DNA from: Watersipora subatra
Lineage: Eukaryota; Bryozoa; Gymnolaemata; Cheilostomatida; Watersiporidae
NCBI RefSeq assembly: GCF_963576615.1
Contig: NC_088715.1
Coordinates: 62,640,981-62,704,980, forward strand
Reading direction: 5' to 3'
Length of the DNA stretch: 64,000 nt
The notes beneath the pieces were generated by a model. The model saw nothing but the letters and a program-made list of their open reading frames with translations, was not told where the DNA came from and did no database searches. A program made the position numbers and the translations under genes. This document shows, piece after piece, positions 1-64,000 of this stretch; within the stretch, counting starts at the first letter, position 1; every line of letters starts with the position of its first letter.

Positions 1-237
1 CCTCTCACGGAGATTTGCAATAATCTAGGGTTAAATAAGTTCAAATTGATGAGTAACTGAATATTAGATAGATGCTTGTTTCCGGAGACTGACAAAGATC
101 TTGCTGAATATAATGGTTTAGTGTAATGAATTCGTTTAGAGTTTTTTCCATATGTAGACAATTAAAACAAACCTGAACAAAAAACATGCAAAAAACCAGT
201 CAACTATCCATAAGTTAACTAATTGTGTTCTTTTAAG
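1..237. other. Intron or 5' flank before the first visible exon
   Basis: AT-rich sequence with no supportable exon. The last 45 bases match the sequence just before 25227 in the second gene copy (both carry CAACTATC, ATAAGTTAA and a CTTTTAAG acceptor). This region is therefore the end of a homologous intron, and gene 1 must start left of the window. Confidence 0.6.
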
Positions 238-356
238 GTTAGAATCAATTCCTGCGGAAAATTTAAATGAAGTCATTTCTCAAATGAGGATACATTTCCA
301 TGTCTCTGGTCCTTCTCTAGTTCAAGTTGATATTTACAGAGTCTTTAACATATTAG
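238..356 (+). CDS. Gene 1 exon 2: N-terminal helical segment
   Basis: 119 nt between CTTTTAAG and GTAAGT. It starts with the third base of a codon and ends with the first base of the next (phase 2 in, phase 1 out). The 39 complete codons include [15 protein letters not shown], probably helix 1 of the fold. The paralogous exon at 25227-25345 has the same length, the same phases and conserved protein sequence with many base changes, which supports coding. Confidence 0.65.
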
Positions 357-1595
357 GTAAGTAAAAATACATTGCGCTATGAGTAGAACACTGACAGAAC
401 TATAGATCAGTGAGTTTTTACTGCTTGTAAGGGTGCTGACCTAAAAATAATGTTTAAACATGACAAGATTATTATTTTTACAATGACATAATGGGTAGCT
501 AAACGTGTCACTAATTGATTGTCTTTATGAAGAAATAGTTATATTTATATTTTTAGTATAAATCATGACCTTGAAGAACTACGTTGGCATGTTATTTGCA
601 GCTGTGAATAATTCACCGTGAACCTTTTTTCAAACACTCCGCTTTGTTTGAGTATAGATTATATATTTATAACAAATATATATTTATAATTAACAAAAAG
701 GCTATAACTTTAGACAAAACAATTGATTACTAATCAAGTGTTTTATCTAAAGTTATAGTCTGTTTTATTGATTTTACCTGCTCTGATTTTATCATTGAGC
801 ACTCTGCTCGGATCTTACCATTTACACCCACACACACACATATATAAACATATATATATATATATATGTATACAGTCAAACATGGATAACTCGAACTTCA
901 CGAGACCGAGCAAAAGTGTTCGAATTATCAGAGCGTTCAAGTTATCAGAGCACTGTCACAAGTCCATGTATTTACTTGTTTATTAGTAGTTCCATGTACA
1001 TATACAAATTATAATATAAATCAAAAGCACTAATGGCTTGTTTCAAATTAAATACTTCTAATGTAAAGTTTAAAACGTTTTTATCAAAAAGTATAAATAT
1101 TTTTCTATCACTTGAGATTGGTTTGTTGTTTGAGGTGATGTTATTGCCAAGAAGTTTTTTAGATTGACATTGGCAAAACTTGATCGTTGTTGAAATGATC
1201 AAAAGAAAAGACATCTTTTTCTTTTGAGCGCTTTAGCCACGATCAATTTTGCCGATTTTTCTCGAAGTTTATGCAAAGATTACCTCACTTTACCTGGGGT
1301 TAAGAGCAACACTCCGAGGCAGTTCAATTAGAAGTTTTACGAGGTTTTACGGTACATTGTATATCACTCACGCTTTTTGAATGGATACTTATTGAATGTA
1401 CACACGTATTCGGTGTTTAGGTCAAACGAAGCATAGTTTATTTAGCTAAGACAACGTATGCGTTTAATTACAACAATTTTTAAGACGTTTTAAACATTCA
1501 ACATTCCGACGTTGATTCAACACGGAATCAACGTCGGAAAACTATTCATCATTTGACCTAAACACCAAATACGTGTGTATCTATACGTGTATATA

Positions 1596-1641
<46 letters not shown>

Positions 1642-4600
1642 TATATAAGTTTATATGTTTATGTCACAAATTTTAAGGTGTCACCTGTTTGTTTCCTGGC
1701 AAACTTGCCCGTGTTGTCCGCAGCCCGAGCAGAGTAGAGGTTTATCCGAGGCTGCCTCTTTAGTGCTGTCCTGTTTTTTTACAGCTGTTAGACTATTTTT
1801 GGCTGCAGCACCAGAGGTGAAACTGCCAAATAGTAGATTAACTCTTTAGAACAAGTATTTGTCTTGCTCTCTGTCTAAGAATCAGATGAGTGGTGGCTGT
1901 ATCTCCCCATTTAGGATCTGGAAAAGCTGTGTCAATCTGTATTGGATTCATCAACACAGAAGGGAGGTATTGCTAGTAGGGTTTTTGCAATCAGGAACTG
2001 TTCCGCATGCTGCAGAACCTTCTTTTTTACTATGTTGACTTGATGAGGGTTTGGAAAATCACCAGATGCTGCTCTGACCAACTGTTCAACTCAGACAGCA
2101 TGCTCCTGGAGGGTAGTATGTGCATTTCTTCATATGGTAGTCAGTTGTGCCTGCACTTTCTTGAAAGAAAAATCCAACTCAGTTCTAAGACTTTCCAAAA
2201 GGGAGTTTATTAGGTTGGTTTCACCACTTTTCTGTTTCCTCTTTTAGCGAACTACTAAGATGTAACAGTGTAGCAACCTTAATCTAACGTGTGTGGCTTT
2301 CGCGATTTTTGCGACTTATGACTTGAGCAACTTATGAAGTATTCCACAACCGCGGTTCCTGGATAGTAAGATGCATTCAACTGATGAGCCAGGACTATAG
2401 TGTGAGGCACTGTCATTAGCCTTTCTAACATGTTGACAAGGTGGTCAGTGTCTCTTTTTGGGTTCTAAACATGCTGGATAGCCACGCCAGTGTCCTACCT
2501 TTGCAAATTCATCATTTAGTGATTTAACTGCAGGCTGCCACTTTTAAGACAGCTCAGCCTCTACCGTTCTGCAGGGTGTCTCAACTCAAGTTACTCAGGC
2601 CCTCTGGGTTTCTTCTCTACTGCCACGTTTAAAACAAGAATTTATCCATGAACTAAATGGCTTGTTTGAATTTTGATCTCAAGATTTTCTGCCACCAGTT
2701 TGAAGGATCCGTAATGACCCTTAACTATTTTATTTAGTACCAGTCTCTTTTTTCGAGTATAAAATATTATAATTCTTATTACATATATTTTACAGTCAAT
2801 CTATTTGCATATACAGCAACTGCTCTCCTTTTATAGGAGGAAATTTCAACTTTCTCATTCGGTGTTCGACCAGTGCTCTAAGCGCTGGCCTGGCAGCCGG
2901 CTGGTCCTCTTACTGCAAGTTGATGACCAATTGGTTGTTCTTTCAACGGGCAAATCCTTCTTTCATAAAGCCATGTTTCATGTAGCCTGGTGAGTCTGAG
3001 CCAATTCCGTGTCAGCTGGGCAATGTTACAGCTGGCCAGTCACTTGGCTATTTGATCGAACTTGGAGTCTTGACTTTACCGAGCTGGAACCTTGTACAAT
3101 ATATTCTAGTAGGCAGTTATAAGTTCGATTTATTTTAGTGAGTAGATTTCTAAATGCTGGTGAAGCTGCTGATGAAGCAAACATAATGATACAGAATGCT
3201 GACTCTGCTATGACTGCTTTTGATGATTGGAGTCAATTTAGACTGCGTGTTTTCCATAACATGTTTAATAATGGTGAGATCTTTTGGAAGCCAATCATAA
3301 AGGTAAGCCTCAAAATCTCTAAAGCCTGTCTTTTATTGAATTATTAAATTTTTATTGTCAAAAGCATTAGGAACATAATTGTTCATAAATAATGAGATCA
3401 AATTTTAGGAGAATGCAATCTTTTACAAGTTAGCATGTAATATAGATTATCATTTTGTTTCGTTGGTGTTCAACTTAAGTTCCTTGTGAATCTAAATACC
3501 ATAACAAAAAAACCTAAGTCTTTCTATTGAAGTTGCGTCAGATTCAAAGGTTATAAGATTAAAATGGTATAGCTTTATAGTAGTGAACTGCACTTGAGGA
3601 TGACAACAATTTAGAGGTCTGTCATTTTCCTTGTTGACAAACAGACATTTAAATATTCTTCTTATTTACAACAAAAAGCGTTATTCTTTCCATTAAGATA
3701 GGAAACTAAGTTCAAGTTATGTGCCAATCAAATTCAAATTTTTTTTAATGCAAAACAAGATATTTAATAAAAATTTTCAAATGGGTTGATAGGCTATACT
3801 GAAGCTATATAACAGTGTTTATACATGAATATCATTATGAGTTTAGCGGTATGTTTTTAGTTTGAGAACTTTGTATGTTACATTGAAATGTTGATCATGT
3901 TGTTGCTACTTTTAGTTGATTCATATTTTCACCTCTATTGCACTTAATATGCTAAGAAACAAGCCTATCCTATACATTATTGACCTGATTGGATGGTTGA
4001 TACACTCAATCGATACAGAACCTATAAATTCTTCATGCATGACTGTTCTTGGATGGATTAATACTCACGGTGGTTGGGTGAGAGGTCTTATAATACAAAT
4101 ATAACACAAAAGTCTGATCAGTACATAGTAATACTTTAAAAGTGTTACAGTATAAATATAATAAGAATTCTACTTATAAGGTCACAGTATAGTATAAATT
4201 TAACACTTTAAAATCCAGCAAATATTAATTACACTTAGAGACTACTACCAATAAATAAAACTTTATGCTTTTACCTTAAACTTATTTGAAAAGTACAACT
4301 ATGTGTAAAATTTATGATTCTATATTGATATATGAGGTTAAAAATGAATGGAATAGGTTTTATTACTTTGAATCTTTTACAGAGCAAATTTAATTTTGAG
4401 ATAAGTTAAACCAAGTTCACATTTATAACTGATTTGCGCAAGAGCGTTTCTTCGTCATGTTTTAAAGTTGTTAAATGTCCTTCCCAGCATAATTCAGTAT
4501 TACATGTCGAAATGACACAAACAGCAAAATTTTTTGAACTTTTTTCCAAAGTCATGTTTGATGTGAGATCTATTAGCTTGAATATAATGCAAAATCTCCT

Positions 4601-5150
4601 GTTGACATAAAATGACAAATAAATGGATAAATAAAATAAATTAATTGATGAAATAAGTGATGGTAACCTATCAGTGTATCAATACTTCTCAAATCAAAGT
4701 CTGTTAAAAGCTGTACGTACCTGAAACTCTGTTCCTGCTAGTTAATGATAGATTAGACAGTATGTAAATGAATTTGCTGACCTTTACTTGGACACGATCT
4801 AGAATGCTGCATAACGAATAGAAAATAAGTATGGGTTTTGTTCATTTTATTTATGAAAGAAAATATGTTAGTCGAAAAGTTTGCGACTACTGCTTTTCTC
4901 TCTTATTGAGCGCACTTCCTCCATATAAATTTATTTAGCCACTCCGGATAATGGAACCGGGTAAGGAAAAACTGACTAACAATATCAATAATTGGAATCG
5001 CAAATGTGTTGGCATGGTTTTAATAAACTAACATTACATTTATGACACAACATAAACAAAGGCAAAACATAATAGTGGTGCAGTAAAATTAACAACTTAT
5101 TAACAATACAATAAATAGAGCATCGCAACATGCAAGATATATACATATAT

Positions 5151-5196
<46 letters not shown>

Positions 5197-8100
5197 ATAT
5201 ATATGTGTATATTTAAAGAAACAAGAAAGTCATGACCCAGCGTCCACCACACACTCTTCTCCATTAGGGACTTTGTCTAATTAAAAAAACAAGGGTGGAG
5301 CAACCAGCCGGGCCCACATCTCAAACTGTTCACCACAATTTTTAAGGCGGGTTATTTTTGACTAATCAATCGTTTGACTCCAGTGGATAACTGGTGGTGT
5401 ATCCTTGCCTTGGTACTACGGGCTACCCCTCTGCACTGTCTCCTTTCTTTCCGTAGCTTTTGTTAGAAGGTCTGGATATGGGTAGGTAGCTAGAGGGTAT
5501 AATATACCCTCTAGCTACCTACCCATATCCAGACCTTCTAACCGTCTAACCACGCTACTAGGACAGTCACCATATTATGGTGACTGTCCTAGTAGCATGG
5601 TTAGACGGTCTGAGCTAGGCTACTGGGTCGTCTGGTCAGTAGTTTGTTTTTCTTTAGGCGAGAGGCTCCGGTTATGGCTGGGCCTCCGTATCCTCTTGCT
5701 GGTTTTCAGAGAAGGTATACAGAGTATCATGGCAGTAGCGTCCCATGCCATGTTTCGCTCGAACTATGCCCATCGTGGTTGGTTTAATGGATATATTACA
5801 TGGTCTGCTTGTTCCACTGGGCTACGGTGCTTATGTTGAATAACATGTTGAACAAAACATATGTTGAACAGACGTATAAAGCAAGATTTTGCAGTACATG
5901 GGGTTTAGCCTGTCAGCCACTGGTAATAAACTCGCATAGTTCGCAACATTTGGAGTGCCTTCTAAGTGCTGCTGCAGCTTATTTCTTAGTCTCCTCTTCC
6001 AAGAATTGCTTGTTTCTGACAGTGCATGCCCCTAAATGGATTATTATCAGTATTAATCCTGTTTTCTACTGCCTGTACAGTGGTTTACATGAGGAGTGAT
6101 AAGGCTGGGCACTGGTAAAGTGACTTCTTCAGAAAATCTTCCTCTAGCGCGAGGCTAATCACCGGAGATGGGGTGCCAGAACAAAGGCTGGCTTAACCTT
6201 GTAAGCATCTATATTCCTCAGTCGACAAAGGGTGGTTTCAATTGCTGTCAATCAGTCTTGTTAGAGCTCAGTTCCTAGTTCATGTAGCAGTGCGTTGAGG
6301 CTGATATCATTGGTGTGCATTCTGGCAAGATGGAATAATTGTGCTCCTGGCTCTACAAGCTCTAGCACTTTATGTAGTAATTGGTATCCCAATCTCATCT
6401 CTATACCATGTCTCTTTGTGTCTTCTGTCATTTGGTAAATCTTATCCCCATATCGTTAAGGCCTTTGTCTAATACAAAATGGACGGTGGTTTGGCTCCTT
6501 TATATTGGTGATGGGATTTTCCACGGCTTTGGGTACATTTCCAGGTAGCTAGAGTCTAGGTTTTTATCTAACTAACCAAGATTTTTTTTTGAAGAATTTA
6601 TTTTCTCTCTAGTTTTGTTTTTGGGGTGTATTGCAGCAGGTTCAGAGTTCGAACCCTCGTGCAAGTTTTCATTTTCCACACAAGCCTGTAGAGTTGCTTT
6701 TTCCATTTCGTCAAGCTTAACAACTGGAATAATTTGAGAAGGAAACTCCATTAACTCCTTGTCAGTTTGTGGGTAGTTTCTTCATGAAGGTCAAGCTCTC
6801 CTGGCTCCTAACATATCCAAGGTTATCCAGGCAAGCATAATAAAGTTTAAACCTGGACTAATGTTAGGTCAAGGTTTGGCCCTGTCTGTTCACCACATAG
6901 GTGTAGTTGCTAAAGGTGATTCTGACTTGGTATGGGTCCACGAACATAGCTTGTAGCTTAACGTTCGCCCCTTGTGGCCGCCCCCTGTTCACTAACTAAC
7001 CCCAATCCCCAAGTGCAAGCAGCGGTGGTTCTTCTTGGTTTGACTGCCGAGTTTCCATCTGTGCCTCTCCAAAAGCCTTGTGTGTTTCTTTCAGCCTCTA
7101 CTGTCTCTGCAGTAGGTATTTGCTAGTAGATTGCATTTCTATCGGAGGAGATGACATTCCAACTAATCAGGCAGTCCCAAGTCCCTGTAAAACAACATGA
7201 AATTTTCTGTCTGCCTGTCACGATGTGGGGGTACCATGGTGCGCCTGCATGAACTCGGACAGAAGTTCGTCCCATTTCTCCTGTCCTCGTATCAACGACA
7301 TGGATTTTACAGAGTTGCCCAGGCCTCGACTGTTTCTCTCTATGATCTTAATTGCTTAGGGATGGTAAGCAGTCATGTGTGTCTTGCTCACCTTTTAGAG
7401 CTGGCAGACCTCCTCAACCAGTTGGCTCTCAAATTGAGGACCTTCGTATGTGTCGATTTTCTCTGGAAGCCCCAGGTAGCAAAACACCCTTTCATCGAAG
7501 GTACTGGCCATCACTAGAGCCGTGGCCTCTGGAATAGCAATGACATCCTACCTTGAAGTAAAATGATTCGAGAGCACTAACATCTACTTACTGTCCCTCA
7601 ATGTGGTGGGGAGGGGGGCCCACCAAGTCAAAAGCGGTCTTCTGCCAAGGTTAGCCAGTGTAAAACTGCTGCCGGTTTCCTGCAGGCTTACTCCAACCAT
7701 GATTGATGGCCTGGCACACCTCACAGCTATGTACCAACCTGTGGACAGCAGCTGTCCATGTAAGACATGGCAACCTGCCATCATCCTTACTAAGGAGTGG
7801 GTCTTGATGTGTTTCTGCCAAGTAACTGGCTTTCTCATAGCCAGTGGCAACATGGCACACCACCAGATTTGACCATGAGGGGCCACTCTGGCTTTTATCA
7901 TGCCATCTTAACTGATTCTCAGGGATTCCCTTTTGATATTAAGAATTCTGAGCTCCTTGCTTTCCAATTTCAGCGGTTCCGAATGCACTTTGTGTGACCC
8001 CAAATATTTCAGTTAATTATGGCTATGGCGTTCTTGCCCTCGCTCTGCAGTCGAGCCAACTGGTTAGTTAGCTGAGCCGATGCCTCAAGTCCTAGGACGG

Positions 8101-10505
8101 CCTCGACCGACCTCGAGCCGATTCACGCCTCCATGGGGGCAGGGCGCTAGCCCATCTGGCCAGTCATCTAGCGAGACTTACGCTCAGAGACTTACTCTCA
8201 GCTTTTGTGTGGTTGCTGGTAGCGACTAGTAGTGCCTCGGGTCATCATCCGCTTGATGCCAAGAAATCCCAGGATTACCTCAACCGGCCTTGGGTTGGCT
8301 TTGGCAGTCTCAGTTGAGACAGGGGGTCACATCCATTAACCGGTCACCTCGCGCACTGACCTGGCAATCCCTGACAGAGCATGGTTTCTCCCTACCACTC
8401 TAGCCTTTTTCTGGTACTCTGAGTCTAACTCCAGCCGGCTTGAGACCCCATTGTGGTGCTTTATTTGGACACACTGCCGATGATATTTGCAAGCCTGTCA
8501 GTTTAAGCCATCCTCGTGGCCGTGCTTTAAACTCGAGAGGTGTTCCAGCACGTATTTGAACTTGGCTAGCACCTCTAGCCAATGTGCCACCTAGTGAAAG
8601 GTTGTTTTGCGGCAGAGCTATTGCAGAATGGCATGGTTTGTTCAAAGGAAAAACTCTAGTCTGAATAGGTATGGGCAGAAGTGTTTTACTACTCTGACTA
8701 CCACCACCAGCTTTTAGCTTGTCACACAGTAATTTCACTCCAAGGGAGTGAGTGTTTTGCTGTAGCAATCACTCACTTGTTCCTAGTCGCCCTGCTGCTG
8801 TGACTGCACAGCTTCCATGCCGCACTTGCTAGCATCTGTGTTCAGGATATATGTGTTTCCTTGAACTGGATACCCCAGCACTGGTGCTGGGGTAAAGTTG
8901 TGGCAGAGGGTGAAAAACGCTGCCTGCTCCTCGCTCTTCTATCGCCAGGGTTTTTCCTTTCTTACTATTGGGTGGAGGGGCTTTGCAATGGCTTCCCATA
9001 GCTGCCACCAGTGCAAAGGAATTAATCGGCCTTTACTAAGGCACCATCTAGAATGTTGCATAAAAAAGAGAAAATAAGTATAGGCTTTCGTTTGTTTTAT
9101 TTATAAAGGAAAATCCATTACTTGAGGAGTTTGCGGCTACTGCTCTGCTCTTTTATTGAGCGAACTCTTTTTGTATACATTCTTTGAACTGTTCTAGATA
9201 ATGGAACTAAGTAAGGAATAACCAAATACCAACAAAAATATTTAAATATGCTAATGTGTTGGCTTGGTTATAATAATCTAACATGGCAATAACGAAACAA
9301 CATAAATGACAGCAAAACATAATGGTGAGGCGGTATAAACAAACAAGTTATTATCGGTACAATAAAAACAGCAACACAACTTGCAAGATTATATATATAT
9401 TTCTTTATTCTTATAAATTGGTTTTATAGGCCAAATATTATTCTTATAGACTTTCTTATTCCTATAAATACTTGTATATGAGCTGCACAAAGATCGCGTT
9501 AATTAAACGATTAACGTGATCAATACAAATACACGATTAACTGAGTTGAGCCAATTAATCTTCAAATAAAATGCAATACAGGTGGCTTATGACAAGCAAC
9601 ACTTTTTTACCAATTAAATACAACCACAATTATTTTGCACTCAACTATGAAAACACTAAGTCAGTCACTTACATAAAACTTGTTCATACAACAAAAAAGT
9701 GTGGTGTCGATCTAGTAATAAGCAGCCATGATGATAGTTGTTTTAAAATGTTTTTAGGTAATAGCAACCGCAGCGATTTCAGTACTATTTAATATCTAAC
9801 AGTCTATATTTTTGTTTATATTTTAAATTTTTTTAGGTAAATTATACATGTATTTTAATTTTTCAATAAAATCACAATCATATTTCAGCTTTAGAAATAT
9901 TGTAAAATAAGGTTGACACTTTATTGGAAGAAAAAAGCACAAAAATGTCCTCCGTACTAACTGACACAATTACATACGTTGTTGGAAGCATAAACAAGAA
10001 AGCGAATTGCAATATTTGCCAGAAAGATTTTGCCTACCACAACAGCACATCATCATTAAGCTATCATTTAACTAATTCTCATCATACCTCTCAGAATTCA
10101 TCACCAGCTGTTACAGACAATAACTACTACTGCTGACTACCACCACTACTGTCCCCTGTGAGCGGCTATTCTTTAAAGCGGGCAATATTGTTTGTAGGAA
10201 GAGGGCATATCTTCATTCGGATAATGTGAATAAACTGCTGCCTCAACTTTTGGCTGTCCTAATAATAGACTTTCATAGACTATTTTCATACTCATAATAA
10301 TTAATACTTGTAACCTATGTACATTGTACGTAACATGTACTCCTGTTAACAATAATTGTCTCAAATCTAATTAATTTATATGTAGCTGTACTATTTGTTT
10401 TCGAATATGCAGGTTTTTGCTAGATTAATTCTAACATTAGTCGAAGAGTAACTGGTTCAGGCCAATTATTAATCGCGATTAATTTTTATAATCGTTGTGC
10501 AGCTG

Positions 10506-10570
<65 letters not shown>

Positions 10571-11313
10571 GGAGGACTGGACAAACGCTAACCATGCTCT
10601 TAGCTTTAGACACCGATATTCTTTGTTACGACTTTAGGTGTGCTTCCTTTATATCTTGTTATGTAATACTCTTGTGTGTGCTTCTTTTATACCCTATTAT
10701 ATAATACTGTGTTTCTGGGCCTGCCTCACAGGCCTGCCACAACGCATTTGGTTTTACATAATCATTATGTAAGTGGGCGGAGTGAAACCGTATATAAGGA
10801 GAAGGCACAGGCCAACTCATTGGGACTTTTACTTGTGAACTCGATGCTGTTTAACGCTGTATGGCATATGTGCTGATTATATATATTAAATAGACTACAT
10901 TTATTCTTACGAACTGATCACGTTTATGCCTGCCTGGTTGGCTTAGTAAGGATCATTCTGCCAGAACTGATCTGGCTTCAAGTACAAACTGCTTGGGAGA
11001 TACCTAAGGAAGGCTAGGGCTTGGCTGCATTACAACCGGACCTGATCAAAAATGTGATAGCATTGGAGATCAGGCCCTACAGTAAGCTAGCCGGGACCTA
11101 GACTAGCCAAGATAGGGTCTCAGAGAGCAGGCCGTGTTAGTATTCCAAGTGAGCGTGAACTGAGGGCAACCAGCCGCGGCCTGATCAGACCACTAGGTGT
11201 GTCAGGCAGGCCGACGAGGAGAAGGCCCAGTGTTCAGACTGCACCGGCTTGTTAGGAAAGTAAGGCTGGCTCAGCTACCGGGGCCAAACCTTTACAATAT
11301 ATATATATATATA

Positions 11314-11348
<35 letters not shown>

Positions 11349-11773
11349 ATATATATATATATATATCTATATATATGTATATGTATATATTTATATATAT
11401 TACTTATTTATATATTACTTATATATATATATTACTAATATATATATAAGTAATATATGTATAAATATATACAAAGATGTATATATTTATAAATATATAC
11501 ATAGATGTATATATATAAATATATACATATATGTATATATATAAATATATATATATATGTGTGTGTGTGTGTATATATAAGAAAGTCATGGTCTAGCGTC
11601 TACCATAAGTGTTGAAATATTTCTACTTGATGTTTTGTTTAATCCTTGAGAAACTGAACCATAAGAATACTAATCAGTTTACTAATGATTAAGAGGCACT
11701 TTTTTAGGTGACAATGCTTAGTTTGAACAATCCAGATGACTTGATTCAAGGGGACGTCAGGTCTGATTCTAAA

Positions 11774-11809
<36 letters not shown>

Positions 11810-12713
11810 AATGATGGTGATGATGATTCTGATAAAAATGAGAATGGTAATGGCGACGACAAAGGCAGCACTGACAAGGTTTGCAATACAAATTAATATC
11901 ATAATTAGCAGATTTCAATGACCTAATTTTGATGATTTATTTTAAAAATGACTAACTTTAAACTTTTCAAGTTATTTAAATTCAGAACAAGTAAGAATGG
12001 TAATAGAGGCGACACAAAATTTCAAATAGGTAGCATGGAGAAAGCTCGTAACATAAACTTTGATCAAATATCAAAGAAATACAGTAAAACAGTAAATGAG
12101 AGTCATAGTAAAAAAGACTTGATAGTTAAACTCAAAAAGCTGATACATGTATTTTTAAAACTAAATATTTATTGTTCAGCAACAGTTATTGTGCTCTCTG
12201 TTAACAAGGGTGTTCTTGTTGTAGTCATTAATTTATTTGTCGCTATTATTTTAAATGTTGTAGACTGGAAAGAAACACAGACGGTCAGAAGTTGCTCAAG
12301 TTGTGGGATTATTAGATGGAGTTGTTGCAGCATCTTTAAAAGTTTCAGGAAAACCTCAGAGGTTTTGTAAATCATGCAAACAAAATACTACATATGATTT
12401 GAATCAGAGGTATATTCATTGCTCAACATGTAACAACTACCTCTGTCTTTATAAAAAATGTTTATCAAGTGTAGTTAAACATAAGCACTTTCTGGAGCAC
12501 AGATCAACACATGGTAAATTAAACCCAACAGAGTGTATTTCATGTGGTGGTGAAAAAAAAGCTAGTCCTGAACAGTTTGGACGATGCCCAAATTGTGAGA
12601 TCTTCTGGTGCCTGGTGAAAGGGTGCTATCAAGAGTTTAAAGAAATCGCCCGACTGCAAAATCATATGAAAAATAAACACAAAGAAGTCAATATTGTGCC
12701 GTACATTGCATAA
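238..12713 (+). CDS. Bcl-2-like protein fused to acidic linker and two zinc modules, copy 1 (5' partial)
   Basis: Five exons (238-356, 3139-3302, 3916-4077, 11708-11878, 12264-12713) join in one frame for about 354 codons, each with an AG acceptor and, except the last, a GT donor. The start codon lies outside the window. In order the protein shows a helical N-part, a BH3-like FLNAGE, a degenerate BH1 (GEIFWKPII), a hydrophobic helical hairpin, BH2 WINTHGGW continued by VTMLSLNNP, a run of 12 Asp, a basic patch (TGKKHRR), and two zinc-ribbon plus C2H2 modules. Known Bcl-2 proteins control mitochondrial apoptosis and usually end in a membrane helix; here the zinc part takes that place. I infer a soluble, possibly nucleic-acid-binding Bcl-2-fold protein. 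BH homology rests on short motifs, spacing and intron position, so the Bcl-2 assignment is likely, not certain. Introns are swollen by transposons. Confidence 0.65.
699..761. repeat. Imperfect hairpin
   Basis: Left arm 699-720 (AGGCTATAACTTTAGACAAAA...) pairs with right arm 740-761 with two mismatches over 22 bases. The loop itself contains a short palindrome (TTGATTA/TAATCAA). It lies in gene 1 intron 2 and has no clear function. Confidence 0.6.
825..872. repeat. Compound CA/TA microsatellite
   Basis: A short CACACA run passes into (TA)n. It is a simple repeat within intron 2 of gene 1. Confidence 0.8.
872..965 (+). mobile_element. Possible pogo/Tigger-type MITE end
   Basis: The segment starts ACAGTCAAACATGGATAACT, and below it the phrases 'aactcgaac' and 'gaattatcag...caagttatcag' recur. 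CAGTCAAAC...GATAACTCGAA is a form I associate with ends of pogo-like DNA transposons. No opposite end or TA target duplication was identified, so this is only a candidate fragment. Confidence 0.3.
1401..1577. mobile_element. 177-bp MITE with TA target duplication
   Basis: Terminal inverted repeats of about 26 bp start CACACGTATT and continue GGTGTTTAGGTCAAA; the left copy reads C and the right copy T at one site. The element is flanked by TA at 1399-1400 and 1578-1579. Near the right end a second internal hairpin pairs TTCCGACGTTGATT with AATCAACGTCGGAA. TA duplications suggest mobilisation by a Tc1/mariner-type transposase. There is no coding capacity. Confidence 0.65.
1588..1640. repeat. 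(TA)n microsatellite
   Basis: Nearly pure alternating TA next to the MITE. Confidence 0.9.
1660..2240 (-). pseudogene. Degenerate retroelement gag-like remnant
   Basis: On the minus strand the translation is interrupted by several stops but contains a knuckle-like [11 protein letters not shown] (about 1690-1735) downstream of a polar, gag-like stretch. Base composition is more GC-rich than the surrounding intron. The knuckle has Gln where His is expected. This is probably a fossil gypsy gag inside gene 1 intron 2; the family is not certain. Confidence 0.35.
2241..3138. other. Intron sequence with probable retroelement debris
   Basis: GC content stays above that of the flanks to about 3090, with minus-strand fragments that look coding-like but are broken by stops. 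No family was recognised. The last 40 bases form the acceptor region of exon 3. Confidence 0.35.
3139..3302 (+). CDS. Gene 1 exon 3: BH3-like and degenerate BH1
   Basis: 164 nt between TTTTAG and GTAAGC (phase 1 in, 0 out). It encodes [11 protein letters not shown], which sits where BH3 (L-x3-G-D) would be. About 36 residues later comes [14 protein letters not shown], aligned with BH1 (F-x-x-G-x-NWGR-V-V). The spacing from BH3 to BH1 is close to that in BCL2. The Asn, Gly and Arg of NWGR are replaced by Phe, Lys and Pro. Confidence 0.65.
3916..4077 (+). CDS. Gene 1 exon 4: central helices and first half of BH2
   Basis: 162 nt, phase 0 at both ends, with acceptor TTTTAG and donor GTGAGA. It encodes a hydrophobic stretch ([10 protein letters not shown], then IIDLIGWLI) followed by [19 protein letters not shown] is the clearest Bcl-2 family signature in the window. 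The copy at 32621-32782 is almost identical, much closer than the other exon pairs. Confidence 0.7.
4790..5134 (-). repeat. LTR-like repeat, left copy (3' LTR of the reverse gypsy)
   Basis: It shares TCTAGAATG, TGCATAA, AAAATAAGTAT, CTTATTGAGCG, GATAATGGAAC and AACATAATGGTG-like blocks in the same order with 9038-9385. The exact ends are uncertain because similarity runs a little past the TGCA...TGCA boundaries. Confidence 0.55.
5139..5210. repeat. (TA)n microsatellite
   Basis: Almost pure TA immediately inside the left LTR-like repeat. Confidence 0.9.
5464..5540. repeat. Perfect 37-bp-arm palindrome
   Basis: Arms 5464-5500 and 5504-5540 are exact reverse complements with a 3-base spacer (AAT). 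They run from TAGAAGGTCTGGATATGG to GAGGGTAT on the left arm. The palindrome directly abuts a second one. Confidence 0.9.
5541..5609. repeat. Near-perfect 34-bp-arm palindrome
   Basis: Arms 5541-5574 and 5576-5609 match with one mismatch (CCACGCTAC against GTAGCATGG) and a 1-base spacer. It lies back to back with the palindrome at 5464-5540. Confidence 0.9.
7150..7901 (-). pseudogene. Gypsy integrase remnant
   Basis: Minus-strand segments read CEVCQA (zinc region), DLVGP-like core start, then [30 protein letters not shown] and IIERN, in the order of a Ty3/gypsy integrase. Stops interrupt the frame. The second catalytic Asp (normally HTDxG) reads DTYEG, so that acid is lost. Plus-strand ORFs here are shadows. 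Confidence 0.6.
8400..9000 (-). pseudogene. Gypsy RT tail and RNase H remnant
   Basis: The minus strand shows EAIAKPLH, then [19 protein letters not shown] and [11 protein letters not shown] (the RNase H TDAS motif), then SKTLTPLE and a [15 protein letters not shown] region, all typical of gypsy RNase H. Several in-frame stops are present. Confidence 0.6.
9038..9386 (-). repeat. LTR-like repeat, right copy (5' LTR of the reverse gypsy)
   Basis: This is the partner of 4790-5134, visibly diverged by substitutions and small indels. The RT tail remnant begins within about 40 bases of it, which marks a deletion of the leader, gag and most of pol. Confidence 0.55.
9924..10136 (+). pseudogene. BED-type zinc finger fragment of hAT transposase
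   Basis: The 70-residue frame contains [20 protein letters not shown] followed by YHLTNSH. This C-x2-C, then S-x-L-x-x-HL-x4-H layout is the BED finger that binds DNA in hAT transposases. The frame ends after NNYYC, where it runs into the C-terminal part, so the fragment is joined to the far end of the transposase by an internal deletion. Confidence 0.65.
10137..10275 (+). pseudogene. hAT transposase C-terminal dimerisation fragment
   Basis: It reads [20 protein letters not shown] then [10 protein letters not shown]. The P-x-ER-x-FS/F-x-AG pattern is characteristic of the hAT C-terminal domain. Confidence 0.65.
10508..10567. repeat. (TA)n microsatellite
   Basis: Pure TA for about 60 bases. 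Confidence 0.95.
10568..11034 (+). mobile_element. Solo or truncated LTR-like segment
   Basis: It begins TGTGGAGGAC, ends GCATTACA (TG...CA), and carries a TATA box at 10791-10797 (TATATAAGG). It is followed by leader-like sequence with repeated GATCAGGCC motifs to about 11296. No coding region and no second copy are seen in the window, so LTR identity is inferred from layout only. Confidence 0.4.
11035..11296 (+). other. GC-richer leader-like segment after the LTR-like sequence
   Basis: It contains repeated CTGATCA and GATCAGGCC motifs and ends at a (TA)n tract. It is probably part of the same retroelement fragment; no ORF is supported. Confidence 0.35.
11297..11578. repeat. Long degenerate TA-rich satellite
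   Basis: (TA)n mixed with TATATTACTTATATA, ATAAATATATACA and (GT)n units. Any ORF across it is an artefact. Confidence 0.9.
11708..11878 (+). CDS. Gene 1 exon 5: end of BH2 and Asp-rich tract
   Basis: 171 nt, phase 0 both sides, with acceptor TTTTTAG and donor GTTTGC. It opens [17 protein letters not shown], which continues HGGW of exon 4 in the way BAK continues GGW with V-x-x-L-x-L. It then encodes 12 consecutive Asp from a (GAT)n tract plus further acidic residues. One exon therefore contains both Bcl-2 sequence and linker, which argues against accidental joining of two genes. Confidence 0.7.
11879..12263 (+). other. Gene 1 intron 5
   Basis: A 385-base AT-rich intron. An ORF starting at 11948 crosses it but does not match the exon frame and is not conserved in gene 2. 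Confidence 0.6.
12264..12713 (+). CDS. Gene 1 terminal exon: two zinc-ribbon plus C2H2 modules
   Basis: 450 nt encoding 149 residues to TAA, from acceptor GTTGTAG. Module A has C35, C38, C53, C56, C61, C66, H79 and H83. Module B has C91, C94, C108, C111, C116, C121, H134 and H139. Each is CxxC-x13/14-CxxC-x4-C-x4-C-x12-H-x3/4-H. The second half of each is a C2H2 finger with unusual x4 cysteine spacing. All 16 ligands are kept in gene 2. Confidence 0.75.
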   Translation, partial: TGKKHRRSEVAQVVGLLDGVVAASLKVSGKPQRFCKSCKQNTTYDLNQRYIHCSTCNNYLCLYKKCLSSVVKHKHFLEHRSTHGKLNPTECISCGGEKKASPEQFGRCPNCEIFWCLVKGCYQEFKEIARLQNHMKNKHKEVNIVPYIA

Positions 12714-13140
12714 TATTCTGTACCTTATTAATTACAAGATTAATTAAACTGAATTGCAGAAATAAAGTTAGATGCTAATAAAGAAATAAACCAGTTTTTT
12801 GTACAACTGTTTGTTACATTCAAGTTTATAATTTAGCATCAAGTGCCTGGGACCATTTATTGTAACTAAAGTTAAGGTTTCTCAACGAAGAGAATTCAGG
12901 TTTTTGTCAACTGATTTGAGGAAGAGAATCAATTTAAGTACTTGACATTTCTGAGGTATTCATGCATTCTTTGCTAATTATATCACTATCTAATAGGTAA
13001 ATACTTAAATCGTTGTGCGTTAGTTTTTGTAAAAGAGGACCTATAATCAAGTAAATGATGTAAACAGCATAGATCAATTTTTTTAGAATCATTGTTTTTG
13101 CTTGAAGATAAATTGCTAAGTTTTCGGTAAGCATAACTAT
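12714..13140 (+). other. Gene 1 3' UTR and flank
   Basis: AATAAA signals occur at 12761-12766, 12777-12782 and 12785-12790. Blocks such as TTTTTGTCAACTGATTT, AATTATATCACTATC and ATCAAGTAAATGATGTA recur in order at about 37980-38160 after gene 2, so the duplicated block extends past the stop codon. Confidence 0.6.
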
Positions 13141-14300
13141 AGAAAGTATAAACTAACAAACTTTAAATACTATTTGCTTAACATATACGCTGTTACAATT
13201 GAAGAGCCCAGGGCTAAAAGTTTTCAAGTCACAAAATGGCCAACTGCAGAAAAGCAAAGCTAAAGTTAGAAACTTGTTGTGAAATCAGAGAAAGGTCACT
13301 AGACATCATTTACCTTCATTATCAGGCTCAGAACTGTCACTACATTTCTTTTGTAAGTTTCTTAGATCTCTCTGTACTATTGGATTGCAAAAAGCTGAGA
13401 TGTTTTTATGGACTTGAGTACTTATAGGGCAACAACTTGGATTTTTCATAGCATTAACACACTTTTCTTCATGTCCGATGACAATGAGAATGGTTAGGTG
13501 AACAGCAGATGTAAAGAACAGTATTGTCAGATGAAAAGCCTGCTAGACTATGTGCTGAGCAGGCAAAATAGCTCTAGAAATGATGTTCCGTTGGCACTCC
13601 TGTCAGTGGCAATTTCTGCAGTGATATAGACTAATTTGGGTATGGAGAATTCAAAACTGAAAAGTTGCCGTAGCTGCCATTCCCACTTCTATGAGAAAAT
13701 GATTAAAAATGATATTTTAGGATTGATCTCCTCTGTAAATAAGATTTCTTCTATAGAAACATCAGATTTGCAACTTTTATCATAATTATGTAGCAGTGAT
13801 TTATAATATCAGTGGTGAAGTCAAAATTCATCTTCTATCTATTTTCGAACATTCCATGTCCTACGATTGTTACACCACATGTAAACTATCTACATGTCTA
13901 TATGCATATGTACATGTGTATATATTTGTAAGGTTTAATGGCTTAATTTTACAAAAGAATTCTAAACGCGATAATTATGTTTTATAACTTGACACTGATG
14001 AATCATAGAAAATAATAAGATACAAGATAAGTGCATTCATGGTTTGAGCTTTGACATGACTTGTGTAGCCCACATGGATGACTCTCAAGAAGTTAATTTA
14101 ATAAACATTGTCTAAGCATACAGTCAAACACTTAGCCATTGTCTGAAAAGCTAAAAAAAACTTTTAAATAGCTTGAAAGGTTGTTTCCAATGGTGTATGT
14201 CTTCAACTTGCCTGCAAAGGCTACCAGATTCCCAGAACATGCTATCAGAGACTGACTAACAGCAAAATTGAGCTTGGTAGAAGAAAACACACTGAGGTGA
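13141..14300. other. Intergenic, no supported feature
   Basis: AT-rich sequence. Short ORFs at 13236 and 13796 have no recognisable motif, no splice context and no partner in the other paralogue's flank. Confidence 0.5.
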
Positions 14301-14323
14301 GTATTTTTTAGACTTTTTTTAGT

Positions 14324-14387
14324 GCCATTATCTCACCCTAAATGTTTGAGTGTTAAAGACCACTCAAACATTTAAGGTGAGATAATG
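14324..14387. repeat. 28-bp-arm hairpin with 8-base loop
   Basis: Left arm 14324-14351 (CCATTATCTCACC...TTTGAGTG) pairs with 14360-14387 with one mismatch. The loop is TTAAAGAC. Confidence 0.85.
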
Positions 14388-14619
14388 GGGCATATAATTA
14401 TTCTATAAAATAATTATTATGCAATTTAAGTACATAATTAATAATCATTATTAAGATGGAAGATATGCAGACATTGTAATCCATACAAACCAGTAGTGGT
14501 GGCTACTGATCAAGATGCTTGTATTCAGTTTGAAAAATAACTAAATTTCAATCCAGCAGGGCATTAACCATTAGTCTTACCCTCATTTATCAAATGGACA
14601 AATCATGCATGTATTCACT

Positions 14620-14693
14620 CTAGTTTATTGGTCTAAGCTGACTAAGTGGTGATGATTTCCTCACCACTTAGTCAGCTTAGACCAATAAACTAG
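14620..14693. repeat. Perfect 33-bp-arm hairpin with 8-base loop
   Basis: Arms 14620-14652 and 14661-14693 are exact reverse complements (CTAGTTTATTGGTC...AGTGGTGA). The loop is TGATTTCC. It lies 230 bases from the hairpin at 14324, which also has an 8-base loop. Confidence 0.9.
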
Positions 14694-14719
14694 TTGTCTA
14701 AATAAACAGTGTCCTGACA

Positions 14720-15925
14720 TTCATTGGGCCACATGAAAAGAGTTGGAAACCTGCTATTCATGATAAACCATGTCAAGATGAAGATGAGCTACCAAAGAAA
14801 ATCACAAGATTCAATTCTGCTATCCACTTATACACATCAAGACCTACATTTAAACATGTAAGCATGATTTGTGAAAAACAAGGTTTGGTACTACTCACAC
14901 AAATCAACTTCATACTTGCAAAGCTTTCCTTCATGTAGCCAAAACTGTGTCCACTGGTATGTCCATCTATCATGTAAATTAACCTAAGATATGATTACTT
15001 CAGCTGCTTTGACTGCTATTAAGTAATTGATAAGTAGTGCCCGGTTTTGTTTTGCAGACCAACTTGTACTGGTATGGTACCAATGATTGGCATCACATCA
15101 TCCTACAGGCAACTATGGCCCTCACAACGAACTTAAACTCATAGTGACATCTTCAAGAATAGTTTCACATAAACAACTTGCTAATTTTGCAAGTGGTGCA
15201 CCTGTCTACACATGCAGATGGATTGAAGAATGCTGCCACCATCAAACAGGAAGAACGTATGCTTTGTAGAACTTTGATCAAGATGTGGTTGTCTTAGAGG
15301 TGGCCTCTCATAACAAGTGTTATGACAAGTATGTCTGCGCAATACTCGATAAACAACTGCGTAATTGATAAAAATGTTGACCAATCTTGCCTCAACAGAA
15401 GCAATTAGGATAGATCACTACTTACCTATGGTGTCTTGGAGTTTTTTATGTAAGAGGACAAGCAGAGAGCTGTGCTTCTAACTGCAGTTTGTAAATATTA
15501 CAGCCTAGGTTCCCAGATGGCAACTGAATTAGAAACCTTCTCAGATGACTAGTTCATATCTTTAGCAGACATGATCAAACTACTATAAGTGAAGTGACTC
15601 CAAGCTATTGAGGATGTGGGGTCATCATTGTGGATGCCATGGGGCTTATCCAAGCTCTATTTGCAAGTGCCATTGCTTCAACGTTCCGTCAACTTGCTGA
15701 TACCATTTTTGATGTGCTTATTGCTCATACTAAAAAGTACAAGGCCGCTTGTGTGGATTTTGTGATCAAAAACTTTTGCAATAATAGAGCTACTAATGCT
15801 ACTAAGCTCGGAGATCAACTTCCAATGTAAAAATCTCATAGGTGTGCACGGTTTCTCTAGCTGTGATGTAGTTTCATCCTTCGCATGCAAAGAGAGAAAG
15901 GGTGATAGAAAACTCATCTAAACAG
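14720..15925 (+). pseudogene. Degenerate remnant of an unnamed repetitive protein family
   Basis: Several disjoint open stretches look coding. FIGPHEKSWKPAIHDKPC runs to a possible donor at 14858. A frame at 15087-15269 includes LIVTSSRIVSHKQLANFA and APVYTCRWIEECC. A frame at about 15620-15830 reads VIIVDAMGLIQAL and KAACVDFVIKNF, and near 15845-15920 comes GVHGFSSCDVVSSFACKE. The last two resemble a family I have met as uncharacterised multi-copy proteins in marine invertebrates, with a V-DGMALVQ-type opening and an H-x-F-x-GCD-x-x-S-x-F motif. Stops and frame changes show it is dead. The function is unknown to me. Confidence 0.35.
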
Positions 15926-16129
15926 AAGTCGACTCTGAGAATCCAACTCCAACTCATGACACTATATTATAGTGTAAAGTTTTTACCACTTTGTTTATTG
16001 TATGAATGTATTGACATACATAAGAAAAGGCGACTGCCTAGCTTGACTGCTTAATTTTTATTAATGAGTAATAAAAATAACACCTGGGCTACCCATAACA
16101 TTGCTGCAATATCACAATACTCGAAGCAC

Positions 16130-16510
16130 ATATAATACTTCTAGAAAGTGACTGGTGCAGAAGTCAGTACAAATGGCATGACCTTTTATTTCCATAAGCC
16201 GGAGCTAGTAGCAAATGACAACTTATTTTGTGCATCTGCATATAGCGGCACTCACCAATAGCTACTGCCTAGGTCCAATAGACTGAAGAAGAGAGAATCA
16301 AGGCTTTTTTCAATTAAATAAAGAGTAAGCATCATGTCCGGTGGGTGCATTCAGTTGACGGTACCTCACAGAACCACCATTTCTTGTCCTGCTTCTGAAA
16401 CAATATCCCCTGGATTCTCTAAGCATCTTCATCAAGCTTGATGAGTCCTTTACTGAGAAGCTCTTGCACTTGTCACTCTGCCCGGTTTCATTATAATTAT
16501 GGTCCAAGCT
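16130..16510 (-). pseudogene. Gypsy reverse transcriptase fragment
   Basis: Minus-strand translation across frames gives GGSVRYRQLNAPTGHDAYSL (as in K-DG-x-R-F-x-VDYR-x-LN-x-x-T-x-x-DAYPLP), then SLDSL, L-DLGSSYW and KVMPF. These are successive fingers and palm blocks of a Ty3/gypsy RT. Frameshifts and stops are present, and the YxDD box is not seen. It is an isolated fossil fragment. Confidence 0.55.
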
Positions 16511-16559
16511 AGTGCGGAGGTCGGTATATAGGCTGAGAGAAGACTTTGAAAGAACAAAG

Positions 16560-18250
16560 TATGCTTAAGAAAAAAATGTACTGGTCACAACACGAGGTAT
16601 TAGGGATTATTTAATATCTTTTCACATATTTGCCCATGACTTCAACAAGTCTAATGGTCTACTCACCTTTTTGACCCTTGACTGTTCCTGTAACCAAATA
16701 AAGCCCATCTTGAGGATAAGAATAACGCAACTCATATTTAAAAAATATTGTTTAAGGATGTAAAAATTCACAGATGGCGTTGGCCAATTTTTATTTGTTG
16801 ATACTGTAGGATGCTTAAGTTGAACAACACTTTAAACGGCATGCTCAATCATTGCTCCATAGCAGTGGTACCACTGGAGGCTCTGTATATTAGTGTAAAA
16901 ATTATATACCTCAAAATCTATAGGTGCGGCTGTACACACAGTAACCTTGCACATGCACTATCCTGAATTCTCAGTCTTTTCTAAGCTGAGATTTCTCTTG
17001 AAATGCCTGGAGTGTGGGCTCTTGTTTAACCTGTACTCCTTTAATATGCCAACTTTTTACCGTTAAATCAACAAGGCAAGGTAAAAAGAAAACTGGAAAG
17101 AAAATCATAGAGATTATAAAGTTATAGCTAATATTGAAACATGATAGGCAGAAGTTGGTCCCAAATTATACTCAGTACATAATTCAGTGTAACTGAAACA
17201 AATGAGGTTTAAACTACCAATAACACATTTACCCCAAAAAATGACTTTTACTTTTTTAACCTGCAACAGACACTTGGTTTCTTTGATTGTTTAATTTGCA
17301 AAATATAAATAAACTAATAGAGCCACACAAATACATATTAATTTGCCTATCTCGTTTCAAAGGTCAACAACAATGACTGGTTTTAGATTTTTCCCTGTCT
17401 TAGTCATTTTAGGCTTGCCAAGTAATTTGATTGGTGCATATATAGGTTGAGTGCTAGTTGATATCCTGACCTAGTTGTAGTTTTGTTGTGTTGGTGCTGA
17501 TGAAGGAACATCGGTTTGACAAAATGAGGCCACAGTATTTGTTTTTGCACAGTTACTTTCTCATACTTTTTACTGATGATTGAATCAAAAGTTGACTGAC
17601 CATTTATCCCACGACCAAATGAGCTGACGTGAAGTTTGGGAATTTTTATGATAAATGCATGTGCACACAACTTACGAAAATTATTCATCAACAATGAGAC
17701 GAACCCTTGTAATAAATTTCATCAACAAATTTAACCATCGTTTTGTAGATTAGTTAAAGTATAATAACGATACAAAACACATATAGGCCTATTTAAATAT
17801 GTTACCAAGTATTTGTATATTCTCGAAAATCTCTTAAAACTTATCCATCATTTCGGATTATCCACAAATAGACAGATTTATTAGAACGAAAATTGTCACA
17901 AAACGCTTGAAAAGCTTGGTTTAATAAAAGTTAAGACCGGAAATTGAAACGGCAGGCGACTGAGAATAGAACTATTAAGTCGTGCGCATTTTGCGAAAGA
18001 ATAACGTGCACATTTTACCAGTATTTGGCATCGTTTACTTGTAATCGAATTTATTCGAAGGTTTCTGTAATAAATGTAGACCGTTTGAGGCGTTGACCAA
18101 TTTATAGGTACGAAATTATGGTACACAGTTTATCAGCCTATGTTTTTTGTCCAATCACCAAAGGTTTCATTTTTTAAAACGTTAGCCAAAATTCTTTACA
18201 ACTTATGTACAAGCTAGGGCCAAACTACAGCGCCCCTTTATGACGAGAAA
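16560..18250. other. Intergenic, no confident gene
   Basis: AT-rich. A minus-strand frame at 17404-17685 (MNNFRKLCAHAFIIKIPKLH start, then SSFGRGINGQSTFDSI) is the least repetitive open stretch and begins with a basic, amphipathic-looking N-terminus. It has no recognisable homology and no clear splice partner, so I do not call it a gene. Confidence 0.4.
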
Positions 18251-18965
18251 ATTTTTTATTTTGCTGCAGTTTGCATCAAACTTTCAGACGTGTGAATGCT
18301 CATACTCGCTTTCTGTTAAAGATCGCTATCAAAGCCATTCTACATTCAACGCAACCAACTTTCAAACTGTGTATAGTACACAGTAGCGTGCCATTTTATT
18401 TCTAATTTTGCATTTAAGAGTTATAATAAACATATTTCTTTATTGCTGTTGAATTACATACATTACAGCAGATTAGGCCTACAGCTTTATAACACTTTTA
18501 TAACAGCTTTTATTTTGCTACAATTTGCAGAAATCTACCAGACGCGTGAACGCTCATAGGTTTTCTATTATTGCTGTATTACTATATTAACAATATTGGT
18601 TGTTCTAATGATATCAGTGCATTTTACTTCTAATATTGGTCAATATTGCATTTCTCCTAGTGCAGGGGAGAAATTATAATAGACATAATATTTTCCTTTC
18701 ATTATTGCTGTTTGCCATGACCAAACACTTTTTAAATAAATTTTCTAAAAATCTATATAAATACCACAACTTCTTGATATTGTTAGCTATGACGTTTTGA
18801 AATGTAAACAAAATTGTGCATTGGTTTTCTATTATTACTATATTAATAATATTGATTATTCTAATAATATCAGTGCATTTTACTTCTAACATTGGTCAAT
18901 ATTGCATTTCTCCTATTGCAGGGGGAAAATATAAACGTCTTTTCCTTTCATTATTGCTGGTTGTT
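18250..18965. repeat. Degenerate tandem repeat, about 255-270 bp unit
   Basis: The block TTTTATTTTGCTGCAGTTTG...GCTCATA recurs at about 18508. The block TTTTCTATTATT...GTCAATATTGCATTTCTCCTA recurs at about 18560 and 18830. The copies are clearly diverged; about two and a half units can be aligned by eye. Confidence 0.6.
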
Positions 18966-19070
18966 GTATATAATAACACCCACACCCAGTACATTACAGC
19001 TACCATTGCAGTTATCCTATTTTACTGCTAATATTGTATTTCTCAACCATCAGTACCTTTTCTTTTTTCC

Positions 19071-19652
19071 AATTTCACTTTGGCCGTGGGCGTATGACAG
19101 TGGAATATCACTTTGGTCGTGGGCTGTATGACAGTGGAATTTCACTTTGGCCGTGGGCTGTATGACAGTGGAATATCACTTTGGTCATGGGCTGTATGAC
19201 AGTGGAATATCACTTTGGCCGTGGGCTGTATGACAGGGGAATATCACTTTGGTCGTGGGCTGTATGACAGTGGAATATCACTTTGGTCGTGGGCTGTATG
19301 ACAGTGGAATTTCACTTTGGCCGTGGGCTGTATGACAGTGGAATATCACTTTGGCCGTGGGCTGTATGACAGTGGAATATCACTTTGGCCGTGGGCTGTA
19401 TGACAGTGGAATATCACTTTGGCCGTGGGCTGTATGACAGTGGAATATCACTTTGGCCGTGGGCTGTATGACAGTGGAATATCACTTTGGCCGTGGGCTG
19501 TATGACAGTGGAATATCACTTTGGTCGTGGGCTGTATGACAGTGGAATATCACTTTGGCCGTGGGGTGTATGACAGTGGAATATCACTTTGGCCGTGGGC
19601 TGTATGACAGTGGAATATCACTTTGGTCGTGGACTGTATGACAGTGGAATTT
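19071..19652. repeat. 34-bp minisatellite, about 17 copies
   Basis: The unit is CACTTTGGCCGTGGGCTG plus TATGACAGTGGAATAT. Copies are nearly identical, with the main variation GGCCGTG/GGTCGTG/GGTCATG and GAATAT/GAATTT. Because 34 is not a multiple of 3, no long frame stays open across it. Confidence 0.95.
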
Positions 19653-22484
19653 CCAGTAGCTAGAATATAAAGGTTGTATCATACAAGTGCATCATACACT
19701 AAGTAGAATTTGTAGTTTTCAACAATATTTTAGTTATAGTTTTTTGATGTTCTGTGGAGCTACCTATAAGATAATTTCAGTTTTCAGTTTTACCTGACTT
19801 TTAACTTGTAAGGGGGTTCTGGTCTAAACTCCATGTCTTTTTTATTAAGTTCATGTCATCTGATTTCTATAGCTGTTCTCATAAGATCTCAGTGATTTTA
19901 CATTTAGCACTTTGTTAGACAACTCTAAGTACTCTCTGTACTCTTGAGGTCTATTAAGCACTGTGCAGGAAAGTTATCACTCCTTTCGTAACACAAACAC
20001 AACTTGATTAACATCAGTCTTCTTTTCAATTCGTTATTTGAATATCTGCACTTCTCTTTCAACTCCACCATTAGATCCCCAAGCAGGAAAACTCAATCTT
20101 GGGATTATATTCTCAATTACTTTAAGGGGTACCTGGTGGCCCAATGCTGAAAATGAGTAGAAAAGTTATGTTGTTATAAAATAGTAAGTATTCAGTTTTA
20201 ATGAGCCTTTCTGAACAGGAATTATTCTCTCACAAAATCTGAGCACTTGTGAGCACTTTAGTCGTTAGCGTACAGCACCATTGGCAGATGATAGTTGTAG
20301 TTATTGTCTAACCTTTGATGATGTTGAGAGATTATCAACTTAACCTGAAAATAATTCAGATTTATAGTTGGTCAACCACAGATAACACTCTGTTGAGAGT
20401 ATCAGCAATTACTAGCTTGGGTTAAGAAACATAGATTGTTTCATAGCAGAGTTTCATCAGGCATAACTTGAACCTTTGGGCCCTCAATAGGAGCTGACAT
20501 AAATTCATTTTAGACAGACTCAATATCAGAGGCAATTTGTCAATATTATCAGAAATTGTATGTTTTAAAATACTTCAGCAGCCCTACAGATAGCAAGGAA
20601 ACCCTTTCAATATGGGCATGTTGGTGTTGTGTGTTGTTCAATGCTTTGAAGGCAAATTTTATGAGCTTAAGGATATCAGAATACCACTATAATATAATTT
20701 CCTCGTCACGGTTTCTGATGCAAAATTAGCTAATACAGGAGCCGAAAATCTTTCTTTCCAGCTTTGATACTCCAAACTGAGTTAGTGGTTTTATATCCAG
20801 TCTTTCAAGTCTTCTTTTTTTACTAGTTTATAAAGCTGCACTGAGCCATCTGCTAGTTTTGAAAAAAGTTTTATAAGGTTGATTTATTTCTATTAAAAAT
20901 ATTTAGAGATCCGTGCATTCTTTGGGCACAGAAAACTCGAGTCTTGGTTAGCATGGATGCCTGCAGAATCAATAACATGACTCATTAAAGTCACATCCGT
21001 CCTAGAGAATTTACACTGTTTTTCACTGAGACACGGGATAAACTATAATTGAGATAGAGTAAATGAAAACCAATAAAATAACCAAACATGATTAAAAACA
21101 CATAATAAAACAAACTTGTTGAAATAAAAGACTGTACTAAGTTTGAACTGCTTGTAAAACATCAGTTATGCTGCATTCTCAACATTTTACAAATTCCCAA
21201 AAACTCAACACCTTACAAGTTACAGCATGGTCTGGTCTATAATAAACAGAAATCAATCTCACAAGTAGTTTCTTGAACAGCCACAATGACCTCAGAAGAG
21301 TTGACATCAGTTGAAGTTGTTATGAGCATTTTTACCAAAAGGTTAGCAACAACTATACAGTTAAATATTGCAGTGTTGTGCTGCAGTGAAAAAAATGAGC
21401 GATTCATTTTCAAATTGGTGAATATTGGTTTGATGGCAGTCTACTATAAAGAACACAAAATTCCTTGGAATGTACAGGGCGTTATTTATAGACCAAACAA
21501 GTTGCTTTTCAATGGAGTCATTTTTAGAAACTCAATATAAAACTTAATCTATGGCACACTATTGTGCTGATCAGAAAATAGAATAGCAAACATATCGAAA
21601 ACTTGTTAAAACTTTTGAGATCTCATCTTGCAAGTTGCAAACACGACATCTAAGAAATTCGCACTGCTGTATTTTGAATACATGTATAATTATTGCTGTT
21701 CAATAACTAGAATGTCTACTAGTATCAACTATTTAAAATGTTTAAGTTTGAAATTTGTGCTATCTTTGTTAGATAGATTGAATGCATTGATTAAACACAG
21801 AAACACCTATCATCATTCAAGTGGGCACATTACTGATAGGTAACAGTTTCAGCTGCATAAACTATGTAGGAAAAGTAAAAATGTTAAATATATTACAGTG
21901 AAGGCGTAATTAGAATAGTTTTGTGCTGTTGCAAGAATTCCTTTAACAGCAATAAATATTTTGTTTCTTATTTGCTATAAAAAACACAAAAGAGCAAAAT
22001 TAAAGTTTAAGAAAATACCTTTGATGCAAATATAATAATGTATATTTTATTAGAAATTATATTAAGTTTTAATATAATAACTATAAATTATAAACAAACT
22101 TTGTGAGAAGCTATAAAAACTTCTAAGAGATATTAAGGTGTTAAAAAAACCCAAATAGCTTTTTTGTCTAATACTCACTCACCAATATTACTGTCCTTAG
22201 TTAATTAAAACATTGTTAAGTTTGGATCCAAAGCGCTAAGAGAGTTTTCTCGGCATGTGGTGTGTTTGGCCAACTGTGGTGGTGGTCTGACAGTAGAATT
22301 GGTCTGTCTCGGTGGCTCGCTCTGGGTCTTGATATGTTTTTACTTCCATTTTTTACCCTCCATCTAAATGTAAGCTTGGCATCACGGTTGTTGAATTCCA
22401 ACGAGCAACACACAGCTGATGATTAATAGACAATTCTTTTGATCAGTACCTTTTTACATTTATTTTGTTAATTTGTTTTCTTAG
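19653..22484. other. Intergenic, no confident gene
   Basis: No recognisable repeat family. A plus-strand frame at 21286-21540 begins MTSEELTSVEVVMSIFTK and is discussed as a speculative first exon of gene 2. The remaining ORFs are short and featureless. Confidence 0.4.
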
Positions 22485-22599
22485 ACTCTTTGAATTAGTT
22501 CAGCGAGTGTTTCTTTTAAAACGTGAAAGGTTTCACGGTGTTGGTGTTGATTCACTACAACAGCAAGGAGTTCCACCTTTAAAGACTCGCAAGCTCTGA
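22485..22599 (+). CDS. Possible terminal exon of an unidentified gene
   Basis: After a pyrimidine-rich acceptor (GTTTTCTTAG) a frame of 37 codons runs to TGA: it starts LFELVQRVFLLKRERFHGVG and ends VPPLKTRKL. The other two frames stop at once. Composition is protein-like, but I found no upstream exon in matching phase and do not recognise the product. It could be a chance frame. Confidence 0.25.
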
Positions 22600-23159
22600 A
22601 CCTAGCGTAAACCTCTGTAGAAAGCCTAAATCAGAAAATACATGTATTTATTGTTGCAATGATTGACTTTAAGAATGGGTGCATGGAAAGATAATTCTTG
22701 ACCATCATAGTTTTTTTCAGAGTTGAGTATTATTTTAAAGTTTTAAACTGACAAAAACAATAAAAGAAACTAAATTTGATTAGAATGAACATCTTTTATT
22801 TAGCTTTCTAAAAAATAGTGATGCTTTAGAAGTACTTAAAAAATAGAACTACTGCGGTGCACGAAAACTGATAAACACTCTTTAAATTTTTTTTGTTAAG
22901 AAAAAAATTATTTGATTGTGCAGATTTTTGAGAATTCATTACAGCAAACTTTAATCAGTGTGTCATTAAAAACTGATGTCTTGTCTGCAGACGTTTTTAT
23001 TACTTTGCTACTTTGAAATGTATTTATTTCTTTCATGATATCTCAAAAATTAAAAGTTTGATTAAACCAAAAAATATACGACACGCTCAGTGTCTGAAAG
23101 TTCATAATTCTACGTAAGCCAGAAAGTAGTGAAGCTAAATTGAAGCTTTGATGTTATAT

Positions 23160-23310
23160 AAACACTTACCACGTTCTCCACTAAATGGAAGAAACAGGCC
23201 TTCCATATGCTCTGGTATAATGGAGCGCTAATACATGTAGGTGAAAAAGGCTTCAGAGTCATATAGGTTTGGGTTAGATACTTTTTTCCGAGGCTGATCT
23301 GGTGTCCTTA
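23160..23310 (-). pseudogene. Exon-like minus-strand segment with in-frame stop, copy A
   Basis: Between an AG (GCCTTAG) and a strong donor (GTAAGTGTT, reverse strand) lies a frame with TPDQPRKKVSNPNLYDSEAF, then TYMY, a TAG stop, then IIPEHMEGLFLPFSGER. A diverged relative lies at about 24860-25010. Unrecognised product; apparently inactivated. Confidence 0.3.
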
Positions 23311-23599
23311 GTGCTAAGGCATACAAAATATTCAGGAGAAAAACCAGCATTTACAACGTGTTTTTCTTTAGGTTGTTCAGGCTGGTTGATGCCATACTCC
23401 ACACACTAATAAACAAAAAAGACTAAAATTTATCATAAGCAAACTAAATACAAATAAATATGTCTATTTCAATCATCCCTTAAATAATCCAAAACTATTC
23501 TTACCATAAAACCTTAAAGGGCAATATTCTCCTACCCCTCCTATATTCACCTGTCCGAAGACATTTTTGTGAAGGTATCAAAATCCAGGCTTTAGAATA

Positions 23600-24540
23600 C
23601 TTTTAGGAGTGTCTCCTTGCCTAAAACAACAAACTCATCTGAGCTCTGCTCTTGAGTTTAGCCTTTATTATACTGTCATTATGATGAAACCCTTATCTTC
23701 ACCAGGGGACAGTCTACCCAAACTTGATCTGCATCTCTATTGCCACTATTATGAGTTGCAGACACCTCTGTGGCCACAATCTCCTCAAACTGGTCAAGCC
23801 TAAACCAGCACTTGGATCACGAGTGTCTTTACTCTCATCATCATTTCTAGTGACATCTACTAAACTAGCAGTTGAATTTTTTCTTTTGTCAGTGCTGACA
23901 CTCTTACCAGCTTTGGTGACTATACCTACTTTACCATCATTATCACTGGTCTGTTTCCCACTACTGCTGACAGTCATACAGGATAGTCATATGGTGCTCA
24001 TCACCTCAGCCAGGCACTCCAAAACTGCATACATCTGCCTGCCTTTTTTCCATCTGTTGAGAGAGGCTGTCCTCTTTCAATTGAAGCTTATCCAGAGTCT
24101 TCAGGTAGCCTGTTCTGACCCCCTATTGCCAATTGTCAACAACTTCTCCGTTCTTACTGACCTTTTTTGGGAATATAAAGTCAGACCTAATGATGTTCAA
24201 GTATGACTGCAGTTATCACTTTACCACTTTTAACTTTGTGGTCTCTCCACAGCTAATGCTACGATCAGGCACATTTGTCACGAGCTCAACTTTTTGGACC
24301 CACTGCTAGCTCTCATTTCCTCTGTTCTTTATTGTTCCTTTCAGGTAATAGTTGTTCTATCTGCCTCGCAGCTAAACACCACATGCTTTACCTCACTATT
24401 ATAGTACCTCACTACACATTGCAGTTCTTTGTTGCCCAATGACTCGACTCCGGTACCTCCACCTTTTTTATTTGACTTTTCATCATGTCTTACAACTTAC
24501 CATCATAACTTTAGCTGAATGATAACAACATAAACCAGCA
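23600..24540. other. Unclassified pyrimidine-rich segment
   Basis: Long open stretches occur on both strands (160 codons plus at 23724, 87 codons minus at 23714), but neither has a recognisable domain. The minus frame is rich in Ser, Thr, Asp and Lys. It may be gag-like retroelement debris; I cannot decide. Confidence 0.3.
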
Positions 24541-24859
24541 GTAATAGGTATAAGTGATAACAGTTTAACTGACAACATATTTTAACTTAAGCTTGAACAG
24601 CCGTTGATCTAATGGGTATGTCATATATACATCTCTAATATCTATTGCTGGCTTAGTTTAGCTCTTTCAATAATGCATTTAGAACATTTGTAAACATTTG
24701 AGGCATTTATAATAGCTAATACATTCAGCAGCTTTATTTCATTTATGCTCAAAATGTTTGTTTGTTGTCAATTCACAACATTGACCCTAGTTTCCGTAAA
24801 CCTGTATCTATTGCTCAACTAAACATCTCGTAGTTACTAATCGGCAGACTGCACCATTT

Positions 24860-25010
24860 TATCTAAACACTCACCACAGTTTTCACTAAATAAAAATGGA
24901 AGCTTTTTGTACACATTGGTATATATACTTCGGGCATTCATAACCTGAAGAAGGCTACAGAATTTGTTCGTTTCAGATGCCTAGCTTTCTAAAGCCAATC
25001 TGTCCTTTTT
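24860..25010 (-). pseudogene. Exon-like minus-strand segment, copy B (more decayed)
   Basis: It is related to 23160-23310 by CACTAAATGGAAG/CACTAAATAAAAATGGAAG and by the SEAFF/SVAFF peptide correspondence. It has two or more in-frame stops. The pair marks a local duplication upstream of gene 2 separate from the gene duplication. Confidence 0.3.
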
Positions 25011-25226
25011 AGCCCAGGCTCTTGCAACATAGTCGGGCCCGTGAGATCTGCCTACATATACAAAAAAATGCAGCTGAATTTTTTCAGGCATAGGATCTCA
25101 CAAGGGAGCATTGTTCCAAATTATTTTGAGCCAAGACCTGAAACTGTTAAAACACATTTTATTAAAAATTATTTTGCAGTAAAACAAGTCAACTATCGAT
25201 AAGTTAATGATTTGTGCTCTTTTAAG

Positions 25227-25345
25227 GTTAGAATTGAATGCTGCAGAAAATTTAAATCAGGTTGTTTCTCAAATGAAGATACATTTCAATGTTTCTGGTC
25301 CATCTCCATTTCAAGATGACATCTACAGAACCTATGACACAATAA
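25227..25345 (+). CDS. Gene 2 exon 2: N-terminal helical segment
   Basis: 119 nt, same length and phases (2 in, 1 out) as 238-356, with acceptor CTTTTAAG and donor GTAAGT. It encodes [19 protein letters not shown], clearly the homologue of the copy 1 segment. Confidence 0.65.
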
Positions 25346-28300
25346 GTAAGTAAACATAAGTTCTGAATAGAACACTAATAATGGTATAAATCACTGAGTA
25401 TTCACTGCTTGTGAGGATGCTGACCTAAGGATAATGTTTAAACAGGCTAACATTATAATCGATGCCGTGAAATAATAAGTAGCTAAACTTGTTACTAATT
25501 GTTATTCTTTATAAAGCTTTACATAAATACTCTTTAGGACAGATTGTGTTGGAGAAAACTAACTTGGTAAGCTAATTGCAATTACTGCAAAACATTTTAT
25601 TGAACACTATGGTGCTCTATCTTTCAACAATTTCTCTATAGTAGCAGTCAAATAGAGGTGGCGTTCAAATAGAGATGGGGTTCAATTAGAGGCTTTTGCG
25701 GTACACACTTTTATCAAGGAAATCTTTTCTTTTAGGAACTGAATAAGGAACGAAGGTGATAAGAAACTGATAAGGAACTTATCAGTTTTATCATTGTTTA
25801 TCATTTCATCAAAGAAACTATGATACTTCATTGTAATGTCTGCCATGTATATGACTTCGTATCTACGCAGTGTGTGTTTACATAAAATGTTCATATCTCA
25901 TACATCTAAGAGTATTGTTTTATTGTTTCTCTAACCATGAATAATGTTTTCAATAATCAGAGAAACATTTTTTCTAGGCTATCACAGTATGTTGAACTTG
26001 TTATGAGCTTGCAGAATGTTCCGAGTTACACTTGTCATAAAATAATTAGTTAGCTAGTCATGATTAGCTAGTCACTTGGACTAATTTAAAGCTTTTGAAT
26101 AATGATAGCCTTGTGTCTAAAGCTAACTTAATAAGCATGGAATAATGCTTAAGGATCTCCAGTTATATAACAAGCATGCTAGTACAAACCAATAGTACTT
26201 TCTCAAGCATTTTAAGCCTGCATATTTTAGTCGGTTTAATGACTATGGTGACGGTTCTGGTTTTAGCAAACAAATTTAATTGACTAATCTTAAACCGGAT
26301 TACTGTAGTTAGAATACACATTAAAATAAATTCATATTAGCAAAATGTTACGACTCTGCATTCAAAATTATTTAATAAACTGTTGTAGATAATCATTAGT
26401 TTGATGAACTTTAGGGTGTAGATTGTTGAGAGATGGTGAGTTTTCTGAAGAGGAAAACGTGATGATAGATGCTGACAATTCCATAACTGCTTTTGAAGCA
26501 TGGAATAAATTTAAGCTGCGGGGTTTCCATACCGTGTTTAAAAATGGTGAGATCTTTTTGAGGCCAATCATGAAAGTAAGTTGAAAAATCTTTTAAGCAT
26601 GTCTCTTCTCATTTCACTAATTATGAAACTTATTGTTAAAAAAATGAGTTCAGCTTTTAGGATAATGGAAAGTATCATAAACTAGCTTGAAATATAAACG
26701 GTCATTTTGGAAAGTTTGTTTTTGCATATTAGATTATTTTTTGTTGACAAGTTCAACTGAACTTAGCCTTATACACTTAAGTTGGTTTTTTATCAAAAAC
26801 ATTACGGCTAAACTGGTAATGATGCAGCAATGGATGTTAGGGGTCAGAGCAAAAAAAGGATGAAAGACCCAAGCTACTGACCGGAGTCAAAAAAGCCGGT
26901 TCAGCCAAACAAAAAGAAAAAGATTGCTGCTAAGGCAGCATTAAAGACCTTCGGTTTGGCTGAAAATGCAACACTTACATATATTGCTATTTTTCTCAAG
27001 AGGTCCAGTTACCTGTGGAATAGTAAAATAATACAGGGGTTTCTTTTGAACTGGTAGCAGCTATGGGATCTCAAATCCTTGGCTCTAAAAGAACTGGCTA
27101 ACCCTTAAAGGTACTAATCGAGGATGTCTTAGTGGTAGTAAAAGAAAAAGCCATGAGATAATTTGTTCTTCTATAAATCTTTTAGACTAGCTTAGGAGCC
27201 CAGGGGAGCCTAGTCACTTTAATTCTGGCAGCTGTCTTCTAAAAATCTGAAGGATCCCCTTCACAAAAGCTGACATCAAGATGGCCACTGGGTGTTCTAG
27301 GAGCACAGACAAAAGTATATGTTTTACCAAAGCTTTAGAGCTAATGATGATGGTGCCCAAGGGCTCACCCTTGGCTCACCAGTTTCAGTCACCCCGGTAC
27401 TCTGTATCAAGAGATGTAGAGGCTTGAAGGATGCTTTGCCCTTATGGAAGCCATAGCACCAGTGGTCGCTACTGTCTTGAACAAGAGGGACTTCTGCGAC
27501 ACAGGGTTTGCCAAAACAGTTTGAAAATCAGCTAACAACTGAGTTGTGCCAGCTCTGGCGTGTGGAGAACTCACACATTACTCCATGTTACCCTCAGGCT
27601 AATAGAGTAGTACAGCACAGCAACTGAGTGACTTGCTCAGGTTTCTGCTATTGACCAGAGGTATAAAAATAGGATGTGTTTCTTTCCCAGCTAACGAAGG
27701 CACAATGGGGTATGACACTTTTGGCTTTAGAAAAGGTAGCAAACATGCTGAAAGCCGAAAGAGAACTGGGCATGCCAGACTAGCCAAACTATAACCTTCT
27801 ACTGACATACACTCAGCCAACATGTGAGTATGCGGTTGGCTTGCTACAGAGGCTGGAGGAGTTACATGCCACCTTCAGACAGGCACACATAGAAATCTGA
27901 CAAAAGTACAGCAAGAGTGACCTTCCATCTCCTGGTTACAAGGTATAGATGGTAAACAAATGCCAGAAAAGAGGAAAAAACCTAAAAATACTAGTTGAGT
28001 TTTTTGGGAATTAATGATATTGAAGAAGTCTAGCTCCAAATAGTCCACACATACCTAGTAGACTGGCAGAGACAACTATCAATCTGAGTTGGAGGCTTGC
28101 TGAAACCTTGCTATGCATGTTCAGAAAAGTTGGGATGATCACTAGCTATCATAGAGCCATAGTAGATGCCATAGTATGAATGAAACAAAAGAAAGAAAAA
28201 CAAAATCAAAGCTCTGGCCAGAGGCTACTATAAAGCTGCCCTGTCTAAAAGTAGATGCCACGGGAGTTGGGAAGCTGCCATATCAAATCGAAAAACTTTT

Positions 28301-29059
28301 GAAAAAACATCTGAAAGGAAATGGCTGTCAAGCTAGTCAAGGTGGACATGAACAAAAACAAAGAGAGTCAAAGGAAGGGGTTAGCCAATTCACCAGAGTC
28401 AAAATTGACTTTATGACCAGAAGGCTGCTCTTCCTTCTACCCAGCACTCTGGAGTCCTTGCCAAGTTTCTAGAGTGAGTGCTAACTAACAACCAAAGACT
28501 GTTTTCTCACTTAGACTGGCGCCATTTTTTTATTAAAGTTCCGACTTGCAGAACCACTAACTAGGGACTGTTAAGAGATAAGCAAAGCACTCTTGCAAGA
28601 CAAATATTACTGGAAAAAGTTGACTTAAAGGACAGTTGACCTAGTCTGAAAATCTTAACAGTTTTAATTGGGTCTTTGCCAAGAAAGAAGTGATGTGATT
28701 TGAGCAAGGAGCCCTGGAGCATCAGCTCTCGACCTAATTGATGTGCTCCACTCCTTCTGACTTCAAACGGGAGGCCCCATAGCTTTTACTGAGAAAGTGT
28801 AGCAGCCTGAGATATCAGGGCTCAAGGCTAGGAGATGATGAGAGCCAAGTCACCCAGTTGAGTAAAGGAGCTAAAAAAAGTAGTTTGGCTACTGACTGGC
28901 TATAGAGGATCGGCGTGCTACTGAGTCGACTTCTCCAGTTGAGAGGCAGAACATATTGCGGAAACAAGTTTTCTGAATAGTGGATTAGCCTATTCAAGCA
29001 AAGCACCTGACAGTCTCATCCCGCCCATTAGATGGTTGCTTATTGCATACTCTGAATTG

Positions 29060-29110
<51 letters not shown>

Positions 29111-29125
29111 AACGAGGCGCAATGG

Positions 29126-29170
<45 letters not shown>

Positions 29171-29185
29171 AACGAGGCGCAATGG

Positions 29186-29262
<77 letters not shown>

Positions 29263-32162
29263 CATATCAAGATGATACCTATCATATCAACAAGATGTCA
29301 GCTGCTAATGATTATGGAAGCAGGGTACCACTACGAAGAGTTAGCAAGGCCATACCTAAGAAGCTGTTAGAAGACATTAACATGGCACTGGAGTCGATCT
29401 CAACTTGATCAATCAGTGAGACTAGTGCCTTAATCTACAGTACAGCAATCGTCATCTTTGAGGAGATGGATATTAAGCCAATGCCAACAAGGCTTCAAGC
29501 CATTCCATCCTGGCAGCTGAGGCTACAAAATAAGATCAAGGACTTGCGCAAGAAAGTTAGCAGGCTCAGTGAGAGATCTAACCACAGTTTGGAGCGTCCA
29601 AAAAGGGAAGCCACAATAGAAGCTCTAGAATCTGCCAAACAGCAGCTAGTAGCACTCTCGGCACAACTGAAGCTGTGCACCAAAGAGCGGGATAACAAGA
29701 GAATCAACAAACTGTTCATCAATAATCCATCTAGAGTGTATTCCCAGTTCAAAGGTGAACTGCAGAGGCCAATGTCTGAGCCTCCCCGATCTAGCACTTC
29801 GAAGTTCTGGAAGGACATCTGGGAGAAAGAGACTACTCATAACACCACTGCAAATTGGCTGAAGAGGCTTAAAGAGAGCCATCAACACACTGTGTCTCAG
29901 CAAGGACTCACCATCAGCAAAGAGGACATCAAGTGCAGAGTGCAGCGTATGAAGAACTGGGCAGCACCTGGCAATGTCATGATTCAAGCATTCTGGTTAA
30001 AGAAATTGACATCACTTCATGGTAGAATGGCTAAGCAGATGGAGTGCCTAATAGAACAAGGTGACCATCCAGAATGGCTGACCGAAGGACGAACTAAACT
30101 TCTGATAAAAGATCCAAAGCAGGGGCCGATTCCCAAAAACTATCGACCAGTAACGTGCTTGCCCACCACTTGGAAACTGCTCTCAGGAATAGTTGCAGAC
30201 AAACTGGAAGAGCACGTGAGTCACTATATGACCAGTGCTCAGAAAGGAATTGGGCGCAACACCCGAGGAGCTAAACATCAGTTACTGGTGGATCGGACGG
30301 TCTGTCAAGACAGCAGGAGAAGGCAAACCAATCTAGCCATGGCTTGGAGTGACTACAAAAAGGCCTATGACTCAATTTCCCATAGTTGGATACTTGAGTG
30401 CCTCAGTATGTACAATGTTCACCCTGCTCTTGTGGCATTCATCAAGATGTCAATGACCAAATGGAAGACGGAACTGGAGGCTAATGGCAAAAAGCTGGCG
30501 AGTGTACAAAATAAGCGAGGCATCTATCAAGGTGACTCCTTATCACCGCTGCTCTTCTGCATATGCCTAAACCATCTTAGCAATATGCTGGAGGAGACTC
30601 AATATGGGTACCAGTTTAAGAGTGGCACCAAGATAAACCACCTCTTCTACATAGATGACATCACGCTGTACGCTAACAAAGAAAGGGACATTGATGCGCT
30701 AATACACCTCACTCAGGTATACAGCAAGAACATCAGAATAACCTTCGGTATTGAGAAATGTGGAAGGCTAATTCTTAAGAAAGGCCATTCTATGCTCACA
30801 GATGGCCTAAGAATGCCAAATGGTACCATCAAAGATATAGAAAAAGGGTACAAGTACTTGGGGATTATGCAAAGCAACATCAACCACGAAGCCGAGGTAC
30901 GTCACAAAGCCATTACCGAATACAAGAAACGCCTTCGGCAGGTCTTACGGAGCTAGCTCAATGCCAAAAACCAAATCGTGGCAATAAATACCTACGCACT
31001 GCCAGTAATAAGATATCCAGCAGGCATAATAAAGTGGACTGAGGAAGCCATCAAAGAAACAGATATAGCAACTCGTAAACTGCTGACCATGCATAGAGCA
31101 TAGAGCACTCCACCCAAAATCTGATACTACTAGATTGTATCTTGATAGGAAAGATGGCGGTAGGGGACTCAAAAGTGTACAGCAGACAGTGAAAGAGGAG
31201 GAGCAAAGCATCAATGCATATGCAGCCTACACGGCCATCTCAGATAAATTGCTAGCTGAGTTTCAATCGGCTGCTCTTACAACGGACCTACGCCCTGATG
31301 ATGAGGAAATTGACTGGCACACAAAACCTCTTTATGGTGCTTACCACCAACAAATAACTAAGGTTGGCGATCTTCACCAGACATATATGTGTCTGAACAA
31401 AGGAAAACTAACGACCATTACAGAGTCGCTAATCATGGCAGCCCAGGAGTAAGTGCTCCCAACAAGGCAACTCCAAACGAAAATCTATCACACTAGAGAC
31501 GATCCTAGATGCAGACTGTGCAAAGATGCACCTGAGACCATCCAACACATCATCAGTGGATGCAGGCAGCTAGCAGGGAACGCATACACTGAGCGGCATA
31601 ATCATGTCGCAGGTATTGTGTATAGAAGTCTATGTGATGAGTATGGCCTTAATAAACCACAACACTGGTGGGAAGCTCCTGGTAAGGTCAATGAAAATGA
31701 CCGCGCTAAGATCCTCTGGGACTTCTACATCCAAACTGACAAGCATGTCCTAGCAAACCAACCAGATATAGTGGTGGTAGACAAGGAGAACAAGAGGGCT
31801 ACTATAATAGATATAGCAGTACCCAATGACTACAATATAGCCAGCAAAGAAAAAGAAAAGATAGAGAAATATCTCCCTCTTGGAGAAGAAATTGAAAAAT
31901 GCTGGAATGTAAGAACAACTGTAATCCCAGTAGTCATTGAGGCACTGGGCGCAATAACACCGGCGCATAAAATGTGGCTTGCCCAAATACCAACAACAAT
32001 CAACTCAGGTGAGTTGCAGAAAAGCGCGCTATTGGGAACAGCTAAGATCTTGAGGCGAGTGCTCAAACTCCCAGGTCTCTGGTAAGAGACCCGAGTTAGA
32101 GCAGAATTTACCACCCACACGGGGTATCCGGGGTGAGGAAACAATTTTTTTTTATTTTTATA

Positions 32163-32193
<31 letters not shown>

Positions 32194-35100
32194 GGGAAAG
32201 TATGCAACTTTTCATTGTACTCCAGTGGATTGGTTGTTTGTGGAGTAGTCAAGGGAGGCAACAGCTTTCTTTATAGTATAACTTTGTTATAGCCAAATGC
32301 GCAATATGACAACAGCATCATTGAGGTGCATCGATTTATTTGTTGACAATCACACCTTTTAATGTTTTTTTTTGCGGTTTACTGCATTAAGCATTAATAT
32401 TTTATTTAGATAGCAAATCAGGGTTGGGTTATGAAAGCCTATTTTAAGTAAAATTAAATTGATTTTTTGTGAGTGCAACTAGACATGTGGTAAACCTGTA
32501 AAAATAGACTGATAAATTGAAAACATATGACAACGAGTAAAATTATAAATTTATCATTATAGTTTTAGTCTGAGAATACCAAATGAAATGAAATGTTGAT
32601 TATGTTGTTGTTACTTTTAGTTGATTCATATTTTCACCTCTATTGCACTTAATATGCTAAGAAACCAGCCTATCCTACACATTATTGACCTGATTGGATG
32701 GTTGATACACTCGATTGATACAGAACCAATAAATTCTTCACGCATGACTGTTCTTGGATGGATTAATACTCACGGTGGTTGGGTGAGAAGTCCTATAATA
32801 TAAATATAATACATAAGTCTGCTTTCAAGGTTACAGTATATTGTAATACTTTGAAAATCAGCGTATGTTTTTAGGTCTGAAACTTATCACTAACAACTAG
32901 AAGTCTACGCTTTAAACTTAGACGTATTTTAACCTTGCATCCAAAGTACCTGATTCTGTGTATAATTCATTTTTTGATGGTATAAGTTACAGTAAATAGA
33001 ATAATTTTTTTAATTTTTTCAAATTCTCTACTGTATTTTCCTAAAACTTTTTCAACTTTGAAATAACGAGAACTGATTTCATATCAATACATAACTTTTT
33101 TGCCATGTTTACAATTATTATTATTAGAGCAAGCATTAATTTTCATTACCACATTATTGTGTCAGGCACGTTTTACACACCATTAAGTAATCATCTCCCT
33201 ACTTTTATTAGCATTGACAGCTATTCACGTTTATTAAATATTTTTGATAGCGCAAGCTTTTCATTCCGGGATTACAAAAAATTTAATGAGAACTCGTTTT
33301 TGAGATATTTGGCAGACCTTTACTGGAACCATTTGTTAAACAACCAATTAACACTAGATGAAAAAATATGATACCTTCTTACAAAATTTTTTAGATGTTT
33401 GTAATAATCATGCACCCACTAAATCTTTTAAATCGCAGTCACAGGCAAAACACCAGAAGAGAAAAGCTTAGAATACAGCAGAGGTTTTAAACTTGATAAA
33501 GAAAAAAACTATCTATATTGCAGAACATTAAATTTTCCCTTAAACACGAAATGAATAAATAAACACAAAAAAATTAAGAACAAACTAACAACAGCTTTAC
33601 GGCTTTCTAAATCCAAATATTTTGAAGAAAAGCTTCAGGCTACCTCTTATGCTTGACACTTGCGGAATAGTGTTAATCAGGAATTAGGAAAAAGCACTGT
33701 AACATCACCGGTGCCTAAACTAATTATTGACAGTTGAAACCAGGTTTTAGAAGATGAAAAAAGTATTGCCGACAATTTCAACAGTTATTTTGTAAATTTT
33801 GGACCCAACTTACCAAAAGCGTTTGATAATACCTTTCAAGAAGAAAAAATACTATTGCAAAGTAATCTGTCAAATCCAGAGTTTCAATTTTAAAAAGTTG
33901 ATAGCATTGAGGTGAAAGCATATTTGCAAGATTTAAATATAAAAAAGCTACCGGCTTAGATAATATTCCAGCAAAGTTATTAAAGCTTGCTTGTTGCTCC
34001 ATTTGCAATCCTTTGACACAATTAATTAATGAATCTTTAGAAATTGGCCAAATCCCAAAATTTAAAATAGCTAAAGTAAAACCTTTATTTAAAAAAGGCT
34101 CAGTAAAGCTTTGTTCAAATTATCGGCCTATTTCGACACTGCCTGTCATAAGCAAAATACTGGAAAAGATCGTGAACACACAAATTATGCAATATTTAGA
34201 AAGTAATAATTTGATCCATGAAAACCAGTTTGGATTTCAGAAAAATAAAAACACTGCACTAGCTCTTACTCAATTCACAAATCAAATTTTAAAAGCATTT
34301 AATGATGGGAAAACCGCACTTGGAGTCTATCTTGATTTTAGTAAAGCCTTTGATACCCTTGATGACCAAATTCTTTTATATAAGCTGAAACAGCTAAAGT
34401 TTAGTTCAAATTCTATTAAATGTGTGGGAAACTTTCTTTCTCAATGAAAGCAACTCACCATTACTGGACAATCTGTTTCTGATGAACTACGCATTACATG
34501 TGGTGTTCCCAGGGATGCATACTTGGTCCGACACTTTTTTTAATTTATAATAACGATTTATCAAACATTTTAACAGTTTTTACTCCCATTTTGTATGCCG
34601 ATAATACAAACTTGTTTTTAGAATCCAAAGAATTAGATGAGCAAATTTTTGCAGTAAATAATGAACTGATTAAAATTCGAAAATAGTGTACTATAAATAA
34701 ACTAACATTAAATGTAGACAAATCAAACTTTATGATATTAAAAAATCATCAAAATAAATATGAAATCCCTAAGACCGCTTTAACTTTGCATAGTAAAATT
34801 TTATACCAAGTCGAAAGTGTAAAATTTCTTGGTGTTCACATTGATACAAATTCATCATGGAAGGATCACACACACAAACTTTTTAATAGTGTTAGACCTT
34901 TGTTAGGAATTTTACATGAATGCTCAAGTTATTTACCCCACACAATTTTGGTTTTAATTTACAACGCATTTATTCATTCTAAATTCAGTTACTGTATTGA
35001 GGCTTTGGGGAACGCCCCAGGTAAATACTTAAACAAACTCCAACTTCTACAAAAACGAGTTCTCGGGATTTTTCATAAAAACTTAAATTAGAACACACCC

Positions 35101-36448
35101 GCCCACTTTTTCAAAAATTTTCAATTTTGACTGTGAGTAAATTCTATAAATTTCGAACTCTCATCGCGTTTCATCAATTATTCTACAGCTTTAAATTATT
35201 TACCTTTATTCTACAGCTCTTTCTTAATTCTAAAGCTACCTCTCTCTAAATCTGTTTCGGGTTATCGCAGAATGTCATACCAGCAGTCAGTACAATGGAA
35301 CGCTCTGCCTGATGAACTGCGTAGGGTAGTGAGTAACCCCACTTCTAGACGTGCCCTCAAGCTGTACCTGTTTCGGTGGTGATTAAATTGTCTCTGGCTG
35401 CTAGCTGTTAACTTGTGGCCCAGCGCCTTGACTAGCAATGCTACTGCGCAGTTTGGGCCTCATCATTATTACTTTTTTTCTGTTTTCATATCTTTTGATG
35501 AAATAGAAAACAAACAAACAAAGCATAATCATGACGTTTTAAACTGGCGCGAATAGCAACATATTAATAGTTTTATTTCAAAATCACACTGTGTTGTTGA
35601 CTGTACTAACAGGAACATAATATGAAAATCTCCTGTCAACATTAAAGAATGTAATGAACTATTTAGTCAATTCAATAATGCTAAACTATTGGTGTTGATA
35701 GATGATATAACTAAAATAAATAATATATAGAAATATAATATTTGGAATAGACAATATATAATATATAGAATAAATAATAATTATGTAACACATAAAATAA
35801 ATAATTTATAATATATATAGCATATAAAATATATGACATATGCAAGAGACAACAAATAACATATAAAATGAATAATATATCAAATGGATAATATATAAAA
35901 TAGATAGTGTATAGTATATAAAGAGAATAAAATATAATATATAAAATAGGTAATATACCAAATAGATAGTATAAAAATTAAGTAATGAATGATATATAAT
36001 ATATAAAATAAACGTATAAATAAACTAACTAAAGCGTTGGAATAGGTTAAGGTTCCTTATATTAAAATCCAGGTTGCTGTTTATATCTGGTTTCAGGTCT
36101 GTTTTGTGCTTCAGCACTCATCAGGTGATTTGCATTAGTATATATTTGCAACATATATATGATATATATACTACATGTATATATTACAATAAATATCATA
36201 CAGTAGATGAGTATGTAGCTATATTATAAATCAGACATCATTCAAATACTTTTACACCATTATTGGTCCAACCATTGAGAAATTGAGACGTAAAAGTTAT
36301 AAACTGTTTCAATCTGATTAGGCAGTAAGAAGTAATTTTTATAGATTTTTTAAAGAAGAAGATTAATAAGTATTTTTATAGATTACAATGCTAAGCATGA
36401 ATGCGCCAGAAGACCTGGTTCAAGGAGAGGTTAGGTCTAATTCCGGAG

Positions 36449-36480
<32 letters not shown>

Positions 36481-37473
36481 GCTGATGATGGTGATAATGA
36501 TGATGATGATGATAATGATGGTGATAATGATGATGATGATGCTGATGATGATGCTGATGATGGTGATAATGATGATGAATCTGATGAAATTGAGGAAAAT
36601 GAGGATGGAGACACAAAAAGGAGCACTGACAAGGTTTGTATTGCAACCTAATAAGATAAGTTTAGAAATACAGTAACTTAATGTTGATTATGTATCTTAA
36701 TCACGACTAGCTCAAACTGTTTCAATTTATTTAATTAAAATCTCAAAAAATGATTACAGAGGCAAATCAGTAGCATACTTTACTATAGGCAGTATGAAGA
36801 AGATTTGTAAGACAAATTTAAATGATAAATTTAAAAACTGCTGTAAAATAGTTGATTATAATTATTGTAACAAAGTCTTGAACGCTAAACTAGAATTACT
36901 GATAGGAACCCTTTTTAAACTATACATTTGCCGTTTAACACTAGTTTGCTTTCTGTTAAAATCGATGCTCTTAAGCTAGTCGAAACTTTATATTATTGAT
37001 TGTATTGAATGTTGCAGACTGGTAAAAAGCCTCGGCAGTCAGAAGTTACTCCAACTGAGATAGAAGTAGTTACTACAACTTCTTTAAAACATTCACCAAT
37101 ACCAAGAACACTGCTAAGGTTTTGCACTAGTTGTAGAAATTATACTGCATGTAATCTCAAGTGGAGGTATATTAATTGTTCAACCTGTGCGAACTACCTC
37201 TGTCTTCGTAAAAACTGTTTATCAAGTGTGAAGAAATGGAATCATTTTCTCGAACACAGAAACAGGCATTGTAAAAAATTCCCAAACGAATGCATTGCGT
37301 GTGGTGGCAAAAAAAGGGTTGGTTTAAAATTAAATGGACAATGCCCTAATCCTAACTGTGAAGTTTACTGGTGCTTAGTGCAAGGTTGCTTTAAGGAGTT
37401 TGTAACCTTTGAAAAACTGGTTGTACATTTTAAAACTAACCACCCACAAGTCATGTTTGTGCCTGAGAAGTAA
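25227..37473 (+). CDS. Bcl-2-like protein fused to acidic linker and two zinc modules, copy 2
   Basis: Exons 25227-25345, 26415-26575, 32621-32782, 36382-36633 and 37018-37473 join in one frame for about 382 codons; the first coding exon was not identified with confidence. Domain order equals copy 1: N-terminal helix, BH3-like LLRDGE, BH1-like [12 protein letters not shown]2 WINTHGGW plus ITMLSMN, an acidic stretch of roughly 60 residues, then two zinc modules with all 16 ligands. In this copy even the BH1 Trp is gone (Leu). Exon 5 is 27 codons longer than in copy 1 through GAT expansion. The role is inferred as for copy 1. Frame conservation across all exons, with many silent changes in exon 6, suggests that both copies have been under selection. 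Confidence 0.65.
26415..26575 (+). CDS. Gene 2 exon 3: BH3-like and degenerate BH1
   Basis: 161 nt between CTTTAG and GTAAGT, one codon shorter than copy 1. It carries [13 protein letters not shown] (BH3-like L-x3-G-E) and [14 protein letters not shown] at the BH1 position. Confidence 0.65.
26800..28500 (+). mobile_element. Degenerate Ty3/gypsy fragment in gene 2 intron 3
   Basis: Plus-strand frames show [12 protein letters not shown] and [20 protein letters not shown] (integrase core), then [32 protein letters not shown] and a [12 protein letters not shown] C-terminal tail. The same blocks occur in order in the intact integrase at 60364. Stops interrupt the frame; the DxG catalytic region reads ATQG. 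LTRs were not found. Confidence 0.5.
28501..29060. other. Intronic debris, unclassified
   Basis: Moderately GC-rich compared with the genes' introns and probably part of retroelement remains. No domain or repeat partner was recognised. Confidence 0.3.
29061..29257. repeat. Compound microsatellite with embedded 22-bp unit
   Basis: Three (TA)n blocks are separated by two identical copies of AAAGAACGAGGCGCAATGGG(GT) at about 29107 and 29167, a spacing of 60 bases. Dipeptide (YI)n ORFs across it are artefacts. Confidence 0.9.
29466..30956 (+). pseudogene. LINE reverse transcriptase domain
   Basis: 496 codons. RT blocks in order: [28 protein letters not shown] (motif A Asp), [15 protein letters not shown] (motif B) and [12 protein letters not shown] (motif C, YIDD). 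An N-terminal coiled, charged region precedes RT. The frame ends at TAG (30954-30956) inside what should be continuous coding sequence. All RT catalytic aspartates are present, so the copy is fairly young. Confidence 0.75.
31104..32085 (+). pseudogene. LINE C-terminal zinc knuckle and restriction-like endonuclease
   Basis: It lies in a different frame from the RT. It contains [18 protein letters not shown] (C-x2-C-x8-H-x4-C), then [20 protein letters not shown] and P-x-D followed by [13 protein letters not shown], which match the PD...D endonuclease core of R2/R4-type elements. A stop near 31450 splits it. Ends with a TAA-type stop at about 32085 after LKLPGLW. Confidence 0.7.
32160..32200. 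repeat. TA-rich tail
   Basis: (TA)n-like sequence at the 3' end of the LINE. Confidence 0.8.
32621..32782 (+). CDS. Gene 2 exon 4: central helices and first half of BH2
   Basis: 162 nt, phase 0 both sides, with acceptor CTTTTAG and donor GTGAGA. It differs from 3916-4077 at only a few bases (for example [10 protein letters not shown] against [10 protein letters not shown]). The flanking intron stretch TGTTGTTG...CTTTTAG is also nearly identical. This is much closer than for exons 2, 3, 5 or 6. Confidence 0.7.
33080..35522 (+). mobile_element. APE-type LINE (CR1/jockey-like), 5'-truncated and degenerate
   Basis: It begins inside the endonuclease (SNHLPTF, equivalent to the SDHxPTF end motif), followed by a linker and RT. 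It ends with [29 protein letters not shown] tail sequence and a 3' terminus GATGAAATAGAAAACAAACA with an (AAAC)n-like tail at about 35500-35522. It lies in the sense direction within gene 2 intron 4. It is a different class from the LINE at 29271. Confidence 0.7.
34013..35091 (+). pseudogene. LINE RT domain, frameshifted
   Basis: RT blocks: [36 protein letters not shown] (motif A), a TCGVPRDA / [17 protein letters not shown] pair at a frameshift (motif B) and [10 protein letters not shown] (motif C, YADD changed to YADN). Stops lie at 34445 and 34684. The altered catalytic Asp and frame breaks show an inactive copy. Confidence 0.7.
35523..36381. other. AT-rich intron with degenerate ATAATATATAAAATA repeats
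   Basis: Between about 35690 and 36010 the motif ATATAAAATA(A/G)ATAATATA recurs irregularly. Beyond the acceptor of exon 5 nothing else is seen. Confidence 0.6.
36382..36633 (+). CDS. Gene 2 exon 5: end of BH2 and long acidic tract
   Basis: 252 nt, phase 0 both sides, with acceptor TTTTATAG and donor GTTTGT. It opens [17 protein letters not shown], then about 60 mostly Asp residues with Gly, Ala and Asn interruptions encoded by (GAT)n-derived sequence. It ends STDK exactly as in copy 1. Reverse-strand Ser- or His-rich ORFs here are shadows. Confidence 0.7.
37018..37473 (+). CDS. Gene 2 terminal exon: two zinc-ribbon plus C2H2 modules
   Basis: 456 nt, 151 residues to TAA, with acceptor GTTGCAG. 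Ligands: C36, C39, C54, C57, C62, C67, H80, H84 and C92, C95, C109, C114, C119, C124, H137, H142. The only spacing change from copy 1 is C-x4-C for C-x2-C in the second pair of module B. The start [10 protein letters not shown] matches [10 protein letters not shown] of copy 1. Confidence 0.75.
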   Translation, partial: TGKKPRQSEVTPTEIEVVTTTSLKHSPIPRTLLRFCTSCRNYTACNLKWRYINCSTCANYLCLRKNCLSSVKKWNHFLEHRNRHCKKFPNECIACGGKKRVGLKLNGQCPNPNCEVYWCLVQGCFKEFVTFEKLVVHFKTNHPQVMFVPEK

Positions 37474-38200
37474 TTTTACGTTATGTAACTACTCAATCAC
37501 AAGACTGCATAAACTGAATTGTCAAAACAAACTGATATGCTCTTAAGACAATAAACTAGTTCAATTTAAATCAACCAAAGTTTTTAACATTCAGTTCAAT
37601 TAATAAGTATCAGATGCTTCACTTTTTCTTTACAACCAAAGTTGCAATCTCAATCCAATTTCGATAAATCTTTTAGAAGTTGACCAAAGAAAATAAGTTC
37701 TAAGATACAAAGTGTTCAGGAAACATGTGAAAAAACCTCATACAGATGTAGATTTTTAGCCTGATGAATACTCATATGTTTTATAATTTGGTAAACAACA
37801 ACTAAACTGAAGGATCTTTTAAATTAAAGAGTGAGGATAAAATGAGATGCTATTAAGAACTAGCTATTTTCCTTTAAAGTAATTAAGGTTTTTTATATTC
37901 AATTTAATTATTGAACATCAGATGATTTGCACATGATTCGTTGTAACCAAAGTTTAGAATTCTCAATCAAGATAGTTAAAGTTCTTGTCAACTGATTTAA
38001 AAAAGACAAACTTTAAATATTGTAGTTTACTTGAGCATTACTGTGTCTACGCAGGGTCTACAAATTATATCACTATCAAATAGCTAAATACCTAAACATG
38101 TCAAATAGTGTTAGTTTTGGTAAAAGTGGTCCATCCTATGATCAAGTGAATGATATACAAATCATGAACTAACTAATGTTGAAAGACTCTCAGTGCTTGA
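37474..38200 (+). other. Gene 2 3' UTR and flank
   Basis: AATAAA lies at 37550-37555. Downstream blocks (TTCTTGTCAACTGATTTAAA, AATTATATCACTATCAAATA) match the gene 1 flank and mark the right limit of the visible duplication at about 38160. Confidence 0.6.
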
Positions 38201-41200
38201 TAAAAATGCCAGGCTTTTGGTATGTATTGCTATGGGAAGAAAAAACTATGATATTTTAAGTAATATTTGCTTAATATAATAATTGCTAGAATTATCAGTA
38301 AAATAATTTGGCTGAGTTACTCTAATCATGGCATGTAAATAATCGATAAATTAGTTTACCAATATTTTTTGATGGCAAATAAAGCAGTTTCACTTAATTT
38401 AATTAAATTTTTGTCTCACTTGCGCTAAACTTTGAAAGACCCAAACCTGATAGTTTATTTTTAGTTTATTTTCTGTTGTCCTCATAGTCAGGCGATGTTA
38501 AAAATAAAAATAAACAGTCTGTAGTTTCTCTTTTGGTGGATTTGGTCATTTCCTAAATTATTTTTGGTCATATAATTTTACTTAAATTGTGCTTGCTAAA
38601 CCTTTAACACTCTAATTTTAGAATTTTTATTAAAAATATGTTTGAAGGTGGCTTGTTTCTACGAGAAAGGCAGCTTTTTGTTTCAACTCTAAAGAAAGGC
38701 CATGTAAAATGCTAATTTTTCACTCTCAGAAATTGCTGTTGTATCAAACAACAATAGATCCAGAGCTCCATCAACTCCAATTATACAGAATGAGTCTTTT
38801 TTCCCTGTTTACAAAGATCTCACCAACAGTTCAATTACCTGCATAATATACTCATGATTACAGGTATTTCTCAAAATAACACTAGTAAATTACCTTCTTC
38901 TTTGTTCTAGCTACTCATTCGGCCGAGTATCTTTTCACCCACTATTGGGTGTATATGGAGTGACTTTAATGGCATCTCTTCCGAGTTGTAATAGAACCTC
39001 GTATGGCTTTTTTTCTTACACCCATATTACTATCATTGTACCAGTTTTTGTATCATTACAACCACTTGTGGTAGCTCAGAGGAAGAAAGTTAGATGGAGA
39101 TTGACCTTTCAACACAACTACATGCTAAAAAAGCATCATAAATTTTTCATGATCAACTAGTAGACATGTAATAGAAGTTGTCACACACCAGTGTTAATGT
39201 AGGCCCAAACCATCTAAAATTAGTCCTCTTTAGAAAAGTAGCAGTTTTGCTATCATAATTATACTTATATTATATTTTTTAATACTCTTCTTTACTTTTA
39301 CTATATCTTCTTTTATAAATATCTTGACTTATAATGACTGTCTTGCTGCTACCTAACTCTCAGTCTCGCTATTTGTTGTTCAGATTTCACTCGCAATTCT
39401 TTTACATCTTCTTTTTCACCTTTTTCCAAAACCAACTTTTCATGCATTCTCTTGCTCAAAGTTTCTACCAGGAATTAGCTGATTTGTTCAACTTAGGTAA
39501 CTACTCTCATAGTTTCCACCCATGTGGTTAGTTTGATGCCTTCAATTAGCATAGCTCAAAGATTCAATTCATTATCCCTCCTTTGATAAATTGGGTTTAA
39601 AGCACCTTATGCTAGAGATTTTACCTACTTGCTGCCTTTTCCTGGTTTCTTTTGCTACTACTGAGAGCAGCCAGACTTGGCTGACAACAAAATGCTTTGC
39701 AGTTCTTTTGCCTGCAAATAAGACCGTAAAATGGCTTTGTTATTTTGTCCATTTTTAATTATTATTGGTATTTATATTACTTTAAGCTTTGAACACAAAG
39801 TCTGAACAGTTTCAATTTTGTTAAGTACTTACTTATCAAGTACTTACTTATTAAGTACTTACTCAAATAACTTTAGCAATTGACAAACCAACACTATCCC
39901 TTGTGATCTTGAATCTACACAGGAGTAAAAAGCTTTTCATTCGTAGCTAATATACCACCATGAATCACTTCAGGTTTCCCCATTTTGATGAATACTTGAT
40001 ATACAATCAAATTTACCTGATTTTAGTACTGCTAATCCTCTAAACTTGCCCTACTTTTGTTCTCTTTTGCTTTTTCTCTTGTATGACACATATTCTCTCC
40101 AGATTCCCAAAAAGAACTAAAACAATAGTTATTGAGTTTTATTTTTTTAAATAAAATTTTATAATGCACAAACTCTCCACATGAAGATTCAAATGTTTCA
40201 TATCTCTCGCTTCATTTCGTTATTACTGAAAATATTTTCGCATTTCATTTTTCTAATGTTTTTTTGTATAAGTTGTTATTCACTCAGATCCATTATGTTT
40301 CTTCTCTAGATAATCTTTGCAGTAACATCTTTTTAATTTAAAAGTTATTAATAACTTTGATAACTGCACTTGTATTTACTATAAGGCCATATAAGACTCA
40401 ATTCAAAAAATTTAAAATATTTTATGAGGGATTATTTTAAGTGAGGCTTATAATACACATGACACCAAAAACTAGCAGTAACCCAATTAAAACTTTGTTA
40501 GAAAGAGTGTTTATACAGTATTTCAACTTTCAAATAGGTTTTACCTAGTAGAATAAATAATTCCTGATAGCGCTAAGTCTTGATTAAACACACTCAGCAG
40601 TTATAATCAACTCAAGTCAGTTTTAGTTGTAAAATCTCGCCACACATTAATTCCTCCTAGTACTGTTGCAGAAAATTTTGTAAGAATTCTAAAAGTCATT
40701 TGTTTTGATCACGCACCTCATTAGCTCAGTTGCTGCTTTTGAACAAAAGGTTCACCTTCATAGGAAACTATGAAAAACTAAGTGATCATGAACTGAAGAG
40801 AAATGTTGATTTGTTTATTAAACAATTATAATTCATCTTTGTTAGTTCTTAGTTCAAGGCATCATCGATTTTTCCTGGTTTCACATAAAAGCCAGAAAGG
40901 AAAACCTTGTCAAGACTGCGCTGAAGCTTTTAAGTATTTTTGTCTGATTTTACATTTATTTCTGTTCTTTCAGTTCAATCATCCTGTTGAAACATTTGGG
41001 TCTATTTTACTCATTATTTCATGAAACATATTAGGATATGCTACTTTTCTGCATGCAAAAGTTCTTCTTTCATTTATAACATAAACTTTAGTCTTTAATT
41101 ACATGTACTTCCGATTGGAAGTTGATATATTTGATTAGTTTTTTGATTGATCAGCTTAGCAGAGAAACAGGTATATTAAGTTTGGATTGTATATATACCT

Positions 41201-42150
41201 CAGGTCGTAGGCACTACAAATCTTTTTCTACCTCTTGTCGAGCTTTAATTCACAAGTGGTATAACTTCAAAACTCCTAAAAATATTTTATAGAAACTACG
41301 AACCTGATAAAATTATTCCGAAAAAATGTACAAAAAATATATTTTCAAGAAAAGGGTATGAGTGAATCTAGCCAGAAAGAATATGATTCTTTAATTTTGG
41401 GCCAGTGTTTTGAAGGCTGGTTTTGTAATAAGAAAATGCAAATGTTTCTTAACATCTCCGGGTTTAATAAAACTAATACGGTGTAAATGATGAAGTATCT
41501 CTCAACAGTTAATTTATTTGCCTAAAAGAGTAATAGTGTTAAGCCAGTTTATTCTGCAATGAAAAATAAGTAAGTCGTTTAATTTCTAGTTTCTAAAAGA
41601 AAATTGTTACCCGTGGTTTTGATGCAAAAAGAATGCAGTTATATAAAAGATATATAGTAGCAGGCTCATTGTCTACATCAATCAAATTCTCCCAAGCCTA
41701 TATACATGCATAGCCAAGTTTTCATTCTGTTAGAATGCTCAAGGGAACAATTAGTCATTCACGGTAAACACAAGATCACAAAAAAAGATCAGCCTCCTCT
41801 CCAGTCACTATATACTAAAGGGAGTCACATGACTACTAGACGTCTATGCGGTATCCATTATTTCCAGTGACCATAACCTCTAATAGTCTATATAGTCTGT
41901 GGTTCTTTATTCCTAAACATGTTACATTATGAATATATAACATGTGTTTTTTTTTCTCAAGACTACAACGCTTAATCAAAGTAACAATATTAATTTCAAC
42001 CACTATTAGCAGAACAAATAATATCGTATCAAGCAATGGTTAAATTCAATCAAGCAGAGTTTTCCGGCGAAGCTGGTTAGATAATCACAAAAGCGTTAAA
42101 TCATAAATAATCATAATCATAGTTACAAAATTTTCAAGATCAGATATGTA
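38201..42150. other. Intergenic, no supported feature
   Basis: AT-rich sequence with only short ORFs (38945, 39334, 40803, 41836) lacking motifs or splice support. The direct repeat AAGTACTTACTTAT occurs near 39825-39860. Confidence 0.5.
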
Positions 42151-42154
42151 TATA

Positions 42155-42157
<3 letters not shown>

Positions 42158-42208
<51 letters not shown>

Positions 42209-42229
42209 TATTTATATATATATATATCT

Positions 42230-42298
<69 letters not shown>
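42158..42298. repeat. (TA)n microsatellite
   Basis: About 140 bases of TA with occasional AAATA and CTA interruptions. Confidence 0.9.
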
Positions 42299-42302
<4 letters not shown>

Positions 42303-43653
42303 AGAAAAGTCACTATTTGTGAAATTTTAATATTCATAATTTTTCCGCAAGATACCTCATAACATCTTGTAATCTTTCGTATGCTACAATTCTTTTAGCC
42401 AATGATGCACTGACTAATTTTTACCTTCTGTAACTAGTAAAAACAACTAATACTGCAACATTCTCTTACATGTAAGCTCAGCTTTCAGTCACTGGATCTA
42501 GACAGAGCAAGGCAAGTTGAGCTATTTTACAATATAATGTAAGGCAGTTGTTGAGTCTTACAATTTGGGAGTTAAAGACTATTTTTAAACTTATGTCTTC
42601 AAATTTTGGATCATATTTAGTCTATTAACTTTTTCTCTTGTTTTAATGATTTTTATTTGACTCATTTTTTCCAACTACTTAAATAGTAGAATATTATACT
42701 TAATATTTTGTGACTGCATGTTCTTTGAAAAATTCTGTCTTTATTAGAAATAGAGCATTGTGAACTTTGCTGAAACCATAGACATATAAACCTAGATTGG
42801 CCAATAGGGAAAAAGCCTGTCAGACTTAAATAGCATGACGTAACGTCATTGCATTGTACCTCATGCTTGACTGCACTGTTGTTAACAACGGAGCTAATGA
42901 AAAGAAGGTGACGTAATCACATTTATTGTCACATAAAAACCTTCTTGTATACATTATCCAGTAAACTAAAGTAATTCTGTGATAATTTCGGATAATCACC
43001 ATAGATTAAAAGTATAAAAGCTATGAAATATTGCACACAAGTCATGAGCCATCAGGGCTTCATTTGCTACCCTCTCCTATCCCCATTCTCTCTTTCCCCC
43101 CTTCTCCAAAGAAGAAGTGAGAAGGGGAAAAGAGAGAAGGGGGAAAGGAGACGAGGGGGGCAAATAGCCCACCCACCCAAAGAGCCAGGCCCTGGCTAGG
43201 TAATGACTAATATCATGTTGAATTAAACATGACTAACTATGATGAGCCTGCGAAGTTTTGATCTGATCAGGGAAATGGAATCAATGGTCTTCTTAGCTAG
43301 AGCTGGAATGAGACGAAGGAATGCAGGGTCGGACCAGACACAGAGTCAGCAATGAGGGCCAAGATCGGGTCGGACCGGGTCAGCAAGCGCAATTTTTTAT
43401 TCATTTAAGGTTAAGAGATAGTTCTATTACAGCCTAATGTTGTGAGTCTTGTGACATCATTAAACTAAGATAAAAGAAACCATTATCACACCAATCATTA
43501 TATTGTATGGCTTGGTTTGTAGATGCAATCTGCAATTTATGGCTAGACATTGGTGGATCAATGCTATTCAATGGGTGATAGATTATTGGCATGATTTGGC
43601 TAGTGTTTTTATTACAGATTTTACTTTCAACTGCTATTATAATCAACAAGAAA

Positions 43654-43926
43654 TTAGTTAAGAAATACTTTACAAATATAGAAATAGATAACCCAGCGTA
43701 GTAGAAAGCAGAAATCCATCACTTGTCTAAAACTTTTGGTATTAGTGAAAAAAACTGAAAATAAAATAAATTTGCTAGATTGAAGGTTCTTAGACGCGCT
43801 TTCAAGTTCCTCATGATGCCCTCGTAAATGCCTCAATAGTATTGAGGTGGACCCTTCTTTGTAGCCTAAATGTTGATTTGCAAGAAAATTTACATTACAG
43901 TTATTTGGCATCAAAAGATTCACCAT
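43654..43926 (-). pseudogene. BED finger fragment, C-terminal half
   Basis: It reads GYKEGSTSILLRHLRGHHEE, the S-T-S-x-L-x-x-HL-x4-H half of a BED finger. The cysteine half is not adjacent. The frame then runs into non-conserved sequence. Confidence 0.5.
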
Positions 43927-44725
43927 GTCTTACTTTGTTGTGTTGTAAGTGTCAAATATGTGGAAATGTGATTACAAGCTCTTAAAAGCTCAAAAACGAA
44001 AAGCCGCCGTAGATTGGAATCTGTTTATTTCTCTGACGTAGTCATTACAGTTTGGTTATCGTCTTGTCACGTGATGTTCTCACGTGAATTGAAAAGCCCC
44101 TAAAAAGCTCAATATAAAACTTATTGCAGCACTAGTTTATGACAAACACTCTGGGTTTTACCGAATACCTGGTATCAAATATAGAAGCTCGCTACTTTAC
44201 AGTTTTGTTTCCGCATTATTCAATCATCAAGTCGTAATCTGATCACGTAATCAAATAATTTTTGCAGCACTTTTTGATTATCTCAGGTGATCAACAGGCT
44301 CGTCATGATTATCAGACAATGATATGTACTCCTTCGAGTTAAGGTTAAAAAGTTTAACGAGTTTTTACGGTAAGTTATAAGATATCAGTGCTAAAAGTGA
44401 CAGCATTACAATGACGATAAAACAGACGCGTAAGAACAATAGACATGGTTTTATTGAGTGCGTTAAGTATATTTGTGAAAATATTTTGACCAATGAAATT
44501 GCATGAAAGTGTAAACAGAAACCATCCTGTAACAACTACCTCCCATTTGAGCCGTTTTGGAAAGCGAATCCAAACTATGGCGGTCTCGTGTGGCTGCGAT
44601 TGGCTGTTCGTTTTTTTAGCTTTTAAGAGCTTGTAATCACATTCCTATATATTTCACACCTACAACACAACAGAGTAAGACATGGTGAATTTTATATGAT
44701 ACCAAATAACTGTAATGTGAGTTTT
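43890..44725. repeat. Nested inverted-repeat structure within the hAT-class element
   Basis: ACATTACAGTTATTTGGCAT at about 43893 reads inverted at about 44700-44720. The pairing continues through CACCATGTCTTACT, TGTTGTGTTGTAAGTGT and GTGATTACAAGCTCTTAAAA for roughly 130 bases per arm. It separates the two halves of the BED finger, as if inserted into it. Confidence 0.6.
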
Positions 44726-44870
44726 GTTGGAAGTCAACCTTTAACTTGCTTTTGCATATTGTACAAATAACTTGGTATTTTCCTTTTGTGACTGGCATCT
44801 TCATGAACTCCCAGACCACTGACATGTTGATTATTTCTTGCCGAAAAATGTTGTGAAACCTATAGTCCAA
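44720..44870 (-). pseudogene. BED finger fragment, cysteine half
   Basis: It reads SVVWEFMKMPVTKGKYQVIC then TICKSKLKVD, giving the W-x-F start and C-x2-C pair of a BED finger. Its missing His half lies at about 43800-43870, on the other side of the nested inverted repeat. Confidence 0.5.
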
Positions 44871-45045
44871 AGACTATTGTCGCAGACGTAAAAATATAGT
44901 CTTGGCTCACTTTGTTTTATTTCGCCTGGTCCTTCCGTGCTAGGACTATATGCGACTCCATTTCAATCGCACTTAAAAAGCAATATACAACCGCTGTTGT
45001 TCAGCCATAAACCTACCCGTGTCTTTGTTTAGGAAGACCCGAGGG

Positions 45046-45426
45046 TCAGGTGGCCCAACCCGCGCACCTCTGACCCAGTGGGTCAAAACCAGATGAGCAA
45101 CCTATGCCAGCTCTATTCTTAGCTTCATAATGTGCTCTAATCGAAATAAATCTCTTTGCTATCTCACAAGCTAGGCTACTAGCTTGATGATTACACTTAA
45201 ACAATAGCATAATTTTGAACGTCAGCAACTTCTCCATGGTAGCAATTAGTGCTAGCATGAAAAAGTTTTTCACCAATCTAGCACTACTAAGCAACAATTT
45301 TGTTGCTTTCTCACTGTGGTTGCAAACCTCAATCACTACAAGCAAAGACAAAGTCAAGCCACGACGATTCTTAACTGTGATTAGGAAACTCGCTGCTTGG
45401 TTTACATCATAGTTGGTAACATCCAC
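45046..45426 (-). other. Unassigned ORF inside the hAT-class element
   Basis: 126 codons without a recognised domain, between the BED fragment and the right arm. It could be an unrelated frame. Confidence 0.2.
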
Positions 45427-46018
45427 GATGCTGGTGATACAATCATTACACTTCAGCTTTGGTGACTTAGCCAGCTACATAGCCAGCTGTAAAATAATCA
45501 TTCTGTCTCATTTTTTACTTAAGCCATACTTGCATACTCATCATATTTAGTCATGTTTAGTTCAGCATGATATTAGTCTATTTACCTAGCCAGGGTCTGG
45601 CTCTTTGAGTGGATAGGCTATTAGCCCCCCTCTCCCCCTTTTTTCTTTTCCCCTTCTCACTTCTTCTTTGGAGAAAGGGAAAAGAGAGAATGGGGATAGG
45701 AGAGGGTGGCAAATAAAGCCCTGATGGCTCATGATTTGTGTGCAACAATTCATAGCTTTTATAGTTTTAATCTATGGTGGTTATCAGATATTATCACATA
45801 ATTGCTTTAGTTTACTGGATTATGTATCCAAGAAGGTTTTACGTGAAAACAAATGTGATTTTGTCACCTTCTCCTCATTAGCCCCATTGTTAACACCAGT
45901 GCAGTCAAGCATGAGGTACAATACAATGACGTTATGTCATGCTAATTAAGTCTGACAAGGCAACCTATGGAAATAGCTAGTTTTGGCCAATTTAGGTTTA
46001 TATATCTATGGCTGAAAC

Positions 46019-47185
46019 GGTTTAGTTCTTGAGCTAGGAGGTTGCCACATAAGTTTTGTTTTGAGGGTAATTCGCAAGGTCAAAGAACTTTCATGCAACC
46101 ATTTCAATGAATCAAAGGCATAACTGCATGTCTTGAGTTAGGGTTGCTAGTGTTTAAAATCCAGAATTTATGCAATAGAAGTGTGGTTTGTTTTTGTATG
46201 TTAGTGGAGTAAATGACAATCAGCGCGCTCCCTCATTTAACTTCACCGATGTATCAGAGACCATATTTTTTACAGACCTAAAAATATTTACAAGAATTGA
46301 AAATATCATTGCCTGGCGTCCACCAAACAAGCATATAAATTTAATGCTAACGATTATGAATGATTTTAATAGGAAACAATATTATGGATGCCGATAGATT
46401 GTTATTGGGCTAGAATGTAATTATAGTAAAAGATAAGTTACAATATCAGTCCTAATTAAAATTTATTACTGAGGAGTTTTTTTAACAAACCTAATTTTAC
46501 CTAACTAAGCTAACAATAGCTATTTTTGCATCTTTTAAATGTTTTGTCATGCACACATATGTTTATCTATATGTGCTCTTTATTCTCAAGGCAGAAAATA
46601 TCAACACTTAAATATGTAATTATATTGCTAGCAGTAGAAAATAAAAGCAGTAACTTAGTTGTGATAAACAAACTTAAGATTAACACTTGTACACATTTTT
46701 ATTGTTGTCAAATAATAATAAAGATTAACAGAAATTGAATGTTGGTTATACCTTAAAAGTTATATAATTATGTTGGTTATATCTTAAAAGCTGCAGCAGA
46801 GGATTTTGTGGATTTCGAAACATGAACACTATATGCAGCAAACACTTCTTTTCTCTCAAACAGCATTGCTCTTTTGTGAGGTTTGGAAAGCAGTTATCTC
46901 TGCGTTTTTAACTTTTTTAAAGACGGTTTCCATATTAAACAATTATTTAGTACAGTTCTTTATGCTTTCATTAACTGTGCCAACCTAAAAAACGATCATT
47001 CAAACTATTTTGCTCTCAGCTGGCTCTAACTACGAGTATGCATCAATTTTTACTAAAATTATTTGAAAGAATAATTATACTTCCAATTTTTCACGTAATT
47101 TGTTTTGTAAATAAATAAACATGTTTAATACAAAACAACATTAGCATAGAAAAAGGAACAATATATTGTAAAGTAGCTTGAAATC
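46019..47185. other. Intergenic, no supported feature
   Basis: AT-rich with short ORFs only. A TATATAATTATGTTGGTTATA-like motif is repeated near 46740-46780. Confidence 0.5.
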
Positions 47186-49402
47186 TTTCATGTTGTGTTG
47201 ACAGCAAGCGCCAGTCTCAACTTTGCTCTTCACTTTGATGTTGTGTTGACAGCCAGCGCCAGTCTCAACTTTGCTCTTCACTTTCATGTTGTGTTGACAG
47301 CAAGCGCCAGTCTCAACTTTGCTCTTCACTTTGATGTTGTGTTGACAGCCAGCGCCAGTCTCAACTTTGCTCTTCACTTTCATGTTGTGTTGACAGCAAG
47401 CGCCAGTCTCAACTTTGCTCTTCACTTTCATGTTGCGTTGACAGCCAGCGCCAGTCTCAACTTTGCTCTTCACTTTCATGTTGCGTTGACAGCCAGCGCC
47501 AGTCTCAACTTTGCTCTTCACTTTCATGTTGTGTTGACAGCCAGCGCCAGTCTCAACTTTGCTCTTCACTTTGATGTTGTGTTGACAGCCAGCGCCAGTC
47601 TCAACTTTGCTCTTCACTTTCATGTTGTGTTGACAGCCAGCGCCAGTCTCAACTTTGCTCTTCACTTTCATGTTGTGTTGACAGCAAGCGCCAGTCTCAG
47701 CTTTGCTCTTCACTTTCATGTTGTGTTGACAGCAAGCGCCAGTCTCAACTTTGCTCTTCACTTTCATGTTGCGTTGACAGCAAGCGCCAGTCTCAACTTT
47801 GCTCTCCACTTTCATGTTGCGTTGACAGCAAGCGCCAGTCTCAACTTTGCTCTCCACTTTGATGTTGCGTTGACAGCAAGCGCCAGTTTCAACTTTGCTC
47901 TTCACTTTCATGTTGTGTTGACAGCCAGCGCCAGTCTCAACTTTGCTCTTCACTTTCATGTTGCGTTGACAGCAAGCGCCAGTCGCAACTTTGCTCTTCA
48001 CTTTGATGTTGTGTTGACAGCAAGCGCCAGTCTCAACTTTGCTCTTCACTTTCATGTTGTGTTGACAGCAAGCGCCAGTCTCAACTTTGCTCTTCACTTT
48101 CATGTTGCGTTGACACCAAGCGCCAGTCTCAACTTTGCTCTTCACTTTCATGTTGCGTTGACAGCAAGCGCCAGTCTCAACTTTGCTCTTCACTTTCATG
48201 TTGTGTTGACAGCAAGCGCCAGTCTCAACTTTGCTCTTCACTTTCATGTTGTGTTGACACCAAGCGCCAGTCTCAACTTTGCTCTTCACTTTCATGTTGT
48301 GTTGACAGCAAGCGCCAGTCTCAACTTTGCTCTTCACTTTCATGTTGCGTTGACAGCAAGCGCCAGTCTCAACTTTGCTCTCCACTTTCATGTTGTGTTG
48401 ACAGAAAGCGCCAGTCTCAACTTTGCTTTTCACTTTCATGTTGCGTTGACAGCCAGCGCCAGTCTCAACTTTGCTCTTCACTTTCATGTTGCGTTGACAC
48501 CAAGCGCCAGTCTCAACTTTGCTCTTCACTTTCATGTTGCGTTGACAGCAAGCGCCAGTCTCAACTTTGCTCTTCACTTTCATGTTGTGTTGACAGCAAG
48601 CGCCAGTCTCAACTTTGCTCTTCACTTTCATGTTGTGTTGACACCAAGCGCCAGTCTCAACTTTGCTCTTCACTTTCATGTTGTGTTGACAGCCAGCGCC
48701 AGTCTCAACTTTGCTCTTCACTTTCATGTTGTGTTGACAGCAAGCGCCAGTCTCAACTTTGCTCTTCACTTTCATGTTGTGTTGACAGCCAGCGCCAGTC
48801 TCAACTTTGCTCTTCACTTTCATGTTGTGTTGACAGCCAGCGCCAGTCTCAACTTTGCTCTTCACTTTCATGTTGTGTTGACAGCCAGCGCCAGTCTCAA
48901 CTTTGCTCTTCACTTTCATGTTGTGTTGACAGCAAGCGCCAGTCTCAACTTTGCTCTTCACTTTCATGTTGTGTTGACAGCAAGCGCCAGCCTCAACTTT
49001 GCTCTTCACTTTCATGTTGTGTTGACAGCAAGCGCCAGTCTCAACTTTGCTCTTCACTTTCATGTTGTGTTGACAGCAAGCGCCAGTCTCAACTTTGCTC
49101 TTCACTTTCATGTTGTGTTGACAGCAAGCGCCAGTCTCAACTTTGCTCTTCACTTTCATGTTGTGTTGACAGCCAGCGCCAGTCTCAACATTGCTCTTCA
49201 CTTTCATGTTGTGTTGACAGCAAGCGCCAGTCTCAACTTTGCTCTTCACTTTCATGTTGTGTTGACAGCAAGCGCCAGTCTCAACATTGCTCTTCACTTT
49301 CATGTTGTGTTGACAGCAAGCGCCAGTCTCAACTTTGCTCTTCACTTTGATGTTGTGTTGACAGCCAGCGCCAGTCTCAACTTTGCTCTTCACTTTGATG
49401 TT
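47186..49402. repeat. 48-bp minisatellite, about 46 copies, open on both strands
   Basis: The unit is TTGTGTTGACAGCAAGCGCC, then AGTCTCAACTTTGCTCTTCA and CTTTCATG. Since 48 is divisible by 3, one frame on each strand stays open for over 2.2 kb. Plus gives repeats of LTASASLNFALHFHV with V/A, H/D and S/P variants. Minus gives KSKVETGACCQHNMKV with C/G/W and H/R variants. The array is bounded on both sides by GCTTGAAAT. No promoter, splice site or start context separates one strand as genuine. Confidence 0.95.
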
Positions 49403-50908
49403 TGCTTGAAATATTTCTCTAGAAAGATCAGTAGTCTTTTTCTTTTTACTGCAATAACCAATTATCTCATTTTAATATTTTTTTCTATACATGGTGTATA
49501 TATTTAAATGCTAGGAACAATTTGCTTTTGTTTAGTTTTTGGCTTTAAGCATTCACCTTGTCATTTTATTTGTATTGTGGGTGATACATTTTTAATGCCT
49601 GATCTTTTTTAGTCAAGATGACCCATTTTACATTCAATTCATGTTTCTTTGTACGTTTGATAAATAATAACACAAAGTTTTGTGAGTTTTTGTTCTGACT
49701 GCAATAATCCGAATTCATAACTTCAAAAACTTGATAGAACTATTTACTATGATACCTAGTTTTTTTTGTAAGAAATTGAAAATTTTCTTTGTTTAATTTA
49801 CATAGCTACTACTTAAATAATTGATCCCATTGAATTGAATACTCATCTACAAGTCTAATGTATCCTTTGTATTGTAAGTTACCACTAGAATTTGTCTACT
49901 CAAAACACGTAGAATAAACTTTATTCAGCAAGGCCTAAAAGTTTAGAGCCAGGCCACAAGTTATCAGAACAGACATTAGTTTTTAGTGTGAGTAACACTT
50001 AAAACTGCCGAACTGCAAAATTTGGTAACTTTAAAATATTTAGCTAACTATGGTAGTTAATTAGTGATAGTTAAACCTTGTAAAAATATACCAGCTGATT
50101 TAGTTGTACCAATAGTTCAAATACTTAGTGAGAATGTTTTATGTGGTCAAATTCAAATCACAAAACCTCAAACCCGTATCTTTGCAAAATACACTAGTTT
50201 TAAGTAATTAAACTGATATATTTCTGTGTAAAATATATATTAGTGAACTGGCACGAAGCCAGAGAGGGATAATAACAGTTTTCATGTAGCTCTGGTCTTT
50301 TGGAAGCAGTTTTAAAGTTTTACCTGTAAGAAATAATAACATGGTAGACTGTAAAATAGTGTTATACAGATAGTTTAATCGAAGGAAACTTAACCAGTAA
50401 AGTGTAAACTAGATTTGGTAACCATTCTGTTTGCTAGAACCTGTTGCTTACAGTATTCCATGAACTTTTCTATGTTTAGTTACTTTGACCTTAATGAATC
50501 TTTTCAATTCGAACTAAAACTGCTCAATTCATTTTGATGCCTATGATGGTTACTACAATGTGTTTGTTGAATTAGCTTATACAATTCATTACCAATTAGT
50601 TTCTGTTAAGATGCTCTTGACTTGAGTCGGCAACCTCTATGTTAGTTTGAATAAAGATATGTAACTTTTTAACTAGGATAGATATATAGGAAAAAACTGA
50701 GATCTTCAGTATAGCGAAATGGAATCAGAATGGACCTTAGTTACCTTGAGCTTGGTTGAAAATCATTTCTAATAGTAAACCTTTGGATCCAGCACCGACT
50801 GTATGACTGAAAGTGTTTTCAGCTACAGAGAAAGAAGGACAAGATAATTATAATCAACTGTAAGTTCAGACCAACTTATGTATAGATGACTGAAGCACTT
50901 CATAATCT
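49403..50908. other. Intergenic, no supported feature
   Basis: AT-rich, with no ORF over about 60 codons and no repeat recognised. Confidence 0.5.
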
Positions 50909-51709
50909 GACTAGCTGTGCTACCCTGCGTTGCCCGGGTGATAAAAGTCTCGACAGAAAATTTATTTGTATTTAACATATAACAACATTTACTATTCTAA
51001 CTTTCAAACTACATATCATGAGAGAAGTGATTTGTTTAGTTTAAATAAATTAGGAGAAAAATGCAAACAACTGTAAAGGTTTTAAAACTTTGTCAAACAG
51101 CTGTAACTTTCAAGCTGTTAGCCTGGCACATTGCCAATGAACAATTGCAGTAAGCTGCTAGGCTTCCAATGACGTTACTCCATGACATTGTGTCAGCATT
51201 GTTGTCCAGCTACAGTTATTCTAATAATAGCTATAGTCGGAATGTAAACAGACATACGACATAATGTACACATGGACATACTTTCAGAAATATATATGTA
51301 TATATATACTTCTCAAAGTCTGTGTGTTGGAAATTCGTCTGTCTGTTGGAAATCCGGCTATAGCTACTATTAGAACAGCTGAGTTTGACAACAATAACGA
51401 CTCAATTTCATGAAAATTCATGAAATTCTTACTGTCATTGGAAACCTAACCTTATTAACTAGCTTAGTGGAGTTTCCATTGGCAATATGCCAGGCCACTA
51501 GCTTGAATGGTACAGTTGTTTGACAAAGTTTTAAAACCTTTACATTTGTTTTTATTTCTCTCTTAATTCATTTCAACTACACGACACACTTCTTTCATGA
51601 TATGTAGTTTGAAAGTTAGAATGGCAAATGTTGTTATATGTTAAATACAAATCAATTTTCTGTCCAAAGACTCGTCTATTACACGGGCAATGCCGGGTGG
51701 CACAGTTAG
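50909..51709. mobile_element. Foldback-type element with about 300-bp inverted arms
   Basis: The left end CTAGCTGTGCTACCCTGCGT pairs with the right end, whose reverse complement reads CTAACTGTGCCACCCGGCAT. Pairing continues through TTTGTATTTAACATATAACA, TCTAACTTTCAAACTACATA and TTTTAAAACTTTGTCAAACA. The centre is TA-rich with TCTGTCTGTTGGAAATC repeats. No coding capacity; target duplication not clear. Confidence 0.65.
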
Positions 51710-52680
51710 TATATATATATTGGCAAAGTTTTTAAACAGGAAGCAGTGCAGGAATGTAAATTCTAAGTTTCTTAATTTAACTGTATAAAACATGCATTGC
51801 ACATCACACTTCTGTTATCAAAATATCTGACAATTTCTTATGATAGTAAATTTTTATACTGTTTGATAAAGGATAAACTATATTAAAATAGCTCTCTTTC
51901 TTCTTGTTTGCTATCTCCCTTCCGAACTAAGAATTTTATATTCTCAAAATGTTTGAATAATGTTTTAAAAAATCTCAGAAAGGTTTCATTGCAAGGTTGT
52001 TGCAAAATAATGTGTTGGCAATATTTTAATCTTCCTAGCAAGATTGTGGGAGATACCTTGCTGAAACTCTCAGCGTATTTTCTCATAAAATTTTTCTATT
52101 GTTTTTGAAGAATTTCAAATAATATTCTACAAACATTCCTTGCTTCAAGGGTATTAGCTAAAATCTCAGGAATGTGTTATATGCAGAACATAATTCAGTA
52201 GGTTGTAAATGTCTAGAAGCTGTCCATCATTCTGACGGTGTTTCGTAAAGTTTTATTTGAACCAATCGGACACAAAAATACAATGTAACAAGCATAACTT
52301 ATTCAGAGCATATATTATGCAACACTGTTGGTGAATGCACAAATGGTAGCATAATAAAATGACAATATAAGTTGCATAAAGCACAATCAAAGACTTGCTG
52401 GAAAAGTGTTTATCATAATTGTACGGCATAATAAGCCCAATGTTATGTTGCATCCGCTCCAATTCACAACTGAGTGTGAAAAATAAAATTGAAAGGTTTT
52501 TAGTTTTTCACATAAATCTTTAAAACTTAAAATAAGTTGTCTAATTTCGAGTGTTGCTAAATTTGTAGTAAAAGAACGAAAACATTTTAATTTTCAAGTT
52601 TCATCTAGTTTTCAATAAGTTTTTTATTATCAAAGTGAAACAACTTCAGAAAAATAGACCACACTTTTTGTAAAAAAAAT
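51710..52680. other. Intergenic, no supported feature
   Basis: Short ORFs on both strands at 51883-52108 overlap each other and lack motifs. Confidence 0.5.
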
Positions 52681-52699
52681 TTAAAATATAATTTATTCA

Positions 52700-53380
52700 T
52701 TAGGCTATTAAAAAAAATGTTCAAAGAGCCCCCTAAGTAGCAAGAGCAATATATTACAATTACAATTTAAAGGATTATAAGACAGCCATTGTCAGAAAAT
52801 TGTTGTAATATTCAATACAGAGTATCAACAATGTTGTACTTCAAGTTTCCCTTTACATTTCAAGTCAGCGTAAGATGGATATTTACATCGGCGTTACATT
52901 TACTATATTTAAAAGTTTAAAATAATTTTTCTGTAACATCGCTAGAATGTTCATCTAAAGGGGCACATAATGTCGTACCAGATTGTTAACTTCAAAATGT
53001 AAGCCTATGTTATTTAGTTGTTTATACTCCAACATTTCAAAGTAACTTTGCAGCAAAATTGCCTGAACGTTCATTTGAGAGTAAAAATATGTTATATTAT
53101 AATGTTCGAGTTATATTTTATGTAACTTCTATCTGAAAATTTATGCTCAAATATACCAAAACAACATTTATGGAACATTGCTAGAACATTCAATAACAAT
53201 GTTGTCTAACATTGTTATGATAATGTTAGCAGAGTTTATAGACGTAATATTTTATAGGATGTTGCAGCAAAATTTTTGCACAGCATTCTGTTGGACTATT
53301 CATCAAGATTGTTGTAACATTATACAGTAATAATCACCAGATAATGTTTGCAGAAAATAATAATTAAAACATTTACTGTA
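52700..53380. repeat. Degenerate AACATT/AATGTT-rich sequence
   Basis: Words such as AACATT, GTTGTAACATT and AATGTTGT recur irregularly on both strands, including AACAATGTTGTCTAACATTG near 53200. It looks like a decayed simple repeat. Confidence 0.4.
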
Positions 53381-53424
53381 ATTGGTCATTTTTGTGTAAC
53401 ATTCCGAACATCTCAGTAAAGTTG

Positions 53425-53760
53425 TTAGTCAGGCTTTTTTATCTTTTTATCTCTATTTTCCTTTTTACATTCCTTTTTTTCTCTCTGTCTCATCCTTCTT
53501 CCACCTTCCTACTCATTTTGAACTCACTGTCTCCATTAGGCCCTCTCTTTTGTTTTTGCTCCTTTCCTCTGACTTTTGCTCTCCTTCTTTGCTTTCTATT
53601 TTTCCTTCTGTTTCTCTGTTTTCTTATTTCTTAGCCGCTTCTTTTGCTCTCATTTTCTATTTTTATTGTTTTCAACTATTTCATTTTTTATTATTCTATT
53701 TTTCTCTCTTTTCTTGTCCTTTTTTCTCTATCACTCTCTCTGTTTTTCTCTTTTTTTGAC
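53425..53760. repeat. Polypyrimidine tract
   Basis: About 335 bases made mostly of T and C on the plus strand (TTCTCTCT, TTTTTCTC). The Phe/Leu/Ser-rich ORFs at 53392-53815 are products of this composition. Confidence 0.85.
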
Positions 53761-53962
53761 ATTTAAAAGAAAACTGCTTGTAAATGGTGCATGTGATAAG
53801 TATGTTGTATGGTAAAATATAGAAAGATAGAATAAAGCTCATGAATAAAAAAGCCAAAAAGGGAAGAAAAGGATACAAAAACTCATGGTAAAACTCTTTT
53901 TAGGAATTATACATAAAAAGTTACAGGCTTTTTACTAAAATTTTGTCTAAAACTCTTAATAC

Positions 53963-54100
53963 TTTAGTGAAGGTGTATTAATCAATTATAATAAACATGT
54001 ATTCATTGAAACAAGAGTTGTTCAATATTTTAATGAAGGTGTATTAATCAATTATAATATACATGTATTCATTGAAACATGAGCTGTTCAAAATAGAAAA
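53963..54100. repeat. Tandem duplication, about 69-bp unit, two copies
   Basis: GAAGGTGTATTAATCAATTA through CATGTATTCATTGAAACA and GAGNTGTTCAA occurs twice in a row with few differences. Confidence 0.8.
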
Positions 54101-55345
54101 TTTACTAAGTTACCTATAATATTTTGTCTTGTTTCTTGTATCAACAATTGCTTAGTATGAAAAACCAACAGCCACGCTACCTTTTTATAAAGAAGGACGA
54201 TAATGGACTCTTGACATACTCCGCAAAAGGATCATTATAAAACCTTTGTCAGCTCTATGGTTTAGCTCTCAAATTTCTCAAATCTGAAAACTTATTGTAG
54301 TAAGCCTTGCTTGTAACAATTTTAAATTAAACTCTTATTATAGTTTAAGAAACCTCTCCTTTTGCAACACTTTTGTCAGTTTTTGTGACGGTGAATATCA
54401 TTTCTGATATCTCTTTGAGCTGTGCAAGTAAATCATTTTTACTTTATCAAGTTTGGTTCATCGAATATTTGAATGAAATACTTAACGAGACTAGTTACTG
54501 AAAGATTTGCGCTTGTTGTTTAAGAAAATTCCAATGAAATCTGATTAGTTTAGCATCTTCACACAACTGCTGAAAATTTTTTATAAGTTACATAAGTCAT
54601 TTCTGCTAAAATATTACCAGATTAATCTATGTAATGTGTAACACAATTGGTAAAATTGACCTACATTTACATTCTGTGACAGATATTAGCAAATTCTCAT
54701 CAGGTGAATAAATCAATGATGACTGTAAACATGTTATAAAACCTGTTAAACTAACGGTATACTCATGGTAATTCACTGGAACTACTTTATCAATAGACAG
54801 TGATACTGTTATGTGTGGTTGTGGAGAAATTATGTTATGCATGATTCATCCAAATTCACACACAGCATCAGTGTTAAATTTGCTTGTTATATTATTCTAT
54901 TTTGACTATGTTTAGTTTGTGCACTTTTGCTTAGCTTGTGAGAACTAATTTAAGTATTACTGGTTTAGGTATAGTAAAGATGTTAAGCTATTGTAAGTAA
55001 TGCTGATATTTACCAGTCAAACTTACTTCTTTATTCTGTAAGTCAAACAATGAAATACACAACTAACAAAATTCTAAAACAATAATATTAATGACAAACA
55101 TTCAGAAGAACTAATAAAAATTACATCCTTACTTGAACGGTTGTCTACGCTTGTTGATCAGTCCTGTACAACTGTGAGTTTTGACAGTTAAACGAAAATT
55201 GTGAGAGGTATATGTAAAGAGCGGCAGCAGTTGAGATAGTGGAGTAGAAGAGGCTCAGCTGATGAAGGAGAAGGAGGCTCCATTGGTAGAAAAAGCGAGA
55301 GGCTTTTCAGCAGGCAGATGGGAAAGCGTCCGAAGAGGCCCCCAG
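54101..55345. other. Intergenic, no supported feature
   Basis: No motif-bearing ORF and no repeat recognised. Confidence 0.5.
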
Positions 55346-55404
55346 GAAGAGAGAGAGGGGGGAGGGAGAGGTAGAGGTAGAGAGAGAGAGAGAGAGAGAG
55401 AGAG
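55346..55404. repeat. (GA)n microsatellite
   Basis: GA-rich with a pure (GA) run of about 26 bases. The Ser/Leu-rich minus ORF across it is an artefact. Confidence 0.9.
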
Positions 55405-56577
55405 CCAGAACCAGAGCTCAAGCTAGAGCCTCTGACACATTGGAGCTGTTCCCTTTTATAGATGTCAGGCATGTGGGATGGCTAGCCTGTGAGTGTAGGT
55501 TGAGTGTTAAGGTTTGATGCTTCATGTCAGGCGTGTGAAAATAAATTGTTTGCGTAAGTCTTCAGCTGGTGCACGTGATGTTGACATGTAGGGTGGAGCT
55601 CGTGACTTAATTACTCCTAGTATTTAGGTCATGTTTGACAGGAGTGGCAAACCTGTATGTGACTCATTTGATTCGTCTCTAATGTTTCTCTGGTGGTTTT
55701 CTGGTGATGGTGGTTGATAGGTTTTATTGCTTCAATTTCCCTTTGGCATGTTCTCCATCTGGTGTTGACGCAGTTTTTATGATTGATTTTTTCCAATTCT
55801 GAAGTTCGTAATTTTCTTTTGGCGTTTCCAATTATCGAATCATCTGATTTCTTTTAGGCGTCTTGCTGCTTGTAGGTATTATATGCTTATCTTGTGGTCT
55901 GGCTACATTCCCTGTTGGTATCTTGTTTTCGCAGTATCTCCATACAACAATACTAATTAGAGTGTTATTAATAAGCCAACAGTGTTACTTGTACTTATAA
56001 GTTGTCAGGTGTAGCCAAGTAATGAAGGTGAATCAAATGTACTTATACAATTTTATTCTTGGAGTAAGAAAGCTCACACAAATGAAAGGAGGTAATAAAT
56101 CATTTTTAACAACTGTAGCAAGTTGAAATGGTTAAAATGAGCTAATGAAAAACTTATAATTAAGAGAGATTCTATAAAACTACTGATGATAATAAGAAAA
56201 TCATCATAGAGGTCAAAAATTAGTCCTATCTTACTGAATATCCATCTTACGTAGCCTCTCATTCATAGCAGCCACCCAGAGAGAGTGTTTTTGTTTATGT
56301 ACACCTGTTTATTATATCGTCATCATCCTTGATGTAAGAAAATTTAGGATGATTTTTTTCTCCTTCCACATCACCTGTCAAACAGACACAATAGTAACAT
56401 GATGCTTTCGTTTGTAGTAAGTGAGTAAACTATCAGTCAGTAACCACTTGCTCTATAATATATTTTATAGACACATAAAGATACAAGTATAAACAGTTCA
56501 CCTTGAGATATTATTTAGTATTATCATTTTATTTAGAAATACTAATAACATTAACTAAAGAGTGTATTAAAAGTACA
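55405..56577. other. Intergenic, no supported feature
   Basis: A slightly GC-richer stretch to about 55930 with repeated ATGTCAGGC and GTGTGAG words. No gene supported. Confidence 0.45.
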
Positions 56578-57075
56578 TCTAAAGTTAGACTATATCCCTA
56601 GACTGTAATGTGAGTAACACATACTAAAGTTAGACTACATCCTTAGAGTGTAATGTGAGAAACACATATTAAAGTCAGACTATATCCCTAGAGTGTAATT
56701 GAGTAACAAATACTAAAGTTAGACTATATCCTTAGTGTAATGTGAATAACACATACTGAAGTCAGACTATATCCCTAGAGTGTAATGTGAGTAACGCATA
56801 CTAAAGTTAGACTATATCCCTAGAGTGTAATGTGGGTAACCCATACTAAAGTTAGACTACAGTCTTAGAGTGAAATGTGAGAAACACATATTAAAGTCAG
56901 ACTATATCCCTAGAGTGTAATGTGAGTAACAAATACTAAAGTTAGACTATACCCCTAGAGTGTAATGTGAGTAACACATACTAAAATTAGACTATATCCT
57001 TATAGTGTAATGTGAGTAACACATACTAAAGTCAGAATATATCCCTAAAGTGTAATGTGAGTAACACATACAAAT
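56578..57075. repeat. 45-bp tandem repeat, about 11 copies
   Basis: The unit is ACTAAAGTTAGACTATATCC plus CTAGAGTGTAATGTGAGTAA and CACAT. Copies vary by substitutions (GTTAGAC/GTCAGAC, CCCTAG/CCTTAG) and small deletions. Confidence 0.95.
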
Positions 57076-59580
57076 AATATGCATTTGATGACTGATAGTA
57101 ATAGAACATATTTTAACTCCTAATAAAATTACCATATATTGTAAAGTGACCGTACTGTAGCTGTTACAGAGGGATGTAGTAATGGGCGACACTAAAGTTC
57201 CACTTTCACATGTGTTTGTCAATCATCCTGTTTTACCTTGACATTTTAATACTGTCGGAGAGGCATTAAATTGTTATAAACATTTTCAAGGAATGTTTGT
57301 TTCAAAGAAAATTGAGTTTTTTGTTGTTGTAACTGTATCTCATAATATAGTGGCAATGCAGTTTTATGCTTACAAAACCATTTAAATATTGTTACATATT
57401 TTTTTCAACAGCAAAGTGAGTCATAGCAATTGAAATCTTATTAGAGTTACAATCAAACTAATTATAAATTGGTCACAATAAATTTTAGCAACAATTCACA
57501 ACGTAATTGATAATTAGAATCGATGAACGACTCTATAATGCCGCCGTTTCATTTTTTTACAAAGAAGAAACATGTTTCTCATCCTATTGCTCAAATGCCA
57601 TTTGACTCCCTGATGATGAAGTATAATTTCAAATAATTTATAAACATTTAAAAGAACTAGCAAATCGTTCAATGGTCAGCAACATTAGAGGCTGTCCTTA
57701 AAGTTTGTAATTACTGGAGTCTTTAGCACTGTATAGAAGTTATGGTCAATTTATTTGGCAGCAAAAGAGTTTAAGTTGTAAGCTACTATATTCATGAATT
57801 ATATTTCCTAGACAAGCGTTGTAGGCTGAACCATGATCCTGAATTGTATTAGTAAATAATACACTTATTTATCTCAAGCCATATGGGCTTTATTTGCATC
57901 AACAGAGTATTATCTCAATATTGGGTCACTTCAATCAAAGAACACACAATGTGTACATTGTAGATAAACATTTAGTTGAAAACAACCAAATAATATTTAA
58001 CTATTATCTAATTTTACACATTATTGTTAACTTTCTAGCAGATCTAAGAAGTTGGTTACCTATCTCATAATTGTTAATAAAAGCTCTAACAATGCCATCT
58101 AACCTCTATGCACCCTCAGACATGTGTTGTCATTGTGTAGCTTGAGAGCAATTAGAAAGAACTGCAATTTTATCTCAAATATCCTCATATATACACAAAA
58201 ATCATTTATAAGCCAAACTAAAAATAGTTCTGAAATGGTGAGTTTGTGAAAGCCAACCATGAAAATTGTAAGATACCCGTATGCAGTCGTTACAGTAGAA
58301 GAATGCAAAGATAATTAATGGATATGATAATGATTTTTGTCATGTTTTATTTTTAATTTTTATATTTTTATATCAGTAAAAAGAATTATGGAAACCTACA
58401 GCATGTTACATTTCCTGTAATAAGCATAACTATGCAAGCGTTCATGACGAGTAACGTTAACGCCAGCTAACTACGTCAGTGTTACGACAGAACGATCATT
58501 GACTATTATTGCTGTTATCATGTACTATAACGAACCAAACCCTGCCCGGTGTATTTGAGTGCACACTTTTATTGTGAGAACAAAAGCTGGACAGAAAAGA
58601 TGAGCTGCGCCGGTTTGATGCATTTATTCAAAAAGCTCTCGGGTGTTGCTTTTCTTCAAGCAAAACACATCGTTCAGTATAGAAAACTATGAGTATAAGG
58701 TACCAGCCACATGCTTAGCGTGGTTTGATGTGTAGTTACTTGTACTAAATTACCATAATGTCATTTTACTTTAGTGAAATCAGATTAATAAGTGTAACAG
58801 CTGGCCCTTTACTTTAGTAACATTTTAGAATTAAACTTCATTTCTATGTGGGGATATATGGTACATATTATTATTTATTTACTTATTACAATATGAAGAC
58901 CTCAACGGAAGAATGATCAATGTCACAATTGATCAAACTTGAGATATAGCCATTTTAAAGTTTGCAAACTTTGTTACAGGAAATCCCAACTTATATCATA
59001 GAAACCTTTCAACCCGTGGTCAATAAGGATGTTACCTGTGAATATCATCAACAAAGAGGTGGTAGACATAATTTAGTGTGGCACATTACGGCCTAAATTA
59101 AAACCACTACACGACATTGATTGTTTTACGTTGAAAATCATTGACAACTCTCTACACCAGACATGTCTAAGTCTAAGTCCGGCCCGCAAGCCAAACTGGC
59201 CTGCAAGGGTCAATTTTCATCCTGTCATAAAATCATTAACGGCTGGCCTGCGGGTAGAATTAACCCTTTGAACTCTAACGGCCGATTTTCCAGACTTGTG
59301 TAGGGTCTGTTAAAATCGGCTGGAAATCTGGCTATCACGTGGCTTTGTTTACAAAAGCGGTTTCTAAGTGACATCGTGAACCAATCAGATTAGCTCTTGC
59401 ACAGAACGTTTGACCAGAAATGTCTCATCCGTTTGTAACATTTTTCTAATATCTTCACTTCCTTCGATTTAATAACAAATTTTATTAGAAAAGTATCGCG
59501 AAAAAATTGATACGGCTCGTTTGTTGGTAGGTCATAAATGATTGTGATGCAAATAAAGAATTTTATGATACTAATTATAC
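57076..59580. other. Intergenic, left flank of the LTR element
   Basis: No confident gene. At 59165-59250 a GC-richer block (TCCGGCCCGCAAGCCAAA...CGGCTGGCCTGCGGG) resembles the 'ggcccgcgggcca' blocks common in hAT-derived repeats. Near 58597 a 31-codon frame starts MSCAGLMHLFKKLSGVAFLQ, without splice support. Confidence 0.4.
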
Positions 59581-60080
59581 TGTGATGGAACACAAGATTT
59601 ACATCCTCTCTTGTACAGTTTCCAACCGGAGTTATGTTCCCTTTTATTCTTTTGTTAGCCACGCCCCTAAGGGAGGCTGGTCTTATCATCTAATTTGCAT
59701 AATTTCATGTACATAAGGCAGGGTCTTGGCTTTTTGTATTCATTCAACACATGCAGTGCATTTGAATCATACTCCTTCTGCTACATTAAGCAATGCAGGA
59801 ACTACCACGGCATATAGCTATCTCCAAAGACTTGGTCTATGGACTGTGCTGTGGGAATAGACTCATAAAAACACTGTCGACCTCTGTCGACCCCGTCGAC
59901 CTCGTCGACCCTAGGTCGACCTTGTCGATCTAGTACAAAACCTCCTTCGTGCAATCCCTTGTGTGAAGTGGTTAATGTTGACCGGTGGAGTAAGCCGACC
60001 TAGTCGCCTCCGCGTGTTGGTCACGGGAACCAGCACACAACCTCCTGTGAAGGGCGAATGCTGACCGGTAGAGTAAGCCG
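59581..60080 (+). repeat. 5' LTR (minimum extent)
   Basis: The extent given is what can be matched to the truncated 3' LTR; the true end is probably 50-200 bases further right. It includes a GTCGAC-rich array (59874-59931) and an imperfect tandem repeat (GTAAGCCGACCTAGTCGCCT at about 59990 and again at about 60073). No clear primer-binding site was found downstream. Confidence 0.75.
59874..59931. repeat. GTCGAC array in the LTR
   Basis: GTCGAC or GTCGAT occurs six times in 58 bases (ACTGTCGACC, CCCGTCGACC, TCGTCGACC, AGGTCGACC, TTGTCGATC). The array is present identically in the other LTR at 63794-63851. Confidence 0.85.
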
Positions 60081-60363
60081 ACCTAGTCGCCTCTACGTGT
60101 TGGTCGCAGGAACCAACACAATACTTGTCCACTATAATTCGAGTCATGAAATGATGATGAACATGCACTCAATGGATATGATGCAACTGTAAATGTTTTA
60201 CGAGTTTTTTTATACGTACAAACTTTTATCGTTTATCGACTCGCTGAATCTTCCTCAGCCAGTCACACCACCCTCGCCCTCAAGATTGCCTGCTATAGGG
60301 AGAGAGGAGCCGAGCCTACAGTTGTCCGACAGAAGCTGATGGGAACCAAGACTATGGAGTCCT

Positions 60364-62406
60364 ATGGCTGCCCCCGGGGCCCTTCCGGTACAACTGCCAC
60401 GAGGTACAGGGACTCCTGACGATGTTCGCACGGCTCCCCCTACGTCCGGACCCCTTGAATTAAATAAGGATGATTGGCCCCAACTAAGCCGCGGCAGTCA
60501 CCCATCAGGACCCGGTCTCCCGAACCCTACACCAGCCGGCCAGGTCTCAATGCGGCCGCCATACGGTGAAGGGGTCCCTCGGGTATCGGATAACCTTCTC
60601 CCACCCTCCGGGGCAAGGACTGGACCCGACGGTCCTCGAGTCGAAATGGAGCCTGGTCTTCCTGGGGAGGATGGCCAAAATATAGTGCGGCCATCACTAA
60701 ACACAGAGGACGCGAGACCCCTGCCTACGGAGCAGTCATCCCTGGCCGCCATCCAGACACCCCTGGACGAGATCCGGGCTCTCCAGCAGAGGTCTGGAAC
60801 CGAGCTGGGACAGATCTATCAAGCCATAAGAGAACGACGAAAGGTCGAGGAAGCGGTGGTACGTTTGGGGAGCCCCGAGCTACGTAGACTTGCTCAGATG
60901 TACCACCAGCTACAGATCGACGAGTCTGGGGTCCTGACCCTCCACCTAGTACAGAATGGACGGGAGAAAGTTGTAATTGTGTGCCCTCAGAGCCTACGCC
61001 AAGAGGTTTTATGGAGGACACACGAACAAGCCCACAGTGGAGTAGAGCAAACCTTGAAGAGGGTACAGATAGACTGGTATTGGCCAGGAATAGCCGGCGA
61101 TGTAAGGCGGGCTGTATTGTCATGCGAAATCTGCCAGCGAGCTAAACCCGGCGCCCCTCGACACTCTAGTAACCGCCAACGGTTGTATGCAAGGAGGCCC
61201 TGGCAGCGGCTGGCGGTGGACCTGGTGGGCCCCCTTCTCCAGACAGCACGAGGAAATAGCTGGGCCTTGGCGTTGACGGACCATTTCACCCGATGGTCAG
61301 ACGCCCTCGCCATTCCCGATGCTACCGCCCCCACAGTCGCCCATGCATTAGATGAGCGTGTGTTCTGTTATTTCGGGTTGCCAGAGATAATACACACAGA
61401 TCAGGGAGCTCAATTTGAATCTACTCTGTTTCAAGAACTGTGCGGATTCTGGGGGGTAGACAAAACGAGGACAACCCCTTACCACCCCAAAGGAAATGGA
61501 GTCGTCGAGAGGAACAACCAGGTGCTAGGAGACTCATTACGAGCGCTGCTACTCGGCAGAGAACAAGAAGATTGGGACCTCTTGTTACCGCAACTCATGC
61601 GTATGTTTCGAGGGCTGCCCCACTCAGCCACCCGGGAAACTCCGAATTTCCTCATGCTTGGGCGAGAGCTACGCCTCCCCGACCAATTACACTATAGAAG
61701 ACTGGTGGATTCATTCACCAGTACACACGAGTATGTCAAAATCATACATGAGAGGCTCGTGCAAGCACATACCCTCTTGCGAGAGAGACAGCGAGAAATC
61801 ATGACTACGGACACCACAGAACCTCCCCTCTTCAACGAAGGTGACCTGGTGTGATTAGTCAGCAAGCGACGTAGAAAAGGAGGAAATCCAAAACTAGCCG
61901 CAAAATACGTTGGCCCCTACCGGGTGCTAAAGAGTTATGACAACCACACCTACGAAGTTGAAAGGTACGGACAAAGGTCGGTGCAAGCAGAAGGAAGGTT
62001 GAGGCTCTGCCGACCAAGTGAAGTACAGCAAGGCAGGGCCCCAGCTCAAATCGAGCCAACTAGAAGGCCAAACATGAGAGGGTACCCTCGAAAAAGACAT
62101 ATACACAATCAGGCACCAGTACCTCCAGATATATATATAGAACCATTACCTCTTGTCCCACCTATAACAAGATCGAGAGTAGATACGCATCCACTCTACA
62201 ACCATCCAGAAAGTCGTCGACATACCAGTTCCGAAAGAAATACGACTATACCCCAAACCCGTAGCCAACTCGGCCTCGAGCACACTCTCGACCCTAATCC
62301 AGATGCTGTGACCGAAGAAGGGAGTACGCCCGTCCCGGCGAATCCAGGGACGAGTACTACATATAGCGAAACCTCAGCTCGGCCCCAACGCCCCCTGCGT
62401 ATCTAG
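60364..62406 (+). pseudogene. Integrase ORF of the LTR element, interrupted by one TGA
   Basis: The frame starts MAAPGALPVQ and runs 496 codons to TGA (61852-61854), then stays open to 62406. Residues 1-130 are Pro/Gly-rich with no known domain. An integrase follows: H220, H224, C254 and C257 (HHCC), catalytic D286, D346 and E382 (exact DD35E spacing) and HTDQGAQFES. After the TGA come KYVGPYRVLKSYDNHTYEVE, the GPY/F-type C-terminal domain, and a basic/polar tail. The TGA stands where relatives have Trp (GDLVW), so the core is intact but the C-terminal domain is cut off. Integrase normally inserts the cDNA made by RT, which this element lacks. Whether the leader is a remnant of gag is unclear. 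Confidence 0.75.
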
Positions 62407-62474
62407 CGGATTACGACACCAGTACTGTCCAATCAGGAGAGGCCAGAAGGGGTCAAGGCCGAAGGGCGGCCATT

Positions 62475-63293
62475 TTGGAAAATAAAGAAAGCTCTCTCAC
62501 TGTTTGTTACCAGCTCGACACGCACGCACACGCACACTTACACCCTCCAGCCATGGAAGTGATTAAAGAAACCATCAAGGAAGCTTCTCCAATTACCGGA
62601 GCTCTACCCTTGCTATCGGAGCTAGTAATTCCATTAGAACTGCACCCTGCTCCCAATGAAACTTTGGACGGTATAGACTCCGACACGACAAAGGAAGATT
62701 CTTCTCCGAGCTCTCGAATACCGACCAAGTGGGTCTCAGAGGAGACGACCAGAAAAATAATGAAGCTGTGTGAGGAAGACGGTGTCCACTGCCCGTTGTG
62801 CCATCAGTCATTTTCCACCCCCCGAAGGCGTCGGATTCATATTGCACAACACTTCACGAGGTTTTTCTGCAAATGTGGAAGAAATTCTACCTCGAGGGAT
62901 ACGATAGCCAAACACCAATCGAGAATGAAGGGCATGGAGAACCGGAAAAATCACAGCAGAGCGGGCATCAAAATCTACGAGGTCGACCGCGCCAGTTATC
63001 CCACATGGATAAGGAGGGTCAAATTAATCAATCCACCGGCCTTCGAGAAGCCTATGCCTCATGGTCCGGTCAAAATAAAGCCCCCTGTGAGGAGAGGACC
63101 GCAGGCACCCTTTCCCTCTCCCCCGAAGGAAAAGCGGGTGGATCGGAAGTGGAGTCCGCTCAAGAAGGGGAAGCCCATACCTGCTCCCAGGAAGTCGCTA
63201 ACGACGGTGGAGAGCATCCAAAGTCGACTGGGGGATGTCCGACCCCGTGCCACGGTAGACGCCCTTCGAGAGGAGGCCTCCAGCCTCAGATGA
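62475..63293 (+). CDS. C2H2-like zinc-finger ORF downstream of integrase
   Basis: 272 codons from the first Met (MENKESSLTV); a second Met at residue 27 (MEVIKETIKE) is equally possible. C106, C109, H122 and H126 form a standard C-x2-C-x12-H-x3-H finger with a STPRRRR basic loop. C132, C134 and H147 form an incomplete second finger, FFCKCGRNSTSRDTIAKH. The C-terminal 120 residues are basic and Pro-rich. It sits where env or an accessory gene would be, in another frame from integrase and 68 bases after it. The length and clean frame beside a recently inserted LTR pair suggest it was functional at insertion. The role is unknown: it may bind nucleic acid as a nucleocapsid substitute, or regulate the element. 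Confidence 0.6.
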   Translation: MENKESSLTVCYQLDTHAHAHLHPPAMEVIKETIKEASPITGALPLLSELVIPLELHPAPNETLDGIDSDTTKEDSSPSSRIPTKWVSEETTRKIMKLCEEDGVHCPLCHQSFSTPRRRRIHIAQHFTRFFCKCGRNSTSRDTIAKHQSRMKGMENRKNHSRAGIKIYEVDRASYPTWIRRVKLINPPAFEKPMPHGPVKIKPPVRRGPQAPFPSPPKEKRVDRKWSPLKKGKPIPAPRKSLTTVESIQSRLGDVRPRATVDALREEASSLR

Positions 63294-63500
63294 ACGGCCC
63301 GCCGCCTGGAAGAGATGGCTAACCAGATGTCGACCAAGTGAAAGATTACGATACAGATTCCGATAAAAACATTGACTATTCCTAGAAACCATTATTTACA
63401 CATCTTTATCTTGTAGTATATTCTAGCTCGTTTGTGTTTTTTTATTTTTTATTTTTTTGGTTTTTTATTATAGCCGATTGCCGTCTATAGGGGCGGCGTG
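63294..63500 (+). other. 3' untranslated region and likely polypurine tract
   Basis: A T-rich stretch is followed by TATAGGGGCGGCGTG directly before the 3' LTR. AGGGGCGGCG is the best polypurine-tract candidate, though shorter than usual. Confidence 0.55.
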
Positions 63501-64000
63501 TGTGATGGAACACAAGATTTACATCCTCTCTTGTACAGTTTCTAACCGGAGTTATGTTCCCTTTTATTCTTTTGTTAGCCACGCCCCTAAGGGAGGCTTA
63601 TCTTATCATCTAATTTGCATAATTTCATGTACATAAGGCAGGGTCTCGGCTTTTTGTATTCATTCAATACATGCAGTGCATTTGAATCATACTCCTTCTG
63701 CTACATTAAGCAATACAGGAACTACCACGGCATATAGCTATCTCCAAAGACTTGGTCTATGGACTGTGCTGTGGGAATAGACTCATAAAAACACTGTCGA
63801 CCTCTGTCGACCCCGTCGACCTCGTCGACCCTAGGTCGACCTTGTCGATCTAGTACAAAACCTTCTTCGTGCAATCGCTTGTGTGAAGTGGTTAATGTTG
63901 ACCGGTGGAGTAAGCCGACCTAGTCGCCTCCGCGTGTTGGTCACGGGAACCAGCACACAACCTCCTGTGAAGGGCGAATGCTGACCGGTAGAGTAAGCCG
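63501..64000 (+). repeat. 3' LTR, truncated by the window end
   Basis: It is aligned base for base with 59581-60080; the differences (for example TCCAACC/TCTAACC, GGCTGGTC/GGCTTATC, AATCCC/AATCGC) total about eight. Confidence 0.85.

Follow-up and report, generated by a model that had tools for sequence, protein, structure and literature searches.

Genes A and B, which lie in a 64,000-nucleotide window (the whole stretch of DNA analysed) on contig C8 of the Watersipora subatra genome, probably belong to a lineage-expanded family that joins a Bcl-2 fold to a nucleic-acid-reading zinc array, in proteins that are likely soluble and whose Bcl-2 part may serve as an effector or adaptor; we put the probability of this reading at roughly 0.6. 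Exon order, intron phases, homology, family size and the selection pattern can all be read directly from the assembly searched (784 Mb, 239 contigs). The initial annotation had described a single gene. Its architecture holds, but its extent was underestimated, as the genome contains two further complete copies and roughly a hundred related loci.

The exons of gene A share one frame, with AG preceding all five, GT following the first four and a stop codon ending the last (Table 1). Joined together they encode 354 residues, counted from the exon at 238-356, which lies outside the 3139-12713 range annotated initially; no start codon of gene A was seen. Exon 3 has its phase-0 donor directly after GGW, and in each zinc module of exon 5 a C2H2-type finger comes after two Cys pairs. 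The BH3-like stretch, degenerate BH1, strong BH2, Asp-rich tract and two zinc modules described in the initial annotation were all recovered at the positions in Table 1, and the end of BH2 and the acidic tract do share an exon (11708-11878). The joining of these exons in one frame, also proposed there, fits the AG/GT sites and phases and recurs in two further copies, genes B and C. The predicted exon set of gene A is real and not a chance string of open frames, because the five exons recur in the same order in B and C with equal phases. The stretch 5486-9000 of the window, inside a gene A intron, looks by eye like a reverse-transcriptase or integrase relic.

Table 1. Exons of genes A and B, numbered from the first nucleotide of the window.
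Feature	Position	Strand	Content	Basis
Gene A exon 1 (first seen)	238..356	+	N-terminal region	AG/GT and phase; conserved in B and C
Gene A exon 2	3139..3302	+	BH3-like stretch and BH1 (14 residues)	Splice sites; BAX and PF00452 matches
Gene A exon 3	3916..4077	+	Central helices and BH2 up to WINTHGGW	Splice sites; profile
Gene A exon 4 (57 codons)	11708..11878	+	End of BH2 (VTMLSL) and Asp-rich tract	Splice sites; A–C alignment
Gene A exon 5	12264..12713	+	Two zinc modules, then stop codon	Ligands invariant in A–C
Gene B exon 1 (first seen)	25227..25345	+		Homology to A; splice sites
Gene B exon 2	26415..26575	+	BH3-like (LLRDGEF) and BH1	Homology; splice sites
Gene B exon 3	32621..32782	+	BH2 up to GGW; 94% protein identity to A exon 3	Homology; splice sites
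Gene B exon 4 (84 codons)	36382..36633	+	End of BH2 and longer acidic tract than in A	Homology; splice sites
Gene B exon 5	37018..37473	+	Two zinc modules and stop codon	Homology; splice sites

Gene B is a second five-exon copy inside the window (25227-37473), and the third, gene C, runs on the other strand 111 kb away from B, near C8:62.79-62.80 Mb. Exon order, intron phases and canonical GT-AG sites agree in A, B and C, the zinc Cys and His ligands are invariant across the three, and protein identity to A is 62% for B and 61% for C. Set beside the BH3 motif L-x3-G-[DE], the BH3-like stretch reads FLNAGE in A and LLRDGE in B and C, and is not clear in the C6-type members of the family. Conservation between B and C gave no convincing candidate for a start exon of gene B. 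The window copies evolve fast, since overall dN/dS is 0.50 for A–B, 0.49 for A–C and 0.73 for B–C, and the B–C ratio is near 1 in exons 2 and 5 (0.97 for the zinc exon). The BH2 exons together with their flanking intron (A 3834-4141, B 32542-32856) are 85.5% identical in DNA and 94% in protein, the other exons of A and B being 53-70% identical in protein; this local similarity suggests gene conversion or a recent copying event. Zinc exon D (C8:60991713-60992159, L007), the fourth of this close group, is 58% identical to gene A and was rejected as a fourth full copy, as the roughly 18.7 kb upstream of it (L050, L051) matched no Bcl-2 exon.

Repeats and candidate relics also lie in and around these genes. 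A 34-bp tandem repeat of 17 copies occupies window positions 19071-19650, and its unit recurs in the exon 3-4 intron of gene C. A 48-bp minisatellite of 46 copies (47185-49402) is open over 776 codons on both strands. The stretches 29409-32085 and 33911-35091 in the introns of gene B, as well as 60340-62406, resemble reverse-transcriptase or integrase relics by eye.

Gene A by itself matched the Bcl-2 family model PF00452 at E = 1.2e-4 to 6.9e-4 (20.6-23 bits, with a Pfam cut-off of 31.4 bits), a match at 2.6e-4 and 21.9 bits among them, and its matches in the PDB at E up to 1 were 12 distinct sequences, all BAX (best 6.3e-5). A profile built from A–C only was weaker, reaching BAX in the PDB at E = 0.18 and the animal's own Bcl-2 genes in hhalign with a probability of 37.9 (E = 3.4e-4); full-length Pfam scans found PF00452 at E ≤ 1 in one of the three copies. 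We then used a joint profile of eight members (A, B, C, L054, L057, L058, L061 and L062). It identified BAX in the PDB at E = 9.2e-6, the best 60 of its 197 matches being all BAX, BCL-XL, BFL-1/A1, BCL-2 or engineered forms, and aligned in hhalign to four Bcl-2 fragments of the W. subatra genome with a probability of 93.6 (E = 2.1e-7). PF00452 also matched seven of the eight members singly at E ≤ 10 (best 2.7e-6). The joint profile and these single matches bear out the Bcl-2-like domain of the initial annotation. The Bcl-2 identity assigned to the domain by these profiles is real, and firm once distant relatives are added.

A search of the W. subatra genome with PF00452 hit five places, none of them in the Bcl-2-zinc family. 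As this search missed the family and gene A falls below the Pfam cut-off, similar genes may be overlooked in other animals. Canonical Bcl-2-like genes (L001-L005) are also present in the genome, among which L003 has a BAX-like BH1 and L004 contains stops in the matched frame.

The NWGR position of BH1 reads W-E-R, W-E-K, W-E-N or W-K-P in the family. The glycine of this motif is found in none of ten BH1 sequences, being replaced by Glu in seven and by Lys or Arg in A–C. In classical Bcl-2 members the NWGR arginine binds BH3 helices. An arginine occupies W+2 in four of the ten sequences (L057, L058, L061 and L062) and in none of A–C. Canonical BH3 binding appears doubtful for A–C because this arginine is missing at W+2, and it would be more plausible for the four members that have it.

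As stated in passages of PMC8998228, pro-survival Bcl-2 genes show high conservation of the exon boundary that falls at the GGW tryptophan of BH2, several other members retain this boundary, the transmembrane region is encoded by the exon that follows, and the C-terminal anchor of Bcl-2 proteins is crucial to function. In all 11 BH2 exons examined here an AG precedes the exon and a phase-0 GT donor comes directly after GGW or GSW, and GT directly follows the corresponding tryptophan in the own paralogues L001, L002 (NKW there) and L005. A C-terminal transmembrane anchor is common among Bcl-2 proteins, though not universal. No strongly hydrophobic stretch that could form an anchor follows GGW in the joined A, B and C proteins, for which the best 19-residue hydropathy values are 1.51, 0.92 and 0.72, respectively. 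No alternative hydrophobic terminal exon was found in the post-GGW intron of B (3.6 kb) or C (3.2 kb), and that of A (7.6 kb) contains four candidates under a loose rule, two of them microsatellite-like. Applied to 1.5 kb after GGW in canonical genes, the same rule gave two candidates for L005, a single one for L002 and zero for L001, which makes this a weak control. Being loose, the scan shows only that B and C are without an obvious anchor exon. The sequence and the low post-GGW hydropathy of A–C support the initial proposal of a Bcl-2 domain that is joined to a zinc-binding C-terminus and lacks the usual membrane anchor. Replacement of the anchor exon by zinc exons at this ancient intron would be the simplest history.

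Comparison of the gene A zinc exon with the genome gave 73 matches, many in open frames of ~270-300 residues that start at a splice acceptor. Four 8-kb upstream stretches were read (L053-L056), of which L054 contains both BH1 and BH2 and L055 contains BH2; searches for Bcl-2 exons in the L053, L056 and D stretches yielded no significant match. At E up to 10 the L054 exons retrieved 105 BH1-like and 89 BH2-like matches, of which 65 and 64, respectively, reach E ≤ 0.001. A search with the L031 zinc array returned 139 pieces that merged to 121 loci, a set that leaves out genes A–D: 64 on C6, 18 on C11, 14 on C5, 13 on C7, 7 on C9 and 5 elsewhere. A BH1- or BH2-like exon (E ≤ 10) lies within 10 kb upstream on the same strand at 100 of the 121 zinc loci; 200 trials of random placement within the cluster spans averaged 3.4 such loci and never exceeded 8. 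BH1, BH2 and zinc exons occur in order, with each step at most 10 kb, at 55 of the 121; a further 20 have BH2 only and 25 BH1 only, and 21 have neither a BH1- nor a BH2-like exon within 10 kb upstream. Controls over the same distance counted 4 (BH1) and 1 (BH2) downstream on the same strand, and 4 and 2 on the opposite strand. These BH counts are seeded by one member (L054) and include weak hits; with hits at E ≤ 0.001 only, which are relatives of L054 so that distant clades drop out, 56 of the 121 loci have at least one BH exon and 42 have both.

The exon structure extends beyond the window copies. The BH1 exon ends in phase 0, five residues past the tryptophan position, in A–C and in five of seven other members examined. 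In L059 and L060, both on C7, no GT follows the BH1-like exon, and the BH2 exon keeps its AG and GT. Six pairs among L054, L057, L058 and L062 gave dN/dS values between 0.34 and 0.42 in the BH1 exon and between 0.18 and 0.38 in the BH2 exon, and pairs with the distant L061 were saturated or scattered. Elsewhere on C8 (4.1-5.8 Mb), L013, L014, L015 and L019 carry very similar 287-residue zinc arrays, L013 and L019 being 97% identical; L053, the one stretch read upstream of this group, seems to contain a LINE-like element and has no Bcl-2 exon match.

Across seven arrays, the zinc module consists of a Cys4 unit and then a C2H2-type finger, with invariant ligands, and four fingers in L031 follow the pattern C-x2-4-C-x12-H-x3-5-H. 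At E up to 1, a profile of the seven arrays matched 44 distinct PDB sequences; almost all of these are named C2H2 proteins, including CTCF (the best, 0.0017), YY1, WT1 and AEBP2 (E 0.0017-0.009). Pfam scans of gene A and the seven arrays gave no match to C2H2 models, no KRAB domain was matched at E ≤ 1 in A–C or the seven arrays, and the SET domain was absent from the Pfam scans. AlphaFold produced a poor model of the zinc exon (pLDDT 49.8).

Selection on the fingers was analysed in 18 four-finger arrays (58 pairs), a set distinct from the two-finger genes A–C. The zinc-ligand columns have a dN of 0.004, and the seven-residue finger helices reach 0.431 versus 0.19-0.28 elsewhere. We applied the numbering of classical C2H2 fingers to the arrays and take positions -1, 2, 3 and 6 to be the base contacts. 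At these positions pN is 0.417 versus 0.223 in all non-ligand columns, and none of 10,000 random column sets reached the contact pN at each of three identity cut-offs. Tested against helix positions 1 and 5, the contact positions gave p = 0.034, 0.051 and 0.004 at the three cut-offs. All of these figures rest on array columns assigned from one sequence and on pairs that are non-independent. Contact pN (0.489, 0.417 and 0.323) and overall pS (0.537, 0.376 and 0.284) are about equal, and the variation of the contact positions is matched by that of some terminal and linker columns. Taken from the four-finger clade, this pattern supports a putative nucleic-acid recognition with diversifying specificity.

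The same array might instead bind proteins or dimerise, in which case the fusion and the expansion would be real and soluble Bcl-2 regulators would have diversified by partner choice. Classical C2H2 arrays consist of short-linked fingers. The Cys4 unit and linker between successive fingers of this family, the lack of a Pfam C2H2 match and the presence of only two fingers in A–C all favour protein binding. The concentration of variation at positions -1, 2, 3 and 6 over helix positions 1 and 5 argues against it, and we consider it rather unlikely. A more radical alternative is that the Bcl-2-like and zinc exons form two neighbouring genes, copied as a unit but never joined by splicing. The exon join is predicted from sequence and not from RNA; the interval in gene A is long (7.6 kb) and holds mobile-element relics, and some zinc loci have no nearby Bcl-2-like exon. 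For separate genes, however, one would have to accept BH2 exons that end in a phase-0 donor without a stop, zinc exons of A–C that start at a phase-0 acceptor, order and strand kept in most loci, and no Met before the first Cys pair in 14 of 27 distinct zinc ORFs (A and D included; some of the 27 are fragments). This makes co-duplicated neighbours very improbable in our judgement.

We give marginally less credence still to the possibility that the family consists mostly of remnants of an earlier expansion and that the window copies are drifting. Decay of this kind could explain the B–C dN/dS (0.73 overall, rising to about 1 in exons 2 and 5), the in-frame stops in many of the 139 zinc pieces and the donors lost in C7 members, but hardly the nearly unchanged zinc-ligand columns, the dN/dS of 0.18-0.42 over BH1 and BH2 exons in six pairs, or the 64 of 139 zinc pieces that stay open over at least 240 aligned residues. 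An origin of the zinc tail as a mobile-element protein was also considered and judged unlikely, because the tail belongs to a multi-exon setting that is conserved and subject to purifying selection.

In the reading we prefer, a Bcl-2 fold joined to a nucleic-acid-reading zinc array, the anchor exon would have been exchanged at the conserved post-GGW intron for zinc exons carrying two modules in A–C and four in the larger-clade arrays. The resulting proteins would most likely be soluble. Their zinc array would recognise a nucleic-acid target, with a specificity that diversifies among paralogues, and the Bcl-2 fold would pass the recognition on as an effector or adaptor, through binding to a BH3 partner or to some other regulator of cell death. 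Membranes are the known site of action of Bcl-2 proteins, and we infer that the fold may here have acquired a new location or role. If the exons are spliced as modelled, an apoptosis regulator would have been turned into a diversifying, probably nucleic-acid-reading family, which makes it testable whether the Bcl-2 fold acts without a membrane anchor. It is possible, and we suggest it tentatively, that the roughly one hundred clustered loci form an as yet undescribed class of animal defence proteins, in which every locus would combine a Bcl-2-fold effector with a zinc array of diversifying base contacts, and which would bind foreign or mobile-element nucleic acid and convert this binding into a cell-death or repression signal; such a system would be a counterpart of the KRAB zinc-finger proteins built on an apoptosis domain.

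Queries of a protein database (5.8 billion sequences) with gene A, the A–C alignment and the seven-array alignment returned no protein of this architecture. The gene A and A–C queries gave one chance-like match each (P0001 and P0002), and the seven-array query found one real relative, P0003 (ENA, 205 aa; E = 8.9e-68), which matches the zinc array. P0003 probably derives from a different species, or else from a copy that this assembly lacks, as its best matches in the genome reach 67% identity in an intact stretch and 78% in one broken piece. A Bcl-2-zinc fusion was likewise not found in titles and abstract beginnings among the matches listed from the open-licence literature. The domains themselves are known; what appears to be new is their joining in one architecture and an unexpected expansion and selection pattern.

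Among known systems, the family resembles the multidomain, BAX-like Bcl-2 proteins (PF00452) in its BH1-BH2 sequence, in having BAX as the best PDB match and in the intron directly after GGW. It differs from them in the lack of an anchor in the joined proteins, which carry instead a zinc exon and, ahead of it, a linker exon that is acidic or short, in the altered NWGR motif and in its size of about a hundred loci. BCL-RAMBO and BCL-G are likewise Bcl-2 proteins called non-typical or given other roles; the parts of their descriptions available mention no zinc-finger tail. The nearest parallel in kind found is the IAP families of bivalves, which are lineage-expanded apoptosis regulators with tandem arrays and domain shuffling; those proteins are built on the BIR domain and not on Bcl-2, and the available text makes no mention of a Bcl-2-zinc fusion (excerpts of PMC7831173). 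Clustered lineage expansion and fast change at base contacts are shared with C2H2 proteins of the KRAB zinc-finger and PRDM9 type, whose DNA-contacting residues are under positive selection in KRAB zinc-finger duplicates and PRDM9, with fewer contact-residue changes between most orthologues (excerpts of PMC3126818). Unlike those proteins, the members described here have no KRAB or SET domain, place a Cys4 unit before each finger and begin with a Bcl-2-like N-terminal part.
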